Assembly (NCBI GenBank): GCA_937926215.1
Contig: CALEYA010000018.1
Coordinates: 1 to 53,925 of the forward strand
Source: an uncultured Croceitalea sp.
GTDB lineage: Bacteria; Bacteroidota; Bacteroidia; Flavobacteriales; Flavobacteriaceae
Length of the DNA stretch: 53,925 bases
Reading direction: 5' to 3'
This document shows positions 1-53,925 of the stretch, piece by piece. The position numbers and the translations under genes were made by a program. How positions within the stretch are numbered: the first letter of the stretch is position 1; each line of letters opens with the position of its first letter. The notes below the pieces were generated by a model. The model ran no database searches and was not told the origin of the DNA. It worked only from the letters and a program-made list of their open reading frames with translations.

Positions 1-1
1 G

Positions 2-1483
2 AGCCTCATTTTTTTAGCGGTATTTACGGGACAAAGCCAGTCTTTTACGGCCAAAGTTATCGATGCCAAAACACAAAAACCTATTCCTTATGCCACAATC
101 CAATATGCGGAAAATAGTGGCGTCATTACCAATGAGGAAGGGCTTTTTAGTTTTTCTATAGATGCAGGTACCCAAACCTTGGACTCGCTTTACATCTCCA
201 GTATGGGGTATGAGCGAAAAGGCTATGTTTTTGAACAAGTAGCCCAAGACAGTATTTTGCTAATGACACCAAAAGCCATTGCCCTAAGTGGTGTCTATGT
301 TTTTGACAAAGAATTGGATGTGGAGGAAATCGTACAAAACATGGTGGACCGTTTGCCGCAGAACACGAACAAGGCACCCGTTAAGCAACGCTATTTTTTA
401 AGGCAGTCCGTTTTTGGTAGTGTACAGAAACTGGATATGGGTTTTGAAAAATCATCCATTGAAGAATTGGATAAAGAACTCATAGACAGCATTGCCGGGG
501 CCATTCCAAAATATTCAAGCCACTACACTGAGACTTTGGGGGATTTCTACAAGACCAAAGATGCCAACAAAGCCAACATCTTACGGGCCGCGGAGCTTTA
601 TGACAAAAAGGACATTGGTTCTTTTGAAGAATTGGGCAAACGTATGGAAACCATGTTCAAACAAAATGTAAAACCGGATTCTTACCTTAAGATCAAGTCG
701 GGGCTTTTTAGTCAAAAAATCCAAGTAGATTCCATTCTTTCGGATATCGAGGCAGAGGAGGCAAAAGCCGTTGAAAAGGAATTAGAGCGCGACAGTATCT
801 CTGGCCTTGTCGATAGTCAAAAATTCATCTTTGATGAACTATTGCAAGAAGTATTTTATGAAGAGGACAGTAAATTGAACGTGGTCCGTAAAAAAGGTAA
901 ATACAAGTTTAAATTGGTGGGATATGCCAATATTGAGGATGAAGGTGTCTATGTCGTCGACTTTAAACCCAAAAGAAGTGCTGCCTTCAAAGGGCGGATA
1001 TTTATCAATATTACGGATTTTGGGGTGATGCGAATCGATTTTGAAAACCTGAAAAACCTAAAGAATTTTAGGCTTTTGGGCATTTTCTATAGGGAGACCT
1101 TGTACAAAGGCTCCATGCATTTTACCAAACTTACCAATGGCAAGTACGACCTAAAATTTGCCGATTTCAATTTTGGAAGATGGTTTAGGTTTGATAGACC
1201 TTTGGACGTCATCGAAAAGAACAAACACGTAAAAGGGCGGCGAAAGCAGAACGAACTACGCTTAAATATCGATTTTAGAATGACCAATACCAATAAATGG
1301 GAATTGGTAATCTTTGATAGTGAAGTCATCGATCAGAACCAATTTGATGCGGTGGTGGAGGACAAAACCAAGAAATCCACCTATATGGCGCAATACAACC
1401 CAGAATTTTGGCAAGGTTATACTATTATGGAACCCAACCAAGCCATTAGGGAATTTACCGTTAGCGAGGAAGAATCAGAATAA
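2..1483 (+). CDS. secreted protein with carboxypeptidase-like regulatory domain (5' partial)
   Basis: The reading frame is open from base 2, so the gene starts upstream of the window; the track's start at 179 is an internal TTG. The first visible residues (SLIFLAVFTGQSQSF) look like the end of a signal peptide. They run into a beta-sandwich CarboxypepD_reg-like domain (AKVIDAKTQKPIPYATIQY, then TNEEGLFSF), common in Bacteroidota envelope proteins. The remaining ~350 residues have no motif I can assign. They align along their length with the next gene, sharing FLRQS, ETLG..YK, LRAAELYDK, KGRR.QNE and YWQGYTI-type blocks, so the two are tandem paralogs. A cell-surface or periplasmic role is inferred; the specific function is unknown. 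It ends 66 bases before its paralog. Confidence 0.85.
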   Translation, partial: SLIFLAVFTGQSQSFTAKVIDAKTQKPIPYATIQYAENSGVITNEEGLFSFSIDAGTQTLDSLYISSMGYERKGYVFEQVAQDSILLMTPKAIALSGVYVFDKELDVEEIVQNMVDRLPQNTNKAPVKQRYFLRQSVFGSVQKLDMGFEKSSIEELDKELIDSIAGAIPKYSSHYTETLGDFYKTKDANKANILRAAELYDKKDIGSFEELGKRMETMFKQNVKPDSYLKIKSGLFSQKIQVDSILSDIEAEEAKAVEKELERDSISGLVDSQKFIFDELLQEVFYEEDSKLNVVRKKGKYKFKLVGYANIEDEGVYVVDFKPKRSAAFKGRIFINITDFGVMRIDFENLKNLKNFRLLGIFYRETLYKGSMHFTKLTNGKYDLKFADFNFGRWFRFDRPLDVIEKNKHVKGRRKQNELRLNIDFRMTNTNKWELVIFDSEVIDQNQFDAVVEDKTKKSTYMAQYNPEFWQGYTIMEPNQAIREFTVSEEESE

Positions 1484-1525
1484 ATAATCTTTTTCTTACA
1501 AGAATTGAAGAAAAAATGAGTTATA

Positions 1526-1550
1526 TGGTAACGTAGTACCAACGTTACCA
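1526..1550 (+). promoter_or_regulatory. inverted repeat overlapping the start codon of the second paralog
   Basis: TGGTAACGT (1526-1534) and ACGTTACCA (1542-1550) form a perfect 9-bp stem with a 7-base loop AGTACCA. The last base of the 3' arm is the A of the ATG at 1550. In RNA this hairpin would hide the region just upstream of the start codon; as DNA it could be an operator. No T-run follows, so it is not an intrinsic terminator. Confidence 0.55.
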
Positions 1551-3034
1551 TGAAGCAGTTTTTATGTCCCCTTCTATTTTTTTGTTTTCTACCACCCCTT
1601 TTTGGGCAACGGTATGCCTCCCAGGTAATTGATGCCACCACAAAAGCTCCAATTCCCTATGCCACCATACAGTATGGCCAAGAAATGGGTACCATAAGCA
1701 ATGAGGATGGTTATTTTAGTTTTGAGATCGATCGCTATACCAAACGATTGGACTCTGCCTATATCTCTTGTATGGGTTATGGAAAATCCGCATATGCATT
1801 CCACAAACTACAACAAGATAGTATCCTTATTGCCCCCCGATCAACCACATTGGCAGAGGTAGAACTTTACGGGGAAGGTTTGGACGCCGATGAAATTATT
1901 GCCCGCGTAAAAAAGATGGCCCCGGAAAACTATCAGCAATTGCCCGTAAAAAAGAAATTCTTCTTACGGCAGTCCACGCATGATGAAATAGACCGGGCGG
2001 AACTCAAGGTAGTTTCCTCTTCCATAGACCGCATCCACCAATACCTTTTGGACAGTATTACTAAGGCACTTCCTAAAAAATCAACCTACCACGCGGAAAC
2101 CCTGGGACATTTGTATAAAAATAAAGATAGTATTAAGCTTACCGTACTGCGCGCCGCGGAACTTTACGATAAGGCACACCAAGCTACTTTTGATGCCCTA
2201 TCGGACAAGCTGGAGAAAATTATTAAAGCCAACACTAAAGCGGACTCCTATTATAAAATAAAAACCGGGGTAGTCTCCACCAAATTCCGCTTTGATAACG
2301 CCAACAAAAATTCAAAAAAAGACCCTAATACTGCTGGACTAAAAGACCTTATACGCACCAATTTTCTGAGCAGGAGAAGAGAACGATTAAAACTGATAGA
2401 ATTTCAAGTTTTTGGTAAAAAGTCCCGTTTCGATGTCATCTCTAAATCTAAAAGATACGTTTTCACCCTTGTGGAGATTATTGATCAAGATGGTGAAAAC
2501 AGGCAATACGTCATTGACTTTTCACCTAAGAAAACAGCGGCCCTTAGTGGGCGTTTGTTTATCAACACCCATGACTTTGCCCTTACTAGGGTAACCTTCA
2601 CCAATGAAAAACCCTTAAAGCGATTAAAGCTTTTAGGGATAGACTACAACGAACCTCTTTACCAAGGCACCACGGTATATAGTAAAATGAAGAACGGCAA
2701 GTATGAACTATCCTTTTCCAAATTGGAACACCACCAATACCTAAAGGCGGAACGGCCTTTAAAAATTGTAGAGAAAAACAAGAATACAAAAGGACGCAGG
2801 CAACAAAACGAGGTAGTACTTGAGCTGTATTACACCGAAAAAAAGTCGCACACCTTTGAATGGGTAGCCTTGGAAAGCAAAGCGGGTAGCCAAAGTGCTT
2901 TTGAACTACTACCGGAAGACTTGGTGGGTGATTTAACCCACCTGAACAAATATGACCCCGCCTATTGGCAGGGCTATACTATTATAGAACCCAATAAAGC
3001 CTTACAAGCTTTTGAGGTAGCCCAATTGGACTAA
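1550..3034 (+). CDS. secreted protein with carboxypeptidase-like regulatory domain (paralog 2)
   Basis: A 494-residue protein. The N-terminus (MKQFLCPLLFFCFLPPLFGQ) is a typical signal peptide. It is followed by a CarboxypepD_reg-like domain at roughly residues 22-100 (SQVIDATTKAPIPYATIQY, SNEDGYFSF, ISCMGYG). The C-terminal ~390 residues are charged and lysine-rich and match the preceding partial gene, ending in YWQGYTIIEPNKAL. I recognise no catalytic residues. Flavobacteria often carry such genes in tandem, and they are annotated only as carboxypeptidase-like regulatory domain proteins. Its ATG sits in the arm of a 9-bp hairpin. Its TAA overlaps the TAG of convergent ctlX by the shared bases CTAA (3031-3034). 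Confidence 0.88.
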   Translation: MKQFLCPLLFFCFLPPLFGQRYASQVIDATTKAPIPYATIQYGQEMGTISNEDGYFSFEIDRYTKRLDSAYISCMGYGKSAYAFHKLQQDSILIAPRSTTLAEVELYGEGLDADEIIARVKKMAPENYQQLPVKKKFFLRQSTHDEIDRAELKVVSSSIDRIHQYLLDSITKALPKKSTYHAETLGHLYKNKDSIKLTVLRAAELYDKAHQATFDALSDKLEKIIKANTKADSYYKIKTGVVSTKFRFDNANKNSKKDPNTAGLKDLIRTNFLSRRRERLKLIEFQVFGKKSRFDVISKSKRYVFTLVEIIDQDGENRQYVIDFSPKKTAALSGRLFINTHDFALTRVTFTNEKPLKRLKLLGIDYNEPLYQGTTVYSKMKNGKYELSFSKLEHHQYLKAERPLKIVEKNKNTKGRRQQNEVVLELYYTEKKSHTFEWVALESKAGSQSAFELLPEDLVGDLTHLNKYDPAYWQGYTIIEPNKALQAFEVAQLD

Positions 3035-3960
3035 GCTTTCGGCAGGAATACTTCGGCCATCATACAACGGGCACTGCCGCCCCCACAGGTCTCTATAGTA
3101 TCCAACGGACTATGGATTATGCGACAATGGTTCTCTATTTGCTTTAATTGGTCAGGCCGCAAACTATGGTAGGCTGCGGAACTCATTACCATAAAACGTT
3201 CTTCATCCGCACCAACGACCTGTAACATATTCCCTGCAAAATGGTGCATTTGTTCCTCTGTAATGGCGATTATTTCTTTACCGTCCTCCTTTAAATGCTT
3301 CATTACACTCTTGCGCTCCTTGGTATCATCAATAGAAGCCAAACAAATAACGGCAAAGCTTTCTGCCATGGCCATCATTACATTGGTATGATAAATAGGA
3401 AGGCGTTTACCCGCTACCGTTTGATTGGCATGGAAAATAACAGGGAAACAATCAAAATCCTCACAAAAGGTGATGAAAAGCTCTTCATCTGCCCTTTCGG
3501 ACAATGCGCAATAGGCTTTTTGGTTTACGCGGTCTTTCAATATGCTGCCCGTACCTTCTAAGAAAAGGCCTTCTTCTTCGGCATCGGTATAGTCCAATAT
3601 ATGACTGATCGTAAAACCGTTTTCTTCCATAACGTCAAAAACGTCTTCCCGGCGTTCCCTTCTTCTGTTCTCTGCAAACATAGGATAGACGGCAATAACG
3701 CCACTACTGTGAAAGGAAATCCAGTTGTTGGGAAATATAGAATCTGGGGTTTCCGTTTCAGGACGGTCATCCATAACAATCACATTGACCCCATGTTGTC
3801 GTAGTACCACAACAAAGTTGTCAAATTCCTCTTGGGCCTGTTTATTGATATCTTTAGCCGATCCGGCTACTTCTTCCTGAAAATAATTGTTCACCGCGGT
3901 TTGCTCGTTCATTCTAAAAGCAACCGGTCTGATCATTAAAATGGTATTGGTAACTTGCAT
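3031..3960 (-). CDS. ctlX: citrulline utilization hydrolase, CtlX family
   Basis: A 309-residue protein of the amidinotransferase/arginine-deiminase fold. The start is the ATG at 3960 (MQVTNTILMIRPVAFRMNEQ), which matches the family's usual beginning; the track's start 44 codons further upstream would run into the upstream gene. Visible family motifs are FPNNWISFH, the GTGSILKDR loop, IYHTNV with the likely catalytic His, and a C-terminal GGGSARCMMAEVFLP with the nucleophilic Cys. Family members are known or proposed to hydrolyse citrulline to ornithine, carbamate and ammonia. The gene lies 49 bases downstream of a second amidinohydrolase, so the pair probably forms an arginine/citrulline catabolic unit. 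Length and motifs look intact. Confidence 0.85.
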   Translation of the reverse strand: MQVTNTILMIRPVAFRMNEQTAVNNYFQEEVAGSAKDINKQAQEEFDNFVVVLRQHGVNVIVMDDRPETETPDSIFPNNWISFHSSGVIAVYPMFAENRRRERREDVFDVMEENGFTISHILDYTDAEEEGLFLEGTGSILKDRVNQKAYCALSERADEELFITFCEDFDCFPVIFHANQTVAGKRLPIYHTNVMMAMAESFAVICLASIDDTKERKSVMKHLKEDGKEIIAITEEQMHHFAGNMLQVVGADEERFMVMSSAAYHSLRPDQLKQIENHCRIIHSPLDTIETCGGGSARCMMAEVFLPKA

Positions 3961-4009
3961 TACTGGTAGGTATTTTTTTAAACGTAAGCTGTTTGTTAGT
4001 AAATAGTGT

Positions 4010-4927
4010 TTAATTAGTCCTAATGAGCGGTAGCGTACTACATCTAAGCAGTCCTTCTTGTTTGGCAATTTCCGCATAGGGAATCTCTTCAACCGTAAAA
4101 TCCTGTTCCCTTAGCCAGTTGTTCAGTCTGGTAAAATTTTTCTCCGACACCACCACTTTAGGGGATATGGAGAATACGTTACTGAACATCTGGTACATCT
4201 CGTCCGCCGTTATCTCAAAGATGTTCTCCTTTCCAAAGTACTGGACCAACCATTCATATTCCTCTTCTACAAGAAATCCATTTTTATGCAGTATGGCCTT
4301 GTCCGTTCCAATGGGTTGAAAACAACAGTCCAAATGCAGCGCGTTTTCCTTTGCATTGGTATTGGATTTTCGCAACTCAAACGACTTCACCTTCTTATCC
4401 GGAAACTGTTCCTTTAAAAATTCTACCGCTTCTTTATTAGTTCGGGCGGTGATAAAATCCGGATAGTCCGGAGCGGTATAGGTTCCTACAAAAATATACT
4501 CCCTCCACGGCATAATATCTCCTCCCTCAATATGTACTTCTTCTGGCGGATAGATGATGTGCTCTGGGTTTATTTGTGAAGTTACATGACCAATTGCCGT
4601 AAATTCCCTTTCCCTATCGGGCAGTATATTGGCGTGTACCAATTTGTCCCCGATGACAAAAGCGATATCCCTAGAAAAAATCTGATTGCAGTTTTCAATA
4701 ACCGAAGGTCTGTAAACCGTTACCCCGTGTTTCTTGAATACGGCTTCAAAAGCATTCATTTCCTGTACCATATCCGCTTCTTTGGGATAGGTACCCGCAA
4801 GGATATGTTCCAAGGATTTAGGATCATAAGCCTCTTCTGGTTTTGGGGTGGGCCCACAGCTTTCCGCTGTTCCCAACACGACGGCCCTCAGTTGGGCCGT
4901 TTCATCATTGATGTTTAAATGAAGCAT
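4010..4927 (-). CDS. amidinotransferase/DDAH-family hydrolase (arginine deiminase-related)
   Basis: A 305-residue member of the guanidino-group-modifying superfamily. Motifs include NCNQIFSRDIAFVIGD, EGGDIMPW (acidic substrate-binding loop), LHLDCCF with the probable catalytic His, and C-terminal LLRCSTLPLIRTN with the probable nucleophilic Cys. Known relatives are dimethylarginine dimethylaminohydrolases, arginine deiminases and glycine amidinotransferases. Which guanidino compound is used cannot be decided from sequence. The neighbouring ctlX suggests arginine to citrulline to ornithine, which is inference. Start MLHLNIND follows the gltA terminator by about 30 bases, so the gene may depend on gltA readthrough or a promoter I cannot see. 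Confidence 0.82.
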   Translation of the reverse strand: MLHLNINDETAQLRAVVLGTAESCGPTPKPEEAYDPKSLEHILAGTYPKEADMVQEMNAFEAVFKKHGVTVYRPSVIENCNQIFSRDIAFVIGDKLVHANILPDREREFTAIGHVTSQINPEHIIYPPEEVHIEGGDIMPWREYIFVGTYTAPDYPDFITARTNKEAVEFLKEQFPDKKVKSFELRKSNTNAKENALHLDCCFQPIGTDKAILHKNGFLVEEEYEWLVQYFGKENIFEITADEMYQMFSNVFSISPKVVVSEKNFTRLNNWLREQDFTVEEIPYAEIAKQEGLLRCSTLPLIRTN

Positions 4928-4959
4928 TTCTTTTTAATTAATCGTTACGGTTTAAAACC

Positions 4960-4992
4960 AAAAAAAGCCCTTTTAACTAGTAAAAGAGCTTT
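4960..4992 (-). terminator. intrinsic terminator downstream of gltA
   Basis: Read on the minus strand, AAAGCTCTTTTA pairs with TAAAAGGGCTTT in a 12-bp stem with one G-U pair and a 5-base loop. A run of seven T residues follows directly. It lies 24 bases after the gltA stop and before the amidinohydrolase start at 4927. Confidence 0.8.
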
Positions 4993-5015
4993 ATTGTTTT
5001 TTTTATGGTAGCAAT

Positions 5016-6299
5016 CTACCTTTTGTCAACTTCGACAAAAGGGCGGAGATTTGCACCAACATATATTTGACGCGGACGACCAATAGGTTCCTTGCGCAAA
5101 CGCATTTCCCTCCATTGGGCAATCCAACCCGGCAATCTGCCCAAGGCAAACATTACGGTAAACATATCCGTGGGTATTCCTAAAGCACGATAAATAATCC
5201 CGGAATAAAAATCCACGTTGGGGTAAAGTTTCCGTTTTACAAAATAGTCGTCCTCCAAAGCTTCTTTTTCCAATCCTTTTGCAATTTCTAAAATAGGATC
5301 ACTAATTCCTAAATCATTCAAAACTTCATCCGCGGCTGTCTTTATGATTCTTGCTCTTGGATCAAAGTTTTTATAGACCCTATGTCCAAAGCCCATTAAT
5401 CGAAACGGGTCTTCTTTGTCTTTGGCCTTGGCCATATATTTTTTAGTATCGCCACCATCTGCTTCAATGGCTTCGAGCATTTCCAAAACAGCTTGGTTGG
5501 CGCCACCATGTAACGGCCCCCATAAAGCGGAAATACCTGCGGATAGCGAAGCAAAAAGCCCTGCGTGGCTGGAACCTACGATACGTACCGTAGAGGTAGA
5601 ACAATTCTGCTCATGGTCCGCATGCAAAATCAGCAATTTGTCCAAGGCATCTATGATGATTTTATTTCTTTTGTATTCTTGATTGGGTTTTTTGAACATC
5701 ATCTTATGAATGTTCTCCACATACCCCAAGGAATCGTCCCCGTAATCCAAAGGAAGTCCCATTTTCTTTCGCATGGCCCAAGCTACCAATACTGGAAACT
5801 TGGCCAAAATCCTTACGATGGAATGGTACATGGCTTCATCAGAAGAAACATCCACAGATCTGGGATTAAAAGCGACCAAGGCACTTGTTAAGGAAGACAG
5901 TACTCCCATAGGGTGGGCAGACTTTGGAAAACCGTCCAAAATCTTTTTCATCTCCTCATCTACATGGGATTCGTTTTTGATATCCATATGAAAAGCGGCC
6001 AACTGCTCTTTGTTGGGGAGCTCCCCAAAAATCAGCAAATAGGCAACTTCCAGAAAATCAGCTTTTTCCGCCAATTCTTCTATGGAGTATCCGCGGTAGC
6101 GCAAAATACCTTTTTCACCATCTAAAAACGTAATGGCACTTTCACAAGAACCGGTGTTTTTATAACCTGGGTCTATGGTTACGATACCACTAGTACCCCT
6201 TAAAGCTTTAATATCGATTGCCAACTCATCTTCCGTTCCCTTTATTACTGGGAATTCATATTTTTTTCCTTCAAATTCAAGTGTTGCTTTATCCGACAT
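5016..6299 (-). CDS. gltA: citrate synthase
   Basis: A 427-residue type II-like citrate synthase, which condenses oxaloacetate and acetyl-CoA at entry to the TCA cycle. The N-terminal beta domain (ATLEFEGKKYEFPVI) is typical of Gram-negative enzymes. Catalytic regions are present: the His in WGPLHGGANQAVLEML, the His in MGFGHRVYKNFDPRA and the Asp in YPNVDFYSGI. RLPGWIAQWREM and a C-terminal arginine-rich tail complete the fold. Length is normal and the start MSDKATLEF is standard. A Bacteroidota-type promoter lies about 33 bases upstream and a strong terminator follows, so gltA is probably mainly monocistronic. Confidence 0.96.
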   Translation of the reverse strand: MSDKATLEFEGKKYEFPVIKGTEDELAIDIKALRGTSGIVTIDPGYKNTGSCESAITFLDGEKGILRYRGYSIEELAEKADFLEVAYLLIFGELPNKEQLAAFHMDIKNESHVDEEMKKILDGFPKSAHPMGVLSSLTSALVAFNPRSVDVSSDEAMYHSIVRILAKFPVLVAWAMRKKMGLPLDYGDDSLGYVENIHKMMFKKPNQEYKRNKIIIDALDKLLILHADHEQNCSTSTVRIVGSSHAGLFASLSAGISALWGPLHGGANQAVLEMLEAIEADGGDTKKYMAKAKDKEDPFRLMGFGHRVYKNFDPRARIIKTAADEVLNDLGISDPILEIAKGLEKEALEDDYFVKRKLYPNVDFYSGIIYRALGIPTDMFTVMFALGRLPGWIAQWREMRLRKEPIGRPRQIYVGANLRPFVEVDKR

Positions 6300-6331
6300 T
6301 TATAAGATTTAATTTATTAATTATAGGGCGA

Positions 6332-6362
6332 TAAATTTACGAAAAAGGAAAGGTTTTAACAA
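6332..6362 (-). promoter_or_regulatory. predicted gltA promoter
   Basis: On the minus strand, TTG (6362-6360), a 20-base spacer, then TAAATTTA (6339-6332) fit the Bacteroidota consensus TTG-N17-23-TAnnTTTG except for the last base. The expected start site near 6325 leaves a leader of about 26 bases before gltA. Confidence 0.5.
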
Positions 6363-6370
6363 TATTGCCC

Positions 6371-6383
6371 ATCCAATTTGGAT
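6371..6383. promoter_or_regulatory. palindromic operator-like site upstream of the gltA promoter
   Basis: ATCCAA-T-TTGGAT is a perfect 13-base palindrome. It sits 8 bases upstream of the predicted gltA -33 element, where an activator would bind. It is short and unique as far as I can see, so chance is possible. Confidence 0.3.
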
Positions 6384-6417
6384 TATTCTTAACAATAGTC
6401 GTCCCAAATGTGCAAGC

Positions 6418-7953
6418 TTACACCGTATAAAGGACACGGTAATATTCGTCCACGGATTTTTTCCATGTAAAACGGGCTTTTTTTGCCGCTGTTCGCATTT
6501 TTTCCCAAGCGGGTTTATCATTTAAAAACAGGTCTAGGGCCACGTCAAAAGCCGTCAACATGTTTTCAATTTTATCTTCATAGGTATCCCCGGCAAAACC
6601 AAATCCGGTCTTCATGTGTTTTACGGTATCTATCAACCCACCGGTATGGTGTACTAAGCAAGGATTACCGTTACGCATGGAAAGCATTTGGCTTATTCCA
6701 CAGGGTTCGAACAAACTGGGCATAAAATAAAGGTCAGACTCCAAATACATGGAATCTATTAGACTTTCTGATTGACCATTGGTGAAAATAAAATTATCGT
6801 ACTTGTAACTCATCTCCCTAAACAGTTCTTCATACTCTGGGGCACCTGTACCTAACAATATAAAAATACCACCCATTTTTCTGAGCTTCCCTAAAATTTC
6901 TTCGAACGCCTCTGGCGAACGCTTAAAGAAATAAAATTTCTGTTCCGTTAAGCGTGCCACACTCGATACGATAAACTTGGGCTTATTGCCCACGTACTTC
7001 ATTATCTTCTCCCCGGTGTGGGCAAGGAAGTCCGCTTTGTATTTTTTGGATTCTTCTTGTAACCATCGAAAAATAGCTTTTACGGTATTCCGATAGATAT
7101 AACCCTCAGGCTCGGAATTGATGTTCTTATAATTACAACCGTTTAAAATCCCGAACAGTCTTCCTTCTTTATTGGCCCGTTGCAGATCCAGCTCCAAACC
7201 TTCCCCGCCAATAAATTCTGGGGCAGAACTCGGTTTCATGACATCCTCTTTATAGGATGGCGAAACGGTATGGACGGCATCAGCAAACCGAATACCTACG
7301 GCCATAAGATTGATACAATCTTGATACCTATAGTCCATTAAGCGGTCCTCATCATACCTAATATTGGGAAACCAATTTCGTATAGAGGAATAATTATCTT
7401 GGAACGGCCTGATTCCTTGGATGGCCAGGTTATGTATGCTATAGACAAACCTAATATCCTTTAAAACTTCATACGTTACATCATACTCGCGTAAAAACAA
7501 CAGTAGACTGGAGTGCCAATCATGCAAATGCACGATATCCAATTTTTTAAAAGCCCCTATTTTTATGGCTTCTGCCACCGCAGTACAGAAAATAAAATAT
7601 TTTATGGCATCCGTAAAAAAGGGTTCCTCCGGATCATCATGATAGATATGGGCAATGCCGCCCGCCTCAATCTCTGGATGGTGTATGACGTAATGGTGAA
7701 TATTTTTAAAAGGTTTTTTTGGACTTACCTCAAAAAGCTCCGCGGTATACTGGATTCCGCGTAACTCAAAATTTAGCTCGCTGATCAAAGTACCTCCTTG
7801 GTGCAACCTCCCATACGAGGGCACTACAACATGAACGCTATCTCCCCGTTCCGCAATCTGCCTTGGAACGTCCCTAACAACATCGCCCATTCCACCTGCT
7901 TTACAATTGGCAATGGCATCATTTTCAGCAGCGGCAAAGAGAAAATTACTCAT
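6418..7953 (-). CDS. glycogen/starch synthase-like GT5 glycosyltransferase
   Basis: A 511-residue GT-B fold protein of the GlgA family (GT5), whose members extend alpha-1,4-glucan from ADP-glucose. The nucleotide-sugar loop is KAGGMGDVVRDVP near residue 18, against the usual KTGGLGDV. LHDWHSSLLL and YSIHNLAIQG are classic N-domain blocks; SSVARLTEQK opens the C-domain; FEPCGISQMLSMRNGNP contains the donor-site Glu, followed by HHTGGLIDTV. Core residues are kept but the protein is divergent (FLFAAAENDAIANC at the N-terminus). No glgB, glgC or glgP gene is nearby; it sits between eno and gltA. Glycogen synthase is the best call, but activity is unproven. Confidence 0.8.
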   Translation of the reverse strand: MSNFLFAAAENDAIANCKAGGMGDVVRDVPRQIAERGDSVHVVVPSYGRLHQGGTLISELNFELRGIQYTAELFEVSPKKPFKNIHHYVIHHPEIEAGGIAHIYHDDPEEPFFTDAIKYFIFCTAVAEAIKIGAFKKLDIVHLHDWHSSLLLFLREYDVTYEVLKDIRFVYSIHNLAIQGIRPFQDNYSSIRNWFPNIRYDEDRLMDYRYQDCINLMAVGIRFADAVHTVSPSYKEDVMKPSSAPEFIGGEGLELDLQRANKEGRLFGILNGCNYKNINSEPEGYIYRNTVKAIFRWLQEESKKYKADFLAHTGEKIMKYVGNKPKFIVSSVARLTEQKFYFFKRSPEAFEEILGKLRKMGGIFILLGTGAPEYEELFREMSYKYDNFIFTNGQSESLIDSMYLESDLYFMPSLFEPCGISQMLSMRNGNPCLVHHTGGLIDTVKHMKTGFGFAGDTYEDKIENMLTAFDVALDLFLNDKPAWEKMRTAAKKARFTWKKSVDEYYRVLYTV

Positions 7954-8002
7954 AGGGGAATACGTATTTTTTTAAGTTTTTAATATACGTTATCTACCGC
8001 GC

Positions 8003-8032
8003 AAAAAAAAACCTTTCTTAATTAAGAAAGGT
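8003..8032 (-). terminator. intrinsic terminator downstream of eno
   Basis: ACCTTTCTTAATTAAGAAAGGT (8011-8032) is a fully self-complementary dyad. On the minus strand it is followed by nine T residues (8011-8003), 28 bases beyond the enolase stop. On the plus strand no comparable T-run follows, so it acts for eno. Confidence 0.85.
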
Positions 8033-8059
8033 CTTTGTAGTACTAAATAATCGTTATGC

Positions 8060-9412
<1,353 letters not shown>

Positions 9413-9468
9413 TCAATGATTTACATCATAAAACCTTGAAAAATAACCAAAAGACAAACTATAACGAT

Positions 9469-10581
9469 TTAGTTGACGCTTGCCTTTATGGCTTCAAAAA
9501 ATTGGTCAAAAAGATAATCAGCATCGTGCGGTCCGGGACTTGCTTCTGGATGGTACTGCACGGAGAATACGTTCTTATACTTCATTTTGATACCAGCTAC
9601 CGTACCGTCGTTCAAATGGGTATGGGTTACTTCCAAATCCGGATGTGCTTCCGTCTCTTCCCTATTGACCGCAAAACCATGGTTTTGAGAGGTAATTTCA
9701 CCCTTGCCCGTCATGATGTTTAAAATGGGGTGATTGATACCCCTATGTCCATGGTGCATTTTATAGGTAGATATGCCGTTGGCCAATGCCAATACCTGAT
9801 GCCCCAAACATATCCCAAAAAGAGGTTTGCTCTCCTTTAAGATTTCTTGGGTGGTGCTAATGGCTTCTTTTAACGGTTCTGGATCACCGGGTCCATTGGA
9901 AATAAAATAGGCATCCGGATTCCAATCCGCCATTTCCTTTTTAGTGGCGTTGTAGGGAAACACTTTGATATACGCATCACGCTTGGCCAAGTTTCTCAAA
10001 ATGTTCCTTTTGATCCCTATATCCAGTGCCGCGATCTTATAAGTCGCGTCTTCTTCCCCATAGAAGTAGGGTTCTTTGGTAGATACCTTGGAGGCCAGTT
10101 CCAATCCTTTCATACTAGGTACCTTGGCCAACTCTTTCTTTAGGGCATCAACTTCATCGACCCTAGAGGAAATAACGGCGTTCATTGCACCATTATCCCT
10201 AATATAGCTTACCAAGGCACGGGTATCCACATCGGATATGGCGAACAAGTCATTTTTCTCCAAAAACTCCAACAAGCTGGAATCTGCACTGGGCCTAGAG
10301 TGGTTGTAGCTAAAATTCTTTACGATAAGACCGGATATTTTTATGGAATCCGACTCTACTTCATCTAAATTGGTGCCGTAATTTCCAATATGTGCATTGG
10401 TAGTCACCATTAACTGTCCGTAATACGAGGGATCGGTAAAAATCTCTTGATACCCGGTCATCCCTGTATTGAAACATACTTCCCCAAAGGCGGTTCCTTG
10501 CCTATCCCCTACGGATTTTCCGTAAAAAATGGTTCCATCCTCTAATACTAAAAGCGCTTTTTTTCTTGTTTGGTATTTCAT
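9469..10581 (-). CDS. carA: carbamoyl-phosphate synthase small (glutaminase) subunit
   Basis: A 370-residue subunit that releases ammonia from glutamine for carbamoyl phosphate synthesis (pyrimidine and arginine pathways). The N-terminal CPSase_sm domain shows LVLEDGTIFYGKSVG, EVCFNTGMTGYQEIFTDPSY and HIGNYG. The class I glutamine amidotransferase domain has FGICLGHQVLALA with the catalytic Cys, and VQYHPEASPGPHD with the His and Glu of the triad. I chose the ATG at 10581 (MKYQTRKKALL) over the track's start ten codons upstream. The large subunit carB is not in the window. The gene follows rplQ and its terminator by about 30 bases. Confidence 0.96.
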   Translation of the reverse strand: MKYQTRKKALLVLEDGTIFYGKSVGDRQGTAFGEVCFNTGMTGYQEIFTDPSYYGQLMVTTNAHIGNYGTNLDEVESDSIKISGLIVKNFSYNHSRPSADSSLLEFLEKNDLFAISDVDTRALVSYIRDNGAMNAVISSRVDEVDALKKELAKVPSMKGLELASKVSTKEPYFYGEEDATYKIAALDIGIKRNILRNLAKRDAYIKVFPYNATKKEMADWNPDAYFISNGPGDPEPLKEAISTTQEILKESKPLFGICLGHQVLALANGISTYKMHHGHRGINHPILNIMTGKGEITSQNHGFAVNREETEAHPDLEVTHTHLNDGTVAGIKMKYKNVFSVQYHPEASPGPHDADYLFDQFFEAIKASVN

Positions 10582-10611
10582 TCCCACGATTAAAATTTCA
10601 CAAAAAAACAT

Positions 10612-10641
10612 AAAAAAAGGATACGTTTTAGCGTATCCTTT
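10612..10641 (-). terminator. intrinsic terminator ending the ribosomal protein cluster
   Basis: On the minus strand, AAAGGATACG and CGTATCCTTT form a perfect 10-bp stem with a 6-base loop, and the T-run extends to seven residues. It lies 28 bases after the rplQ stop and before carA. Confidence 0.88.
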
Positions 10642-10669
10642 ATTCTATTATAAACTAGTAATTAACATC

Positions 10670-11167
10670 TTATTCTTCAGAATCATCAGTTGTTGTTTCA
10701 GCTACCGGTGCGGTCTCAGCAGGTTTGCTTTTGCCCCTTCTGCTTCTTCTGGTCGTTTTCTTCTTAGGCTTGTCCGCATTGTACACCTCATTGAAGTCTA
10801 CAAGTTCGATCAAGGCCATATCGGCGTTATCCCCAAGACGATTACCCAACTTTATGATTCTGGTATATCCCCCTGGTCTGTCCCCTATTTTTTCAGCTAC
10901 GGTCCCGAACAATTCCGTTACCGCTTCTTTACTTCTAAGGTTACTAAAAACAACACGACGGTTATGGGTTCCCTTTTCCGTTGTTTGGTTGTTCTCAACC
11001 TTGGCCTTTGTAATCAATGGTTCTACAAACCGCTTTAACGCTTTGGCTTTTGCCACTGTAGTATTGATTCTTTTATGTTCAATTAAGGAAGAAGCCATAT
11101 TGGCCAACATTGCTTTTCTATGCGCTGCCTTTCTACCTAAGTGATTGAATTTTTTTCCGTGTCTCAT
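10670..11167 (-). CDS. rplQ: 50S ribosomal protein L17 (bL17)
   Basis: 165 residues. The core [34 protein letters not shown] is the classic L17 start, a 23S rRNA-binding protein near the exit tunnel. The C-terminus carries a Lys/Arg-rich then Ala/Thr/Glu-rich tail ([14 protein letters not shown] to TTDDSEE) that makes it longer than the ~127-residue E. coli form; such tails are common in Bacteroidota. It is the last gene of the alpha operon, 62 bases after rpoA. Confidence 0.97.
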
Positions 11168-11229
11168 CTTCTATTTTTATCATCTTGCTACCAAATCCCA
11201 GTAATTAGCGGGAGAGCAAAATATGATTA

Positions 11230-12222
11230 CTAATCTTTATCTAATTTATATTTTGCCAAATCCATACCAAATTGAAGTCCTTTGTTGATTACCAACTCTT
11301 CCAATTCAGTCAAGGATTTTTTACCGAAGTTTCTAAACTTCATTAAGTCGTTCTTATTGAAAGAAACCAAATCCCCTAAGGTATCGACTTCTGCTGCTTT
11401 CAAACAGTTCAACGCACGTACGGATAGATCCATATCCACCAATTTGGTCTTTAACAACTGGCGCATGTGCAAGGATTCCTCATCGTAGGTTTCCGTTTGG
11501 GCAATTTCGTCCGCTTCTAAGGTAATGCGCTCATCGGAGAACAACATAAAGTGGTGTATCAAAACCTTGGCTGCTTCCGTCAATGCATCTTTAGGATGTA
11601 TGGAACCATCGGTTACGATTTCAAAAACCAATTTTTCATAATCGGTCTTTTGCTCTACCCTAAAGTTCTCAATGCTGTACTTTACATTTTTTATAGGCGT
11701 ATACACGGAATCAACGGCAATGCTCCCAAGTGGTGCATTGGATTTTTTGTTTTCTTCCGCAGGTACATAACCACGACCTTTTTCAATAATAATTTCCATA
11801 TTGATGGCCACTTTGGAATCCATATTACAGATAACCAAATCTGGGTTCAATACTTGGTAACCAGAAATGAATTTCTGGAAGTCACCGGCCGTTAATTGGC
11901 TTTTACCACTTACGGAAATGGAAACCGTTTCTGTCTCAACATCTTCTATCTGTCTTTTGAACCTTACTTGTTTTAGGTTCAAAATCATTTCGGTAACGTC
12001 TTCTACAACACCGGGGATCACGGAAAACTCGTGCTCCACTCCGTCCATTCTTACCGAGGTTATTGCAAAACCTTCCAAGGAGGAAAGTAATACTCTACGC
12101 AATGCGTTCCCAACAGTTAATCCATAACCAGGTTCCAAGGGGCGAAATTCAAATTTCCCCTCGAAATCTGTTGAGTCAATCATTATAACTTTATCGGGCT
12201 TCTGAAAATTTAGTAATGCCAT
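11230..12222 (-). CDS. rpoA: RNA polymerase alpha subunit
   Basis: 330 residues. The N-terminal dimerisation domain shows [26 protein letters not shown] and [16 protein letters not shown]. After a linker, the C-terminal domain ([43 protein letters not shown]) provides the helix-hairpin-helix contact with UP elements and activators. Length and organisation are normal. It lies 17 bases downstream of rpsD. Confidence 0.98.
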
Positions 12223-12239
12223 GTGGATTAGTGTTGTTT

Positions 12240-12845
12240 TTATTTAGAATATAACTCGACGATCAATTGCTCTTTGATGTTCTCTGGAATCTGAAGTCTT
12301 TCTGGAACGGCTATAAAAGTACCTTCCTTCTTCTCACTGTTCCAAGTAATCCACTCATATACACTGCTATTGTTGTCCAATGAATCATTGATAGCTTGTA
12401 CCGATTTGGATTTTTCCCTAACACCAACAACGTCACCGGCTTTTAAGGAGTAAGATGGTATGTTGACCAACTCCCCATTGACCGTAATGTGTCTGTGCGA
12501 TACCAGTTGTCTTGCACCTCTCCTTGAAGGGGAAATGCCCATTCTGTAAACCACGTTGTCCAAACGGCATTCACAAAGTTGTAAAAGCACTTCACCGGTT
12601 ACACCATCTTTTCTTTTGGCATTAGCGAACAGGTTTCTAAACTGACGCTCCAAAATACCATAGGTGTACTTGGCTTTTTGCTTCTCCATTAACTGGATTG
12701 CATATTCTGATTTTTTACCACGGCGACGGTTGTTACCGTGCTGACCCGGAGGGTAATTCTTTTTTTCGAAGGCCTTGTCGTCCCCGAATATCGCTTCACC
12801 GAATTTACGGGCGATTTTTGATTTTGGTCCTGTATATCTTGCCAT
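12240..12845 (-). CDS. rpsD: 30S ribosomal protein S4 (uS4)
   Basis: 201 residues. [17 protein letters not shown] is the Bacteroidota-type start, and the S4 RNA-binding domain ([25 protein letters not shown]) follows. It is a primary 16S binder and in many bacteria the translational repressor of the alpha operon. The 102-base spacer to rpsK is one of the longest in the cluster and contains small dyads (CGC-TTAG-GCG and AAGG-ATAAG-CCTT on the minus strand), so a leader is possible but not shown. Confidence 0.98.
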
Positions 12846-12947
12846 CTTCTTGTTTTAGGAAAGTGTGATTATGAATTAAGGCTTATCCTTCGATAATCTA
12901 TAGTACACCTTCAGTGAAAATCCGCCTAAGCGAACCGTTATGATTAA

Positions 12948-13340
12948 TTAAACTCTTCTTCTTTTAGGTGGTCTACAACCGTTGTGCGGCATTGGCGTTA
13001 CATCAATGATTTCCGTAACTTCAATCCCTGAGTTGTGTAAGGTCCTAATTGCGGACTCCCTACCATTACCTGGTCCTTTTACATAGACCTTTACTTTACG
13101 CAGTCCTGCTTCATGGGCAACCTTGGCACAATCCTCCGCCGCTACTTGGGCAGCATATGGCGTGTTCTTTTTAGAACCCCTGAACCCCTGCTTTCCCGCA
13201 GAAGACCAAGAGATAACATCACCCTTCTTATTGGTCAAAGAAATAATGATGTTGTTAAAAGATGCCGTAATATGTGCTTCCCCGTTGGAATCAACGACTA
13301 CTTTGCGCTTTTTTGTTGCTTTGCTATTTGCCTTTGCCAT
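12948..13340 (-). CDS. rpsK: 30S ribosomal protein S11 (uS11)
   Basis: 130 residues, with the conserved blocks [40 protein letters not shown] and the C-terminal [19 protein letters not shown]. It is a platform protein contacting the 3' end region of 16S rRNA. The 97-base spacer to rpsM carries a 14-base-period direct repeat (see repeat entry). Confidence 0.98.
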
Positions 13341-13352
13341 ATTCTTAGTTTG

Positions 13353-13376
13353 TAGTTGTTAGTGTATAGTTGTTAG
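13353..13376 (+). repeat. direct repeat in the rpsM-rpsK spacer
   Basis: TAGTTGTTAG occurs twice (13353-13362 and 13367-13376), separated by TGTA. In mRNA sense this puts CTAACAACTA units just upstream of the rpsK start. The infA leader carries a similar AACAAC-rich run in the same position. Confidence 0.6.
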
Positions 13377-13437
13377 AATCCTAAACATTGCTATTTCAAA
13401 CAGATTCATCTAACAGCAGACTACCAATGACTATTTA

Positions 13438-13812
13438 TTATTTAGTCGCCTTTTTCTTGTTGGCAACCGTTTTACGTTTTCCTTTTCTTGTCCTAGAGTT
13501 GTTCTTGGTACGTTGCCCCCTTAAAGGCAATCCAGATCTGTGGCGGATACCTCGGTAACAGCCTATGTCCATCAAACGTTTGATGTTCAACTGCGTTTCT
13601 GAACGAAGCTCACCTTCAATAGTGTATGAAGCTACGGCATCACGAATCTTACCTATTTCATCGTCATTCCACTCCGTGACCTTTTTATCCTCACTAACGC
13701 CGGATTTCTCTAAAATCTCTTTGGCACGGCTCTTACCTACTCCGAAGATATAAGTAAGTGCAATTACACCACGCTTTTGTTTTGGTATGTCTACCCCTGC
13801 AATTCTAGCCAT
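13438..13812 (-). CDS. rpsM: 30S ribosomal protein S13 (uS13)
   Basis: 124 residues. [26 protein letters not shown] is the family start, followed by the helix-two-turns-helix region and the C-terminal [21 protein letters not shown] tail that reaches the decoding-centre tRNAs. The start codon is 2 bases after the rpmJ stop. Confidence 0.98.
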
Positions 13813-13814
13813 AA

Positions 13815-13931
13815 CTACCCTTGTCTTTGTTTAAATCTAGGATTCTTTTTGTTGATTACGTATAATCTGCCTTTTCTGCGAACAATCTTGCAGTCAGCAC
13901 TTCTTTTCTTTATTGATGCTCTTACCTTCAT
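13815..13931 (-). CDS. rpmJ: 50S ribosomal protein L36 (bL36)
   Basis: A 38-residue gene too short for the ORF track, found by translating the gap between infA and rpsM. The product begins [20 protein letters not shown] and ends NPRFKQRQG. It occupies its normal position in the spc/alpha region, with gaps of 1 and 2 bases to its neighbours. Only one of the four zinc-ligand positions of the classical L36 remains (C14), so this is the zinc-independent form usual in Bacteroidota. Confidence 0.96.
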
Positions 13932-13932
13932 C

Positions 13933-14148
13933 TTAGTATCTATATGTAATTCTTGCTTTGGTCAAATCATAAGGGCTCATTTCAAGTTTAACCTTGTCCC
14001 CTGGAAGTAGCTTAATGTAGTGCATACGCATCTTTCCAGAGATATGAGCAGTCACCACGTGACCGTTCTCCAATTCAACACGAAACATTGCATTTGACAA
14101 TGCTTCGATTATTGATCCATCTTGTTCTATTGCTGGCTGCTTTGCCAT
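13933..14148 (-). CDS. infA: translation initiation factor IF-1
   Basis: 71 residues forming one S1/OB-fold domain: [47 protein letters not shown]-1 binds the 30S A site during initiation. The position between secY and rpmJ is conserved. The 88-base spacer to secY contains AACAAC-rich repeats next to the start codon and a TTGTCA/TGACAA dyad (14196-14216). Confidence 0.98.
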
Positions 14149-14236
14149 ATTACTTAGTTATTTGTTGTTCGTTGTTGGTTTCCAGTGATACCCTATTGTC
14201 ATCATACTACTGACAACCATCAACAGCAAACTAATT

Positions 14237-15586
14237 TTATGCTACTTTCCTATTTTTCCCGGTTTTCATCAAACCGTCGTAATGCCTATTTAACAAATAC
14301 GAATTCACTTGTTGTACGGTATCAATGGCAACCCCTACCATAATCAATAAAGAGGTACCTCCGTAAAACAATGCCCATCCCGCTTGCACGTCCATCAACT
14401 TGACCACAACAGCTGGCAATACTGCCAACAATGCCAAGAAAACAGAACCTGGGAAGGTTATCAATGACATGATTTTATCCAAATAATCACCGGTTTCCTT
14501 ACCGGGTCTAATACCAGGAATAAACCCACCACTTCTTTTTAAATCGTCCGCCATTTTGTTCGTAGGAACAGTAATGGCCGTATAGAAATAGGTAAAAATG
14601 ATAATCAGGACAGCAAACAAAATATTATAAGCCAAGCCAAATATATCCGAAAAATTTACCTGCATCCATTGTCCAAAAGCCGTATCCTTCACAAAACCTG
14701 CACTACCTATAAGTCCGGGAACGAACATAATAGCCTGTGCAAAGATTATCGGCATTACACCAGAGGCGTTCAACTTTAACGGAATGTACTGACGCGAGCC
14801 CATTACGTTTTTCTCATATCCTCCAGAAGCCGTCCTTCTGGCATATTGTACCGGTATCTGACGGATAGCCATTACCAAAAGTACACTGGCCAAAATTACC
14901 AAGAACCAAATAATCAACTCGATTAAGATGAACATTAACCCACCGGTATTGTTGGTTGTTCTTGAAACAAATTCCTGAACAAAGGATTGTGGCATTGTAG
15001 CTATAATACCGATCATGATCAGTAAGGAAATACCGTTACCAATACCTTTATCGGTAATCTTCTCGCCCAGCCACATCGCAAAGACACAACCTGTAACCAA
15101 AATGATTACTGCCGGCACGATAAAATTCAAACCTTTACCTAAGATAAATGCACTATCTGGAACCCCTAAAGCACCTAAACCATACAAATATGCCGGTGCT
15201 TGAACGATACAAATGGCGATCGTCAACCAACGGGTAATCTGGTTTTTGGTTTTTCTTCCGCTCTCCCCTTCTTTATCCAATTTCTGCAAATACGGAATAG
15301 CGATACTCATTAACTGCACTACAATGGATGCAGAGATGTAAGGCATGATCCCCAAAGCAAAAACAGAAGCATTGGCAAATGCACCGCCGGTAAACGCGTT
15401 TAAAATTCCCAAAATACCATCTCCTGCATTTGCAGAAAGACTGGCCAATTGAGCTGTATCAATACCTGGAAGCACTACTTGCGCGCCAAAACGGTAGACA
15501 AGCAATAAGAGCAACGTCATTAAAATACGTTCCCTCAATTCTTGAATTTTCCAAATATTGGATATAGTCTCAATAAACTTCTTCAT
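14237..15586 (-). CDS. secY: protein translocase subunit SecY
   Basis: 449 residues with ten predicted membrane segments, the channel of the Sec translocon in the inner membrane. Typical blocks are ILMTLLLLLVYRFGAQVVLPGID at TM1, GIMPYISASIVVQL in TM2, KITDKGIGNGISLLIMIGI, and the C-terminal FIPGIRPGKETGDYLDKIM with the cytoplasmic loop that contacts the ribosome. It lies 12 bases after rplO, as usual at the end of the spc operon. Confidence 0.98.
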   Translation of the reverse strand: MKKFIETISNIWKIQELRERILMTLLLLLVYRFGAQVVLPGIDTAQLASLSANAGDGILGILNAFTGGAFANASVFALGIMPYISASIVVQLMSIAIPYLQKLDKEGESGRKTKNQITRWLTIAICIVQAPAYLYGLGALGVPDSAFILGKGLNFIVPAVIILVTGCVFAMWLGEKITDKGIGNGISLLIMIGIIATMPQSFVQEFVSRTTNNTGGLMFILIELIIWFLVILASVLLVMAIRQIPVQYARRTASGGYEKNVMGSRQYIPLKLNASGVMPIIFAQAIMFVPGLIGSAGFVKDTAFGQWMQVNFSDIFGLAYNILFAVLIIIFTYFYTAITVPTNKMADDLKRSGGFIPGIRPGKETGDYLDKIMSLITFPGSVFLALLAVLPAVVVKLMDVQAGWALFYGGTSLLIMVGVAIDTVQQVNSYLLNRHYDGLMKTGKNRKVA

Positions 15587-15598
15587 AATATACCAGTA

Positions 15599-16051
15599 TT
15601 ATAAACTTATTGCTTCACCACCTGCTGCCTCAATAGCCGCTTTGGCAGAAGCACTAAATTTATGGGCCGAAACCTTTAGTTTGGCTTTTAATTCGCCGTC
15701 ACCTAAAATCTTTACCAATTCATTTTTTCTAACCAATCTGTTTTCCACCAAAACATCAAAAGAGATATCCCCTTTAATTTTTTTGCTGTCTACCAAGGTT
15801 TGCAATTTATCCAAATTGATCGCTTGGTATTCTTTACGATTGATATTTTTAAAACCAAATTTTGGAACACGTCTTTGCAAAGGCATTTGACCACCCTCAA
15901 ATCCGATTTTCTTGGAATAACCCGATCTTGACTTAGCTCCTTTATGTCCTCTTGCAGCAGTACCGCCTTTCCCTGAACCCTGTCCACGGCCAAGACGTTT
16001 ACCATCTCGGTTTACTGCTCCTTCTGCTGGTTTTAGATTACTTAAATCCAT
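15599..16051 (-). CDS. rplO: 50S ribosomal protein L15 (uL15)
   Basis: 150 residues. The start MDLSNLKPAEGAVNRDGKRLGRG leads into the glycine-rich GSGKGGTAARGHKGAKSRSG segment that threads into 23S rRNA, then FEGGQMPLQRRVPKFGF. Late-assembly 50S protein. Spacing to rpmD is 12 bases. Confidence 0.98.
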   Translation of the reverse strand: MDLSNLKPAEGAVNRDGKRLGRGQGSGKGGTAARGHKGAKSRSGYSKKIGFEGGQMPLQRRVPKFGFKNINRKEYQAINLDKLQTLVDSKKIKGDISFDVLVENRLVRKNELVKILGDGELKAKLKVSAHKFSASAKAAIEAAGGEAISL

Positions 16052-16063
16052 CTTATTGTTGCT

Positions 16064-16243
16064 TTAAGCTTCCTCTGTGGAAACCAAGTGTTCTACTTTT
16101 TTTATCATCCCTAGGATATTTGGCGTTGCATCGTGTTCCACAACATGTCCAATTTTCCTTAGTCCCAAAGCCTCAAGAGTCCTTTTCTGGTTCTGAGGTC
16201 TCTTAATGGCACTCTTTAATTGTTTCACCTTAATCTTCGCCAT
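16064..16243 (-). CDS. rpmD: 50S ribosomal protein L30 (uL30)
   Basis: 59 residues (MAKIKVKQLKSAIKRPQNQK to EHLVSTEEA), the short bacterial ferredoxin-like form. The track starts one codon earlier at a GTG; the ATG at 16243 gives the standard MAKIKV start and a 6-base gap after rpsE. Confidence 0.96.
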   Translation of the reverse strand: MAKIKVKQLKSAIKRPQNQKRTLEALGLRKIGHVVEHDATPNILGMIKKVEHLVSTEEA

Positions 16244-16249
16244 CACTTA

Positions 16250-16774
16250 TTATCCTTTAAAAACTTTTTCTAAACTAACGCCTCTTTCTTTAGCTACCGT
16301 TCCTGCATCCCTCAATTGTAATAAAGCATCAAAAGTTGCTTTTACCACGTTATGCGGGTTAGAGGAACCTTGGGATTTTGAAAGTACATCATGCACCCCA
16401 ACCGCTTCAAGTACCGCACGTACGGCTCCACCTGCGATTACCCCTGTACCTTGTGATGCAGGCTTTATAAATACCCTAGCACCACCAAATTTTCCTTTTT
16501 GCTCATGGGGCAAAGTAGCTTTGGTCAAAGGAATCCTCACCAAATTTTTCTTAGCATCCTCAATAGCTTTGGCTATTGCCGTAGCTACCTCTTTGGATTT
16601 ACCAAGGCCATGGCCTACAACACCGTTCTCATCACCAACAACAACAATTGCGGAAAAACCAAAAGCCCTACCACCTTTTGTTACTTTGGTAACACGTTGT
16701 ACACCAACAAGTCTGTCCTTTAATTCTAAACCGCCCGGTTTAACTATTTCTACGTTTTTATAATTCTGGTACAT
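16250..16774 (-). CDS. rpsE: 30S ribosomal protein S5 (uS5)
   Basis: 174 residues. The N-terminal double-stranded-RNA-binding fold ([32 protein letters not shown]) and C-terminal domain ([32 protein letters not shown]) are complete. The protein affects decoding fidelity at the 30S shoulder. It is 6 bases downstream of rplR. Confidence 0.98.
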
Positions 16775-16780
16775 ATTGAT

Positions 16781-17134
16781 TTAGAATTTTAGTCCTGCTT
16801 CTCTGGCACCTTCTGCCAATGATTTTACTCTACCATGATATAAGTTTCCACCCCTGTCAAAAGCAACGGTTTCTACCCCTGCATTTTTAGCTTTCTCTGC
16901 AATGGCTTTACCAACTGCATTGGCAACCTCGGTCTTGGTTCCCTTGGCATCAATATCTTTATCCCTAGAAGATGCGGCCGCCAATGTTTTTCCATTAACG
17001 TCATCTATCAATTGGGCATATATTTCTTTATTACTTCGGAATACAGACAAACGAGGTCTTGTTTCTGTTCCAGCAGAAATCTTTCTAATCCTCCTTCTGA
17101 TTCGTAATCTTCTATTGGTTTTGGACAATCCCAT
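16781..17134 (-). CDS. rplR: 50S ribosomal protein L18 (uL18)
   Basis: 117 residues. Conserved blocks are [67 protein letters not shown]. It binds 5S rRNA in the central protuberance. The basic N-terminus ([17 protein letters not shown]) is normal. Confidence 0.98.
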
Positions 17135-17146
17135 AATTCCTTATTA

Positions 17147-17689
17147 TTAAGCTGATTTACCTGCTTTTCTTCTGATTTGCTCCCCAACGAACCTGATCCC
17201 TTTTCCTTTGTAAGGTTCCGGCTTGCGGAAAGCTCTGATTTTTGCCGCTACTTGGCCTACTAGTTGTTTATCGTGGGAAGTTAACTTCACGATAGGATTT
17301 TTACCTTTCTCAGAGATTGTTTCGATCTTCACCTCTGGCGCAACATCCATTACAATATTGTGAGAGAAACCTAAGGCCAAATCCAATTTTTGTCCTTGGT
17401 TGCTTGCCCTGTAACCAACACCTACTAACTCCAATTCTTTGGTCCATCCTTTGGAAACCCCTTCTACCATATTCAAAAACAAAGACCTATACAATCCATG
17501 TTTTGACTTGCTCTCTTTGGAATCCGATGGTCTTTTGACCATAATGTTTCCATCTTCCATAGCTACTTCTACCGCAGAAAATTCTTGTGTCAACTCTCCT
17601 AGCTTACCTTTAACGGTAACCACGCCTTCGTTGATTTCTACAGTAACTCCTTCTGGAACTGAAATTGGATTATTACCTATTCTAGACAT
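17147..17689 (-). CDS. rplF: 50S ribosomal protein L6 (uL6)
   Basis: 180 residues built of two duplicated alpha-beta domains: MSRIGNNPISVPEGVTVEI and VKGKLGELTQEF first, then LELVGVGYRASNQGQKLDLALGFSH and the signature PEPYKGKGIRFVGE. It sits at the base of the L7/L12 stalk near the sarcin-ricin loop. Confidence 0.98.
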   Translation of the reverse strand: MSRIGNNPISVPEGVTVEINEGVVTVKGKLGELTQEFSAVEVAMEDGNIMVKRPSDSKESKSKHGLYRSLFLNMVEGVSKGWTKELELVGVGYRASNQGQKLDLALGFSHNIVMDVAPEVKIETISEKGKNPIVKLTSHDKQLVGQVAAKIRAFRKPEPYKGKGIRFVGEQIRRKAGKSA

Positions 17690-17709
17690 TTCCTAAACTT
17701 TACTCTTTA

Positions 17710-18108
17710 TTAATATACGTAGCACAATACTTCACCACCTACGTTCTCCAGCTTGGCCTGCTTGCTTGTCATTACCCCATGCGAGGTGGAGACAATGGCT
17801 ACACCTAAACCGTTCAATACCCTTGGTAAGTCTTCCATACCGGTGTATTTTCTAAGACCAGGCTTACTCACACGCTGTAATTTTTTAATTACCGGCGCCT
17901 TTGTAAACTTATCGTATTTCAAAGCTATCTTGATATTTCCCTGTACGGAGTCATCTTCAAATTTGTAGCTAAGGATGTATCCCTGGTCAAACAAAATTTT
18001 TGTCATCTCCTTTTTAAGGTTGGATGCCGGAATACTCACGACTCTATGACCAGCTCTACTGGCATTACGAATTCGCGTTAAATAATCTGATATTGGATCT
18101 GTAAGCAT
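17710..18108 (-). CDS. rpsH: 30S ribosomal protein S8 (uS8)
   Basis: 132 residues. MLTDPISDYLTRIRNASRAGH is the standard start, and STSHGVMTSKQAKLENVGGEVLCYVY is the C-terminal 16S-binding signature. In E. coli S8 represses the spc operon by binding near the rplE start; nothing clear is visible there here. Confidence 0.98.
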   Translation of the reverse strand: MLTDPISDYLTRIRNASRAGHRVVSIPASNLKKEMTKILFDQGYILSYKFEDDSVQGNIKIALKYDKFTKAPVIKKLQRVSKPGLRKYTGMEDLPRVLNGLGVAIVSTSHGVMTSKQAKLENVGGEVLCYVY

Positions 18109-18130
18109 TTCTACTACTCTTTAATTCTGT

Positions 18131-18400
18131 TTACCAACTTGCTTTTTTCACACCAGGTATCAATCCTTGGTTGGCCATTTCCCTAAACGTAACCCTAGAT
18201 AAACCAAACGTTCTCATATACCCTCTTGGTCTACCCGTTAACTTACAACGGTTGCGCATTCTTACCGGAGAAGCATTCTTAGGAAGCTTTTGTAAAGCCT
18301 CATAATCGCCTGCTTCTTTTAAAGCTTTGCGCTTCGCTGCATATTTTGCTACTGTTTTTGCCCTTTTTCTTTCACGGGCTTTCATTGATTCTTTAGCCAT
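18131..18400 (-). CDS. rpsN: 30S ribosomal protein S14 (uS14), zinc-free form
   Basis: 89 residues ([52 protein letters not shown]). The length and the lack of paired CxxC motifs identify the zinc-independent long form. It lies 2 bases after rplE. Confidence 0.98.
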
Positions 18401-18402
18401 AC

Positions 18403-18951
18403 TTATTTTTTAAAGGGAATCCCTAATTGGGTTAACAATGATTTTGCTTCTTTATCTGTCTCGGCAGAAGTCACAAAAGTGATGTCCATACCGTTGATTC
18501 TGTTTATCCTATCGATATTGATTTCAGGAAAGATAATCTGCTCGGTAACCCCTAAGCTGTAATTTCCCCTACCGTCAAATCCTGTTGCTCGTACACCTTG
18601 GAAATCACGTACCCTTGGAAGTGCCATAGTAATCAAACGGTCCAAGAACTCATACATGCGCTCCCCACGTAGGGTTACTTTGGCCCCAATGGGCATCCCT
18701 TTTCGAAGTTTGAACGCAGCAACGTCTTTTTTGGACATTGTAGCTACCGCTTTTTGACCGGTAATATTGCTCAATTCTTCCACGGCGTGGTCGATTAATT
18801 TTTTGTCGGCTACCGCTGCACCAACACCTCTACTTACTACAATTTTCTGTAGTTTAGGCACCTGCATCACGTTTTTATAACCAAACTCTTCTGAAAGCGC
18901 TTTGATAACACGCTCCTTATACTCTTGCTTTAATCTTGGAATGTAACTCAT
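18403..18951 (-). CDS. rplE: 50S ribosomal protein L5 (uL5)
   Basis: 182 residues: [59 protein letters not shown]. It binds 5S rRNA and contacts the P-site tRNA. Spacing of 2 bases on both sides shows tight cotranscription with rplX and rpsN. Confidence 0.98.
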
Positions 18952-18953
18952 AA

Positions 18954-19265
18954 CTAGATTATTTCACCGGATTTTTTAGAAACCCTTACTTTTTTACCAT
19001 CTCTAACTTCATAACCAACCCTTGCTGCTTCCCCTTTGGAATCAACAAGTGCCAAATTTGAAATATGGATAGGCGCTTCTTTCTTTACTATACCACCTTG
19101 GGGATTGTTGGCACTTGGCTTTTCATGCTTGGAAACCAAATTAGTACCTTCTACGATGGCCTTATTCTTTTCCGCATCAACCCGGACTACCTTACCTTCA
19201 GAACCTTTATGGTCCCCTGCGGTAACCCTAACCGTGTCCCCTGTTTTTATTTTCAACTTTATCAT
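18954..19265 (-). CDS. rplX: 50S ribosomal protein L24 (uL24)
   Basis: 103 residues with an N-terminal KOW motif ([26 protein letters not shown]). The ATG at 19265 ([10 protein letters not shown]) is the family start; the track's start seven codons earlier uses the spacer. It is a primary 50S assembly protein. The 92-base gap to rplN contains tandem short repeats. Confidence 0.96.
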
Positions 19266-19270
19266 CTCTG

Positions 19271-19299
19271 TCAAATTCAAGCTCAAGTTTCAAATTCAA
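19271..19299 (+). repeat. short tandem-like repeat in the rplN-rplX spacer
   Basis: TCAAATTCAA occurs at 19271-19280 and 19290-19299, with a degenerate copy (CTCAAGTTT) between them. In mRNA sense this reads as TTGAATTTGA-type units ending 5 bases before the rplX start. Confidence 0.55.
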
Positions 19300-19357
19300 A
19301 AAATCCCATCCGGTATTCTATAGAATCTTGATTCCTGTTTCTTTTATCTTATCTAAT

Positions 19358-19726
19358 TTAAAGTACCTCTGGTGCCAATGAAACAATTTTCATGAACTGT
19401 TTATCACGCAACTCCCTGGCTACAGGTCCAAAAACCCTTGTCCCTCTCATTTCACCTGTAGGATTAAGCAAAACACAGGCGTTATCATCAAAACGGATAT
19501 ACGATCCATCTGGTCTTCTCACCTCTTTTTTGGTTCTGACCACAACAGCTGTGGAAACTGAACCTTTCTTTACCCCACCATTTGGTGTAGCTTCTTTTAC
19601 GGTAACCACAATTTTGTCACCTACAGAAGCATATCTTCTTTTTGTTCCTCCAAGAACACGAATAGTAAGTACCTCTTTAGCACCTGTATTATCCGCAACC
19701 TTTAATCTAGATTCTTGCTGTAACAT
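19358..19726 (-). CDS. rplN: 50S ribosomal protein L14 (uL14)
   Basis: 122 residues: [27 protein letters not shown], the signature region [27 protein letters not shown], and [28 protein letters not shown]. It sits at the subunit interface. The gap to rpsQ is 2 bases. Confidence 0.98.
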
Positions 19727-19728
19727 AA

Positions 19729-19992
19729 TTATTTAGCTCTTTCAAGGATTTCTACCAACCTCCAACACTTGGTCTTACTCAATGGTCGGGTTTCCATAAT
19801 TTTTACGGTATCGCCTTCGTTGCAGTCATTCTTTTCATCATGAGCAACATACTTCTTGGTCTTCAAAACGAATTTACCGTACATAGGATGCTTAACACGT
19901 TTCACCTCCGCAACAACAATGGATTTTTCCATTTTGTTACTGGTTACTACGCCAATCCTTTCTTTTCTTAAATTTCTTGCTGTTTCTTCCAT
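19729..19992 (-). CDS. rpsQ: 30S ribosomal protein S17 (uS17)
   Basis: 87 residues with an OB fold: [39 protein letters not shown] and the signature [23 protein letters not shown]. Primary 16S-binding protein. Confidence 0.98.
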
Positions 19993-20005
19993 AAGGCCGA
20001 ACCCG

Positions 20006-20197
20006 TTATTGTAATTCCCTTTTAGTTAACTCTGTTGCCAATCTCGCCACCGTTCTTCTGGTCTTTCTAATCTGCATAGGATTCTCTAGGGGTGTCACTG
20101 CGTGCGCCACTTTTAAATCTGCATGTTCCTTTTTGATTTCAGTCAATTTCTGCTGAAGCTCCTCAACCGATAGTTCTTTTATTTCTGCTTGTTTCAT
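20006..20197 (-). CDS. rpmC: 50S ribosomal protein L29 (uL29)
   Basis: 63 residues forming the usual two-helix protein ([43 protein letters not shown]). It lies near the exit tunnel and helps dock SRP and trigger factor. It starts 14 bases after rplP. Confidence 0.97.
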
Positions 20198-20211
20198 CTC
20201 TTATCAGTTTT

Positions 20212-20634
20212 TTAAGCTGCTTCGTAATCCCTGGCAACTATGAATTTTGTCTTTACTGGTAATTTTTGTGCTGCCAAGCGTAACGCTTCTTTAGCAATAT
20301 CATGTGGCACACCGGCAACCTCGAACATTATACGTCCTGGTTTTACAACTGCCACGAAATATTCCGGAGCACCCTTACCTTTACCCATCCTTACCTCTAG
20401 AGGTTTCTTTGTGATAGGCTTGTCCGGGAAAATTTTTATCCACAACTGTCCTTGCCTTTTCATATACCTAGTAGCAGCAATACGGGCAGCTTCTATCTGA
20501 CGGGAAGTAATAAAATGGGAGTCCAATGATTTGATACCAAACATTCCGTTGGAAAGCAGGTGACCTCTTTGTGAATTCCCTTTCATACGTCCCTTCTGGG
20601 CTTTACGAAATTTTGTTCTTTTCGGCTGTAACAT
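20212..20634 (-). CDS. rplP: 50S ribosomal protein L16 (uL16)
   Basis: 140 residues: [71 protein letters not shown]. It organises the A-site region of 23S rRNA. Arg81-region residues are conserved. Confidence 0.98.
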
Positions 20635-20655
20635 CTTACCTTTTCTTTACCTTAA

Positions 20656-21372
20656 TTATTTTCTACGACGTTGTTGTCTTTTTCCACCATCGTTCTTACC
20701 ACCTTTATTACCTGTGGAAAGACCTACTAAAGGAGACAATTCACGCTTACCATATACCTCACCTTTCATAATCCACACCTTGATCCCTAATCTTCCGTAG
20801 GTGGTGTGTGCTTCTACCAATGCATAATCGATATCCGCCCTGAAAGTCGATAATGGAATCCTACCGTCTTTATATGATTCTGAACGTGCCATTTCCGCAC
20901 CGTTCAAACGACCTGAAATCTGAATTTTAATCCCTTCTGCGTTCATACGCATCGCTGCTGCGACAGCCATTTTTATGGCCCTTCTGTAAGAGATTCTGCT
21001 TTCAATCTGGCGCGCTACACTGGCAGCAACCAAATGTGCATCTACTTCTGGTCTTTTTATTTCATGGATGTTGATCTGTACCTCTTTATTGGTAATCTTT
21101 TTCAACTCCTCTTTCAACTTATCAACTTCTTGGCCCCCTTTACCGATAATGATACCCGGTCTAGCCGTAGTTATCGTAATCGTAATCAATTTTAAGGTAC
21201 GCTCAATAATTACCCTAGAAACACTAGCTTTTGCCAAACGTGCATGGATGTACTTTCTGATCTTGTCATCCTCAGCCAATTTATCCCCATAATCGTTTCC
21301 GCCATACCAGTTAGATTCCCATCCCCTGATGATTCCTAAGCGATTTCCTATCGGATTGGTTTTCTGTCCCAT
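20656..21372 (-). CDS. rpsC: 30S ribosomal protein S3 (uS3)
   Basis: 238 residues. I chose the ATG at 21372 ([23 protein letters not shown]), 1 base after the rplV stop; the track's start overlaps rplV. The KH domain ([23 protein letters not shown]) and the C-domain ([38 protein letters not shown]) line the mRNA entry channel. A basic Gly/Lys/Arg tail ends the protein. Confidence 0.97.
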
Positions 21373-21373
21373 A

Positions 21374-21787
21374 TTATGCGTTAGCTTCTGTGTTAGTGTT
21401 AGCACCCAAAACCATGGTTACGTGGTTTGAGCGTTTTCTTATTCTATGCGCCCTTCCTTGGGGTGCAGGTCTCAATCTCTTTAACATTGTACCACCATCT
21501 ACACGAATTTCCTTTACGAACAGATTCGCGTCCTCGATACTGGCATCTTCATTTTTAGCTTCCCAATTGGCAATTGCCGATAACAACAATTTTTCCAGTT
21601 TTCTTGAAGCTTCCTTCTGGCTAAATCTTAAAATAGCCAAGGCCATTTCAACATTCTTACCTCTAACCAAGTCAGCGACCAACCTCATTTTTCGAGGTGA
21701 TGTAGGGCAGTTGTTCAAACTGGCAAAAGCCATTTCCCGTTTTTCTGCCTTGATTCTTTCAGCCATTTGTTTTTTTCGAACTCCCAT
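21374..21787 (-). CDS. rplV: 50S ribosomal protein L22 (uL22)
   Basis: 137 residues: [29 protein letters not shown], the beta hairpin ending [26 protein letters not shown] that reaches into the exit tunnel. The ~15-residue N-terminal extension ([19 protein letters not shown]) is normal for Bacteroidota. No macrolide-resistance-type deletion in the hairpin is visible. Confidence 0.97.
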
Positions 21788-21790
21788 AGC

Positions 21791-22069
21791 TTACTTTTTT
21801 CCTTTGTTTTTAGCACCTGCATGCCCTCTAAACGAACGTGTTGGTGAAAATTCCCCTAATTTATGGCCCACCATATTCTCGGTGACATATACTGGTACAA
21901 ATTGTCTGCCGTTATGCACGGCTATTGTCTCCCCTACAAAATCCGGAGTAATCATTGATGCTCGTGACCATGTTTTGATTACGGTCTTTTTACCAGCATC
22001 CTTATTCTGTAGGACTTTCTTTTCTAAACTATGATGAACGTAAGGTCCTTTTTTTAATGAACGTGCCAT
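21791..22069 (-). CDS. rpsS: 30S ribosomal protein S19 (uS19)
   Basis: 92 residues: [63 protein letters not shown]. It pairs with S13 in the 30S head. The gap to rplV is 3 bases. Confidence 0.98.
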
Positions 22070-22081
22070 GTGCTTTTTCTT

Positions 22082-22906
22082 TTATTTCTTTCTACGTTCT
22101 ATGATATATCTATTGCTATCCTTGGTTTTGGAACGCGTTCTAAATCCTTTGGCAGGAATACCGTTCTTAGACCTTGGGTGTCCACCGGAAGCGCGACCTT
22201 CACCACCACCCATTGGGTGATCTACTGGGTTCATCACTACTGGTCTTGTTCTTGGTCTTCTACCCAACCATCTGCTTCTACCGGCTTTACCTGAGACCAA
22301 CAATTGGTGGTCAGAGTTGGAAACCGCTCCTATTGTTGCCAAACAATTGGCCAATATAAGTCTAGTCTCACCAGAAGGAAGCTTTACGGTTACGAACTTT
22401 CCGTCTTTTGCCATAAGTTGTGCAAAAGTACCTGCACTCCTTGCCATAACGGCTCCTTGTCCGGGACGAAGTTCGATACAGGAAATTATGGTTCCCAGTG
22501 GAATATTCTTAAGCATAAGCGCATTCCCAATTTCTGGGGCAGCGTTGTCGCCGGATTCCAATTTTTGACCTACTTGAAGACCATTCTGGGCCACTACATA
22601 GCGTTTTTCACCATCCTTATATTCCAAAAGCGCGATGAAAGCAGTTCTGTTAGGATCGTATTGTATGGATTTAACTTCAGCTGCAACACCTTGTTTATCC
22701 CTTTTAAAATCGATAACACGATACCTTCTTTTATGACCACCACCTCTATGGCTTACGGTCATCTTTCCTTGACTGTTTCTACCTCCCGACTTTTTTAACG
22801 GAGCAAGCAAGCTTTTCTCCGGCTTATCAGTAGTAATGGCGTCAAATCCGTTTACTACTCTAAAACGCTGTCCGGGAGTGATTGGTTTTAATTTTCTAAC
22901 TGACAT
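22082..22906 (-). CDS. rplB: 50S ribosomal protein L2 (uL2)
   Basis: 274 residues with OB and SH3-like domains: [30 protein letters not shown], and the signature [25 protein letters not shown] containing the conserved His near the peptidyl-transferase centre. Complete and standard. Confidence 0.98.
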
Positions 22907-22915
22907 TACTAGTCT

Positions 22916-23206
22916 TTATAGATTACTGTAAAAATCAATGATATCTCCTTCTGCAACATCGACTATTGCCTTTTTACGGGCATTCGTCTTACCATGTTGT
23001 ATTCCTGTTTTGGTGTACCTTGTCTTTCGCTCTGGACCATAATTCATAGTCCTCACTTTTTCAACGGTAACACCATAAGCAGTTTCTACGGCTTCTTTGA
23101 TCTGTAATTTGTTGGCCTTTGGGTCAACATAGAAACCATAACGATTGAAAAGCTCGCTATCCGCGGTCATCTTTTCTGTTATTATAGGCTTTATCAACAC
23201 ACTCAT
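22916..23206 (-). CDS. rplW: 50S ribosomal protein L23 (uL23)
   Basis: 96 residues: VLIKPIITEKMTADSELFNRYGFYVDPKANKLQIKEAVETAYGV, then the loop RKTRYTKTGIQHGKTNARKKAIVDV. It sits at the tunnel exit and is the docking site for trigger factor and SRP. Confidence 0.97.
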   Translation of the reverse strand: MSVLIKPIITEKMTADSELFNRYGFYVDPKANKLQIKEAVETAYGVTVEKVRTMNYGPERKTRYTKTGIQHGKTNARKKAIVDVAEGDIIDFYSNL

Positions 23207-23213
23207 GTCCTAT

Positions 23214-23843
23214 TTATTTAGCTAGATTAGCTTGTATACCTTCTATCGCGCTTTCCGTTAAGACAAGACTCTTGGCATTAAGTATTTTATAAGTACTTAA
23301 TTCTGAGTTTCTTAGAACTTCAGAGCCTTTAAAATTTCGCGACGACAAATATACATTATTATCGTTGTCACCCAAGATGATCAACGACTTTTTGTTTTCT
23401 ATACCCAAAGCACTTAAAACTCCGATAAAATCCTTTGTTTTTGGAGCCTCAAAACCAAAATCCTCAACAACGACCAACGCCTTGTCCAAAGACTTTTGAC
23501 TTAACGCCGATTTACGTGCCAAACGTTTCACGTTCTTATTCAGTTTTTGGGTGTAGTCCTTTGGCCTAGGGCCAAAAATTCTACCACCACCTCTAAAAAC
23601 AGGGGATTTAATACTACCGGCCCTTGCGGTACCCGTACCTTTCTGCTTCTTTATCTTTCTAGTACTACCTGCAATCTCAGCTCTTTCCTTTGCTTTGTGC
23701 GTACCTTGTCTCTGATGTGCCAAATACTGCTTAACATCCAAGTAAATGGCGTGCTCATTTGGCTCTATACCGAATACGTCTTTGGAAAGCTCTACCTTCC
23801 TACCCGTATCTTTTCCTTTAATATCTAAAACTGCTACCTTCAT
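23214..23843 (-). CDS. rplD: 50S ribosomal protein L4 (uL4)
   Basis: 209 residues. The tunnel-lining loop is present ([28 protein letters not shown]), with [15 protein letters not shown] and the C-terminal [14 protein letters not shown]. In E. coli L4 autoregulates the S10 operon by attenuation and translational repression. Here a leader with a terminator lies just upstream of rplC, which makes L4 the first regulator to test. Confidence 0.97.
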
Positions 23844-23847
23844 TCCC

Positions 23848-24465
23848 TTACTTTTCTACGGTTACGTAAGCATTTTTATGACCAGGTACCGCTCCTTTGA
23901 CAACAATTAAGTTTTTCTCTGGAACAACCTTAAGAACCCTTAGGTTTTGTACGGTTACACGATCTCCACCCATTCTACCGGCCATTTTCATTCCTTTGAA
24001 AACCCTAGCTGGGTACGAAGCCGCACCAATGGAACCTGGAGCCCTTAACCTATTGTGCTGTCCGTGTGTAGCTTGTCCAACACCGGCAAAACCATGTCTT
24101 TTAACAACACCCTGGAAGCCTTTACCTTTGGATGTACCAATAACATCAACAAACTCACCTTCTCTAAAAAGGTCAACACCAACGGTATCACCTAATTTAA
24201 ATTCACCTTCAAAATCACGGAACTCAACGACCTTTTTCTTGGGAGAAGCGCCTGCTTTTTTAACATGGCCCATTTCGGCCTTGTTTGCACGCTTTTCTGC
24301 CTTGTCATCGAAACCTAATTGAAGGGCACTATACCCGTCTACCTCTTCGGTTCTGACTTGGGTAACGACACATGGTCCAGCTTGAATGACGGTACATGGA
24401 ATATTCTTCCCGTTTTCGTCAAAGATGCTGGTCATGCCGATTTTCTTTCCTATTAACCCAGACAT
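23848..24465 (-). CDS. rplC: 50S ribosomal protein L3 (uL3)
   Basis: 205 residues: [74 protein letters not shown]. It reaches the peptidyl-transferase centre. It is preceded by 155 bases of non-coding sequence holding the leader/terminator, so it is probably the first gene of a separately regulated S10 transcript segment. Confidence 0.98.
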
Positions 24466-24503
24466 TTCGTTATTATTAATTGTTTTAATCCTCTGTTTGC
24501 CAA

Positions 24504-24616
24504 TTTAATGGCATTAAAAAAGGGTCAAGAAAATCCTCTGACCCAGATTTTTTTCTTTCACCGTTTTTCCCTCGCACGCAGCTCAGGACATGTATCCCTT
24601 GATTCTAAGGGCGTGC
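24504..24616 (-). promoter_or_regulatory. candidate structured mRNA leader between rpsJ and rplC
   Basis: Read on the minus strand right after the rpsJ stop, GCACGC (24616-24611) can pair with GCGTGC (24579-24574). This closes a ~31-base interior that holds a CCCTT-AGAATC-AAGGG hairpin. A purine-rich linker follows, then a GGGTC...GACCC hairpin with six T residues, then a small TGCCA/TGGCA hairpin near the rplC start. This order of folded domain, terminator and gene start is that of a ribosomal-protein leader. Which protein it binds is not visible. Confidence 0.5.
24516..24544 (-). terminator. intrinsic terminator/attenuator between rpsJ and rplC
   Basis: On the minus strand GGGTC-AGA-GGATTT-TCT-T-GACCC gives an 8-bp stem with one bulge, directly followed by TTTTTT. 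It sits inside an otherwise continuous ribosomal-protein cluster, about 50 bases before the rplC start, so partial termination or regulated attenuation is expected rather than full termination. Confidence 0.65.
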
Positions 24617-24624
24617 AAATTTAC
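24617..24624 (-). promoter_or_regulatory. possible -7 element for rplC at the rpsJ stop codon
   Basis: On the minus strand TAAATTTG matches TAnnTTTG exactly and overlaps the rpsJ stop. The nearest upstream TTG is 30 bases away instead of 17-23, so the promoter would lack a proper -33 element. Low confidence. Confidence 0.25.
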
Positions 24625-24926
24625 ACTTTTATTTCGACTTCCACACCACTTGGCAACTCTAATTTCATTAAAGCGTCAATTGTTTTGGAAGAAGAGCTGT
24701 AAATATCCAACAACCTCTTGTAAGAACTTAGTTGGAACTGCTCTCTTGATTTCTTGTTCACGTGAGGTGAACGCAACACTGTAAATATCTTCTTGTGCGT
24801 TGGCAAAGGAATTGGACCCGTTACCACAGCACCCGTTGTCTTTACGGTCTTTACGATTTTTTCAGCAGATTTATCCACCAAATTATGATCGTAGGACTTC
24901 AATTTTATTCTGATTTTTTGACTCAT
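24621..24926 (-). CDS. rpsJ: 30S ribosomal protein S10 (uS10)
   Basis: 101 residues: [60 protein letters not shown]. It is a 30S head protein (NusE), also a subunit of antitermination complexes. It lies 11 bases after fusA without tuf between them, the usual Bacteroidota order. Confidence 0.98.
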
Positions 24927-24937
24927 TGTTCTACAAT

Positions 24938-27064
24938 TTAAGCTGGTGCACCCACAGCTGCTTTAATAACTTCTTCTGAAATATTGCTTGGTGTTTCTGC
25001 ATAATGCGAGAATTCCATAGTTGATGTTGCCCTACCTGATGACAATGTCCTTAACGAGGTTACATACCCGAACATTTCAGATAACGGAACCGTAGCCTTG
25101 ATAACCTTGGCACCGGCCCTGTCAGACATATCACTTACTTGACCACGTCTTCTGTTCAAATCACCTACAATATCACCCATGTTTTCTTCAGGTGTCAATA
25201 CCTCCAACTTCATTATAGGCTCCATAATCACGGCTTTAGCAGCTTTGGCAGCGGCTTTATACCCCATTTTGGCAGCCAACTCAAACGAAAGTTGATCAGA
25301 ATCCACATCATGGTAAGAACCATCTCTAAGCACCACTTTCATGGCATCCATTTCATAACCTGCAAGAGGACCGTTTTTCATGGCCATTTTGAATCCTTTC
25401 TCGACCGATGGGATAAATTCCTTTGGAACGTTACCACCCTTGATTACGGAAACAAATTCTAGACCCGTCTTACCTTCTTCCGCAGGCTCCAACGTAAATA
25501 CGATATCGGCAAATTTACCACGACCACCGGACTGCTTCTTATACACTTCCCTGTGATCCGCTTTTTGCGTAATAGCCTCTTTGTATTCTACCTGAGGCTG
25601 TCCTTGATTTACGTCTACTTTAAATTCGCGACGCAATCTGTCTACAATAATATCCAAGTGAAGCTCACCCATACCGGATATAATGGTCTGGCCGGAAGCT
25701 TCATCTGTTTTTACCTGGAACGTTGGATCTTCCTCGGCAAGTTTACCTAACGCCATACCCAACTTATCAACATCTGCCTTGGTTTTAGGCTCAACCGCAA
25801 TACCGATTACCGGATCAGGGAAGTCCATACTTTCCAAAACAATAGGATGCTTTTCATCGGACATGGTATCCCCAGTCTTGATGTCTTTAAAACCTACTGC
25901 TGCGCCAATATCACCTGCCTCGATAAAATCGATGGCATTTTGTTTATTGGAATGCATCTGGTAGATACGCGAGATACGTTCTTTTTTACCGGAACGGTTA
26001 TTCAATATATAGGAACCGGCATCCAAACGCCCTGAATAGGTTCTAAAGAAAGCCAAACGACCTACAAATGGGTCCGTAGCAATTTTAAATGCCAAAGCAG
26101 CAAAAGGTTCTTTTACATCTGGTTTTCTCGTAATTTCCTCTCCATTATCTGGATTGGTACCTACAATATCATCCTTATCCATTGGGGAAGGCAAATACCT
26201 ACATACGGCATCCAATAAGAACTGAACCCCTTTATTCTTAAAGGAAGAACCGCAAATCATTGGGATAATCGCCCTATCCATAACCGCCGCACGTAGTGCC
26301 GCGTGTACTTCTTCTTCTGTAATGGAATCTTCATCCTCGAAGAATTTCTCCATCAAGTTTTCATCGTATTCCGCAACCGCTTCAATCAAGGCCCCTCTGT
26401 ATTCTTTGACTTCCGCCTCCATTTCAGCAGGAATATCAACTACATCAAAAGTTGACCCAAAGCCTTCTTCATGCCATACGATGGCCCTGTTTTTGGCCAA
26501 ATCAACAATACCTCTAAAGTCCGCTTCATCACCAATTGGAAGTACAATTGGAACAGCATTGGAACCCAACATATCCTTAACTTGCTTACAGACCATAAGG
26601 AAGTTAGAACCTTGCCTATCCATTTTGTTCACAAACCCAATACGTGGTACTTTATAGTTATCCGCTAGTCTCCAGTTAGTTTCGGACTGTGGCTCCACAC
26701 CATCTACCGCACTAAATAAGAACACCAATCCATCCAATACACGTAAAGAACGGTTTACCTCTACGGTAAAATCCACGTGACCGGGGGTATCGATAATATT
26801 AAAATGGTAGCCTTTAGCATCTGCAGTGGGCTTTCCATTTTCCGTAGGAAACTCCCATGTACAAGTAGTTGCCGCAGAAGTAATCGTAATACCACGCTCC
26901 TGCTCTTGTTCCATCCAGTCCATGGTAGCCGCACCATCGTGCACCTCACCTATCTTATGACTGACACCTGTATAGAACAATATACGCTCCGTAGTAGTGG
27001 TTTTTCCAGCATCAATATGCGCTGCAATACCTATATTTCTTGTATATTTTAAATCTCTTGCCAT
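24938..27064 (-). CDS. fusA: elongation factor G
   Basis: A 708-residue translocase GTPase. G1 is [19 protein letters not shown], switch II is [12 protein letters not shown] is in [12 protein letters not shown], and domain IV and V blocks are intact ([37 protein letters not shown]). The sequence [14 protein letters not shown] is the effector region. It is 8 bases downstream of rpsG. Length and domains are normal. Confidence 0.98.
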
Positions 27065-27072
27065 TTCGCTTT

Positions 27073-27549
27073 TTAGAATCTAAAGTGGGAAAATGCTTTA
27101 TTTGCTTCGGCCATCTTGTGTGTATCCACACGCTTCTTGACCGCAGCGCCTTCTTCCTTTGCAGCCGCTAAAACCTCTGCCGCCAACTTTTGCGCCATGG
27201 ATTTCTCATTACGTTTGCGCGCATACAGGATCAACCACTTCATAGCGGTTGAAATTTTTCTGTCCGGACGAATCTGCATTGGGATTTGAAACGTAGCTCC
27301 GCCAACCCTTCTACTTCTAACCTCTACATGCGGCATTACATTGGATAATGCATCTTTCCAAAGGTCAAGGGCTGTCTTTTCTTCGTTCGTATTTTTTTCT
27401 TCTACGATATCTATGGCATCGTAAAACACTTTAAAGGCAACGGATTTCTTTCCGTCCCACATCATCATATTAACAAAACGTGTCACCAATTGGTCCCCAA
27501 ATCTTGGATCTGGAAGTAATGGTCTTTTCTTTGCCTGTCTTTTTCTCAT
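27073..27549 (-). CDS. rpsG: 30S ribosomal protein S7 (uS7)
   Basis: 158 residues: [27 protein letters not shown] matches the family block DP.(F)....V..F.N..M.DGKKS, and [24 protein letters not shown] the RNA-binding hairpin. It nucleates assembly of the 30S head. The gap to rpsL is 25 bases. Confidence 0.97.
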
Positions 27550-27574
27550 CGTTTCTTTCTAAAAGTTCTTTAAA

Positions 27575-27949
27575 TTAACTTTTTGGTCTTTTAGCACCGT
27601 ATTTAGATCTACGTTGGGTACGTCCTGCGACACCTGCAGTGTCCAAAGCTCCCCTAACAATGTGATATCTAACTCCTGGCAAATCTTTAACCCTTCCGCC
27701 TCTAACCAATACTATCGAGTGCTCTTGGAGGTTATGTCCTTCTCCGGGTATGTATGCGTTCACTTCCTTACCGTTGGTCAACCTTACCCTTGCAACTTTA
27801 CGCATTGCAGAGTTTGGTTTTTTTGGTGTGGTAGTGTAAACACGCGTACAAACACCCCGTCTTTGGGGACAAGAATCCAAAGCAGCCGATTTACTCTTCT
27901 TGGTAATTGTGGCCCTTCCTTTTCTTACTAATTGTGAAATTGTTGGCAT
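27575..27949 (-). CDS. rpsL: 30S ribosomal protein S12 (uS12)
   Basis: 124 residues: [62 protein letters not shown]. The lysines of the TPKKPNS and [12 protein letters not shown] segments, whose substitution gives streptomycin resistance, are wild type. It is the first gene of the whole 17-kb cluster and has a consensus promoter 44 bases upstream. Confidence 0.98.
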
Positions 27950-27992
27950 TACATCTTTATTATTAAAATAGAAACCCCATTTTTTGGGGCTG

Positions 27993-28022
27993 CAAATGTA
28001 GGGATAATTCCTTAGTATTCAA
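27993..28022 (-). promoter_or_regulatory. rpsL promoter (str/S10/spc/alpha cluster)
   Basis: On the minus strand TTG (28022-28020), a 19-base spacer and TACATTTG (28000-27993) match the Bacteroidota sigma-A consensus TTG-N19-TAnnTTTG fully. The predicted start near 27987 puts the CCCCA/TGGGG hairpin at the very 5' end of the transcript. Confidence 0.7.
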
Positions 28023-28175
28023 ATGGCCCACGATTTATTTTTATAGGGAACAAATGCCATGAAATATGAATGACCCAAAATAGTCAAGAAATTTCCTAGA
28101 CCTATGAAGGAAAAATAAGCTAAAATTCAGTTAAAAAAAACCTCAGTCGATAAAATCCAACAAGCCAAGCCAGTC

Positions 28176-28192
28176 CTAGCAGAAATTGCTAG
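28176..28192 (+). repeat. 6-bp dyad upstream of susC
   Basis: CTAGCA-GAAAT-TGCTAG is a perfect inverted repeat, 164 bases upstream of the susC start. It could be a regulator-binding site; no regulator gene is adjacent. Confidence 0.3.
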
Positions 28193-28324
28193 ATTATCAA
28201 TTCATGATGACAAGAATTACCACAACCACAATATTACCGGCCTATTTTGATATTAAATAAATTTTATACCATAATGTGAAGTTTTTGTGAAAATTCCTTG
28301 GATTATTAACATAGAATTAGGAGT

Positions 28325-28340
28325 TTAGCTGCTTAGCTAA
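28325..28340 (+). repeat. leader hairpin 16 bases before the susC start
   Basis: TTAGCT-GCTT-AGCTAA forms a 6-bp stem with a tetraloop in the expected susC leader. It is AT-rich and weak, without a T-run. Confidence 0.35.
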
Positions 28341-28356
28341 TTCAAATTACTTAAAA

Positions 28357-31300
28357 ATGAGAACAAGACTTAATGGAATCTTAACGCTTTTTATGGCGTT
28401 TCTCGTGCATTTTGCATTTGCACAGGACAAAACGATTTCAGGTACGGTTACAGACCCAGATGGTCTGCCGTTGCCTGGGGTTAATATTGTCGTTGAAGGT
28501 ACCTCTAATGGTACCCAAACGGATTTTGATGGATTGTACTCCATCACCGCTAGTCCGGGTCAAACCCTACTATTCAGTTACATTGGACAGAAAGATGTTC
28601 GACGGACTGTTGGGGCGGAGGCAGTGATCAATGTACAAATGCAAGAGGATGCGCAAGCTCTTGATGAAGTGGTTGTAACCGCCTTAGGTATTAAAAGGGA
28701 AAAGAAAGCGTTAGGTTACGCAGTATCAGAGGTTGGCCAAGAATCTTTGGAAAGTAGGTCAACAGGAGATGTTGGTAGAGTCCTAAATGGTAAAGTAGCT
28801 GGATTACAGATTACCAACCAAAGTGGTTTGGCGGGTTCGGGCACGAACGTGGTAATTCGTGGTTTGAGTTCCTTTAGCGGAAGTAACCAAGCACTTTTTA
28901 TTGTAGATGGCGTGCCATTCAATGCAGGCACAAATGCAGTATCTTCATCGACGAACAATAACGATAACAGGAACAGTTTTCTAGAAGGGAATTCCGGATC
29001 CAGTAGATTTTTAGATTTGGATCCGAACTCCATTGAAAGTGTTAACGTACTTAAAGGTTTAGCAGCAGCCAACTTATACGGTTCTTTAGGCCGTAATGGA
29101 GTTATTTTAATTACTACCAAGGGAGGTAGTAGTGCCGGAAAAGGTCCTAAGAAAACCGAAATTACGGTTAACAGTTCTTTCTTTTTTGATGAAATTTCCA
29201 ATTTACCGGAGTACCAAAACGAATTTGGTAACGGGGGTGACCAGTTGTTTCAACCGTTCTTCAGTAATTATGGTTCAAGCTTTAGAAGGGACAACGTGGC
29301 CAGTTTTGAAAACGATCCAGGTGTGCGAAATAGTGACCAAACCATTCCGCACCCTTTTTCCCAGTTCGATAGTCAGGCTTTAAGGGATGCTTTTCCAGAA
29401 TTTCAGAATGCCCGCTTAGCGTATATACCTTATAATAATGTAGAAGGGTTCTTTAGAAGAGGGGGTACCGCATCGACAAATGTAAACTTTAGAAAATCCT
29501 CGGAGGATGGTAAAACTTCTTTCAACCTAAACTATGGTAATTTGCAACAGACCGGTTTTACGCCAGGTAACGGGGTAACCAGAAATACGTTTGGCGTAGG
29601 AGGTAGAGCGGAACTTAGCAATAAATTTACGGTAAATGGTACCATTAACTTTGCACGCACCAACTTTAGGTCGCCCCCTGTAGCGGCTGCTTTAGGTGGT
29701 ACTGCTTCCGGCACACAGAGTTCGTCCTTATTTTCAAATTTATTTTTTACTCCTCGTAGTGTGGATTTGTTAGGGCAACCCTTCCAAAACCCGTTAACAG
29801 GTGGAAGCGTATTTTATAGAACGGGCAATGATATTCAAAATCCACTATGGACAGCGAACAATGCGGGAGTATCCCAAAGAACCAACCGTATTTTTGGTCA
29901 GGCTCAGGTTTCTTATGCCATAAATGATAACTTAAACCTATCCTATAGGGCTGGTTTGGATTTCTCTACGGAGTTCAACACCAACTTCCAAAACCGTGGC
30001 GGTATTGATGGTGGGGCCCGTCTGCAAACAGGTATATTGCAAACATTCACCAATGACAATACTATCTTCGACCACAACTTAGTGTTGACCGGTCAATATG
30101 AACTGAGCAGTCAGATTGGTTTCAATTTTACTGCTGGTGGTACCACCAGACGTGAATTGTTTGAAAGAAATGGGGCAAATAGTGATGGCCAGCAAGAATT
30201 TGGGGTGTTAAGACATTTTAACTTTGCAAATACCTTACCCATTCAGTTAACTACAGAGCGAAATATTGCTGGATTGTATGGCCAAGCTGAAGTCGATTAT
30301 GACGACTGGATATTTTTAACACTAGCAGGTCGTAACGATTGGGTATCAAACTTTGACATCGCTAATAGAAGTATCTTTTACCCCAGTGCCAGTGTCTCTT
30401 TCTTGCCTACCCAAATTATCGATGGCTTAAAGGGTAACGTTTTGAACTATCTTAAAGTTAGAGGTGGTATTGGAACCTCTGCCAACTTTGAAACTCAATC
30501 TGCTTTCCCCGTGGCAACCATTGTTAATCAAAATGTGCAGGATTTTCAGGATGACTCCGGAAATAACCTGGTAAGTCAACAACTCGGGGGCACACTTGGT
30601 AATCCAAATCTTCAACCTGAGACCTTAAGGGAAATCGAAGTTGGGATCGAATCCAGATGGTGGGACAACCGCATCAATTTGGATGTATCCCTATTTAGTA
30701 GGGTAACCAACGATTTGATCATACAACAGCCTCTAGACCCTGCAACAGGTTTCTTACAAACCAACACCAATATTGGTGAGGTTACCAATGATGGTATCGA
30801 AGTTGCTTTGGGCGTGGACATCTTCAGAGCCAAAGACTCTGGAGGGTTTAGCTGGAATTCTTCTGTGAATTTCACTGCACTTGACCCTGTGGTCACGGAT
30901 TTGGGACAAGAGACCGAACAAATTATATATTCCGGTTTTAGTAATTTAGGAAATGCCGCCATTGAAGGAGAGCCTTTGGGTGTGTTATTTGGAACACGTA
31001 TAGAGCGGGATGATAGTGGCAATTTAATTGTCGATTCCAGGGGAGACTACCAGTCGGCAACTGAGGACGGTATCATTGGAGATCCCAATCCCGACTTTAC
31101 CGCCAACTTCATAAATACCATCTCCTACAAAAACTTTACGTTAAACTGGCAAATAAATTACCAACAGGGGGGTGATATCTCTTCATCAACTATTGGCTCG
31201 CTATTGGCAAGGGGTGTTACCGAGGATACTGTAGATCGATTAGGGTCTTTTATCCTACCGGGGGTTAACGTAACCAGAGACGGTGACGGAAACATAACAT

Positions 31301-31650
31301 CCAGTACACCAAATACTACCCAGATAAGTGGATTTGATCTTTACTTCAGAAACCTCTCTGGATTCTTCGGAAAGCGTGAAGCTGCAGTTTATGATGCCAC
31401 ACACATTCGTTTACAGGAAGCTTCCTTGGCCTATTCGTTGCCACAGAAATTCTTGGACAGAACACCTTTTGGAAATTTGACATTTACAGTTTCTGGACGT
31501 AACTTGTTTGTAGAGGCGTTTAATACTCCAGATGGTATTAATTTTGATCCTAATGTTAACGGATTGGGTGTAGGTAACGGATCTGGATTTGACTTTTTGG
31601 CAGGACCTGCCTCTAGAAGCTACGGATTTGGGGTTAAGGCAACGTTTTAA
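28357..31650 (+). CDS. SusC/RagA-family TonB-linked outer membrane protein
   Basis: 1097 residues. A signal peptide (residues 1-23, ending HFAFAQ) is followed by a CarboxypepD_reg-like domain (~25-98: ISGTVTDPDGLPLPGVNIVV, GTQTDFDGLYSI, FSYIGQ). A TonB-box-like segment LDEVVVTALG (102-111), a plug domain (VLNGKVAGLQITNQSGLAGSG, VIRGLSSFSGSNQALFIVDG, VLKGLAAANLYGSLGRNGVILITTKGG) and a ~850-residue beta-barrel ending SYGFGVKATF complete it. Family members form the channel of surface nutrient importers with a SusD lid. It is cotranscribed with the susD-like gene 24 bases downstream. No CAZyme or regulator is adjacent, so the substrate is unknown. Confidence 0.95.
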   Translation: MRTRLNGILTLFMAFLVHFAFAQDKTISGTVTDPDGLPLPGVNIVVEGTSNGTQTDFDGLYSITASPGQTLLFSYIGQKDVRRTVGAEAVINVQMQEDAQALDEVVVTALGIKREKKALGYAVSEVGQESLESRSTGDVGRVLNGKVAGLQITNQSGLAGSGTNVVIRGLSSFSGSNQALFIVDGVPFNAGTNAVSSSTNNNDNRNSFLEGNSGSSRFLDLDPNSIESVNVLKGLAAANLYGSLGRNGVILITTKGGSSAGKGPKKTEITVNSSFFFDEISNLPEYQNEFGNGGDQLFQPFFSNYGSSFRRDNVASFENDPGVRNSDQTIPHPFSQFDSQALRDAFPEFQNARLAYIPYNNVEGFFRRGGTASTNVNFRKSSEDGKTSFNLNYGNLQQTGFTPGNGVTRNTFGVGGRAELSNKFTVNGTINFARTNFRSPPVAAALGGTASGTQSSSLFSNLFFTPRSVDLLGQPFQNPLTGGSVFYRTGNDIQNPLWTANNAGVSQRTNRIFGQAQVSYAINDNLNLSYRAGLDFSTEFNTNFQNRGGIDGGARLQTGILQTFTNDNTIFDHNLVLTGQYELSSQIGFNFTAGGTTRRELFERNGANSDGQQEFGVLRHFNFANTLPIQLTTERNIAGLYGQAEVDYDDWIFLTLAGRNDWVSNFDIANRSIFYPSASVSFLPTQIIDGLKGNVLNYLKVRGGIGTSANFETQSAFPVATIVNQNVQDFQDDSGNNLVSQQLGGTLGNPNLQPETLREIEVGIESRWWDNRINLDVSLFSRVTNDLIIQQPLDPATGFLQTNTNIGEVTNDGIEVALGVDIFRAKDSGGFSWNSSVNFTALDPVVTDLGQETEQIIYSGFSNLGNAAIEGEPLGVLFGTRIERDDSGNLIVDSRGDYQSATEDGIIGDPNPDFTANFINTISYKNFTLNWQINYQQGGDISSSTIGSLLARGVTEDTVDRLGSFILPGVNVTRDGDGNITSSTPNTTQISGFDLYFRNLSGFFGKREAAVYDATHIRLQEASLAYSLPQKFLDRTPFGNLTFTVSGRNLFVEAFNTPDGINFDPNVNGLGVGNGSGFDFLAGPASRSYGFGVKATF

Positions 31651-31674
31651 AGAACATATCTAAAATTGAAAGAA

Positions 31675-33363
31675 ATGAAAAGAATAATTTATTTAATAGT
31701 TGGGTTCGCACTGATTATACAAACGCAGTCCTGTGAATCAACGGAATTGGATATTACAGAAAACCCCAATGCCCTAAGCGCCCCTAATGTAGACGGCCTG
31801 TTTATTACCATCCAGGAAAACTTTGTCAGACATATAGCTGGCGGGGGTACCGGGGAAGACTTTTTTGCTGGTGCTGGTGGCGGTCTTGATCAAGATGGAA
31901 TGGACCTTACCAGAATTGGAAACTTTTTTGGACAATTGTATAATAATCAGCTTCTAGCAGCTGCACAAGATGAAGAATGGGACAATGCCTACAGAGGAGT
32001 TCTACAGCAGATTGAGGCTTTGATACCTCTGGCCGAAGAAGAAGGGCTTTCCAGACATGTGGCCATATGTAGGTTTATTCAGGCATATGTTTATACTTCC
32101 ATGGTTGATTTTTTCGGTGATATTCCGTTCAATGATGCTTTACAGGCGTCAGAAGGTATTTTTGCGCCAACCTTAACTCCGGGAGCCGATGTTTATGCAG
32201 CAGCTTTTGGGTTTTTGGATCAAGCGGACGCCAACTTTACCAACGCTACGACTCGGGATCCATTTATTGACTTGTTTTATGACAATGATTTTGATCGCTG
32301 GCAATTGGCAACCAACACTCTTCGTTTAAAATTGTTGGCACAGACCCGTTTGGTGGATGCCTCTGCGGAAGGACAGTTCAATGCGATTATCAATAGTGGC
32401 AACTACATCCAGGATACGGCCGATGATATGCAATTCCAGTGGGGTACAGGAACTGCTAATCCAGAAACCAGGAATCCGCGATATGTGGACGGGTATTCCG
32501 TAACAGGAGCCAATGATTATATTGCCAATTGGTATATGGAACGGATGATGCTGTCCAATGATCCTAGAATTCGTTACATCATTTATCGACAGACCAATGG
32601 GGTACCTAGTGCAGATCTTCCCGGCTTGCCTCCAGATGCTGGGCAATTGGGTTGTTCTGTGATTACCAATCCTCCTCCACATTATCTTGCTGGTGGATTT
32701 ACATTTTGTGCTTTGGACAACGGATATTGGGGACGTGATCATGGAAGTGAAGAGGGGATTCCCGCGGATAACTTTCTACGATCAACCTGGGGCGTTTATC
32801 CCTTTGGAGGACGTTTTGATGATTCTCGTTTCACAGGCGGCGGCCTGACAACAGGGGCTCAAGGAGCAGGTATAACTCCGATCCTAACTGCTGGTTTGGT
32901 CCAGTTTTTACAAGCTGAAATGGCTATGGCAGCTGGAAATGAAACAGGCGCAGGAATGCTTTTACAACAAGCTATAGCTACCCATATAGATAAAGTTATG
33001 AACTCTGGAATTGAAGACCCTGATGCCGATATGTCTTTGGCACCCACTGCGGACAACGTATCTGATTTCTTAGCAGCTGTAGATATGGATTTCCAAAATG
33101 CGAATACTATGGGTAGGTGGAATGTATTGGGAGAACAATTTATTTTGGCTAGTGTAGGTTTGGGTATTGATTCCTATAATTTTTATAGAAGATCGAATTT
33201 CCCTACCACCTTACAGCCCAATATAAATCAAAATCCGGGTACGTTCATGAATTCATTATTTTACCCTGCAAACTCGGTGAATACGAATAGCAATATTTCC
33301 CAAAAATCAAACAATGGTGAATTTGTCTTTTGGGACACCAATGGTACCCCACCTGCTAACTAA
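31675..33363 (+). CDS. SusD/RagB-like nutrient-binding outer membrane lipoprotein
   Basis: 562 residues from the ATG at 31675; the track starts at a TTG three codons earlier. The lipoprotein signal peptide MKRIIYLIVGFALIIQTQSC has its lipid-anchored Cys at residue 20. DITENPNALSAPNVDGLF and the following TPR-like helices (YRGVLQQIEALIPLAEEEG, AICRFIQAYVYTSMVDFFGDIPFNDAL) are typical of the SusD-like_2 group. The Leu-rich helical core and the C-terminal SVGLGIDSYNFYRRSNFP complete it. It caps the SusC channel and binds ligand at the cell surface. The partner is the preceding gene; the ligand cannot be predicted. Confidence 0.93.
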   Translation: MKRIIYLIVGFALIIQTQSCESTELDITENPNALSAPNVDGLFITIQENFVRHIAGGGTGEDFFAGAGGGLDQDGMDLTRIGNFFGQLYNNQLLAAAQDEEWDNAYRGVLQQIEALIPLAEEEGLSRHVAICRFIQAYVYTSMVDFFGDIPFNDALQASEGIFAPTLTPGADVYAAAFGFLDQADANFTNATTRDPFIDLFYDNDFDRWQLATNTLRLKLLAQTRLVDASAEGQFNAIINSGNYIQDTADDMQFQWGTGTANPETRNPRYVDGYSVTGANDYIANWYMERMMLSNDPRIRYIIYRQTNGVPSADLPGLPPDAGQLGCSVITNPPPHYLAGGFTFCALDNGYWGRDHGSEEGIPADNFLRSTWGVYPFGGRFDDSRFTGGGLTTGAQGAGITPILTAGLVQFLQAEMAMAAGNETGAGMLLQQAIATHIDKVMNSGIEDPDADMSLAPTADNVSDFLAAVDMDFQNANTMGRWNVLGEQFILASVGLGIDSYNFYRRSNFPTTLQPNINQNPGTFMNSLFYPANSVNTNSNISQKSNNGEFVFWDTNGTPPAN

Positions 33364-33376
33364 AAAATAACATAAA

Positions 33377-34285
33377 ATGAAATATTTTAAATTAATTTTA
33401 ATTTCTACGCTAGGATTCGTGTTTACGACTTCTTGCGAACCAGATGGAAATGTATTTATAGATGCAACTGATACCTTAGAATCCGGTATAGTTGTAAGAA
33501 CATTGTCCCTTACGGGAACTGCTTTTGATTTTTTCGATGTCCCAGCGGGCGAACTTGATGTAGACTTTGAAATCCAAGCACCAGAAGGTGATGAAGTCGC
33601 CGAGGTACGGATCTTTGGAGATTTCCAAGACAATACTTTTTTCGATTCAGAATTCAATACCAATGGAACCACCGCGGTTGATGAGACCTTGTTGCAAACG
33701 ATTGCGGCTTCCGAACTGACGGTAGGTCGTTTTGGATTCCCAACGGGAAATTTCTCCTTTACTTACCAAGAATTATTGGATGCCTTGAATCTTCAAAATA
33801 ACTTGGACACCGTTTTCAATTCTGACCAATTTGTTGTTCGTATTGAGGTCGAATTAACGGACGGAAGGGTATTTTCCAATGATGGGACCAATTCACCTTC
33901 TTTGGAAGATGGATTTTTTCTTTCTCCTTTTCGTTATTTTTCAACCATCGTTTGCCCTATTGTGGTAACCGGTGATATCACCATTGAGTTTGAGGACACC
34001 TTTGGAGATGGTTGGAACGGTGCTGCAATTGTTGTGGTCAGTGATGGTGAAGAATCTTCCTTTACATTAGATAATGGAGGATCAGGTTCCGTAACTTTCT
34101 CCATTCCCGACGCCGTTGCAACACAGAGCTTCTCATTTTCTGGCGGAAGTTTTGACGAGGAAGTGGGTTATGTTATAACTCGGGTTTCCGATGGCAGGGA
34201 ATTGGCTTCTTTCAGTCCATCTTCTGATGGTCCCCCGGACGGCCCTATAACTTTAGATACCGGTACAAATCCTTGTGTCCGTTAA
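33377..34285 (+). CDS. surface lipoprotein, third gene of the SusCD locus
   Basis: 302 residues. The signal peptide ends in a lipobox (FVFTTSC, Cys ~20). The region ~25-200 is acidic and beta-rich (VDFEIQAPEGDEVAEVRIFG), suggesting an Ig-like fold. The C-terminal ~100 residues contain EFEDTFGDGWNGAAIVVVSDGE, a D.FGDGWNG-type motif found in secreted beta-sandwich modules, then VTFSIP and SFSFSGGSFDEE. It follows susD by 13 bases and ends before a strong terminator. Its place matches SusE/SusF-type binding lipoproteins, but no specific similarity can be shown by eye. Confidence 0.75.
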   Translation: MKYFKLILISTLGFVFTTSCEPDGNVFIDATDTLESGIVVRTLSLTGTAFDFFDVPAGELDVDFEIQAPEGDEVAEVRIFGDFQDNTFFDSEFNTNGTTAVDETLLQTIAASELTVGRFGFPTGNFSFTYQELLDALNLQNNLDTVFNSDQFVVRIEVELTDGRVFSNDGTNSPSLEDGFFLSPFRYFSTIVCPIVVTGDITIEFEDTFGDGWNGAAIVVVSDGEESSFTLDNGGSGSVTFSIPDAVATQSFSFSGGSFDEEVGYVITRVSDGRELASFSPSSDGPPDGPITLDTGTNPCVR

Positions 34286-34306
34286 TAGCAAATTGATTAA
34301 CCTTAA

Positions 34307-34340
34307 AAAAGAGGCTGCCTTAAAAGGCAGCCTCTTTTTA
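34307..34340 (+). terminator. intrinsic terminator of the susCD operon
   Basis: GAGGCTGCCT and AGGCAGCCTC form a perfect 10-bp GC-rich stem with a 4-base loop, flanked by A and T runs (extending it to about 14 bp) and ending TTTTTA. It lies 20 bases after the stop of the third gene. The A-run on the left would also let it work for minus-strand transcripts. Confidence 0.92.
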
Positions 34341-34447
34341 GTTTAAAATCTATAAGTAGCCTTTCTCTGGAAATAATATTAGTTATTTAATTTCCCCCTT
34401 CTTAAAGGATGGTAATTATGAAAGTGATATAGCGACTATTTATGGTA

Positions 34448-34477
34448 TTGCATTTCAAGAATTAGAACCTACCTTTG
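34448..34477 (+). promoter_or_regulatory. rlmB promoter, near-leaderless
   Basis: TTG (34448-34450), a 19-base spacer and TACCTTTG (34470-34477) match the consensus exactly. The ATG of rlmB is only 9 bases beyond the -7 element, so the transcript start falls within a few bases of the start codon. Confidence 0.65.
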
Positions 34478-34485
34478 CTGCCATT

Positions 34486-35223
34486 ATGAAAGACAACCAA
34501 CTCATCTACGGGATACGAGCTGTTATTGAAGCAATAGAATCTAAAAAAAGTATTAACAAGCTCTTTCTTCAAAAAGGGCTCAAAGGGGATCTCTATAAAA
34601 GCCTGGAAACCCTTGTGAGAAAAGAGGGCATTCCGGTTTCTTATGTACCCCATGAAAAATTAGGTCGCCTTACCCCAAATAACCACCAAGGGGCAGTTGC
34701 CCAAATTTCCCCCGTGGTATTTCAAAATTTTGAACTACTAATGGAGGCTATTTTAAATAAAAAAGAAGCGCCATTAGTATTGCTTTTGGATCAAGTAACC
34801 GATGTTCGCAATTTTGGAGCTATCATCAGAACGGCCTCTTGCGCAGGGGTAGATGCCATAATCGTGCCGTCCGCCGGATCCGCCCCAATTACCAATGATA
34901 CCATAAAAACATCCGCAGGTGCAGCGTTTACGGTCCCTATAGCTAAAGTAAACCACTTAAAAGACGTCGTTTTCTATTTGCAGGCAAGCAATGTGCAAGT
35001 AGTTGGTGCTACGGAAAAAGCGAAGGACACTATTTACCCTATTGATTTTACGGTACCAACGGCAATTGTCATGGGCTCAGAAGAAAAGGGAATATCCCCT
35101 TCCTTACTTAAATTATTGGACAAAACGGCCAAGCTCCCTATTATGGGCGATATAGCTTCGTTGAACGTGTCGGTGGCCTGTGGTGTATTCCTATACGAAG
35201 CTATTAGGCAACGTATGGGCTAA
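34486..35223 (+). CDS. rlmB: 23S rRNA 2'-O-ribose methyltransferase, TrmH/SpoU family (RlmB)
   Basis: 245 residues. The N-terminal substrate-binding domain (LIYGIRAVIEAIESKKSINKLFLQKG) is followed by a SPOUT knotted methyltransferase domain with motif 1 DQVTDVRNFGAIIRTA, motif 2 IVMGSEEKGISP and motif 3 GDIASLNVSVACGVFLYEA. RlmB methylates G2251 of 23S rRNA in the P-loop; other TrmH members modify other sites, so the exact target is inferred. Its stop overlaps that of the convergent rhomboid gene by CTAA (35220-35223). Confidence 0.92.
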   Translation: MKDNQLIYGIRAVIEAIESKKSINKLFLQKGLKGDLYKSLETLVRKEGIPVSYVPHEKLGRLTPNNHQGAVAQISPVVFQNFELLMEAILNKKEAPLVLLLDQVTDVRNFGAIIRTASCAGVDAIIVPSAGSAPITNDTIKTSAGAAFTVPIAKVNHLKDVVFYLQASNVQVVGATEKAKDTIYPIDFTVPTAIVMGSEEKGISPSLLKLLDKTAKLPIMGDIASLNVSVACGVFLYEAIRQRMG

Positions 35224-35951
35224 TTCCCAGTCTCTGGTGGGTCTTTTTTATACTGGTAATTAATTTTTATTTGGGGTTCTTCCTCTTTTGGTAATTCGAT
35301 AAAATTCCCATGTTCATCAAAGTGTTTTAAAAAGTCATCTTCCTCTTCATTATAATCCTCCGCTTCCCATGCGTATTTTTTAGGTTTGGGAATTGGGGTT
35401 TTCACTATTTTGGCCAAAATAAGCCCTGTTATAAAGCCGGACAAATGACCCTCCCAGGAGATATTTTCCTCCACCGGAAAAATATACCATAACAGACCGC
35501 CATAAATAAATACGGTAGCCAAAGAAAGGGCAATCAATCTATAGTACTTTGTAAAAACCCCTTTAAAAAAAATAAAACTGGCCAGCACATAGATTATTCC
35601 GCTGGCACCGATATGATACGAATCCCGTCCTATTGCCCAGGTCAATAAACCGGAAAACAACAGCCCATATAGCAGCACTTTTACGGCGTTTCCCTTGTAA
35701 AAGTACGCCAGTGCAAGCGTGAGAATGGCCAAGGGTAAGGTATTGTTATACAAATGTGACAAGGACCCGTGGATAAAAGGGCTAAAAACCACACCTCTAA
35801 GTCCTACAAGTGTTCGGGGTTTAATACCAAAACTGTTATAACTCACTCCCAACTCCAACTCCAACCAGAAAACGGTCCAAATTAATAGGACCATAAATAG
35901 CGGTGCCAGAAGCATATTTAAGGAGAATTGAAAATAATTGTTTTCTTTCAT
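35220..35951 (-). CDS. rhomboid-family intramembrane serine protease
   Basis: 243 residues; I chose the ATG at 35951 (MKENNYFQF) over the upstream TTG. Six hydrophobic segments are visible. HGSLSHLYNNTLPL corresponds to the HxxxN region, IGASGIIY holds the catalytic Ser in GASG, and ISWEGHLSGFITG holds the catalytic His. Rhomboids cleave single-pass membrane proteins within the bilayer. The ~60-residue acidic tail after the last segment (EAEDYNEEEDDFLKHFDEHG) is cytoplasmic or periplasmic and of unknown role. Convergent with rlmB. Confidence 0.88.
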   Translation of the reverse strand: MKENNYFQFSLNMLLAPLFMVLLIWTVFWLELELGVSYNSFGIKPRTLVGLRGVVFSPFIHGSLSHLYNNTLPLAILTLALAYFYKGNAVKVLLYGLLFSGLLTWAIGRDSYHIGASGIIYVLASFIFFKGVFTKYYRLIALSLATVFIYGGLLWYIFPVEENISWEGHLSGFITGLILAKIVKTPIPKPKKYAWEAEDYNEEEDDFLKHFDEHGNFIELPKEEEPQIKINYQYKKDPPETGN

Positions 35952-36033
35952 TAGCAATTCCTATCGCAATTAGTTTACCATAAATCATAAAACGGTTAAA
36001 TTGTCATCTTCATATTTGTTTTACTTTTATACG

Positions 36034-37311
36034 ATGAACCAACCGTTAGCAGAACGCATACGACCTAAAACCTTGGAAGCATATATAAGCCAAAGTCATT
36101 TGGTTGGCAAAAGCGGTTCCCTTACCCATCAAATCAAAACCGGAATCATCCCTTCCTTAATTCTGTGGGGGCCACCGGGTACGGGTAAGACCACACTGGC
36201 CAATATCATAGCTACACAGAGTGAAAGGCCTTTTCATACCTTGAGCGCCATTAGTAGTGGTGTTAAAGACGTTAGGGATGTGATTGCCAAAGCGAAACAA
36301 AGTGGTGGACTGTTTACGGCAAAAAATCCCATTCTTTTTATTGATGAGATACATCGATTTAGCAAATCACAACAGGATTCCTTATTGGGTGCAGTTGAAA
36401 AAGGCTGGGTCACCCTTATTGGGGCAACTACGGAAAACCCTAGTTTTGAAGTAATTCCCGCATTGTTGTCCCGCTGTCAAGTATATATATTGAATCCCTT
36501 TTCAAAAGACGATTTGATTGCCTTGTTACACCGTGCGATAGCCACCGATGACATCTTGAAAAGTAAAAAAATAAAATTAAAGGAGACTGAGGCCTTGTTG
36601 CGTTTATCCGGAGGGGACGGCAGGAAATTGCTAAATATTTTTGAGTTGCTTATTAACAGTGAGAATACGACCACGGTTACCATCACTGATGAATTGGTCC
36701 TCAAAAAAGTCCAACAAAATACGGTCTTATACGATAAGACCGGTGAGCAACATTATGATATCATCTCCGCATTTATAAAATCCATACGCGGTAGCGATCC
36801 CAATGGTGCCGTTTACTGGCTGGCTAGAATGATCGAAGGAGGCGAAGATGTTAAATTCATTGCTAGAAGATTGCTCATTGCGGCTTCGGAGGACATTGGC
36901 AATGCCAATCCTACCGCCTTGGTCTTGGCAAACGCCACTTTCCAAGCGGTAACCACAATTGGGTATCCAGAAGCCCGCATTTTGCTTAGCCAATGCGCTA
37001 CGTACTTGGCCAGCTCCCAAAAAAGTAACGCCAGCTACGCCGCAATCAAAATTGCGCAACAAAAGGTGAAAGAAACTGGCGACCTGTCCGTGCCTTTGCA
37101 TTTGCGAAATGCCCCAACAAAACTAATGAAAGACTTGGGCTACGGGGACGGTTATGCCTATGCACACGATTATAACAACAGTTTTACGGACCAAGAATTT
37201 TTACCGGAATCCATCTCCGGGACTACCTTTTACCAACCCGGGAACAATACAAGGGAAAATCAGCTGAAAGATTTTCTTAAAAAAAGATGGAAAGACAAAT
37301 ACAACTACTAA
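36034..37311 (+). CDS. rarA: replication-associated recombination protein A (AAA ATPase)
   Basis: 425 residues from the ATG at 36034 (MNQPLAERIRPKTLEAYISQSHL); the track's earlier start is a TTG 11 codons upstream. Walker A is LWGPPGTGKTTLANIIA, Walker B is ILFIDEIHRF, and sensor 1 is GATTENPSFEV. The C-terminal MgsA tetramerisation region (DIISAFIKSIRGSDPNGAVYWLARMIEGGED, AASEDIGNANP) is complete. RarA/MgsA acts at stalled replication forks with SSB and RecQ-type helicases. Its stop overlaps the convergent gene by CTAA. Confidence 0.95.
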   Translation: MNQPLAERIRPKTLEAYISQSHLVGKSGSLTHQIKTGIIPSLILWGPPGTGKTTLANIIATQSERPFHTLSAISSGVKDVRDVIAKAKQSGGLFTAKNPILFIDEIHRFSKSQQDSLLGAVEKGWVTLIGATTENPSFEVIPALLSRCQVYILNPFSKDDLIALLHRAIATDDILKSKKIKLKETEALLRLSGGDGRKLLNIFELLINSENTTTVTITDELVLKKVQQNTVLYDKTGEQHYDIISAFIKSIRGSDPNGAVYWLARMIEGGEDVKFIARRLLIAASEDIGNANPTALVLANATFQAVTTIGYPEARILLSQCATYLASSQKSNASYAAIKIAQQKVKETGDLSVPLHLRNAPTKLMKDLGYGDGYAYAHDYNNSFTDQEFLPESISGTTFYQPGNNTRENQLKDFLKKRWKDKYNY

Positions 37312-38192
37312 AACTTAATGTTGAGGGCCTCGCTTACCTTACCATTGGGACCTTTATATTCCAAATACCATTGGCCGTCCTTTTTTAAAACCACCCCGTT
37401 GACACCCTCTTGGTTGACCAAGAAAACGTCCTCCAAAGAAGTAGCCTCCAAAATATAGCGTACCGCTGGTGTAGTATCCACCAATTGGTATCCATTGGCA
37501 ATGGGCTGCGCATAAAGGACGTCATCGGCAGCAAGGTTTGTATTTTTTAGGACACTTGGAGTAGTAGTTTTGGAACTGTTGTTTTGTTCTGCCAACTCTT
37601 TCTTAGGTGCTACCTTTTCAGAAACAGTTTCTACCATTTCTTCTTTGACCACATTTCCCTGCTCCATAACTTTCTCCGTTGTTGCATCTTTGGTGGCAAT
37701 GAGCTCCTTCTCCGAAATTTTCTGCATAGGGGTCTCTACAGGTGCTTGCATATCTTGCTTCGCCTTTTCTTTGTACTCATGTTTTTTTCCTGTCAAGGAA
37801 GAAGCGGCTTGTTCTATTACGGCAGAATACGCCCCTTTGAACTCCTTGATTTTTGTTCTGCCTTCTTTTGTGGTAAATACCACGGTCCCATCGCATTTTT
37901 TGAACTCCAAAAAAGCTTTGGTAGTAAATAAGGAAGATTTATCTATAAAATCCACATATAGCCCCAAGCACCGGTTTTTAGTGACATCCTCCGGTAAGGC
38001 ATTATCATATACCACATTAAATCCATTTTTGGCAATATGATATTTTATCAACGTACTGGTCTGATGCTCGTTCTGATTTTTAAAGGCCGAAAACTTTATG
38101 GGCACTATGATGTATTTGTAATCGTTGAATTGGGCATTTACACCACCTACAATACCTAGTAAAAAAACGGATAAGAAGACTAATTTTTTCAT
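37308..38192 (-). CDS. secreted protein of unknown function, lysine/glutamate-rich linker
   Basis: 294 residues. Signal peptide MKKLVFLSVFLLGIVGGVNAQ. The N-terminal ~130 residues (YKYIIVPIKFSAFKNQNEHQ, RCLGLYVDFIDKSSLFTTKAFLEFKKCDGTVVF) form a small alpha-beta domain. A charged, low-complexity linker (~140-215) follows, then a compact C-terminal domain (AQPIANGYQLVDTTPAVRYILEAT to GKVSEALNIKF). I do not recognise a family with certainty; similar proteins occur in flavobacterial genomes as hypotheticals. It lies 12 bases after the DUF5723 gene and is probably the last gene of that operon. Confidence 0.8.
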   Translation of the reverse strand: MKKLVFLSVFLLGIVGGVNAQFNDYKYIIVPIKFSAFKNQNEHQTSTLIKYHIAKNGFNVVYDNALPEDVTKNRCLGLYVDFIDKSSLFTTKAFLEFKKCDGTVVFTTKEGRTKIKEFKGAYSAVIEQAASSLTGKKHEYKEKAKQDMQAPVETPMQKISEKELIATKDATTEKVMEQGNVVKEEMVETVSEKVAPKKELAEQNNSSKTTTPSVLKNTNLAADDVLYAQPIANGYQLVDTTPAVRYILEATSLEDVFLVNQEGVNGVVLKKDGQWYLEYKGPNGKVSEALNIKF

Positions 38193-38204
38193 GAAATACA
38201 GAAA

Positions 38205-39644
38205 TCAATTTCTGTTCCAAGATAGGATATTAAATCCAAACTGTAAAGATGCGTAGTTACTGTCCGGAATGTTTTGATATCCCAGTAAGTTATCCGCCAA
38301 GATGTAAAAGTTGACCGGACCGGCTTGTAGGTTTATCCCCAGACCCAAATTTGTAAGGGTAAACTTATCTGCGGTATAGGTTGCCTTTACTGCTAGTACT
38401 TTTCCTAACCTTCTTTGGTAAAAGGCTGTCAAGGCGGTTTGTGGCCCTCTAGGCCTATTGATCATAAAAAATTGTGCGCCCACGGCATTTACATAATCAA
38501 AAGTGGTATCCCTTTCAAGGACCTCCGTACCACAATCACAGTCTTTGCTTTTATCCTTGGTTTCCCCAAAATTATACCTCAGGGAACTATACAGCTTTAC
38601 TGGTCTAAGGGATATGTATGCATCTTGATTGGTCTCAAAAGGAAGCTGTTGCTCCAAGTCATCAATAAGTTCCTGCCATATTTCAGTTGTAAGATCGCCC
38701 AAATCTTCAGGTAGGATAATCTCAATACCCTCATTGGTAGCAGCTCCTCTTAGGGTGTAATTTTCAATATCCTTACTGTGGGAAATAAAGCCAATATCTA
38801 AAAGGCTAGCGGTTAAAAAGGTGCTTTTTCCTAATTTATGGGTGAAACCAATATCAAAACCCACTCCTAGGTTTCCTCCCAAAAGGGAACGGTTTACCAA
38901 TAATCTGGCTAAGTCCGCAGGTTCGCCATCGGCACTATCAAAAATACCTTCAATTCCAGAGGTTTGAAGTGACACATCAGCTATAACGCTATTTCTAAGA
39001 ATATTATTCTCCCCAAGTGTGGTCACAAAATAACCGTCGTTTCCCCTAGATTTAAATTCAAAGACACTGGAATATAATTTAGCCCTTGCACCCACGGTCC
39101 ATTTATCGTTCAATTTCCGATTCATCCCAAGATGAAAAACATTGACCAGTTCCCCTTGAGTGGTAATATGGTTTAAACTAAACCTCCGCCCTATATTGTT
39201 GGCATTCCCTTCAAAAGCCAAAATGGCCAGGTCCTTAGGCCAATATTGGGCTACATAACCTTCTCCGTAAATACCAAAGGAATAATAATCGCTTGGGCGG
39301 TTCGCATTCCTAAACCCGCCATATAAAAGTTCCACCTGTCCGCTTGCCCCAAATTCATCATTCTGCGAGAGGCCGTTGACCACCCTATCCCTAACTTTTG
39401 TCGTAAAATCAAGACCGTCATTGGCAAAAATATCATTTACCGTAACACCACTCGTAGCCGCCTGTAGGGCAGTATTGGAAAGTAACGGAAGGCCTGCGTG
39501 CCATTTGTACGGCGTCCTACTGCCAGGGTTTAGCAATAAGGCTTGCGGGGCCTCGTAAAAATCATACTGCAACTGCCTATTTTGCGCATAGGTAAGTACC
39601 ATTCCCAATAGAACGGTATAGCTAAAAACCGTGAATTTACTCAT
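38205..39644 (-). CDS. DUF5723-family outer membrane beta-barrel protein
   Basis: 479 residues. A signal peptide (ending LTYAQ) is followed by alternating polar/hydrophobic strands rich in Gly, Asn and aromatic residues. The pattern of NPGSRTPYKWHAGLPLLSN, GVGFDIGFTHKLGKSTFLTASLLDIGFIS and GLGINLQAGPVNFYILADNLL is characteristic of Bacteroidota OM proteins grouped as DUF5723. A CDC motif (KDCDCGTEV) sits in a predicted loop. The ending FNILSWNRN is short and polar rather than the usual aromatic. Its start overlaps the lipoprotein stop by ATGA, indicating translational coupling. Confidence 0.85.
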   Translation of the reverse strand: MSKFTVFSYTVLLGMVLTYAQNRQLQYDFYEAPQALLLNPGSRTPYKWHAGLPLLSNTALQAATSGVTVNDIFANDGLDFTTKVRDRVVNGLSQNDEFGASGQVELLYGGFRNANRPSDYYSFGIYGEGYVAQYWPKDLAILAFEGNANNIGRRFSLNHITTQGELVNVFHLGMNRKLNDKWTVGARAKLYSSVFEFKSRGNDGYFVTTLGENNILRNSVIADVSLQTSGIEGIFDSADGEPADLARLLVNRSLLGGNLGVGFDIGFTHKLGKSTFLTASLLDIGFISHSKDIENYTLRGAATNEGIEIILPEDLGDLTTEIWQELIDDLEQQLPFETNQDAYISLRPVKLYSSLRYNFGETKDKSKDCDCGTEVLERDTTFDYVNAVGAQFFMINRPRGPQTALTAFYQRRLGKVLAVKATYTADKFTLTNLGLGINLQAGPVNFYILADNLLGYQNIPDSNYASLQFGFNILSWNRN

Positions 39645-40189
39645 TGTAGTTTTAGCCTGAATTCTGCGCTTGTTCTAAGGATTACTTTAGGTTCCGGCAT
39701 GGTAGATATGCTGGTATTATCGGTCATATTGTTCCCGGTGACCCTAATGTCGGTGGTATTTCTTAATATATCCAGACTCTGGCCGCCAACCCCATAATTT
39801 ACTTCTACTTCTAAGGGAAAAGTCTGTTCCGGTTGTAAAATAAAGGTCTCACTATCCAATACATTCCCATCAGCATCCAGAAATTCAACCATAATTTCCA
39901 GTTCCTTGCTAGTGGTGTTTTCCAATTGATAGGTGATCTTACCATCCAATAGATTGTCGGCCACAAAGGGTTCGTTAAAAGCTTCAAAAGTGAAATTTTG
40001 ATCATAAAACTGTCCTGCGGGCATCGCGTTTATGGTATTTTCGTCGGATTCAAAGTAAAAAATACTGGTCGCCACCAAAGGCTCAACGCTTAAGTCGTCA
40101 ATTTGGTCAAAGTTTTGTTCATCCGCACATGCAGACAACAGTGCTAACAGTAGCACACTTGCTATATAAAGGAAGGGTTGCTTTTTCAT
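39641..40189 (-). CDS. predicted lipoprotein
   Basis: 182 residues from MKKQPFLYIASVLLLALLSAC; the upstream alternative start in the track precedes the signal peptide. The lipobox Cys is at residue 21. The mature part is acidic, then beta-rich with a motif resembling an Ig-like fold (ITYQLENTTSKELEIMVEFLDADGNVLDSETF). Function unknown. ATGA overlap with the DUF5723 barrel gene suggests that the two products work together in the outer membrane. Confidence 0.8.
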   Translation of the reverse strand: MKKQPFLYIASVLLLALLSACADEQNFDQIDDLSVEPLVATSIFYFESDENTINAMPAGQFYDQNFTFEAFNEPFVADNLLDGKITYQLENTTSKELEIMVEFLDADGNVLDSETFILQPEQTFPLEVEVNYGVGGQSLDILRNTTDIRVTGNNMTDNTSISTMPEPKVILRTSAEFRLKLQ

Positions 40190-40215
40190 TCTATGGATTG
40201 TTCCTTTGGGATAAA

Positions 40216-40230
40216 ACAATTAAAAATTGT
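40216..40230 (-). terminator. weak AT-rich hairpin after yjjG
   Basis: On the minus strand ACAAT-TTTTA-ATTGT is followed by TTTAT, 22 bases beyond the yjjG stop. With a 5- to 6-bp AT stem it would be a weak terminator at best. Confidence 0.35.
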
Positions 40231-40251
40231 CCTACCCTACTTTATATAACT

Positions 40252-40941
40252 CTATAAAAAGTTTTTTATTTCGTCCAGGGCCTGTATTGTAGGGCAAACA
40301 TCATGCTTTGGGTCGTTGTGGGAATTAAAGTGCAATGTATGCAAACCCGCATTTTGCGCGCCCAAAATATCGGCTTCCAAGCTGTCACCTACCATTAATG
40401 CACTTTTTGGTGCTACTTGGGCCAAGTCTAAGGCCAAATCAAAAATTTTGGGGTGTGGTTTCTTTACACCGGCCATCTCGGAATTTACGATAACTTCAAA
40501 AAAATGATGGATATTGGAACCTTTCATTTTCTTTTCTTGGATTTCCTCAAACCCATTGGTAATTATATGCAAGCGATACTTTGGCTTTAAATACCCCAAA
40601 ATTTCCAAAGTGCCCGGAAAAAGATGGTCAAAGTTGGAAAGGTTGTCAATGTACGCATCGGCAAGTTGGTGTATGGAAGCATCGGTAATTGGGGTCCCAA
40701 CGTTATCAAATGCTTTTCTTAACCGCTGATAACGCAATTCTTCCTTAGTAACTTTTGCCTCACGATACAGTTTCCAATATTCCAGATTAATAGGGATATA
40801 GACTGCCAGAAAGCTATCCAAGGAAACCCGTATGTCGTGCGTTAAGAAGATGTGTTCAAAGGTCAATGCCGAATTCTTTTCAAAATCCCACAACGTATGG
40901 TCCAAATCAAAAAAGATATCGGTCACAAAATCTTTAAACAT
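40252..40941 (-). CDS. yjjG: YjjG-family noncanonical pyrimidine nucleotidase (HAD)
   Basis: 229 residues, HAD superfamily. Motif I is IFFDLDHTLWDF, motif II lies in LHIITNGFEEIQ, the Lys in GVKKPHPKIFDLAL is motif III, and motif IV is ALMVGDSLEADILGAQNAGL. The FEKNSALTFEHIF cap fits the YjjG group, which dephosphorylates (d)UMP/dTMP and damaged pyrimidine nucleotides (house cleaning). It overlaps the deacetylase-like gene upstream by 8 bases, so the two are coupled. Confidence 0.88.
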   Translation of the reverse strand: MFKDFVTDIFFDLDHTLWDFEKNSALTFEHIFLTHDIRVSLDSFLAVYIPINLEYWKLYREAKVTKEELRYQRLRKAFDNVGTPITDASIHQLADAYIDNLSNFDHLFPGTLEILGYLKPKYRLHIITNGFEEIQEKKMKGSNIHHFFEVIVNSEMAGVKKPHPKIFDLALDLAQVAPKSALMVGDSLEADILGAQNAGLHTLHFNSHNDPKHDVCPTIQALDEIKNFL

Positions 40942-42229
40942 AATAGCGTTTTAACAAAGCTTCATATAGGCCCAACCAATTGATTTTATGCTCTTCCCCA
41001 AAAAGTTCATTGGAAAAAATGATATTGAAATTCCCGTTTACGGCTTGAACGTTTCTGTAGAGTTTGTCCAATTTTTCAAATACTTTTTGGGGTTCCTTCA
41101 AATCCCGTAAGGCGTAATCACAAACCGCAAAAGGGTGTACTTTAATGGGCTGTTGCAACTCTAAATTGATATCATAAAAATAAAAGGGGGTACAGGTACC
41201 TGCCCTAAAGCCTAAATTATGGGTATATCCCATAGTGTAATCATCCGTAAATTCTGCATCCACCAAATTTCGATAGGTTTGTGGAATGGCGACCCTATTA
41301 TACCGTAAACGGGCGTATTTTACAGGTCTATTGATCAAAGCGGAAAGGTCCTTTTTCTCTTTTTTAAGCACTTCCAAATCTTTGGAAGACGCCATAGAGG
41401 CACTCAAGGAAACGATACTGTAATCCGCAACGGACTTTATCAAATACCTGAACTTGTTCCTGTGAATGGACACGTTTTTATCATGCTCGGAATAGGCCGC
41501 AAATTGAAAAAAGAACATGGCCTTTAACCTCAATCTTTGATTGATTCCGGTAAGCCTTTCAAAGTTGTTATACGGGTCTTTCCGCGGATTGAACCATACG
41601 GCAACCCTTTTGACCATACGCCTTAATTTAAACCTGCTTAAATCCAAAAAAAAGCCGGCCACACTTCTTGAGAACCCCTTTAGCGCATAACAGTGCGATG
41701 TAGTGACATTGATTATGGGGGTAAACGTATAAGTTTTGCGCTTGGTGCCAATATCCGTAAACCGTTCTTGCAATAATTTTAGTAGTTTTTGTGCCCAAAT
41801 ATCCACTACCGGAAGTTCTAAAAATCCAGCCGTATGGGCGATACTGGTTTTTGGAGGGAACCTCCCCAAATCATCTTTTACGTGGGGCAGGTATTCCTCA
41901 TACCTACTCAACAAATAAAAACTTGCCGAGAAAATATCAAAAGGAACGTTACTGCGTTCCCCAGTTTCAAAAAAGCAAGGGGTGCCTTCCCAATCCCGTA
42001 TTTTAATGGAGATATCATTAATTCCCTGCTCAAAAAGAAGGTCATTGGACCTTATAAAAAATTCGTTCTGTAAAGGTTGTTTGGTATAGGTGATTTTTGG
42101 CCCGGAATGTTTTATAAAATCCTCGACCTTGGTCGTGAAGGTCACATCAATACCCAAAATATGTGTGAAGATGTGTTTCATCACATAAGCAAAACGTTTG
42201 GTAATCTTATGGGTGTAAATCAGTAACAT
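40934..42229 (-). CDS. polysaccharide deacetylase-like protein with altered metal site
   Basis: 431 residues. N-terminal region ~1-170 (LLIYTHKITKRFAYVMKHIFTHILGIDVTF, RYEEYLPHVKDDLGRFPPKTSIAHTAGFLELPVVDIWAQ) and the C-terminal NodB-like half match flavobacterial polysaccharide deacetylase family proteins. Where active relatives carry the D-x-D metal motif, this protein has FTPIINVTTSHCYALKG. MGYTHNLGFRAGTCTPFYFYDI resembles the later GFRAGT...F motif, which is kept. Either the family uses other ligands or the protein is non-catalytic. The gene begins directly after the radC stop. Confidence 0.7.
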   Translation of the reverse strand: MLLIYTHKITKRFAYVMKHIFTHILGIDVTFTTKVEDFIKHSGPKITYTKQPLQNEFFIRSNDLLFEQGINDISIKIRDWEGTPCFFETGERSNVPFDIFSASFYLLSRYEEYLPHVKDDLGRFPPKTSIAHTAGFLELPVVDIWAQKLLKLLQERFTDIGTKRKTYTFTPIINVTTSHCYALKGFSRSVAGFFLDLSRFKLRRMVKRVAVWFNPRKDPYNNFERLTGINQRLRLKAMFFFQFAAYSEHDKNVSIHRNKFRYLIKSVADYSIVSLSASMASSKDLEVLKKEKKDLSALINRPVKYARLRYNRVAIPQTYRNLVDAEFTDDYTMGYTHNLGFRAGTCTPFYFYDINLELQQPIKVHPFAVCDYALRDLKEPQKVFEKLDKLYRNVQAVNGNFNIIFSNELFGEEHKINWLGLYEALLKRYYV

Positions 42230-42928
42230 TTAAAGCAATTGTTCATCTGCAAAGCTAAAATACGCCTTTTCGGTAATGATGAGATGGTCCAGCACCTTTA
42301 TGTCCAGTGCCTCCGCGGCCCGTTTCAATTTCAAGGTGATTTCTTTGTCCGCAGTACTCGGTTTTAAGGTACCTGAAGGATGGTTGTGCGCCAAGACCAA
42401 ACCTATTGCCCCTAGTTCCAACGCTTGTTTCATTACCAGTCGAACGTCCACCAAAGTCCCGGTAATCCCTCCTTTACTCAACTGTTCCTTATGTAGTATT
42501 TTATTGGAATTGTTGAGATAGACAATCCAAAATTCTTCATGCGGAAGTTCTCCCAATAGGGGTTGTAAAACATGGAAAACATCTTGACTACCTCTAATTT
42601 TTTCTACCTTATTGCGCGCTTCCCCCCTTCTTCGCCTTCCAATTTCCAATGCGGCCGCAATGGTAATGGCCTTTGCCTCCCCAATGCCCTTAAATTGCAT
42701 TAATTGCTTCAGGCTAAGCTTACCTAAATCTGCCAAGTTGTTATTGGCAGCGGCCAATATACGTTTGGATAGTTCCACGGCACTCTCCTCCTTATTGCCC
42801 GAGCCAATTAAAATAGCGATAAGCTCCGCATCGGACAAGGCCGATCGTCCTTTCTGCGCCAATTTCTCCCGTGGTTTGTCATCATCTGCCCAATCCTTAA
42901 TGGAAAAAGAATGTTGCTTTTGCTGCAT
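42230..42928 (-). CDS. radC: RadC family protein (JAMM/MPN+ domain)
   Basis: 232 residues. The N-terminal UPF0758/helix-hairpin-helix part (DDKPREKLAQKGRSALSDAELIAILIGSG, LMQFKGIGEAKAITIAAALEIGRR) is followed by the JAB1/MPN domain with the zinc motif AHNHPSGTLKPSTADKEIT. Despite the historical name, a DNA repair role in vivo is not established. It appears to lead a compact operon radC-deacetylase-yjjG with no spacers. Confidence 0.94.
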   Translation of the reverse strand: MQQKQHSFSIKDWADDDKPREKLAQKGRSALSDAELIAILIGSGNKEESAVELSKRILAAANNNLADLGKLSLKQLMQFKGIGEAKAITIAAALEIGRRRRGEARNKVEKIRGSQDVFHVLQPLLGELPHEEFWIVYLNNSNKILHKEQLSKGGITGTLVDVRLVMKQALELGAIGLVLAHNHPSGTLKPSTADKEITLKLKRAAEALDIKVLDHLIITEKAYFSFADEQLL

Positions 42929-43036
42929 GCGCTAAAGATAATTCCATTTTTGTCTTGTTGGGTAAAGTGCCCTTCAATTTTTAACATGGCGACTTCATCT
43001 AGTCTTTGTATCTTAATTGCCACTAAAATCAATCAA

Positions 43037-43480
43037 ATGAAATCACTCCTTACAGAAGAAGGGCATCAAGAAATCAAAGAACGCATCGGAAAGTTGACGG
43101 AGCAGTCCACCAGGCAATGGGGAAAAATGGAAATAGGCCAAATGCTTTGGCACTGTCAATATCCCTTACAGTTGGCCATAGAGAACCGGGAAAACGATTC
43201 CAAAGGAAACTGGTTCATTAAAACCTTCTTTAAAAAATCGTTGTATAATGACAAACCGTTTCGGAAAAACTTACCGACGGCACCTCAACTAAAAACAAAG
43301 GAAAATAAGGATTTTAATAGCGAATTGAAAGTCATCAATACCTTGGTGGATGATTTTTACGCAGCAAGGGATAGGGAAACGTGGTACCCGCATCCAACAT
43401 TTGGCACGTTGACCAAAGCGCAGTGGGGACAAATGGAATACAAGCACTTGGACCATCATTTAAGACAGTTTGGAGTGTAG
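43037..43480 (+). CDS. DUF1569 protein (DinB-like fold)
   Basis: 147 residues from the ATG at 43037 (MKSLLTEEGHQEIKERIGKL); the track's frame extends upstream over the radC promoter region and is not credible there. Blocks W..M.I.QMLWHCQYPLQLAIEN, HPTFGTLTKAQWGQMEYKHLDHHLRQFGV show the DinB/DUF1569 four-helix bundle with three conserved His residues that could bind a metal. Biochemical role unknown. Divergent from radC and convergent with the histidine kinase gene (14-base gap). Confidence 0.85.
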   Translation: MKSLLTEEGHQEIKERIGKLTEQSTRQWGKMEIGQMLWHCQYPLQLAIENRENDSKGNWFIKTFFKKSLYNDKPFRKNLPTAPQLKTKENKDFNSELKVINTLVDDFYAARDRETWYPHPTFGTLTKAQWGQMEYKHLDHHLRQFGV

Positions 43481-43494
43481 TCTTTTGCTGCTGG

Positions 43495-45732
43495 CTAGAC
43501 CTTTATGGTAGACAGGAAATTGTTTTTGATAATCTCTAAAAAGTATTCCGGTTCATAAGGTTTTATGATAACATCGGTAAAGCCTATTTCGCGAACATCT
43601 TCTTTCATTTGCGATGGGTCGTTTGCCGTTAAAGCGATAATCGGCACGTCTACATCAAACTTTCTAATGGCCGCGGTGGCTTCAAAACCATCCATAACGG
43701 GCATGTTCACATCCATTAAAATTAAATCGAAAACCTCGTTCCTTGCAATCTCAACGGCTTCCATTCCGTTTGAAGCGGTAGAACACTCATAACTGTTGCG
43801 CTCCAAAATTTTCTGGGTTACCACGCGGTTGATTTTGTTATCATCAACGATAAGGATATGGCTCCCCTCAATATGCTTGTCTATTTTTTGGGTTTTTTTG
43901 ACGATTTCAAACTCTTGCTCCTGTGCAATTGGATAATCGATGGTAAATTGGAATTCAGACCCTACGTTCTCTTCACTCTTAAGTGAAATGGTTGTATTGT
44001 GCATATCCAAGAGTCGCTTTACAATGGCCAATCCAAGTCCGGTCCCTTCAAAAACCGTGGTTTTACGGTCTTGGGTAAACTCATCAAAAATAATGGCCTG
44101 TTTTTGCTCAGAGATACCTAACCCATCATCTGCTACCAAGAAATGGACACTTACCTTGTTATCACCTGCGTTCTGGGCTGTCAATGCCACGGTAATGGTA
44201 CCTTCCTCCGTAAACTTGCAAGCATTGCTCACCAAGTTGATCAGAATCTGTGAGAGTTTTACAAAATCTCCCCGTAAATACTGGGGAACATCTTGGGCTA
44301 TGCAGATATCAAAAGTATTGTTGTTCTTCTTGCGCATAAACTCCAAGGAATTCACAATGTTCTCTATAAGGATCCTTGGTCTGAAGACCTTTTCTTCCAG
44401 CTTTTGTTCCTTGAATTCCTCCAGTCTGTTTAAAAACAAGAGATCATTGACCATAGCCAATAGGTAATCTGCCGAAAATTTAAGTGAGGTAATATCTTCC
44501 CGGTGTTTTACTAAGGCCTCATCTTGTTGCAAGATGGAAGAGATACCGATAATTCCGTATAAAGGGGTCCTAAGCTCATGGGTAATTGCCGATAAAAAGT
44601 TGGTCTTGACTTTAGACAGTTCCTCTGCTTTTTTCTTTGCCTTATGAAACTGAACGTTTTTTTCCTTTAAGCTAACGACCAAAGCCTTCCGTTTTTTGGA
44701 AGACATCATGATAATGGACAAGAAAATACTGAGGATTATCGAAGCCCCAATACCCAAATAAAGGCCTATTTTATTCCTATAAGCCATTTGTTTGTTAAGC
44801 TCATTTTCCAGTTCCCGGGCCTTGAGCTCTTGTTTATATTGTTCTACGTTCATTTTTGCAATGGCCCCTTGGATAGCGGCAGCCTTTTCAATCGCTATCT
44901 TTTCATCTTGGTATTTATCCAGTTTTTTTCGTATTTCATGGGCGGTCCCAAAATCTTTTTTCTTTGCCAAAATGGCGATATAGGTTTTGTATCCACTGAT
45001 AGTGTTATCCACATAATTCATTTTCTCGGAAAGCGCAATGCTTTCCTCAATATGGTTCGTGGCTTTGCGCAAATCACCTTTTAAATTATAGTATTTCCCC
45101 AAGGATAGCTGATAAGAAGCCAAAAACATAGGGATTTTTATGGAGCCCACTATGGCGGTCATGTTGTCCAAATAGATTTCTCCATTGACCACATCACCTT
45201 GGTCCAAATAAATCTCGGACAGATTGTGATATAGGATAAACAATTGATTTTGGTTGGCGTTGTCCCCCGAGTTACTTTTTAGATACCCAATAGCTTTTTT
45301 GTAATACTCCATGGCCTTTACTTTATCGCCAAATTCGTAATACAGGTTACCCATATCGGATATGGTCTTGCCTATGGCTACGGAATCCTTCATAAACCTC
45401 GCCTTTTTTATCGAAGTTTCCATCATATCCTTGGCCCTTGCAGTATCGCGCATTTTGATAAAAGCGCTACCTATGAACCTTGAGAATTTAAGATTGGTCG
45501 CTACATCGTCAATACTGTTGGCCAGTTCAATAGCGGCATTACCGTATTCCAATACCTTGATAAAATCATTACCGTAAAAGTCTCGATAGATTCTGGTTTC
45601 CAAGGTGTCTAAAACCTCTATTACCTGATTTTTAGTGGGATTCTCCGGGAGTTTTGGAATATCTGGGATGCTTCCGGCACACAGAAAATGTATGCTAAAA
45701 AGGCATAGAAGTAGGTTTATTTTGGTTTGCAT
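43495..45732 (-). CDS. hybrid sensor histidine kinase/response regulator with periplasmic TPRs
   Basis: 745 residues. Signal peptide 1-19; about six TPR-like repeats (35-300, e.g. SDMGNLYYEFGDKVKAMEYYKKAIGYL) and a coiled-coil lead to one membrane segment (~321-343). HisKA follows with the phospho-acceptor H385 in SAITHELRTPLYGIIG. HATPase_c shows N box LINLVSNACKF, G1 DDGLGI and G2 GTGLGLAIVKRLL. A C-terminal receiver has ILIVDDNKIN, phospho-acceptor D674 in LILMDVNMPVMDG, and K724. No DNA-binding output domain is present, so phosphotransfer to another protein is expected. The stimulus is unknown; the gene appears monocistronic. Confidence 0.95.
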   Translation of the reverse strand: MQTKINLLLCLFSIHFLCAGSIPDIPKLPENPTKNQVIEVLDTLETRIYRDFYGNDFIKVLEYGNAAIELANSIDDVATNLKFSRFIGSAFIKMRDTARAKDMMETSIKKARFMKDSVAIGKTISDMGNLYYEFGDKVKAMEYYKKAIGYLKSNSGDNANQNQLFILYHNLSEIYLDQGDVVNGEIYLDNMTAIVGSIKIPMFLASYQLSLGKYYNLKGDLRKATNHIEESIALSEKMNYVDNTISGYKTYIAILAKKKDFGTAHEIRKKLDKYQDEKIAIEKAAAIQGAIAKMNVEQYKQELKARELENELNKQMAYRNKIGLYLGIGASIILSIFLSIIMMSSKKRKALVVSLKEKNVQFHKAKKKAEELSKVKTNFLSAITHELRTPLYGIIGISSILQQDEALVKHREDITSLKFSADYLLAMVNDLLFLNRLEEFKEQKLEEKVFRPRILIENIVNSLEFMRKKNNNTFDICIAQDVPQYLRGDFVKLSQILINLVSNACKFTEEGTITVALTAQNAGDNKVSVHFLVADDGLGISEQKQAIIFDEFTQDRKTTVFEGTGLGLAIVKRLLDMHNTTISLKSEENVGSEFQFTIDYPIAQEQEFEIVKKTQKIDKHIEGSHILIVDDNKINRVVTQKILERNSYECSTASNGMEAVEIARNEVFDLILMDVNMPVMDGFEATAAIRKFDVDVPIIALTANDPSQMKEDVREIGFTDVIIKPYEPEYFLEIIKNNFLSTIKV

Positions 45733-45825
45733 GATACCTAATTTGGGATTTGGTAACTTCTATTTAACGCAAGAACCGCAATTCTAGTATATAATTTTTG
45801 TAGTTTATTTCTTACTTATTTAAGA

Positions 45826-47181
45826 TCAATTAAAAAGCCCAGTAAGACTATCAAATTCCAAGCCCCCATAATTACCGGAACTCATGAGCAAGAGTGAACT
45901 TTGTGCAAAATCTTGGGCAAACAAATAATCTTTGAACGCTTTAGGGTCCGTAAAAACCTGTAAGCCCTCTTTATTAAAGGCTTGTAAAATCTGTTCTTTG
46001 GTCACCGCTGCCAACTTTTTTATAGCTACCGCTTCGGGCGAAAAAAATACCACGGCCTCATCGGCATGGTCCAAAGCCCCATGGTATTCCTTTAAAAACT
46101 CCGCATTTAAACTACTATAGGTGTGCAACTCCAAACAAGCGACCAGCCTGCGGTTGGGGTATTGCTCTTTTACGGCCCTTGTCGTTGCCTTTACCTTGCT
46201 AGGCGAATGTGCAAAATCCTTAAACGCTACGCTATCTCCATTTTCCGCAATTTTTTCCATCCTTTTGGAAGCCCCGGCAAAGGAAGCAATCGCTTCGTAA
46301 AAATCCGCTTCGTCCACACCCATTTGCTGGCAAATCCATTTGGCCCCGGCCAAGTTGTTCAAATTATGGGGACCAAAAATAGCAATGGGCATAGCTCCTT
46401 CCGGGGTTTCTAAATAGGTCGTACCATCTTCCACGGTATAGTCTGGTGTTTGGTACGGGAATTTGCGAATGGTATTTTCCGATGCTTCCACCAAACCTTG
46501 CACCGCCTTATCTTCAATATTGTACGTTATACTTCCACCTTTTACAATGCCGTCTACAAATATCCTAAACTGCTCTTCATAGTTTTCATAAGTAGGAAAT
46601 ACGTTGATATGGTCCCACGCAATTCCACTTAAAAGGGCAATATTAGGCTGGTACAAATGAAATTTTGGCCTTCTGTCTATGGGGGAAGACAAATACTCAT
46701 CGCCCTCCAACACCATAAAATCATTCTCCTCCGTCAAATGCACCATACGGTCAAAACCTTCCAATTGCGCACCCACCATATAATCTACCGCAATACCCAT
46801 ATAGTGCAAAACATGGAGTATCATGGAGGTAATGGTGGTCTTTCCGTGGCTTCCACCAATGACTACCCGCGTCTTGTGTTTGGACTGTTCAAATAGAAAT
46901 TCTGGATAAGAATAAATCTTTAGCCCAAGTTCTTGGGCTTTCAACAATTCTGGATTATCCGGTTTGGCATGCATCCCCAGGATAACGGCATCCAAAGCTT
47001 TACTTATCTTATCTGGAAACCAGCCAAACGTATTGGGTAGTAGCCCTTTACTTTCCAATCTGCTTTTAGAAGGTTCGTAAATGACGTCATCACTCCCACT
47101 TATGGTATACCCTTTATGATCTAAGGCAAGTGCCAAATTGTGCATAGCCGCACCACCAATGGCAATAAAATGTACCCGCAT
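45826..47181 (-). CDS. mpl: UDP-N-acetylmuramate:L-Ala-gamma-D-Glu-meso-DAP ligase
   Basis: 451 residues from the ATG at 47181 (MRVHFIAIGGAAMHNLALAL); the track's start is 14 codons too early. Mur-ligase features: N-terminal Rossmann domain (HKGYTISGSDDVIYEPS), ATP loop VIGGSHGKTTITSMILHVL, the central LEGDEYLSSPIDRRPKF, and C-terminal FKDFAHSPSKVKATTRAVKEQYP. Mpl reattaches recovered tripeptide to UDP-MurNAc in peptidoglycan recycling, in the cytoplasm. The EGDEYLS motif separates it from MurC. It follows the TPR gene by 54 bases. Confidence 0.95.
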   Translation of the reverse strand: MRVHFIAIGGAAMHNLALALDHKGYTISGSDDVIYEPSKSRLESKGLLPNTFGWFPDKISKALDAVILGMHAKPDNPELLKAQELGLKIYSYPEFLFEQSKHKTRVVIGGSHGKTTITSMILHVLHYMGIAVDYMVGAQLEGFDRMVHLTEENDFMVLEGDEYLSSPIDRRPKFHLYQPNIALLSGIAWDHINVFPTYENYEEQFRIFVDGIVKGGSITYNIEDKAVQGLVEASENTIRKFPYQTPDYTVEDGTTYLETPEGAMPIAIFGPHNLNNLAGAKWICQQMGVDEADFYEAIASFAGASKRMEKIAENGDSVAFKDFAHSPSKVKATTRAVKEQYPNRRLVACLELHTYSSLNAEFLKEYHGALDHADEAVVFFSPEAVAIKKLAAVTKEQILQAFNKEGLQVFTDPKAFKDYLFAQDFAQSSLLLMSSGNYGGLEFDSLTGLFN

Positions 47182-47235
47182 TTTCTTTATTTGGGATAAA
47201 AATAGGAGGATTGACCGAGGCAAAAAAATAATCCG

Positions 47236-48117
47236 TCACAAGGCGTATATTTTGGTCTTCTCTTTGGATACCAATACGGCATCCCCTTGGGCAGAAGCGG
47301 CCTTTTTTATCCAAAAACTGGCTTCTTTCTTATCTTTTTTAAGTCGATATAGTTTTGCCAAGTGGTAATACGCATGGGAAACCGGGACCCCATCCCGAAC
47401 GGAATAGCGGTCTATATAATTTAGCAAGGCATCGATACCCACGGTCTCGTCGCGCTCAAACTCCGCACACACCTTTCCGATGAGAAAATTCAATTGGTTG
47501 CGCTCCCTGTTCTTTGTAGTATCCAGATAATCAAAAACCTTTAGATATGCCTTTTTTGCCAGCTCTTTTTCCCCTTCCAATTCATGGAGATAGGCCTTGG
47601 CAAAATAGCCTTCCAATGGGGAAATGGCCACAAGTTCCTCTGCGAACGGTTTACATTTTTTGATACCCCCACCTAAAAAACCGGGTATGGCCAGATAGTA
47701 TTCAATAAGTCCCCAACGCGCATCGATATGGTTTTTGTCCAATCTAGCGGCTTCAGAAAATCCCTTTTTGATTCCCCCAATAAGGGTCAACGCCTTAAAG
47801 CGGCTTACGTCTTGGGCCTTTCTACCAAGGGCACCGCCATGCTTAAAGTTATATTGGGCATTTTGCGGAAATTTTTGTGCCAAATCTTTATAAATGGAAA
47901 TCGCATCGTCCCATTTGCCTTGATAGGCGTAGGTATCGCCCAGCAGTTCCTTTACATCGACGGACTTGTCCACCTTGACCGTATTTAAAAGTAGTGCTTC
48001 CGCTTCCGAATATTTTTTAAGGGAAAGCAATTCGTTGGCACTTTCCAATACCCTTTCTTGGCCAAAAACGCCTCCAAGGGTCAACAATAGCATTAGGATA
48101 GGTAGTCGTGTTATCAT
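47236..48117 (-). CDS. secreted TPR-repeat protein
   Basis: 293 residues with signal peptide MITRLPILMLLLTLGGVFGQ and TPR-like helix pairs: LESANELLSLKKYSEAEALLLNTV, LLGDTYAYQGKWDDAISIYKDLAQKFPQN, YYHLAKLYRLKKDKKEASFWIKKA. GALGRKAQDVSRFKALTLIGGIKKGF and IPGFLGGGIKKC are a conserved inserted block between repeats. It is probably a periplasmic protein-interaction scaffold; no enzyme signature. Likely cotranscribed with mpl, which hints at, but does not prove, a link to the cell wall. Confidence 0.85.
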   Translation of the reverse strand: MITRLPILMLLLTLGGVFGQERVLESANELLSLKKYSEAEALLLNTVKVDKSVDVKELLGDTYAYQGKWDDAISIYKDLAQKFPQNAQYNFKHGGALGRKAQDVSRFKALTLIGGIKKGFSEAARLDKNHIDARWGLIEYYLAIPGFLGGGIKKCKPFAEELVAISPLEGYFAKAYLHELEGEKELAKKAYLKVFDYLDTTKNRERNQLNFLIGKVCAEFERDETVGIDALLNYIDRYSVRDGVPVSHAYYHLAKLYRLKKDKKEASFWIKKAASAQGDAVLVSKEKTKIYAL

Positions 48118-48310
48118 TTTAGGGAACTTTAATTTAAATGTCGGGGCAAGCCGGCAATACTTAAGTTAAAAGCTGTTAAGTTTTTTGCTACTGTCCCAAA
48201 ATCCTCTTTTTCAGTCGTGCTAAAACGCAAAATCCAGTAATGTTTTCAATCGGCCTTGCCTCATCAAAAAGAGCCATCGGAATTCCTCCTATTTTTACTA
48301 CCTTCCTATC

Positions 48311-49141
48311 GTGGAAGAAAATATCGCCATATTCGAAACAGCTTTTGTCACGGCAGATTTTAGGGCCATGGATACCCTATTAAGCAAGGATGTCCATGCC
48401 CATCTTTGGCCCACCCCGCGTACCAAGGAATACCGCAAGGATTATGTGACCCAGGTTTCTGCCCATGAACCGTTTGCCCATTGCCTTAGAAACCGCTTTT
48501 TTCTGGACTACATAGCGCGCCTTACCACCGATCAAGGTCTAGACATGCTCATCAATTTTGGTTGCGGGTTTAGCATGTACCCGTTCTTACTTCCCAAAAC
48601 GTTGGAGCATATAGAAATAGACATGCCCAATGCTATCGCTTTTAAAAAAGAAAGGATTGCGCATTGGCAAAAAACAGGAGTGCTTCCACAACGAAAAATA
48701 ACCTTTCTTGAAGCCGATTTCAATACCGACTATGCAGCCGAGTTGAAAGCTAAAATTCTGGGCATCAAAGGAACCAAGCGTTGTTTTATACTTTTAGAAG
48801 GGGTGCTGTTCTTTATTGACCGAACGGATACCGATGTGCTTTTTGAATTATTTGGACAACTACAGCAAGAAGGGGATTATTTAGGTAGTGTTTCCTTTCC
48901 AAAAGAGGTCGAAAAGTCCCCAGCCTTTAAAAAGTTAGCTGCCTTTGCACTGCAACGTTTGGATGCCAATGCCAAGTTTGAATACCAAACCGTGGAGGAC
49001 TATTTTTACTCCACCCTTGATGGCTATCGCCTAATGGAACATGAACATACAATATCCTTGGCCGCCTTATACGTCCCGGAACATTCCCTTAAAGAAGCGG
49101 AGGTACTGAACGAGCATATGTATATTTTAAAAAAAGAATAA
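48311..49141 (+). CDS. class I SAM-dependent methyltransferase, leucine carboxyl methyltransferase-like
   Basis: 276 residues from a GTG at 48311; an ATG at codon 20 (48368) is a possible alternative, but the intervening residues read as normal protein. The glycine motif INFGCGFSMYPFLLP and the acidic EIDMPNAIAFKKERI resemble the SAM site of the LCM/PPM family (G.G.D.R, E.D.P). LLEGVLFFIDRTDTDVLFELF matches the family's AEG..MYL block. Substrate unknown; relatives act on protein carboxyl ends or small molecules. Its stop overlaps the cupin ATG by one base (TAATG), so the two are translationally coupled. Confidence 0.82.
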   Translation: MEENIAIFETAFVTADFRAMDTLLSKDVHAHLWPTPRTKEYRKDYVTQVSAHEPFAHCLRNRFFLDYIARLTTDQGLDMLINFGCGFSMYPFLLPKTLEHIEIDMPNAIAFKKERIAHWQKTGVLPQRKITFLEADFNTDYAAELKAKILGIKGTKRCFILLEGVLFFIDRTDTDVLFELFGQLQQEGDYLGSVSFPKEVEKSPAFKKLAAFALQRLDANAKFEYQTVEDYFYSTLDGYRLMEHEHTISLAALYVPEHSLKEAEVLNEHMYILKKE

Positions 49142-49458
49142 TGGAATACAATTTAAGTACGATCACATCAAAAGAAATCATGCCGGGCTACCATGGCAAG
49201 CTAGTCCATTCCAATTCCATGAGTTGGGTATTTTGGACGGTAGAAGAAGGTGCTGTAGTCCCCGAACACCATCACATCCATGAACAGATTATGCACGTAG
49301 TCGAGGGTCGCTTTCAATTTACTTTGGACGGGAATACCAAGACTTACGGCCCTGGGGACATCGTGGTCATTGGTTCCAACGTACCCCACGGAGGAAAGGC
49401 GTTAACCCCCTGTAAACTCATGGATATCTTTAGTCCTGCACGGGAAGAATACAAATAA
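49141..49458 (+). CDS. cupin-domain protein
   Basis: 105 residues, one small cupin barrel. Motif 1 is VVPEHHHIHEQIMHVVEGRFQF (three His plus Glu as metal ligands) and motif 2 is YGPGDIVVIGSNVPHGGKAL with the fourth His. All metal ligands are present. Function cannot be fixed; small cupins are often isomerases, dioxygenases or sensors. Coupling to the methyltransferase suggests a shared small-molecule substrate. Confidence 0.9.
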   Translation: MEYNLSTITSKEIMPGYHGKLVHSNSMSWVFWTVEEGAVVPEHHHIHEQIMHVVEGRFQFTLDGNTKTYGPGDIVVIGSNVPHGGKALTPCKLMDIFSPAREEYK

Positions 49459-49579
49459 TGGCCCTTTTGCCGTAATGGCATGTTTTTGGCAAGTAGACTA
49501 GTCCAGAAAGGGGTTTTACTCATTTTTGATTGGATTGACCTCAACTTAGCCGGACCTTCGTCTTATAAAATAGCGCAGC

Positions 49580-52500
49580 ATGAAACAGTATTTACCCATT
49601 CTCCTTATGGTTTTCTTTTCGCAATTTAGCAGCAGTCAACAACAAGCGGATTCCTATGAAACGCTTTGGGCAAAGGTTTTCAAATTGGAAACGGAGGCAT
49701 TGACCAAATCCGCTTTGGAGCTGGTTTCCCAAATACAGGAAAAAGCAAAAAAGGAAGGGAATGAAGTACAGCAGGTAAAAACCTTGCTATTTACCGCTAA
49801 GTACACCCTAATTCTAGAGGAGGATGCCAAGTTAAAGGTAATCAACGACTTAAAAGAAGCTATCGCCAACTCAGAAACGCCGGTATCCAATGTAATGGAA
49901 AGTTATCTGGCCAATCTGTACTGGCAGTATTTTAAACAGAACCGCTATCTTTTTTACAATAGGACGGAAACGGAGGAAAAAGTAGATGACACGGATTTCA
50001 GGACTTGGGACCTTACCACCTTATTTAAGGAAGTAGGCCTTCACTTTGACAATTCCTTACAGCATCCTGAGGTACTCCAGAATACCAAAATAGGGGATTT
50101 TGAAGGTATTTTGGAGTATTATGCTTCTTCTGATAGCTACAGACCCACGCTTTTTGATCTTTTGGGCCATACCGCTTTGGAGTTTTATAAATCGTCTGAA
50201 AGTAGCATCAACAAACCCTTGGATACCTACAAGATAACGGACAGCGAACTGTTTTGTGACGCCGCCACCTTTGCCGGTTTGGCTTTACCGGAACCCCAAG
50301 CGGTTTCGCTACAGCTCAAGGCCTTAAAAGTATATCAAGCACTTACCCAATTCCATTTGACGGATGACCGGCCGGAGGCTTTGGTGGCCTTGGATTTGGA
50401 ACGCCTGCAATTCCTATATGCCAATGCCCTGGTTGATGGAAAGGATACGAAATACCTGGAAACCCTAAAAAATGCAGCTGAACGGTACAAAGATCAGGAG
50501 GTCTCTGCATTGTATTCCTATGAAGTGGCAAGGGTCTATCAGCAACAAGGAAACCGCTATTCACCACAAAAGGAGGGCACCCACAGATGGAGGCTCAAAG
50601 AGGCCTTGGAACTGTGTGATGCGGTTATCGCCAACTACCCCAAAAGCAAGGGTGCCGAAAAATGCATCGTCCTCCGCGGGGAACTCCTCCATACACAACT
50701 GGAACTTACTACGGAACGCTACCTCCCCAACGCTACAGAAGCGAAGCTCTTGGTCAACTATAAAAACCAGAATGACTTGGCCCTTACGGCCTATACCGTT
50801 TCCCAACGCCAACTAAAAAAACTCCGCGAACTGTATGAACGGGAGAAACAACTGGCCTTTATCAAAAAATTGAAACCTGCAAAACAGTGGCAAGCCCATT
50901 TGATCAATGAGGGCGACTACCAGCCCCACAGCATTGAAGTCGCCTTGCCTTCACTACCCCACGGACAATATTTGATCTTTGCTACCCCCAATACGGCAGA
51001 AACGGAAGCGGAAAAGAGTTTTGCTTACAGTGCCGTAAACGTTACCAACCTGAGCTTAAACCAGCGTAGTACCGAGACGGAAATGCTATTTCAAGTGGTG
51101 GATAGAAGGGATGGAACGCCCAAAAAAGATGCGAAACTCACCTTAAGTTACCGCAAAAATTACCGGGGCAATGTGCAATTACGCACTATACTTACCAATG
51201 CCATGGGTTTTGCCAGTTTTCCGTTAAGCACTGCCAATTTTAGGGTGGATGATATTAAAGTGGCGCATGCCGATGAAACCGCTTTTTTTGGAAATACATA
51301 CATCAACTCCAAAACACGGAAAAAGAAAGAAAAGGTCACTTATGAAACCTTTTTCTTTTTGGACCGAAGCATTTACAGACCCGGCCAACCTGTATTTTTT
51401 AAAGGAATAACGATAGAAAGGGACGGCAAGGTGACACAACCCGTTACAGAAGAACTGGTCACCGCGGTACTGCATGACGCCAATGATCAAAAAGTAGCGG
51501 AACTGGATTTGGAAACCAATGCTTACGGTTCATTTTCGGGGGAATTTGTACTGCCCAATGGCGGACTCAACGGACAGTATCGGTTGGAGGTCTATGGAGC
51601 ATCTAGCTTAATTGACGCTTCGCATTACTTTTCCGTGGAGGAATACAAACGCCCAAAATTTGAAACCTCCTTTCAAGCCGTGACCGAAAGCTACCAATTG
51701 AACGATAGCATTACGGTTACCGGAAAAGCGGATTCTTATGCCGGTAGTCCCATATCCGACGCCAAGGTGGCCTATCGCGTGCAGCGAAACGTGAACTATC
51801 CAGGTTGGTTTTATTGGCGAAGGTCCTATGTGTATTCCGAACCCCAAGAAATAGCCTTTGGGGAAACGGTGACCAAAGCAGATGGCACCTATGCTATCGA
51901 TTTTAAAGCCATTCCGGATTTGTCCGCTAACAAGAAGGACCTTCCTGTTTTTTCCTATACGGTCACTGCCGATGTTACGGATATCAATGGGGAAACCCGG
52001 AGCGCAAGCACTATTGTCCAAGTAGGATACCATGCGCTTACCGCAACCATTGGTATAGCAGCGCGATTGGAGCAAAGCCAGAAAGAACATGAATTAACCA
52101 TAAACACCCAAAACCTTAACGGGCAACCCATAGCCACCAAGGGAACCGTAAAAATGTACAAATTACTAGGGCCTGATGCCGTCCTAAGGCCTCGCCCATG
52201 GATTGCGCCCGACTATCAGACATGGACCAAGGAAGCCTTTAGAAAACGATTCCCCCATGAAGCATATGGCGATGAACAGGACCTTAATACCTGGAAAAAG
52301 GGAGCACAGGTTTGGACTGCCGCATTTGATACGGAAAAGGAAACGAAAGTCCTGTTGAAAAATATCAAAAAATGGACCCCGGGCCAATACATCATTGAAC
52401 TGGAAACCCAAGATAAGTTTGGACAGTTGGTGACCACTAAAACTAAAACCACCCTTTTTAAGGAAAAAGAAAAGACCTTGGCGGACAACCAATTGTTCGA

Positions 52501-53925
52501 TGTTCTTCTAGATCGACCGACCTATGCCCCGGGCGATACCGCGGAACTATCATTTTACACCAATGCAGAAAACCTAAAGGTTAGCTATTGGGTAGAAAAG
52601 CAAAACACCATTGTAAAACGCGGTGTCCTACACCTTAAAAAAGGCTGTGAGTCCCTACAAGTGCCCGTTTTGGAAGAGGATTTAGGCGGATTCTCCGTCA
52701 ATTACAGCTACTCGGTCTATAATTCCTTTCAGGCAGGGAGTGTAGCCGTTTCCGTGCCCTACCCTAATACCGATTTGGAAGTTACCACCAACACCTTTCG
52801 GGACAAAATAGCTCCGGGTACGGACGAAACTTGGAGTTTTAACATTAAAGGTCCCAAAGGCGAAAAGGTAACCGCAGAAATCTTGGCCAGCATGTATGAT
52901 GCCTCTTTGGACCAGTTTAAGGGACATAGTTGGTATTTTAATCCCATACGAAGACCTTACCATTACAGCATTTCACAAGCGAATGCCAACCTGAGTTTTG
53001 GCAACCAAAATTTTAGTAGTTATCACCCAAATTCCGGTTTTGGTGCCATAGCAAATCCATCTTACAGCAAGCTGGATTGGTTTGGGCTAAGTTTTGGGAA
53101 TTCGCGCTGGGCGCAACAACAGTATATTAGAAAAAGTCGCGCAAGGCTGTCGAACAGTTCATACCATTTAAGTTCAGTACCAAAAGGAACCATAGAAGGT
53201 ACGGTATTTGATGATTTTGGCCTACCATTGCCCGGAGTAACTGTTATAGTAAAAGGTACCACTAGAGGCACACAAACCGATTTTAATGGAAGATTTCAGA
53301 TTAAAGCAAAAGCAGGCGAGGAATTGGTTTTATCATATATTGGATACGATTCAAATACCTTAAAAGTAAATGCCCATAATCACTTTGATATCCATTTGAG
53401 GGAAGATTCCAGCAAATTGGAAGAAGTAGTTGTTACAGCATTGGGTGTCAAAAGAGAAAAGCGTGCTCTTGGTTATGCGGTAAGTTCTATTAGCGAAGAT
53501 TCACTAGAAGCAGAAGCGGACGTGGCAACAACTCTGGAGGGGCGTGCCGCTGGGGTACAGATAGCGAAAAATGCACCAGCACCCCCACAAGAAGGGCAGA
53601 AAGAGGAGCTCAAGGAAACCAATTTTGATCAAGTGCAGCTTCGGAAAAATCTACAAGAAACCGCCTTTTTCTTTCCGCACCTTAGCACGGACAAAGAAGG
53701 CAACGTAAGCTTTAGTTTTACCACACCGGAAGCACTCACCCAATGGAAATTACAGCTCTTGGCGCATACCAAGGATCTAAAGCAAGGTACTGCCGAATTG
53801 ACCACCGTAACCCAAAAAGAACTCATGGTCCTTCCCAATCCCCCGCGTTTTTTAAGGGAAGGGGACAGCATAACCCTAAGCACCAAAATTGCGAACCTAT
53901 CCGCCAAGGATTTGCAAGGTTCGGG
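49580..53925 (+). CDS. alpha-2-macroglobulin family protein with embedded SusC-like plug module (3' partial)
   Basis: I translated this frame from the ATG at 49580 to the window end (1448 residues) without a stop; the ORF track omits it because the stop lies outside. A signal peptide (MKQYLPILLMVFFSQFSSS) without lipobox comes first, then a helical N-terminal region to ~450. The MG2 region starts near 587 (FLDRSIYRPGQPVFFKG), with further macroglobulin domains to ~1200. Residues ~1203-1334 are a CarboxypepD_reg domain (GTIEGTVFDDFGLPLPGVTV), a TonB-box-like LEEVVVTALG (1280-1289) and a short plug start (TTLEGRAAGVQIAKN). The A2M domain resumes near 1359 (ETAFFFPHLSTDKEGNVSFSF). No thioester is visible yet. 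A2M proteins trap proteases in the periplasm; this hybrid's role is unknown. Confidence 0.9.
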   Translation, partial: MKQYLPILLMVFFSQFSSSQQQADSYETLWAKVFKLETEALTKSALELVSQIQEKAKKEGNEVQQVKTLLFTAKYTLILEEDAKLKVINDLKEAIANSETPVSNVMESYLANLYWQYFKQNRYLFYNRTETEEKVDDTDFRTWDLTTLFKEVGLHFDNSLQHPEVLQNTKIGDFEGILEYYASSDSYRPTLFDLLGHTALEFYKSSESSINKPLDTYKITDSELFCDAATFAGLALPEPQAVSLQLKALKVYQALTQFHLTDDRPEALVALDLERLQFLYANALVDGKDTKYLETLKNAAERYKDQEVSALYSYEVARVYQQQGNRYSPQKEGTHRWRLKEALELCDAVIANYPKSKGAEKCIVLRGELLHTQLELTTERYLPNATEAKLLVNYKNQNDLALTAYTVSQRQLKKLRELYEREKQLAFIKKLKPAKQWQAHLINEGDYQPHSIEVALPSLPHGQYLIFATPNTAETEAEKSFAYSAVNVTNLSLNQRSTETEMLFQVVDRRDGTPKKDAKLTLSYRKNYRGNVQLRTILTNAMGFASFPLSTANFRVDDIKVAHADETAFFGNTYINSKTRKKKEKVTYETFFFLDRSIYRPGQPVFFKGITIERDGKVTQPVTEELVTAVLHDANDQKVAELDLETNAYGSFSGEFVLPNGGLNGQYRLEVYGASSLIDASHYFSVEEYKRPKFETSFQAVTESYQLNDSITVTGKADSYAGSPISDAKVAYRVQRNVNYPGWFYWRRSYVYSEPQEIAFGETVTKADGTYAIDFKAIPDLSANKKDLPVFSYTVTADVTDINGETRSASTIVQVGYHALTATIGIAARLEQSQKEHELTINTQNLNGQPIATKGTVKMYKLLGPDAVLRPRPWIAPDYQTWTKEAFRKRFPHEAYGDEQDLNTWKKGAQVWTAAFDTEKETKVLLKNIKKWTPGQYIIELETQDKFGQLVTTKTKTTLFKEKEKTLADNQLFDVLLDRPTYAPGDTAELSFYTNAENLKVSYWVEKQNTIVKRGVLHLKKGCESLQVPVLEEDLGGFSVNYSYSVYNSFQAGSVAVSVPYPNTDLEVTTNTFRDKIAPGTDETWSFNIKGPKGEKVTAEILASMYDASLDQFKGHSWYFNPIRRPYHYSISQANANLSFGNQNFSSYHPNSGFGAIANPSYSKLDWFGLSFGNSRWAQQQYIRKSRARLSNSSYHLSSVPKGTIEGTVFDDFGLPLPGVTVIVKGTTRGTQTDFNGRFQIKAKAGEELVLSYIGYDSNTLKVNAHNHFDIHLREDSSKLEEVVVTALGVKREKRALGYAVSSISEDSLEAEADVATTLEGRAAGVQIAKNAPAPPQEGQKEELKETNFDQVQLRKNLQETAFFFPHLSTDKEGNVSFSFTTPEALTQWKLQLLAHTKDLKQGTAELTTVTQKELMVLPNPPRFLREGDSITLSTKIANLSAKDLQGS
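53186..53587 (+). other. SusC-type module inserted in the A2M protein
   Basis: This in-frame segment encodes residues ~1203-1336. It is nearly a copy of the start of the SusC protein at 28357: GLPLPGV, GT..GTQTDF.G, SYIG, EVVVTALG.KREK.ALGYAV and EG.AAGVQI/NGKVAGLQI correspond in order. It also appears to use more AT-rich codons (TTA, ATA, AAA) than the surrounding MG domains, which fits separate origin by domain fusion. Confidence 0.8.

Follow-up and report, generated by a model that had tools for sequence, protein, structure and literature searches.

What is the N-terminus of a SusC-type TonB-dependent transporter (TBDT) doing inside an alpha-2-macroglobulin (A2M), a bacterial relative of the protease trap found in human blood? 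The question is raised by a gene at the end of a 53,925-nucleotide stretch of DNA from an uncultured Croceitalea sp., the whole of which is referred to here as the window (Table 1). Its sequence makes it almost certain that the N-terminal part of a SusC-type transporter, which faces the periplasm, has been used to rebuild the bait of this A2M. A2M baits draw on TBDT motifs in more than this one fusion, and do so in a widespread, fast-changing and often scrambled manner; within the insert it is the TonB box, the short segment through which a transporter recruits its motor, that is held at transporter-level constraint while the remainder has decayed.

Table 1. Coordinates of the A2M gene, its domains and bait insert, and the SusC-type comparator in the window
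Feature	Position	Strand	Basis or remark
A2M gene	49580..53923	+	1448 codons, uninterrupted frame, 3' end beyond contig end
Sec-type signal peptide, without lipobox	49580..49639	+	Sequence
MG2, residues 590-686	51347..51637	+	Pfam PF01835, 1.4e-18
A2M_BRD (bait region domain), residues 975-1090	52502..52849	+	Pfam PF07703, 1.3e-7
Whole bait stretch, residues 1174-1353, between ..DWFGLSFG (last conserved strand) and RKNLQETAFFF	53099..53638	+	Alignment of 23 relatives
NTE, CarboxypepD_reg-like, residues 1204-1275	53189..53404	+	Pfam PF13715, 1.1e-19; AlphaFold2
TonB box LEEVVVTALG, residues 1280-1289	53417..53446	+	Sequence; conservation
Plug-start remnant VKREKRALGYAV .. TLEGRAAGVQIAK, residues 1290-1330, predicted disordered	53447..53569	+	TIGR04056 match to 1335; pLDDT 30-37
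A2M domain, residues 1361-1446, directly after bait	53660..53917	+	Pfam PF00207, 5e-17
SusC-type TonB-dependent transporter (comparator, separate gene)	28357..31650	+	TonB box LDEVVVTALG at 28660-28689

The MG2, A2M_BRD and A2M domains follow one another in this order, all above the Pfam cut-offs, which identifies the gene product as a bacterial A2M. The contig ends before the thioester site is reached, and the missing 3' end sought by the original prediction is supplied by an ortholog from the same genus (G007), a complete protein of 2128 aa that carries the same module as well as a CNEQ thioester and is 80% identical to the window A2M over the part searched. Full-length Flavobacteriales relatives have a CxEQ thioester in 87 of 92 cases and an ExMY-like motif close to the C-terminus in 88, and a lipobox was found in none of the 92. 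Since the window A2M has a Sec signal without a lipobox, it is probably a soluble periplasmic protein. A sequence search against solved structures matches its MG region to animal A2Ms and its insert to SusC proteins (best 2e-15), and searches of viral contigs and viral folds returned nothing useful.

The insert combines an NTE with a TonB box in the manner of a SusC-type transporter. The NCBIfam model TIGR04056 (SusC/RagA) is collinear with residues 1204-1335 at 9e-41, and a CarbopepD_reg_2 match in Pfam (about 1e-19) spans residues 1205-1285. Of the plug only the start is present, ending with TLEGRAAGVQIAK at residues 1318-1330 (nucleotides 53531-53569) shortly before the TIGR04056 match stops; neither a complete plug nor a 22-strand barrel follows, no barrel domain being detected by Pfam or NCBIfam. 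Besides the A2M gene itself, the top match to the insert in the genome is the SusC gene of the window (49% identity, 5e-35). The insert lies between the A2M_BRD and A2M domains, that is, in the bait position, and in an alignment of 23 A2Ms it is flanked by the last conserved strand (..WFGxxFG) on one side and RKNLQETAFFFP on the other. A profile starting at RKNLQETAFFFP aligns to the Xenopus egg A2M at LRKNFSET, which follows the bait region; the bait boundary thus agrees with the sequence of a vertebrate A2M structure, albeit by a weak match (E 0.13). The original prediction had read MG domains, CarboxypepD_reg, LEEVVVTALG, a plug start and the A2M domain in one uninterrupted frame, likened the insert to the SusC of the window and placed it at or near the bait position, and all three readings hold.

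AlphaFold2 was run on 768 residues of the window A2M. The MG region is modelled with confidence and most of the NTE reaches a pLDDT of about 90 or more, whereas residues 1281-1363, which include the TonB box and the plug start, are disordered with a pLDDT of 30-37. In a structure search with the model the top matches, at a probability of 1.00, were complement proteins and A2Ms, that of E. coli among them. The model of L158, a relative whose insert is longer, likewise shows a confidently folded NTE and a disordered box, and its plug tail is predicted to fold with moderate to good confidence. The bait of E. coli A2M has been described as largely disordered, with its cleavage acting as the trigger (PMC4498604). 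The module is therefore predicted to consist of a folded NTE followed by a disordered TonB-box and plug segment, as would be expected of a bait.

An assembly artefact or chimeric insert, which the original prediction had named as a danger, is ruled out by the complete ortholog and by the synonymous divergence between it and the window gene, which is the same in the insert (pS 0.56) as in the flanks (0.54 and 0.48). This equality also implies that the module was inherited with the gene in both genomes. Nor is the insert a recent copy of the linked SusC gene 20 kb away, as its pS to that gene is 0.79 compared with 0.56 to the insert of the ortholog; synonymous sites between insert and SusC are saturated, and so the origin of the insert from SusC must be an old event. 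At the protein level the insert evolves much faster than its surroundings, with a dN/dS between window and ortholog of 0.40-0.50 against 0.04-0.09 in the flanks.

The suspicion that the architecture might recur was borne out by a survey of 186 distinct A2Ms, 105 from Flavobacteriales and 81 from other Bacteroidia, in which the A2M domain was located by HMM across the class and the 110 residues preceding it were scored with motif matrices built from 36 transporters. At least one TBDT motif is present in 76 of the 105 Flavobacteriales baits, compared with 2 of 104 and 5 of 204 control segments of the same proteins and 4.1 in shuffles. The TonB box is the most frequent (47 baits), followed by GRVAG (35), IRG (29), VDG and YG (17 each); about half of these baits have no detectable TonB box and some show plug motifs alone. 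In the other Bacteroidia 13 of 81 baits, from 9 of 37 families, carry a motif, a few of them by weak single matches (controls 1/81 and 2/154, shuffles 1.9). Without recourse to any matrix, the commonest 5-mers in the baits are LDEVV (20), LEEVV (15) and DEVVV (13), and in the 23-sequence alignment the A2Ms that lack an NTE nonetheless have TonB-box-like motifs at the bait.

The constraint on the box was assessed by comparing 30 A2Ms picked by their NTE with 32 transporters, in which each motif is present in 31-32 sequences. The TonB box is kept in 29 of the 30 A2Ms, whereas GRVAG and IRG are retained in 13 each and VDG and YG in 11 each, so that the original prediction does not founder on a lack of box conservation among carriers of the insert. 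Relative to transporters, conservation of the box is 0.99 (5-95% 0.92-1.06), compared with 0.81 for the NTE and, over the 14 residues that follow the box, 0.58, and the box ratio exceeded the other two in 2000 of 2000 subsamples, whose rows are related and which do not amount to a full phylogenetic test. In short baits the box sits in the middle, at a relative position of 0.50 (sd 0.11). The TonB box of SusC (VDEVVV in Bt1763) is required for transport and lies in a flexible stretch behind the NTE (PMC7782687). As the constraint in the baits equals that in the transporters, the same reader, TonB, is suggested for both, and we regard this as the strongest pointer to function.

On these grounds we tentatively regard the protein as a periplasmic, thioester-type protease trap whose bait TonB box is contacted by TonB, a reading that is plausible and still falls somewhat short of even odds. 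The C-terminal domain of TonB would read the box as it does in transporters, and its binding might hold or stretch the bait. It could also place the trap where outer-membrane transporters open, which would be the likeliest entry route of foreign proteins. A protease cutting the exposed bait would then spring the trap, and the thioester would capture it in the way known from other A2Ms. TonB genes are present in the window genome, but the co-variation of insert and TonB paralogs that had been put forward as a check did not materialise, as the number of TonB genes does not differ between relatives with and without the NTE (about 4.4 versus about 4.8 per genome). Contact with TonB leaves unexplained the baits without a TonB box and those with plug motifs alone.

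It is these baits, together with their rapid turnover, that speak for the main alternative, a possible though doubtful one, in which the bait is an integrated decoy. It would resemble what the cell's most numerous outer-membrane transporters expose to the periplasm, any protease attacking their TonB boxes or plugs would end up trapped after cutting the bait, and the bait would turn over fast because the attackers change. Such a decoy would explain the plug motifs as readily as the TonB box, as well as the motif-only baits and 11 Flavobacteriales baits whose motif order is found in no transporter, such as IRG, GRVAG, TonB box in L093 (16 were flagged, of which 5 with motif matches inside the NTE were dropped). 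It also fits the specificity of the source, since a Pfam search of 70 A2M baits and their flanks gave 14 with an NTE, 6 with a Plug domain and none with a barrel or SusD domain. The bait dN/dS is about four times that of the flanks (median 0.41 versus 0.11). At the syntenic locus of Flavobacteriaceae, which has mpl and TPR genes on its upstream side and is followed by obg, the kind of bait differs between close relatives in Winogradskyella (L096/L100, flank dS 0.40), Algibacter (L089/L093, 0.37) and Maribacter (L123/L137, 0.22). That L100 obtained its plug piece from a very recent donor was ruled out, the nearest transporter in its own genome being 62-63% identical and synonymously saturated. 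Against a decoy stand the bait dN/dS, which remains below 1, and the loss of plug motifs from over half of the NTE-bearing A2Ms while the box is kept, where a general decoy predicts otherwise; we know of no protease that attacks TonB boxes or plugs in this way. Selective retention of the box is better explained by contact with TonB, and the plug motifs and their scrambling by a decoy. A more specific version, in which Bacteroidota A2Ms keep renewing their baits with conserved periplasmic motifs from transporters of the same cell, so that the trap is sprung by proteases directed at those transporters, would follow a logic comparable to that of the integrated decoys of plant immune receptors and is rather unlikely.

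Unlikely, too, is a role-free origin of the motifs, in which a permissive disordered slot took up copies of the multi-copy TBDT N-termini that then drifted, leaving the motifs as debris. The fast evolution of the baits would be expected of such tolerated capture, and close pairs keep motif residues only slightly better than other bait residues (58% versus 46%). That the NTE arose once, long ago, would suit it as well and has a p-AU of 0.16; the best tree has 6 changes, yet this value leaves one origin standing, and separate capture of each NTE was accordingly set aside. Labels for bait traits change often on the A2M tree, which is short and poorly supported. Neutral capture accounts for the turnover but not for a TonB box at full transporter-level conservation amid decayed neighbours, nor for a source restricted to the periplasmic N-terminus, and the pattern recurs in unrelated families. 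Docking of the trap to SusC/SusD or another periplasmic NTE partner through the NTE/TonB-box module, without TonB force, could draw on the importance of the SusC NTE in vivo (PMC7782687) and on the 30 A2Ms of the set with an NTE, but is very improbable, as most TBDT-like baits lack one by Pfam and docking of this kind cannot apply in general.

A2Ms, TonB boxes and NTEs are each already known, and plug or carboxypeptidase-like annotations may exist on such A2Ms in databases. A search of the open-access literature found no paper in which terms for A2M occur together with those for a TonB bait or TonB plug, and TBDT-derived A2M baits are apparently undescribed. A bait region is usually seen as a generic linker that proteases can cut; in the present case an entire bacterial lineage has filled its baits with the TonB box, a defined functional motif, and keeps it no less strictly than transporters do. 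A protein of protease defence is thereby connected with the machinery for energy coupling at the outer membrane. This offers a direct biochemical question, the binding of TonB to the bait, and the natural bait variants are material for finding out against what bacterial A2Ms defend the cell.

The window A2M shares with the thioester-type bacterial A2Ms, E. coli YfhM/ECAM and Salmonella A2M, the MG domains, the A2M_BRD and A2M domains with a disordered bait (here predicted) between them, and, in its family, the CxEQ and ExMY-like motifs. Unlike ECAM, the Flavobacteriales A2Ms lack a lipobox and carry TBDT motifs in the bait, and inspection by eye of the neighbouring genes at seven of their loci revealed no adjoining pbpC. 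A second A2M of the window genome, on contig C88, is ECAM-like, with a lipobox and an adjoining pbpC-like gene; its bait has no motif above the threshold, and one marginal YG score lies far from the bait. The insert resembles the SusC/RagA N-terminus in its NTE, plug start and equally conserved TonB box, but differs from it in lying inside another protein with an incomplete plug and no beta-barrel, and in other A2Ms the module is shortened or reordered. The plug-type tails of Bacteroidota M56 (BlaR1-like) peptidases form the C-terminal tail of a membrane peptidase and have neither a TonB box nor a bait, yet like the A2M baits they place plug motifs in a periplasmic segment of a protein that is not a transporter.

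The gene pair SusC/SusD whose SusC is closest to the A2M insert retains its synteny with the A2M gene, and when positions were compared the two lay about 20-30 kb apart in most related genomes. There was no sign of recent copying between the pair and the insert.

Coordinates of the features discussed
Feature	Locus or contig	Position	Genome
SusC/SusD pair, SusC closest to A2M insert	window	28357-33363	
A2M gene with insert	window	49580-53923 (+)	
Second A2M, ECAM-like	L254 (contig C88)	7672-13239	G000
First of two neighbouring A2M genes	L146	about 6291-8276	Kordia
Second of two neighbouring A2M genes	L146	about 11800-16608	Kordia
Small protein with NTE-like domain	L111	10451-11176	Maribacter
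M56 (BlaR1-type)-like membrane peptidase, plug-like C-terminal end	L262	2269-4371	G013
M56 (BlaR1-type)-like membrane peptidase, plug-like C-terminal end	L265	1171-2907	G035
M56 (BlaR1-type)-like membrane peptidase, plug-like C-terminal end	L266	587-2212	G021

The ECAM-like A2M of the source genome has a lipobox and a CVEQ thioester, adjoins a PbpC-like gene and contains a bait that lacks likeness to TonB-dependent transporters. Of the two neighbouring A2M genes in Kordia, the first has a short bait; the insert of the second runs from NTE to plug and matches SusC at 7e-34. In Maribacter the small protein directly following the A2M gene possesses an NTE-like domain of its own. Short strings that are not transporter motifs also recur in some baits, namely NFRDGD (loci L104, L105, L108 and L117) and TEQSGG (L090 and L102).

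The M56-like proteins, assigned to this family by eye without a family search, carry a single or double plug-like repeat (..PLYIVDNKE..VLKGEKATNSYGKKGENGVIIITTK) at the C-terminal end and look like a second protease-related setting in which transporter plug motifs are reused. TonB C-terminal domains occur, in some cases twice, within several open frames of 470-890 aa, including those on G007 C35, G008 C6 and G013 C36 (genome and contig), which are much longer than ordinary TonB proteins.
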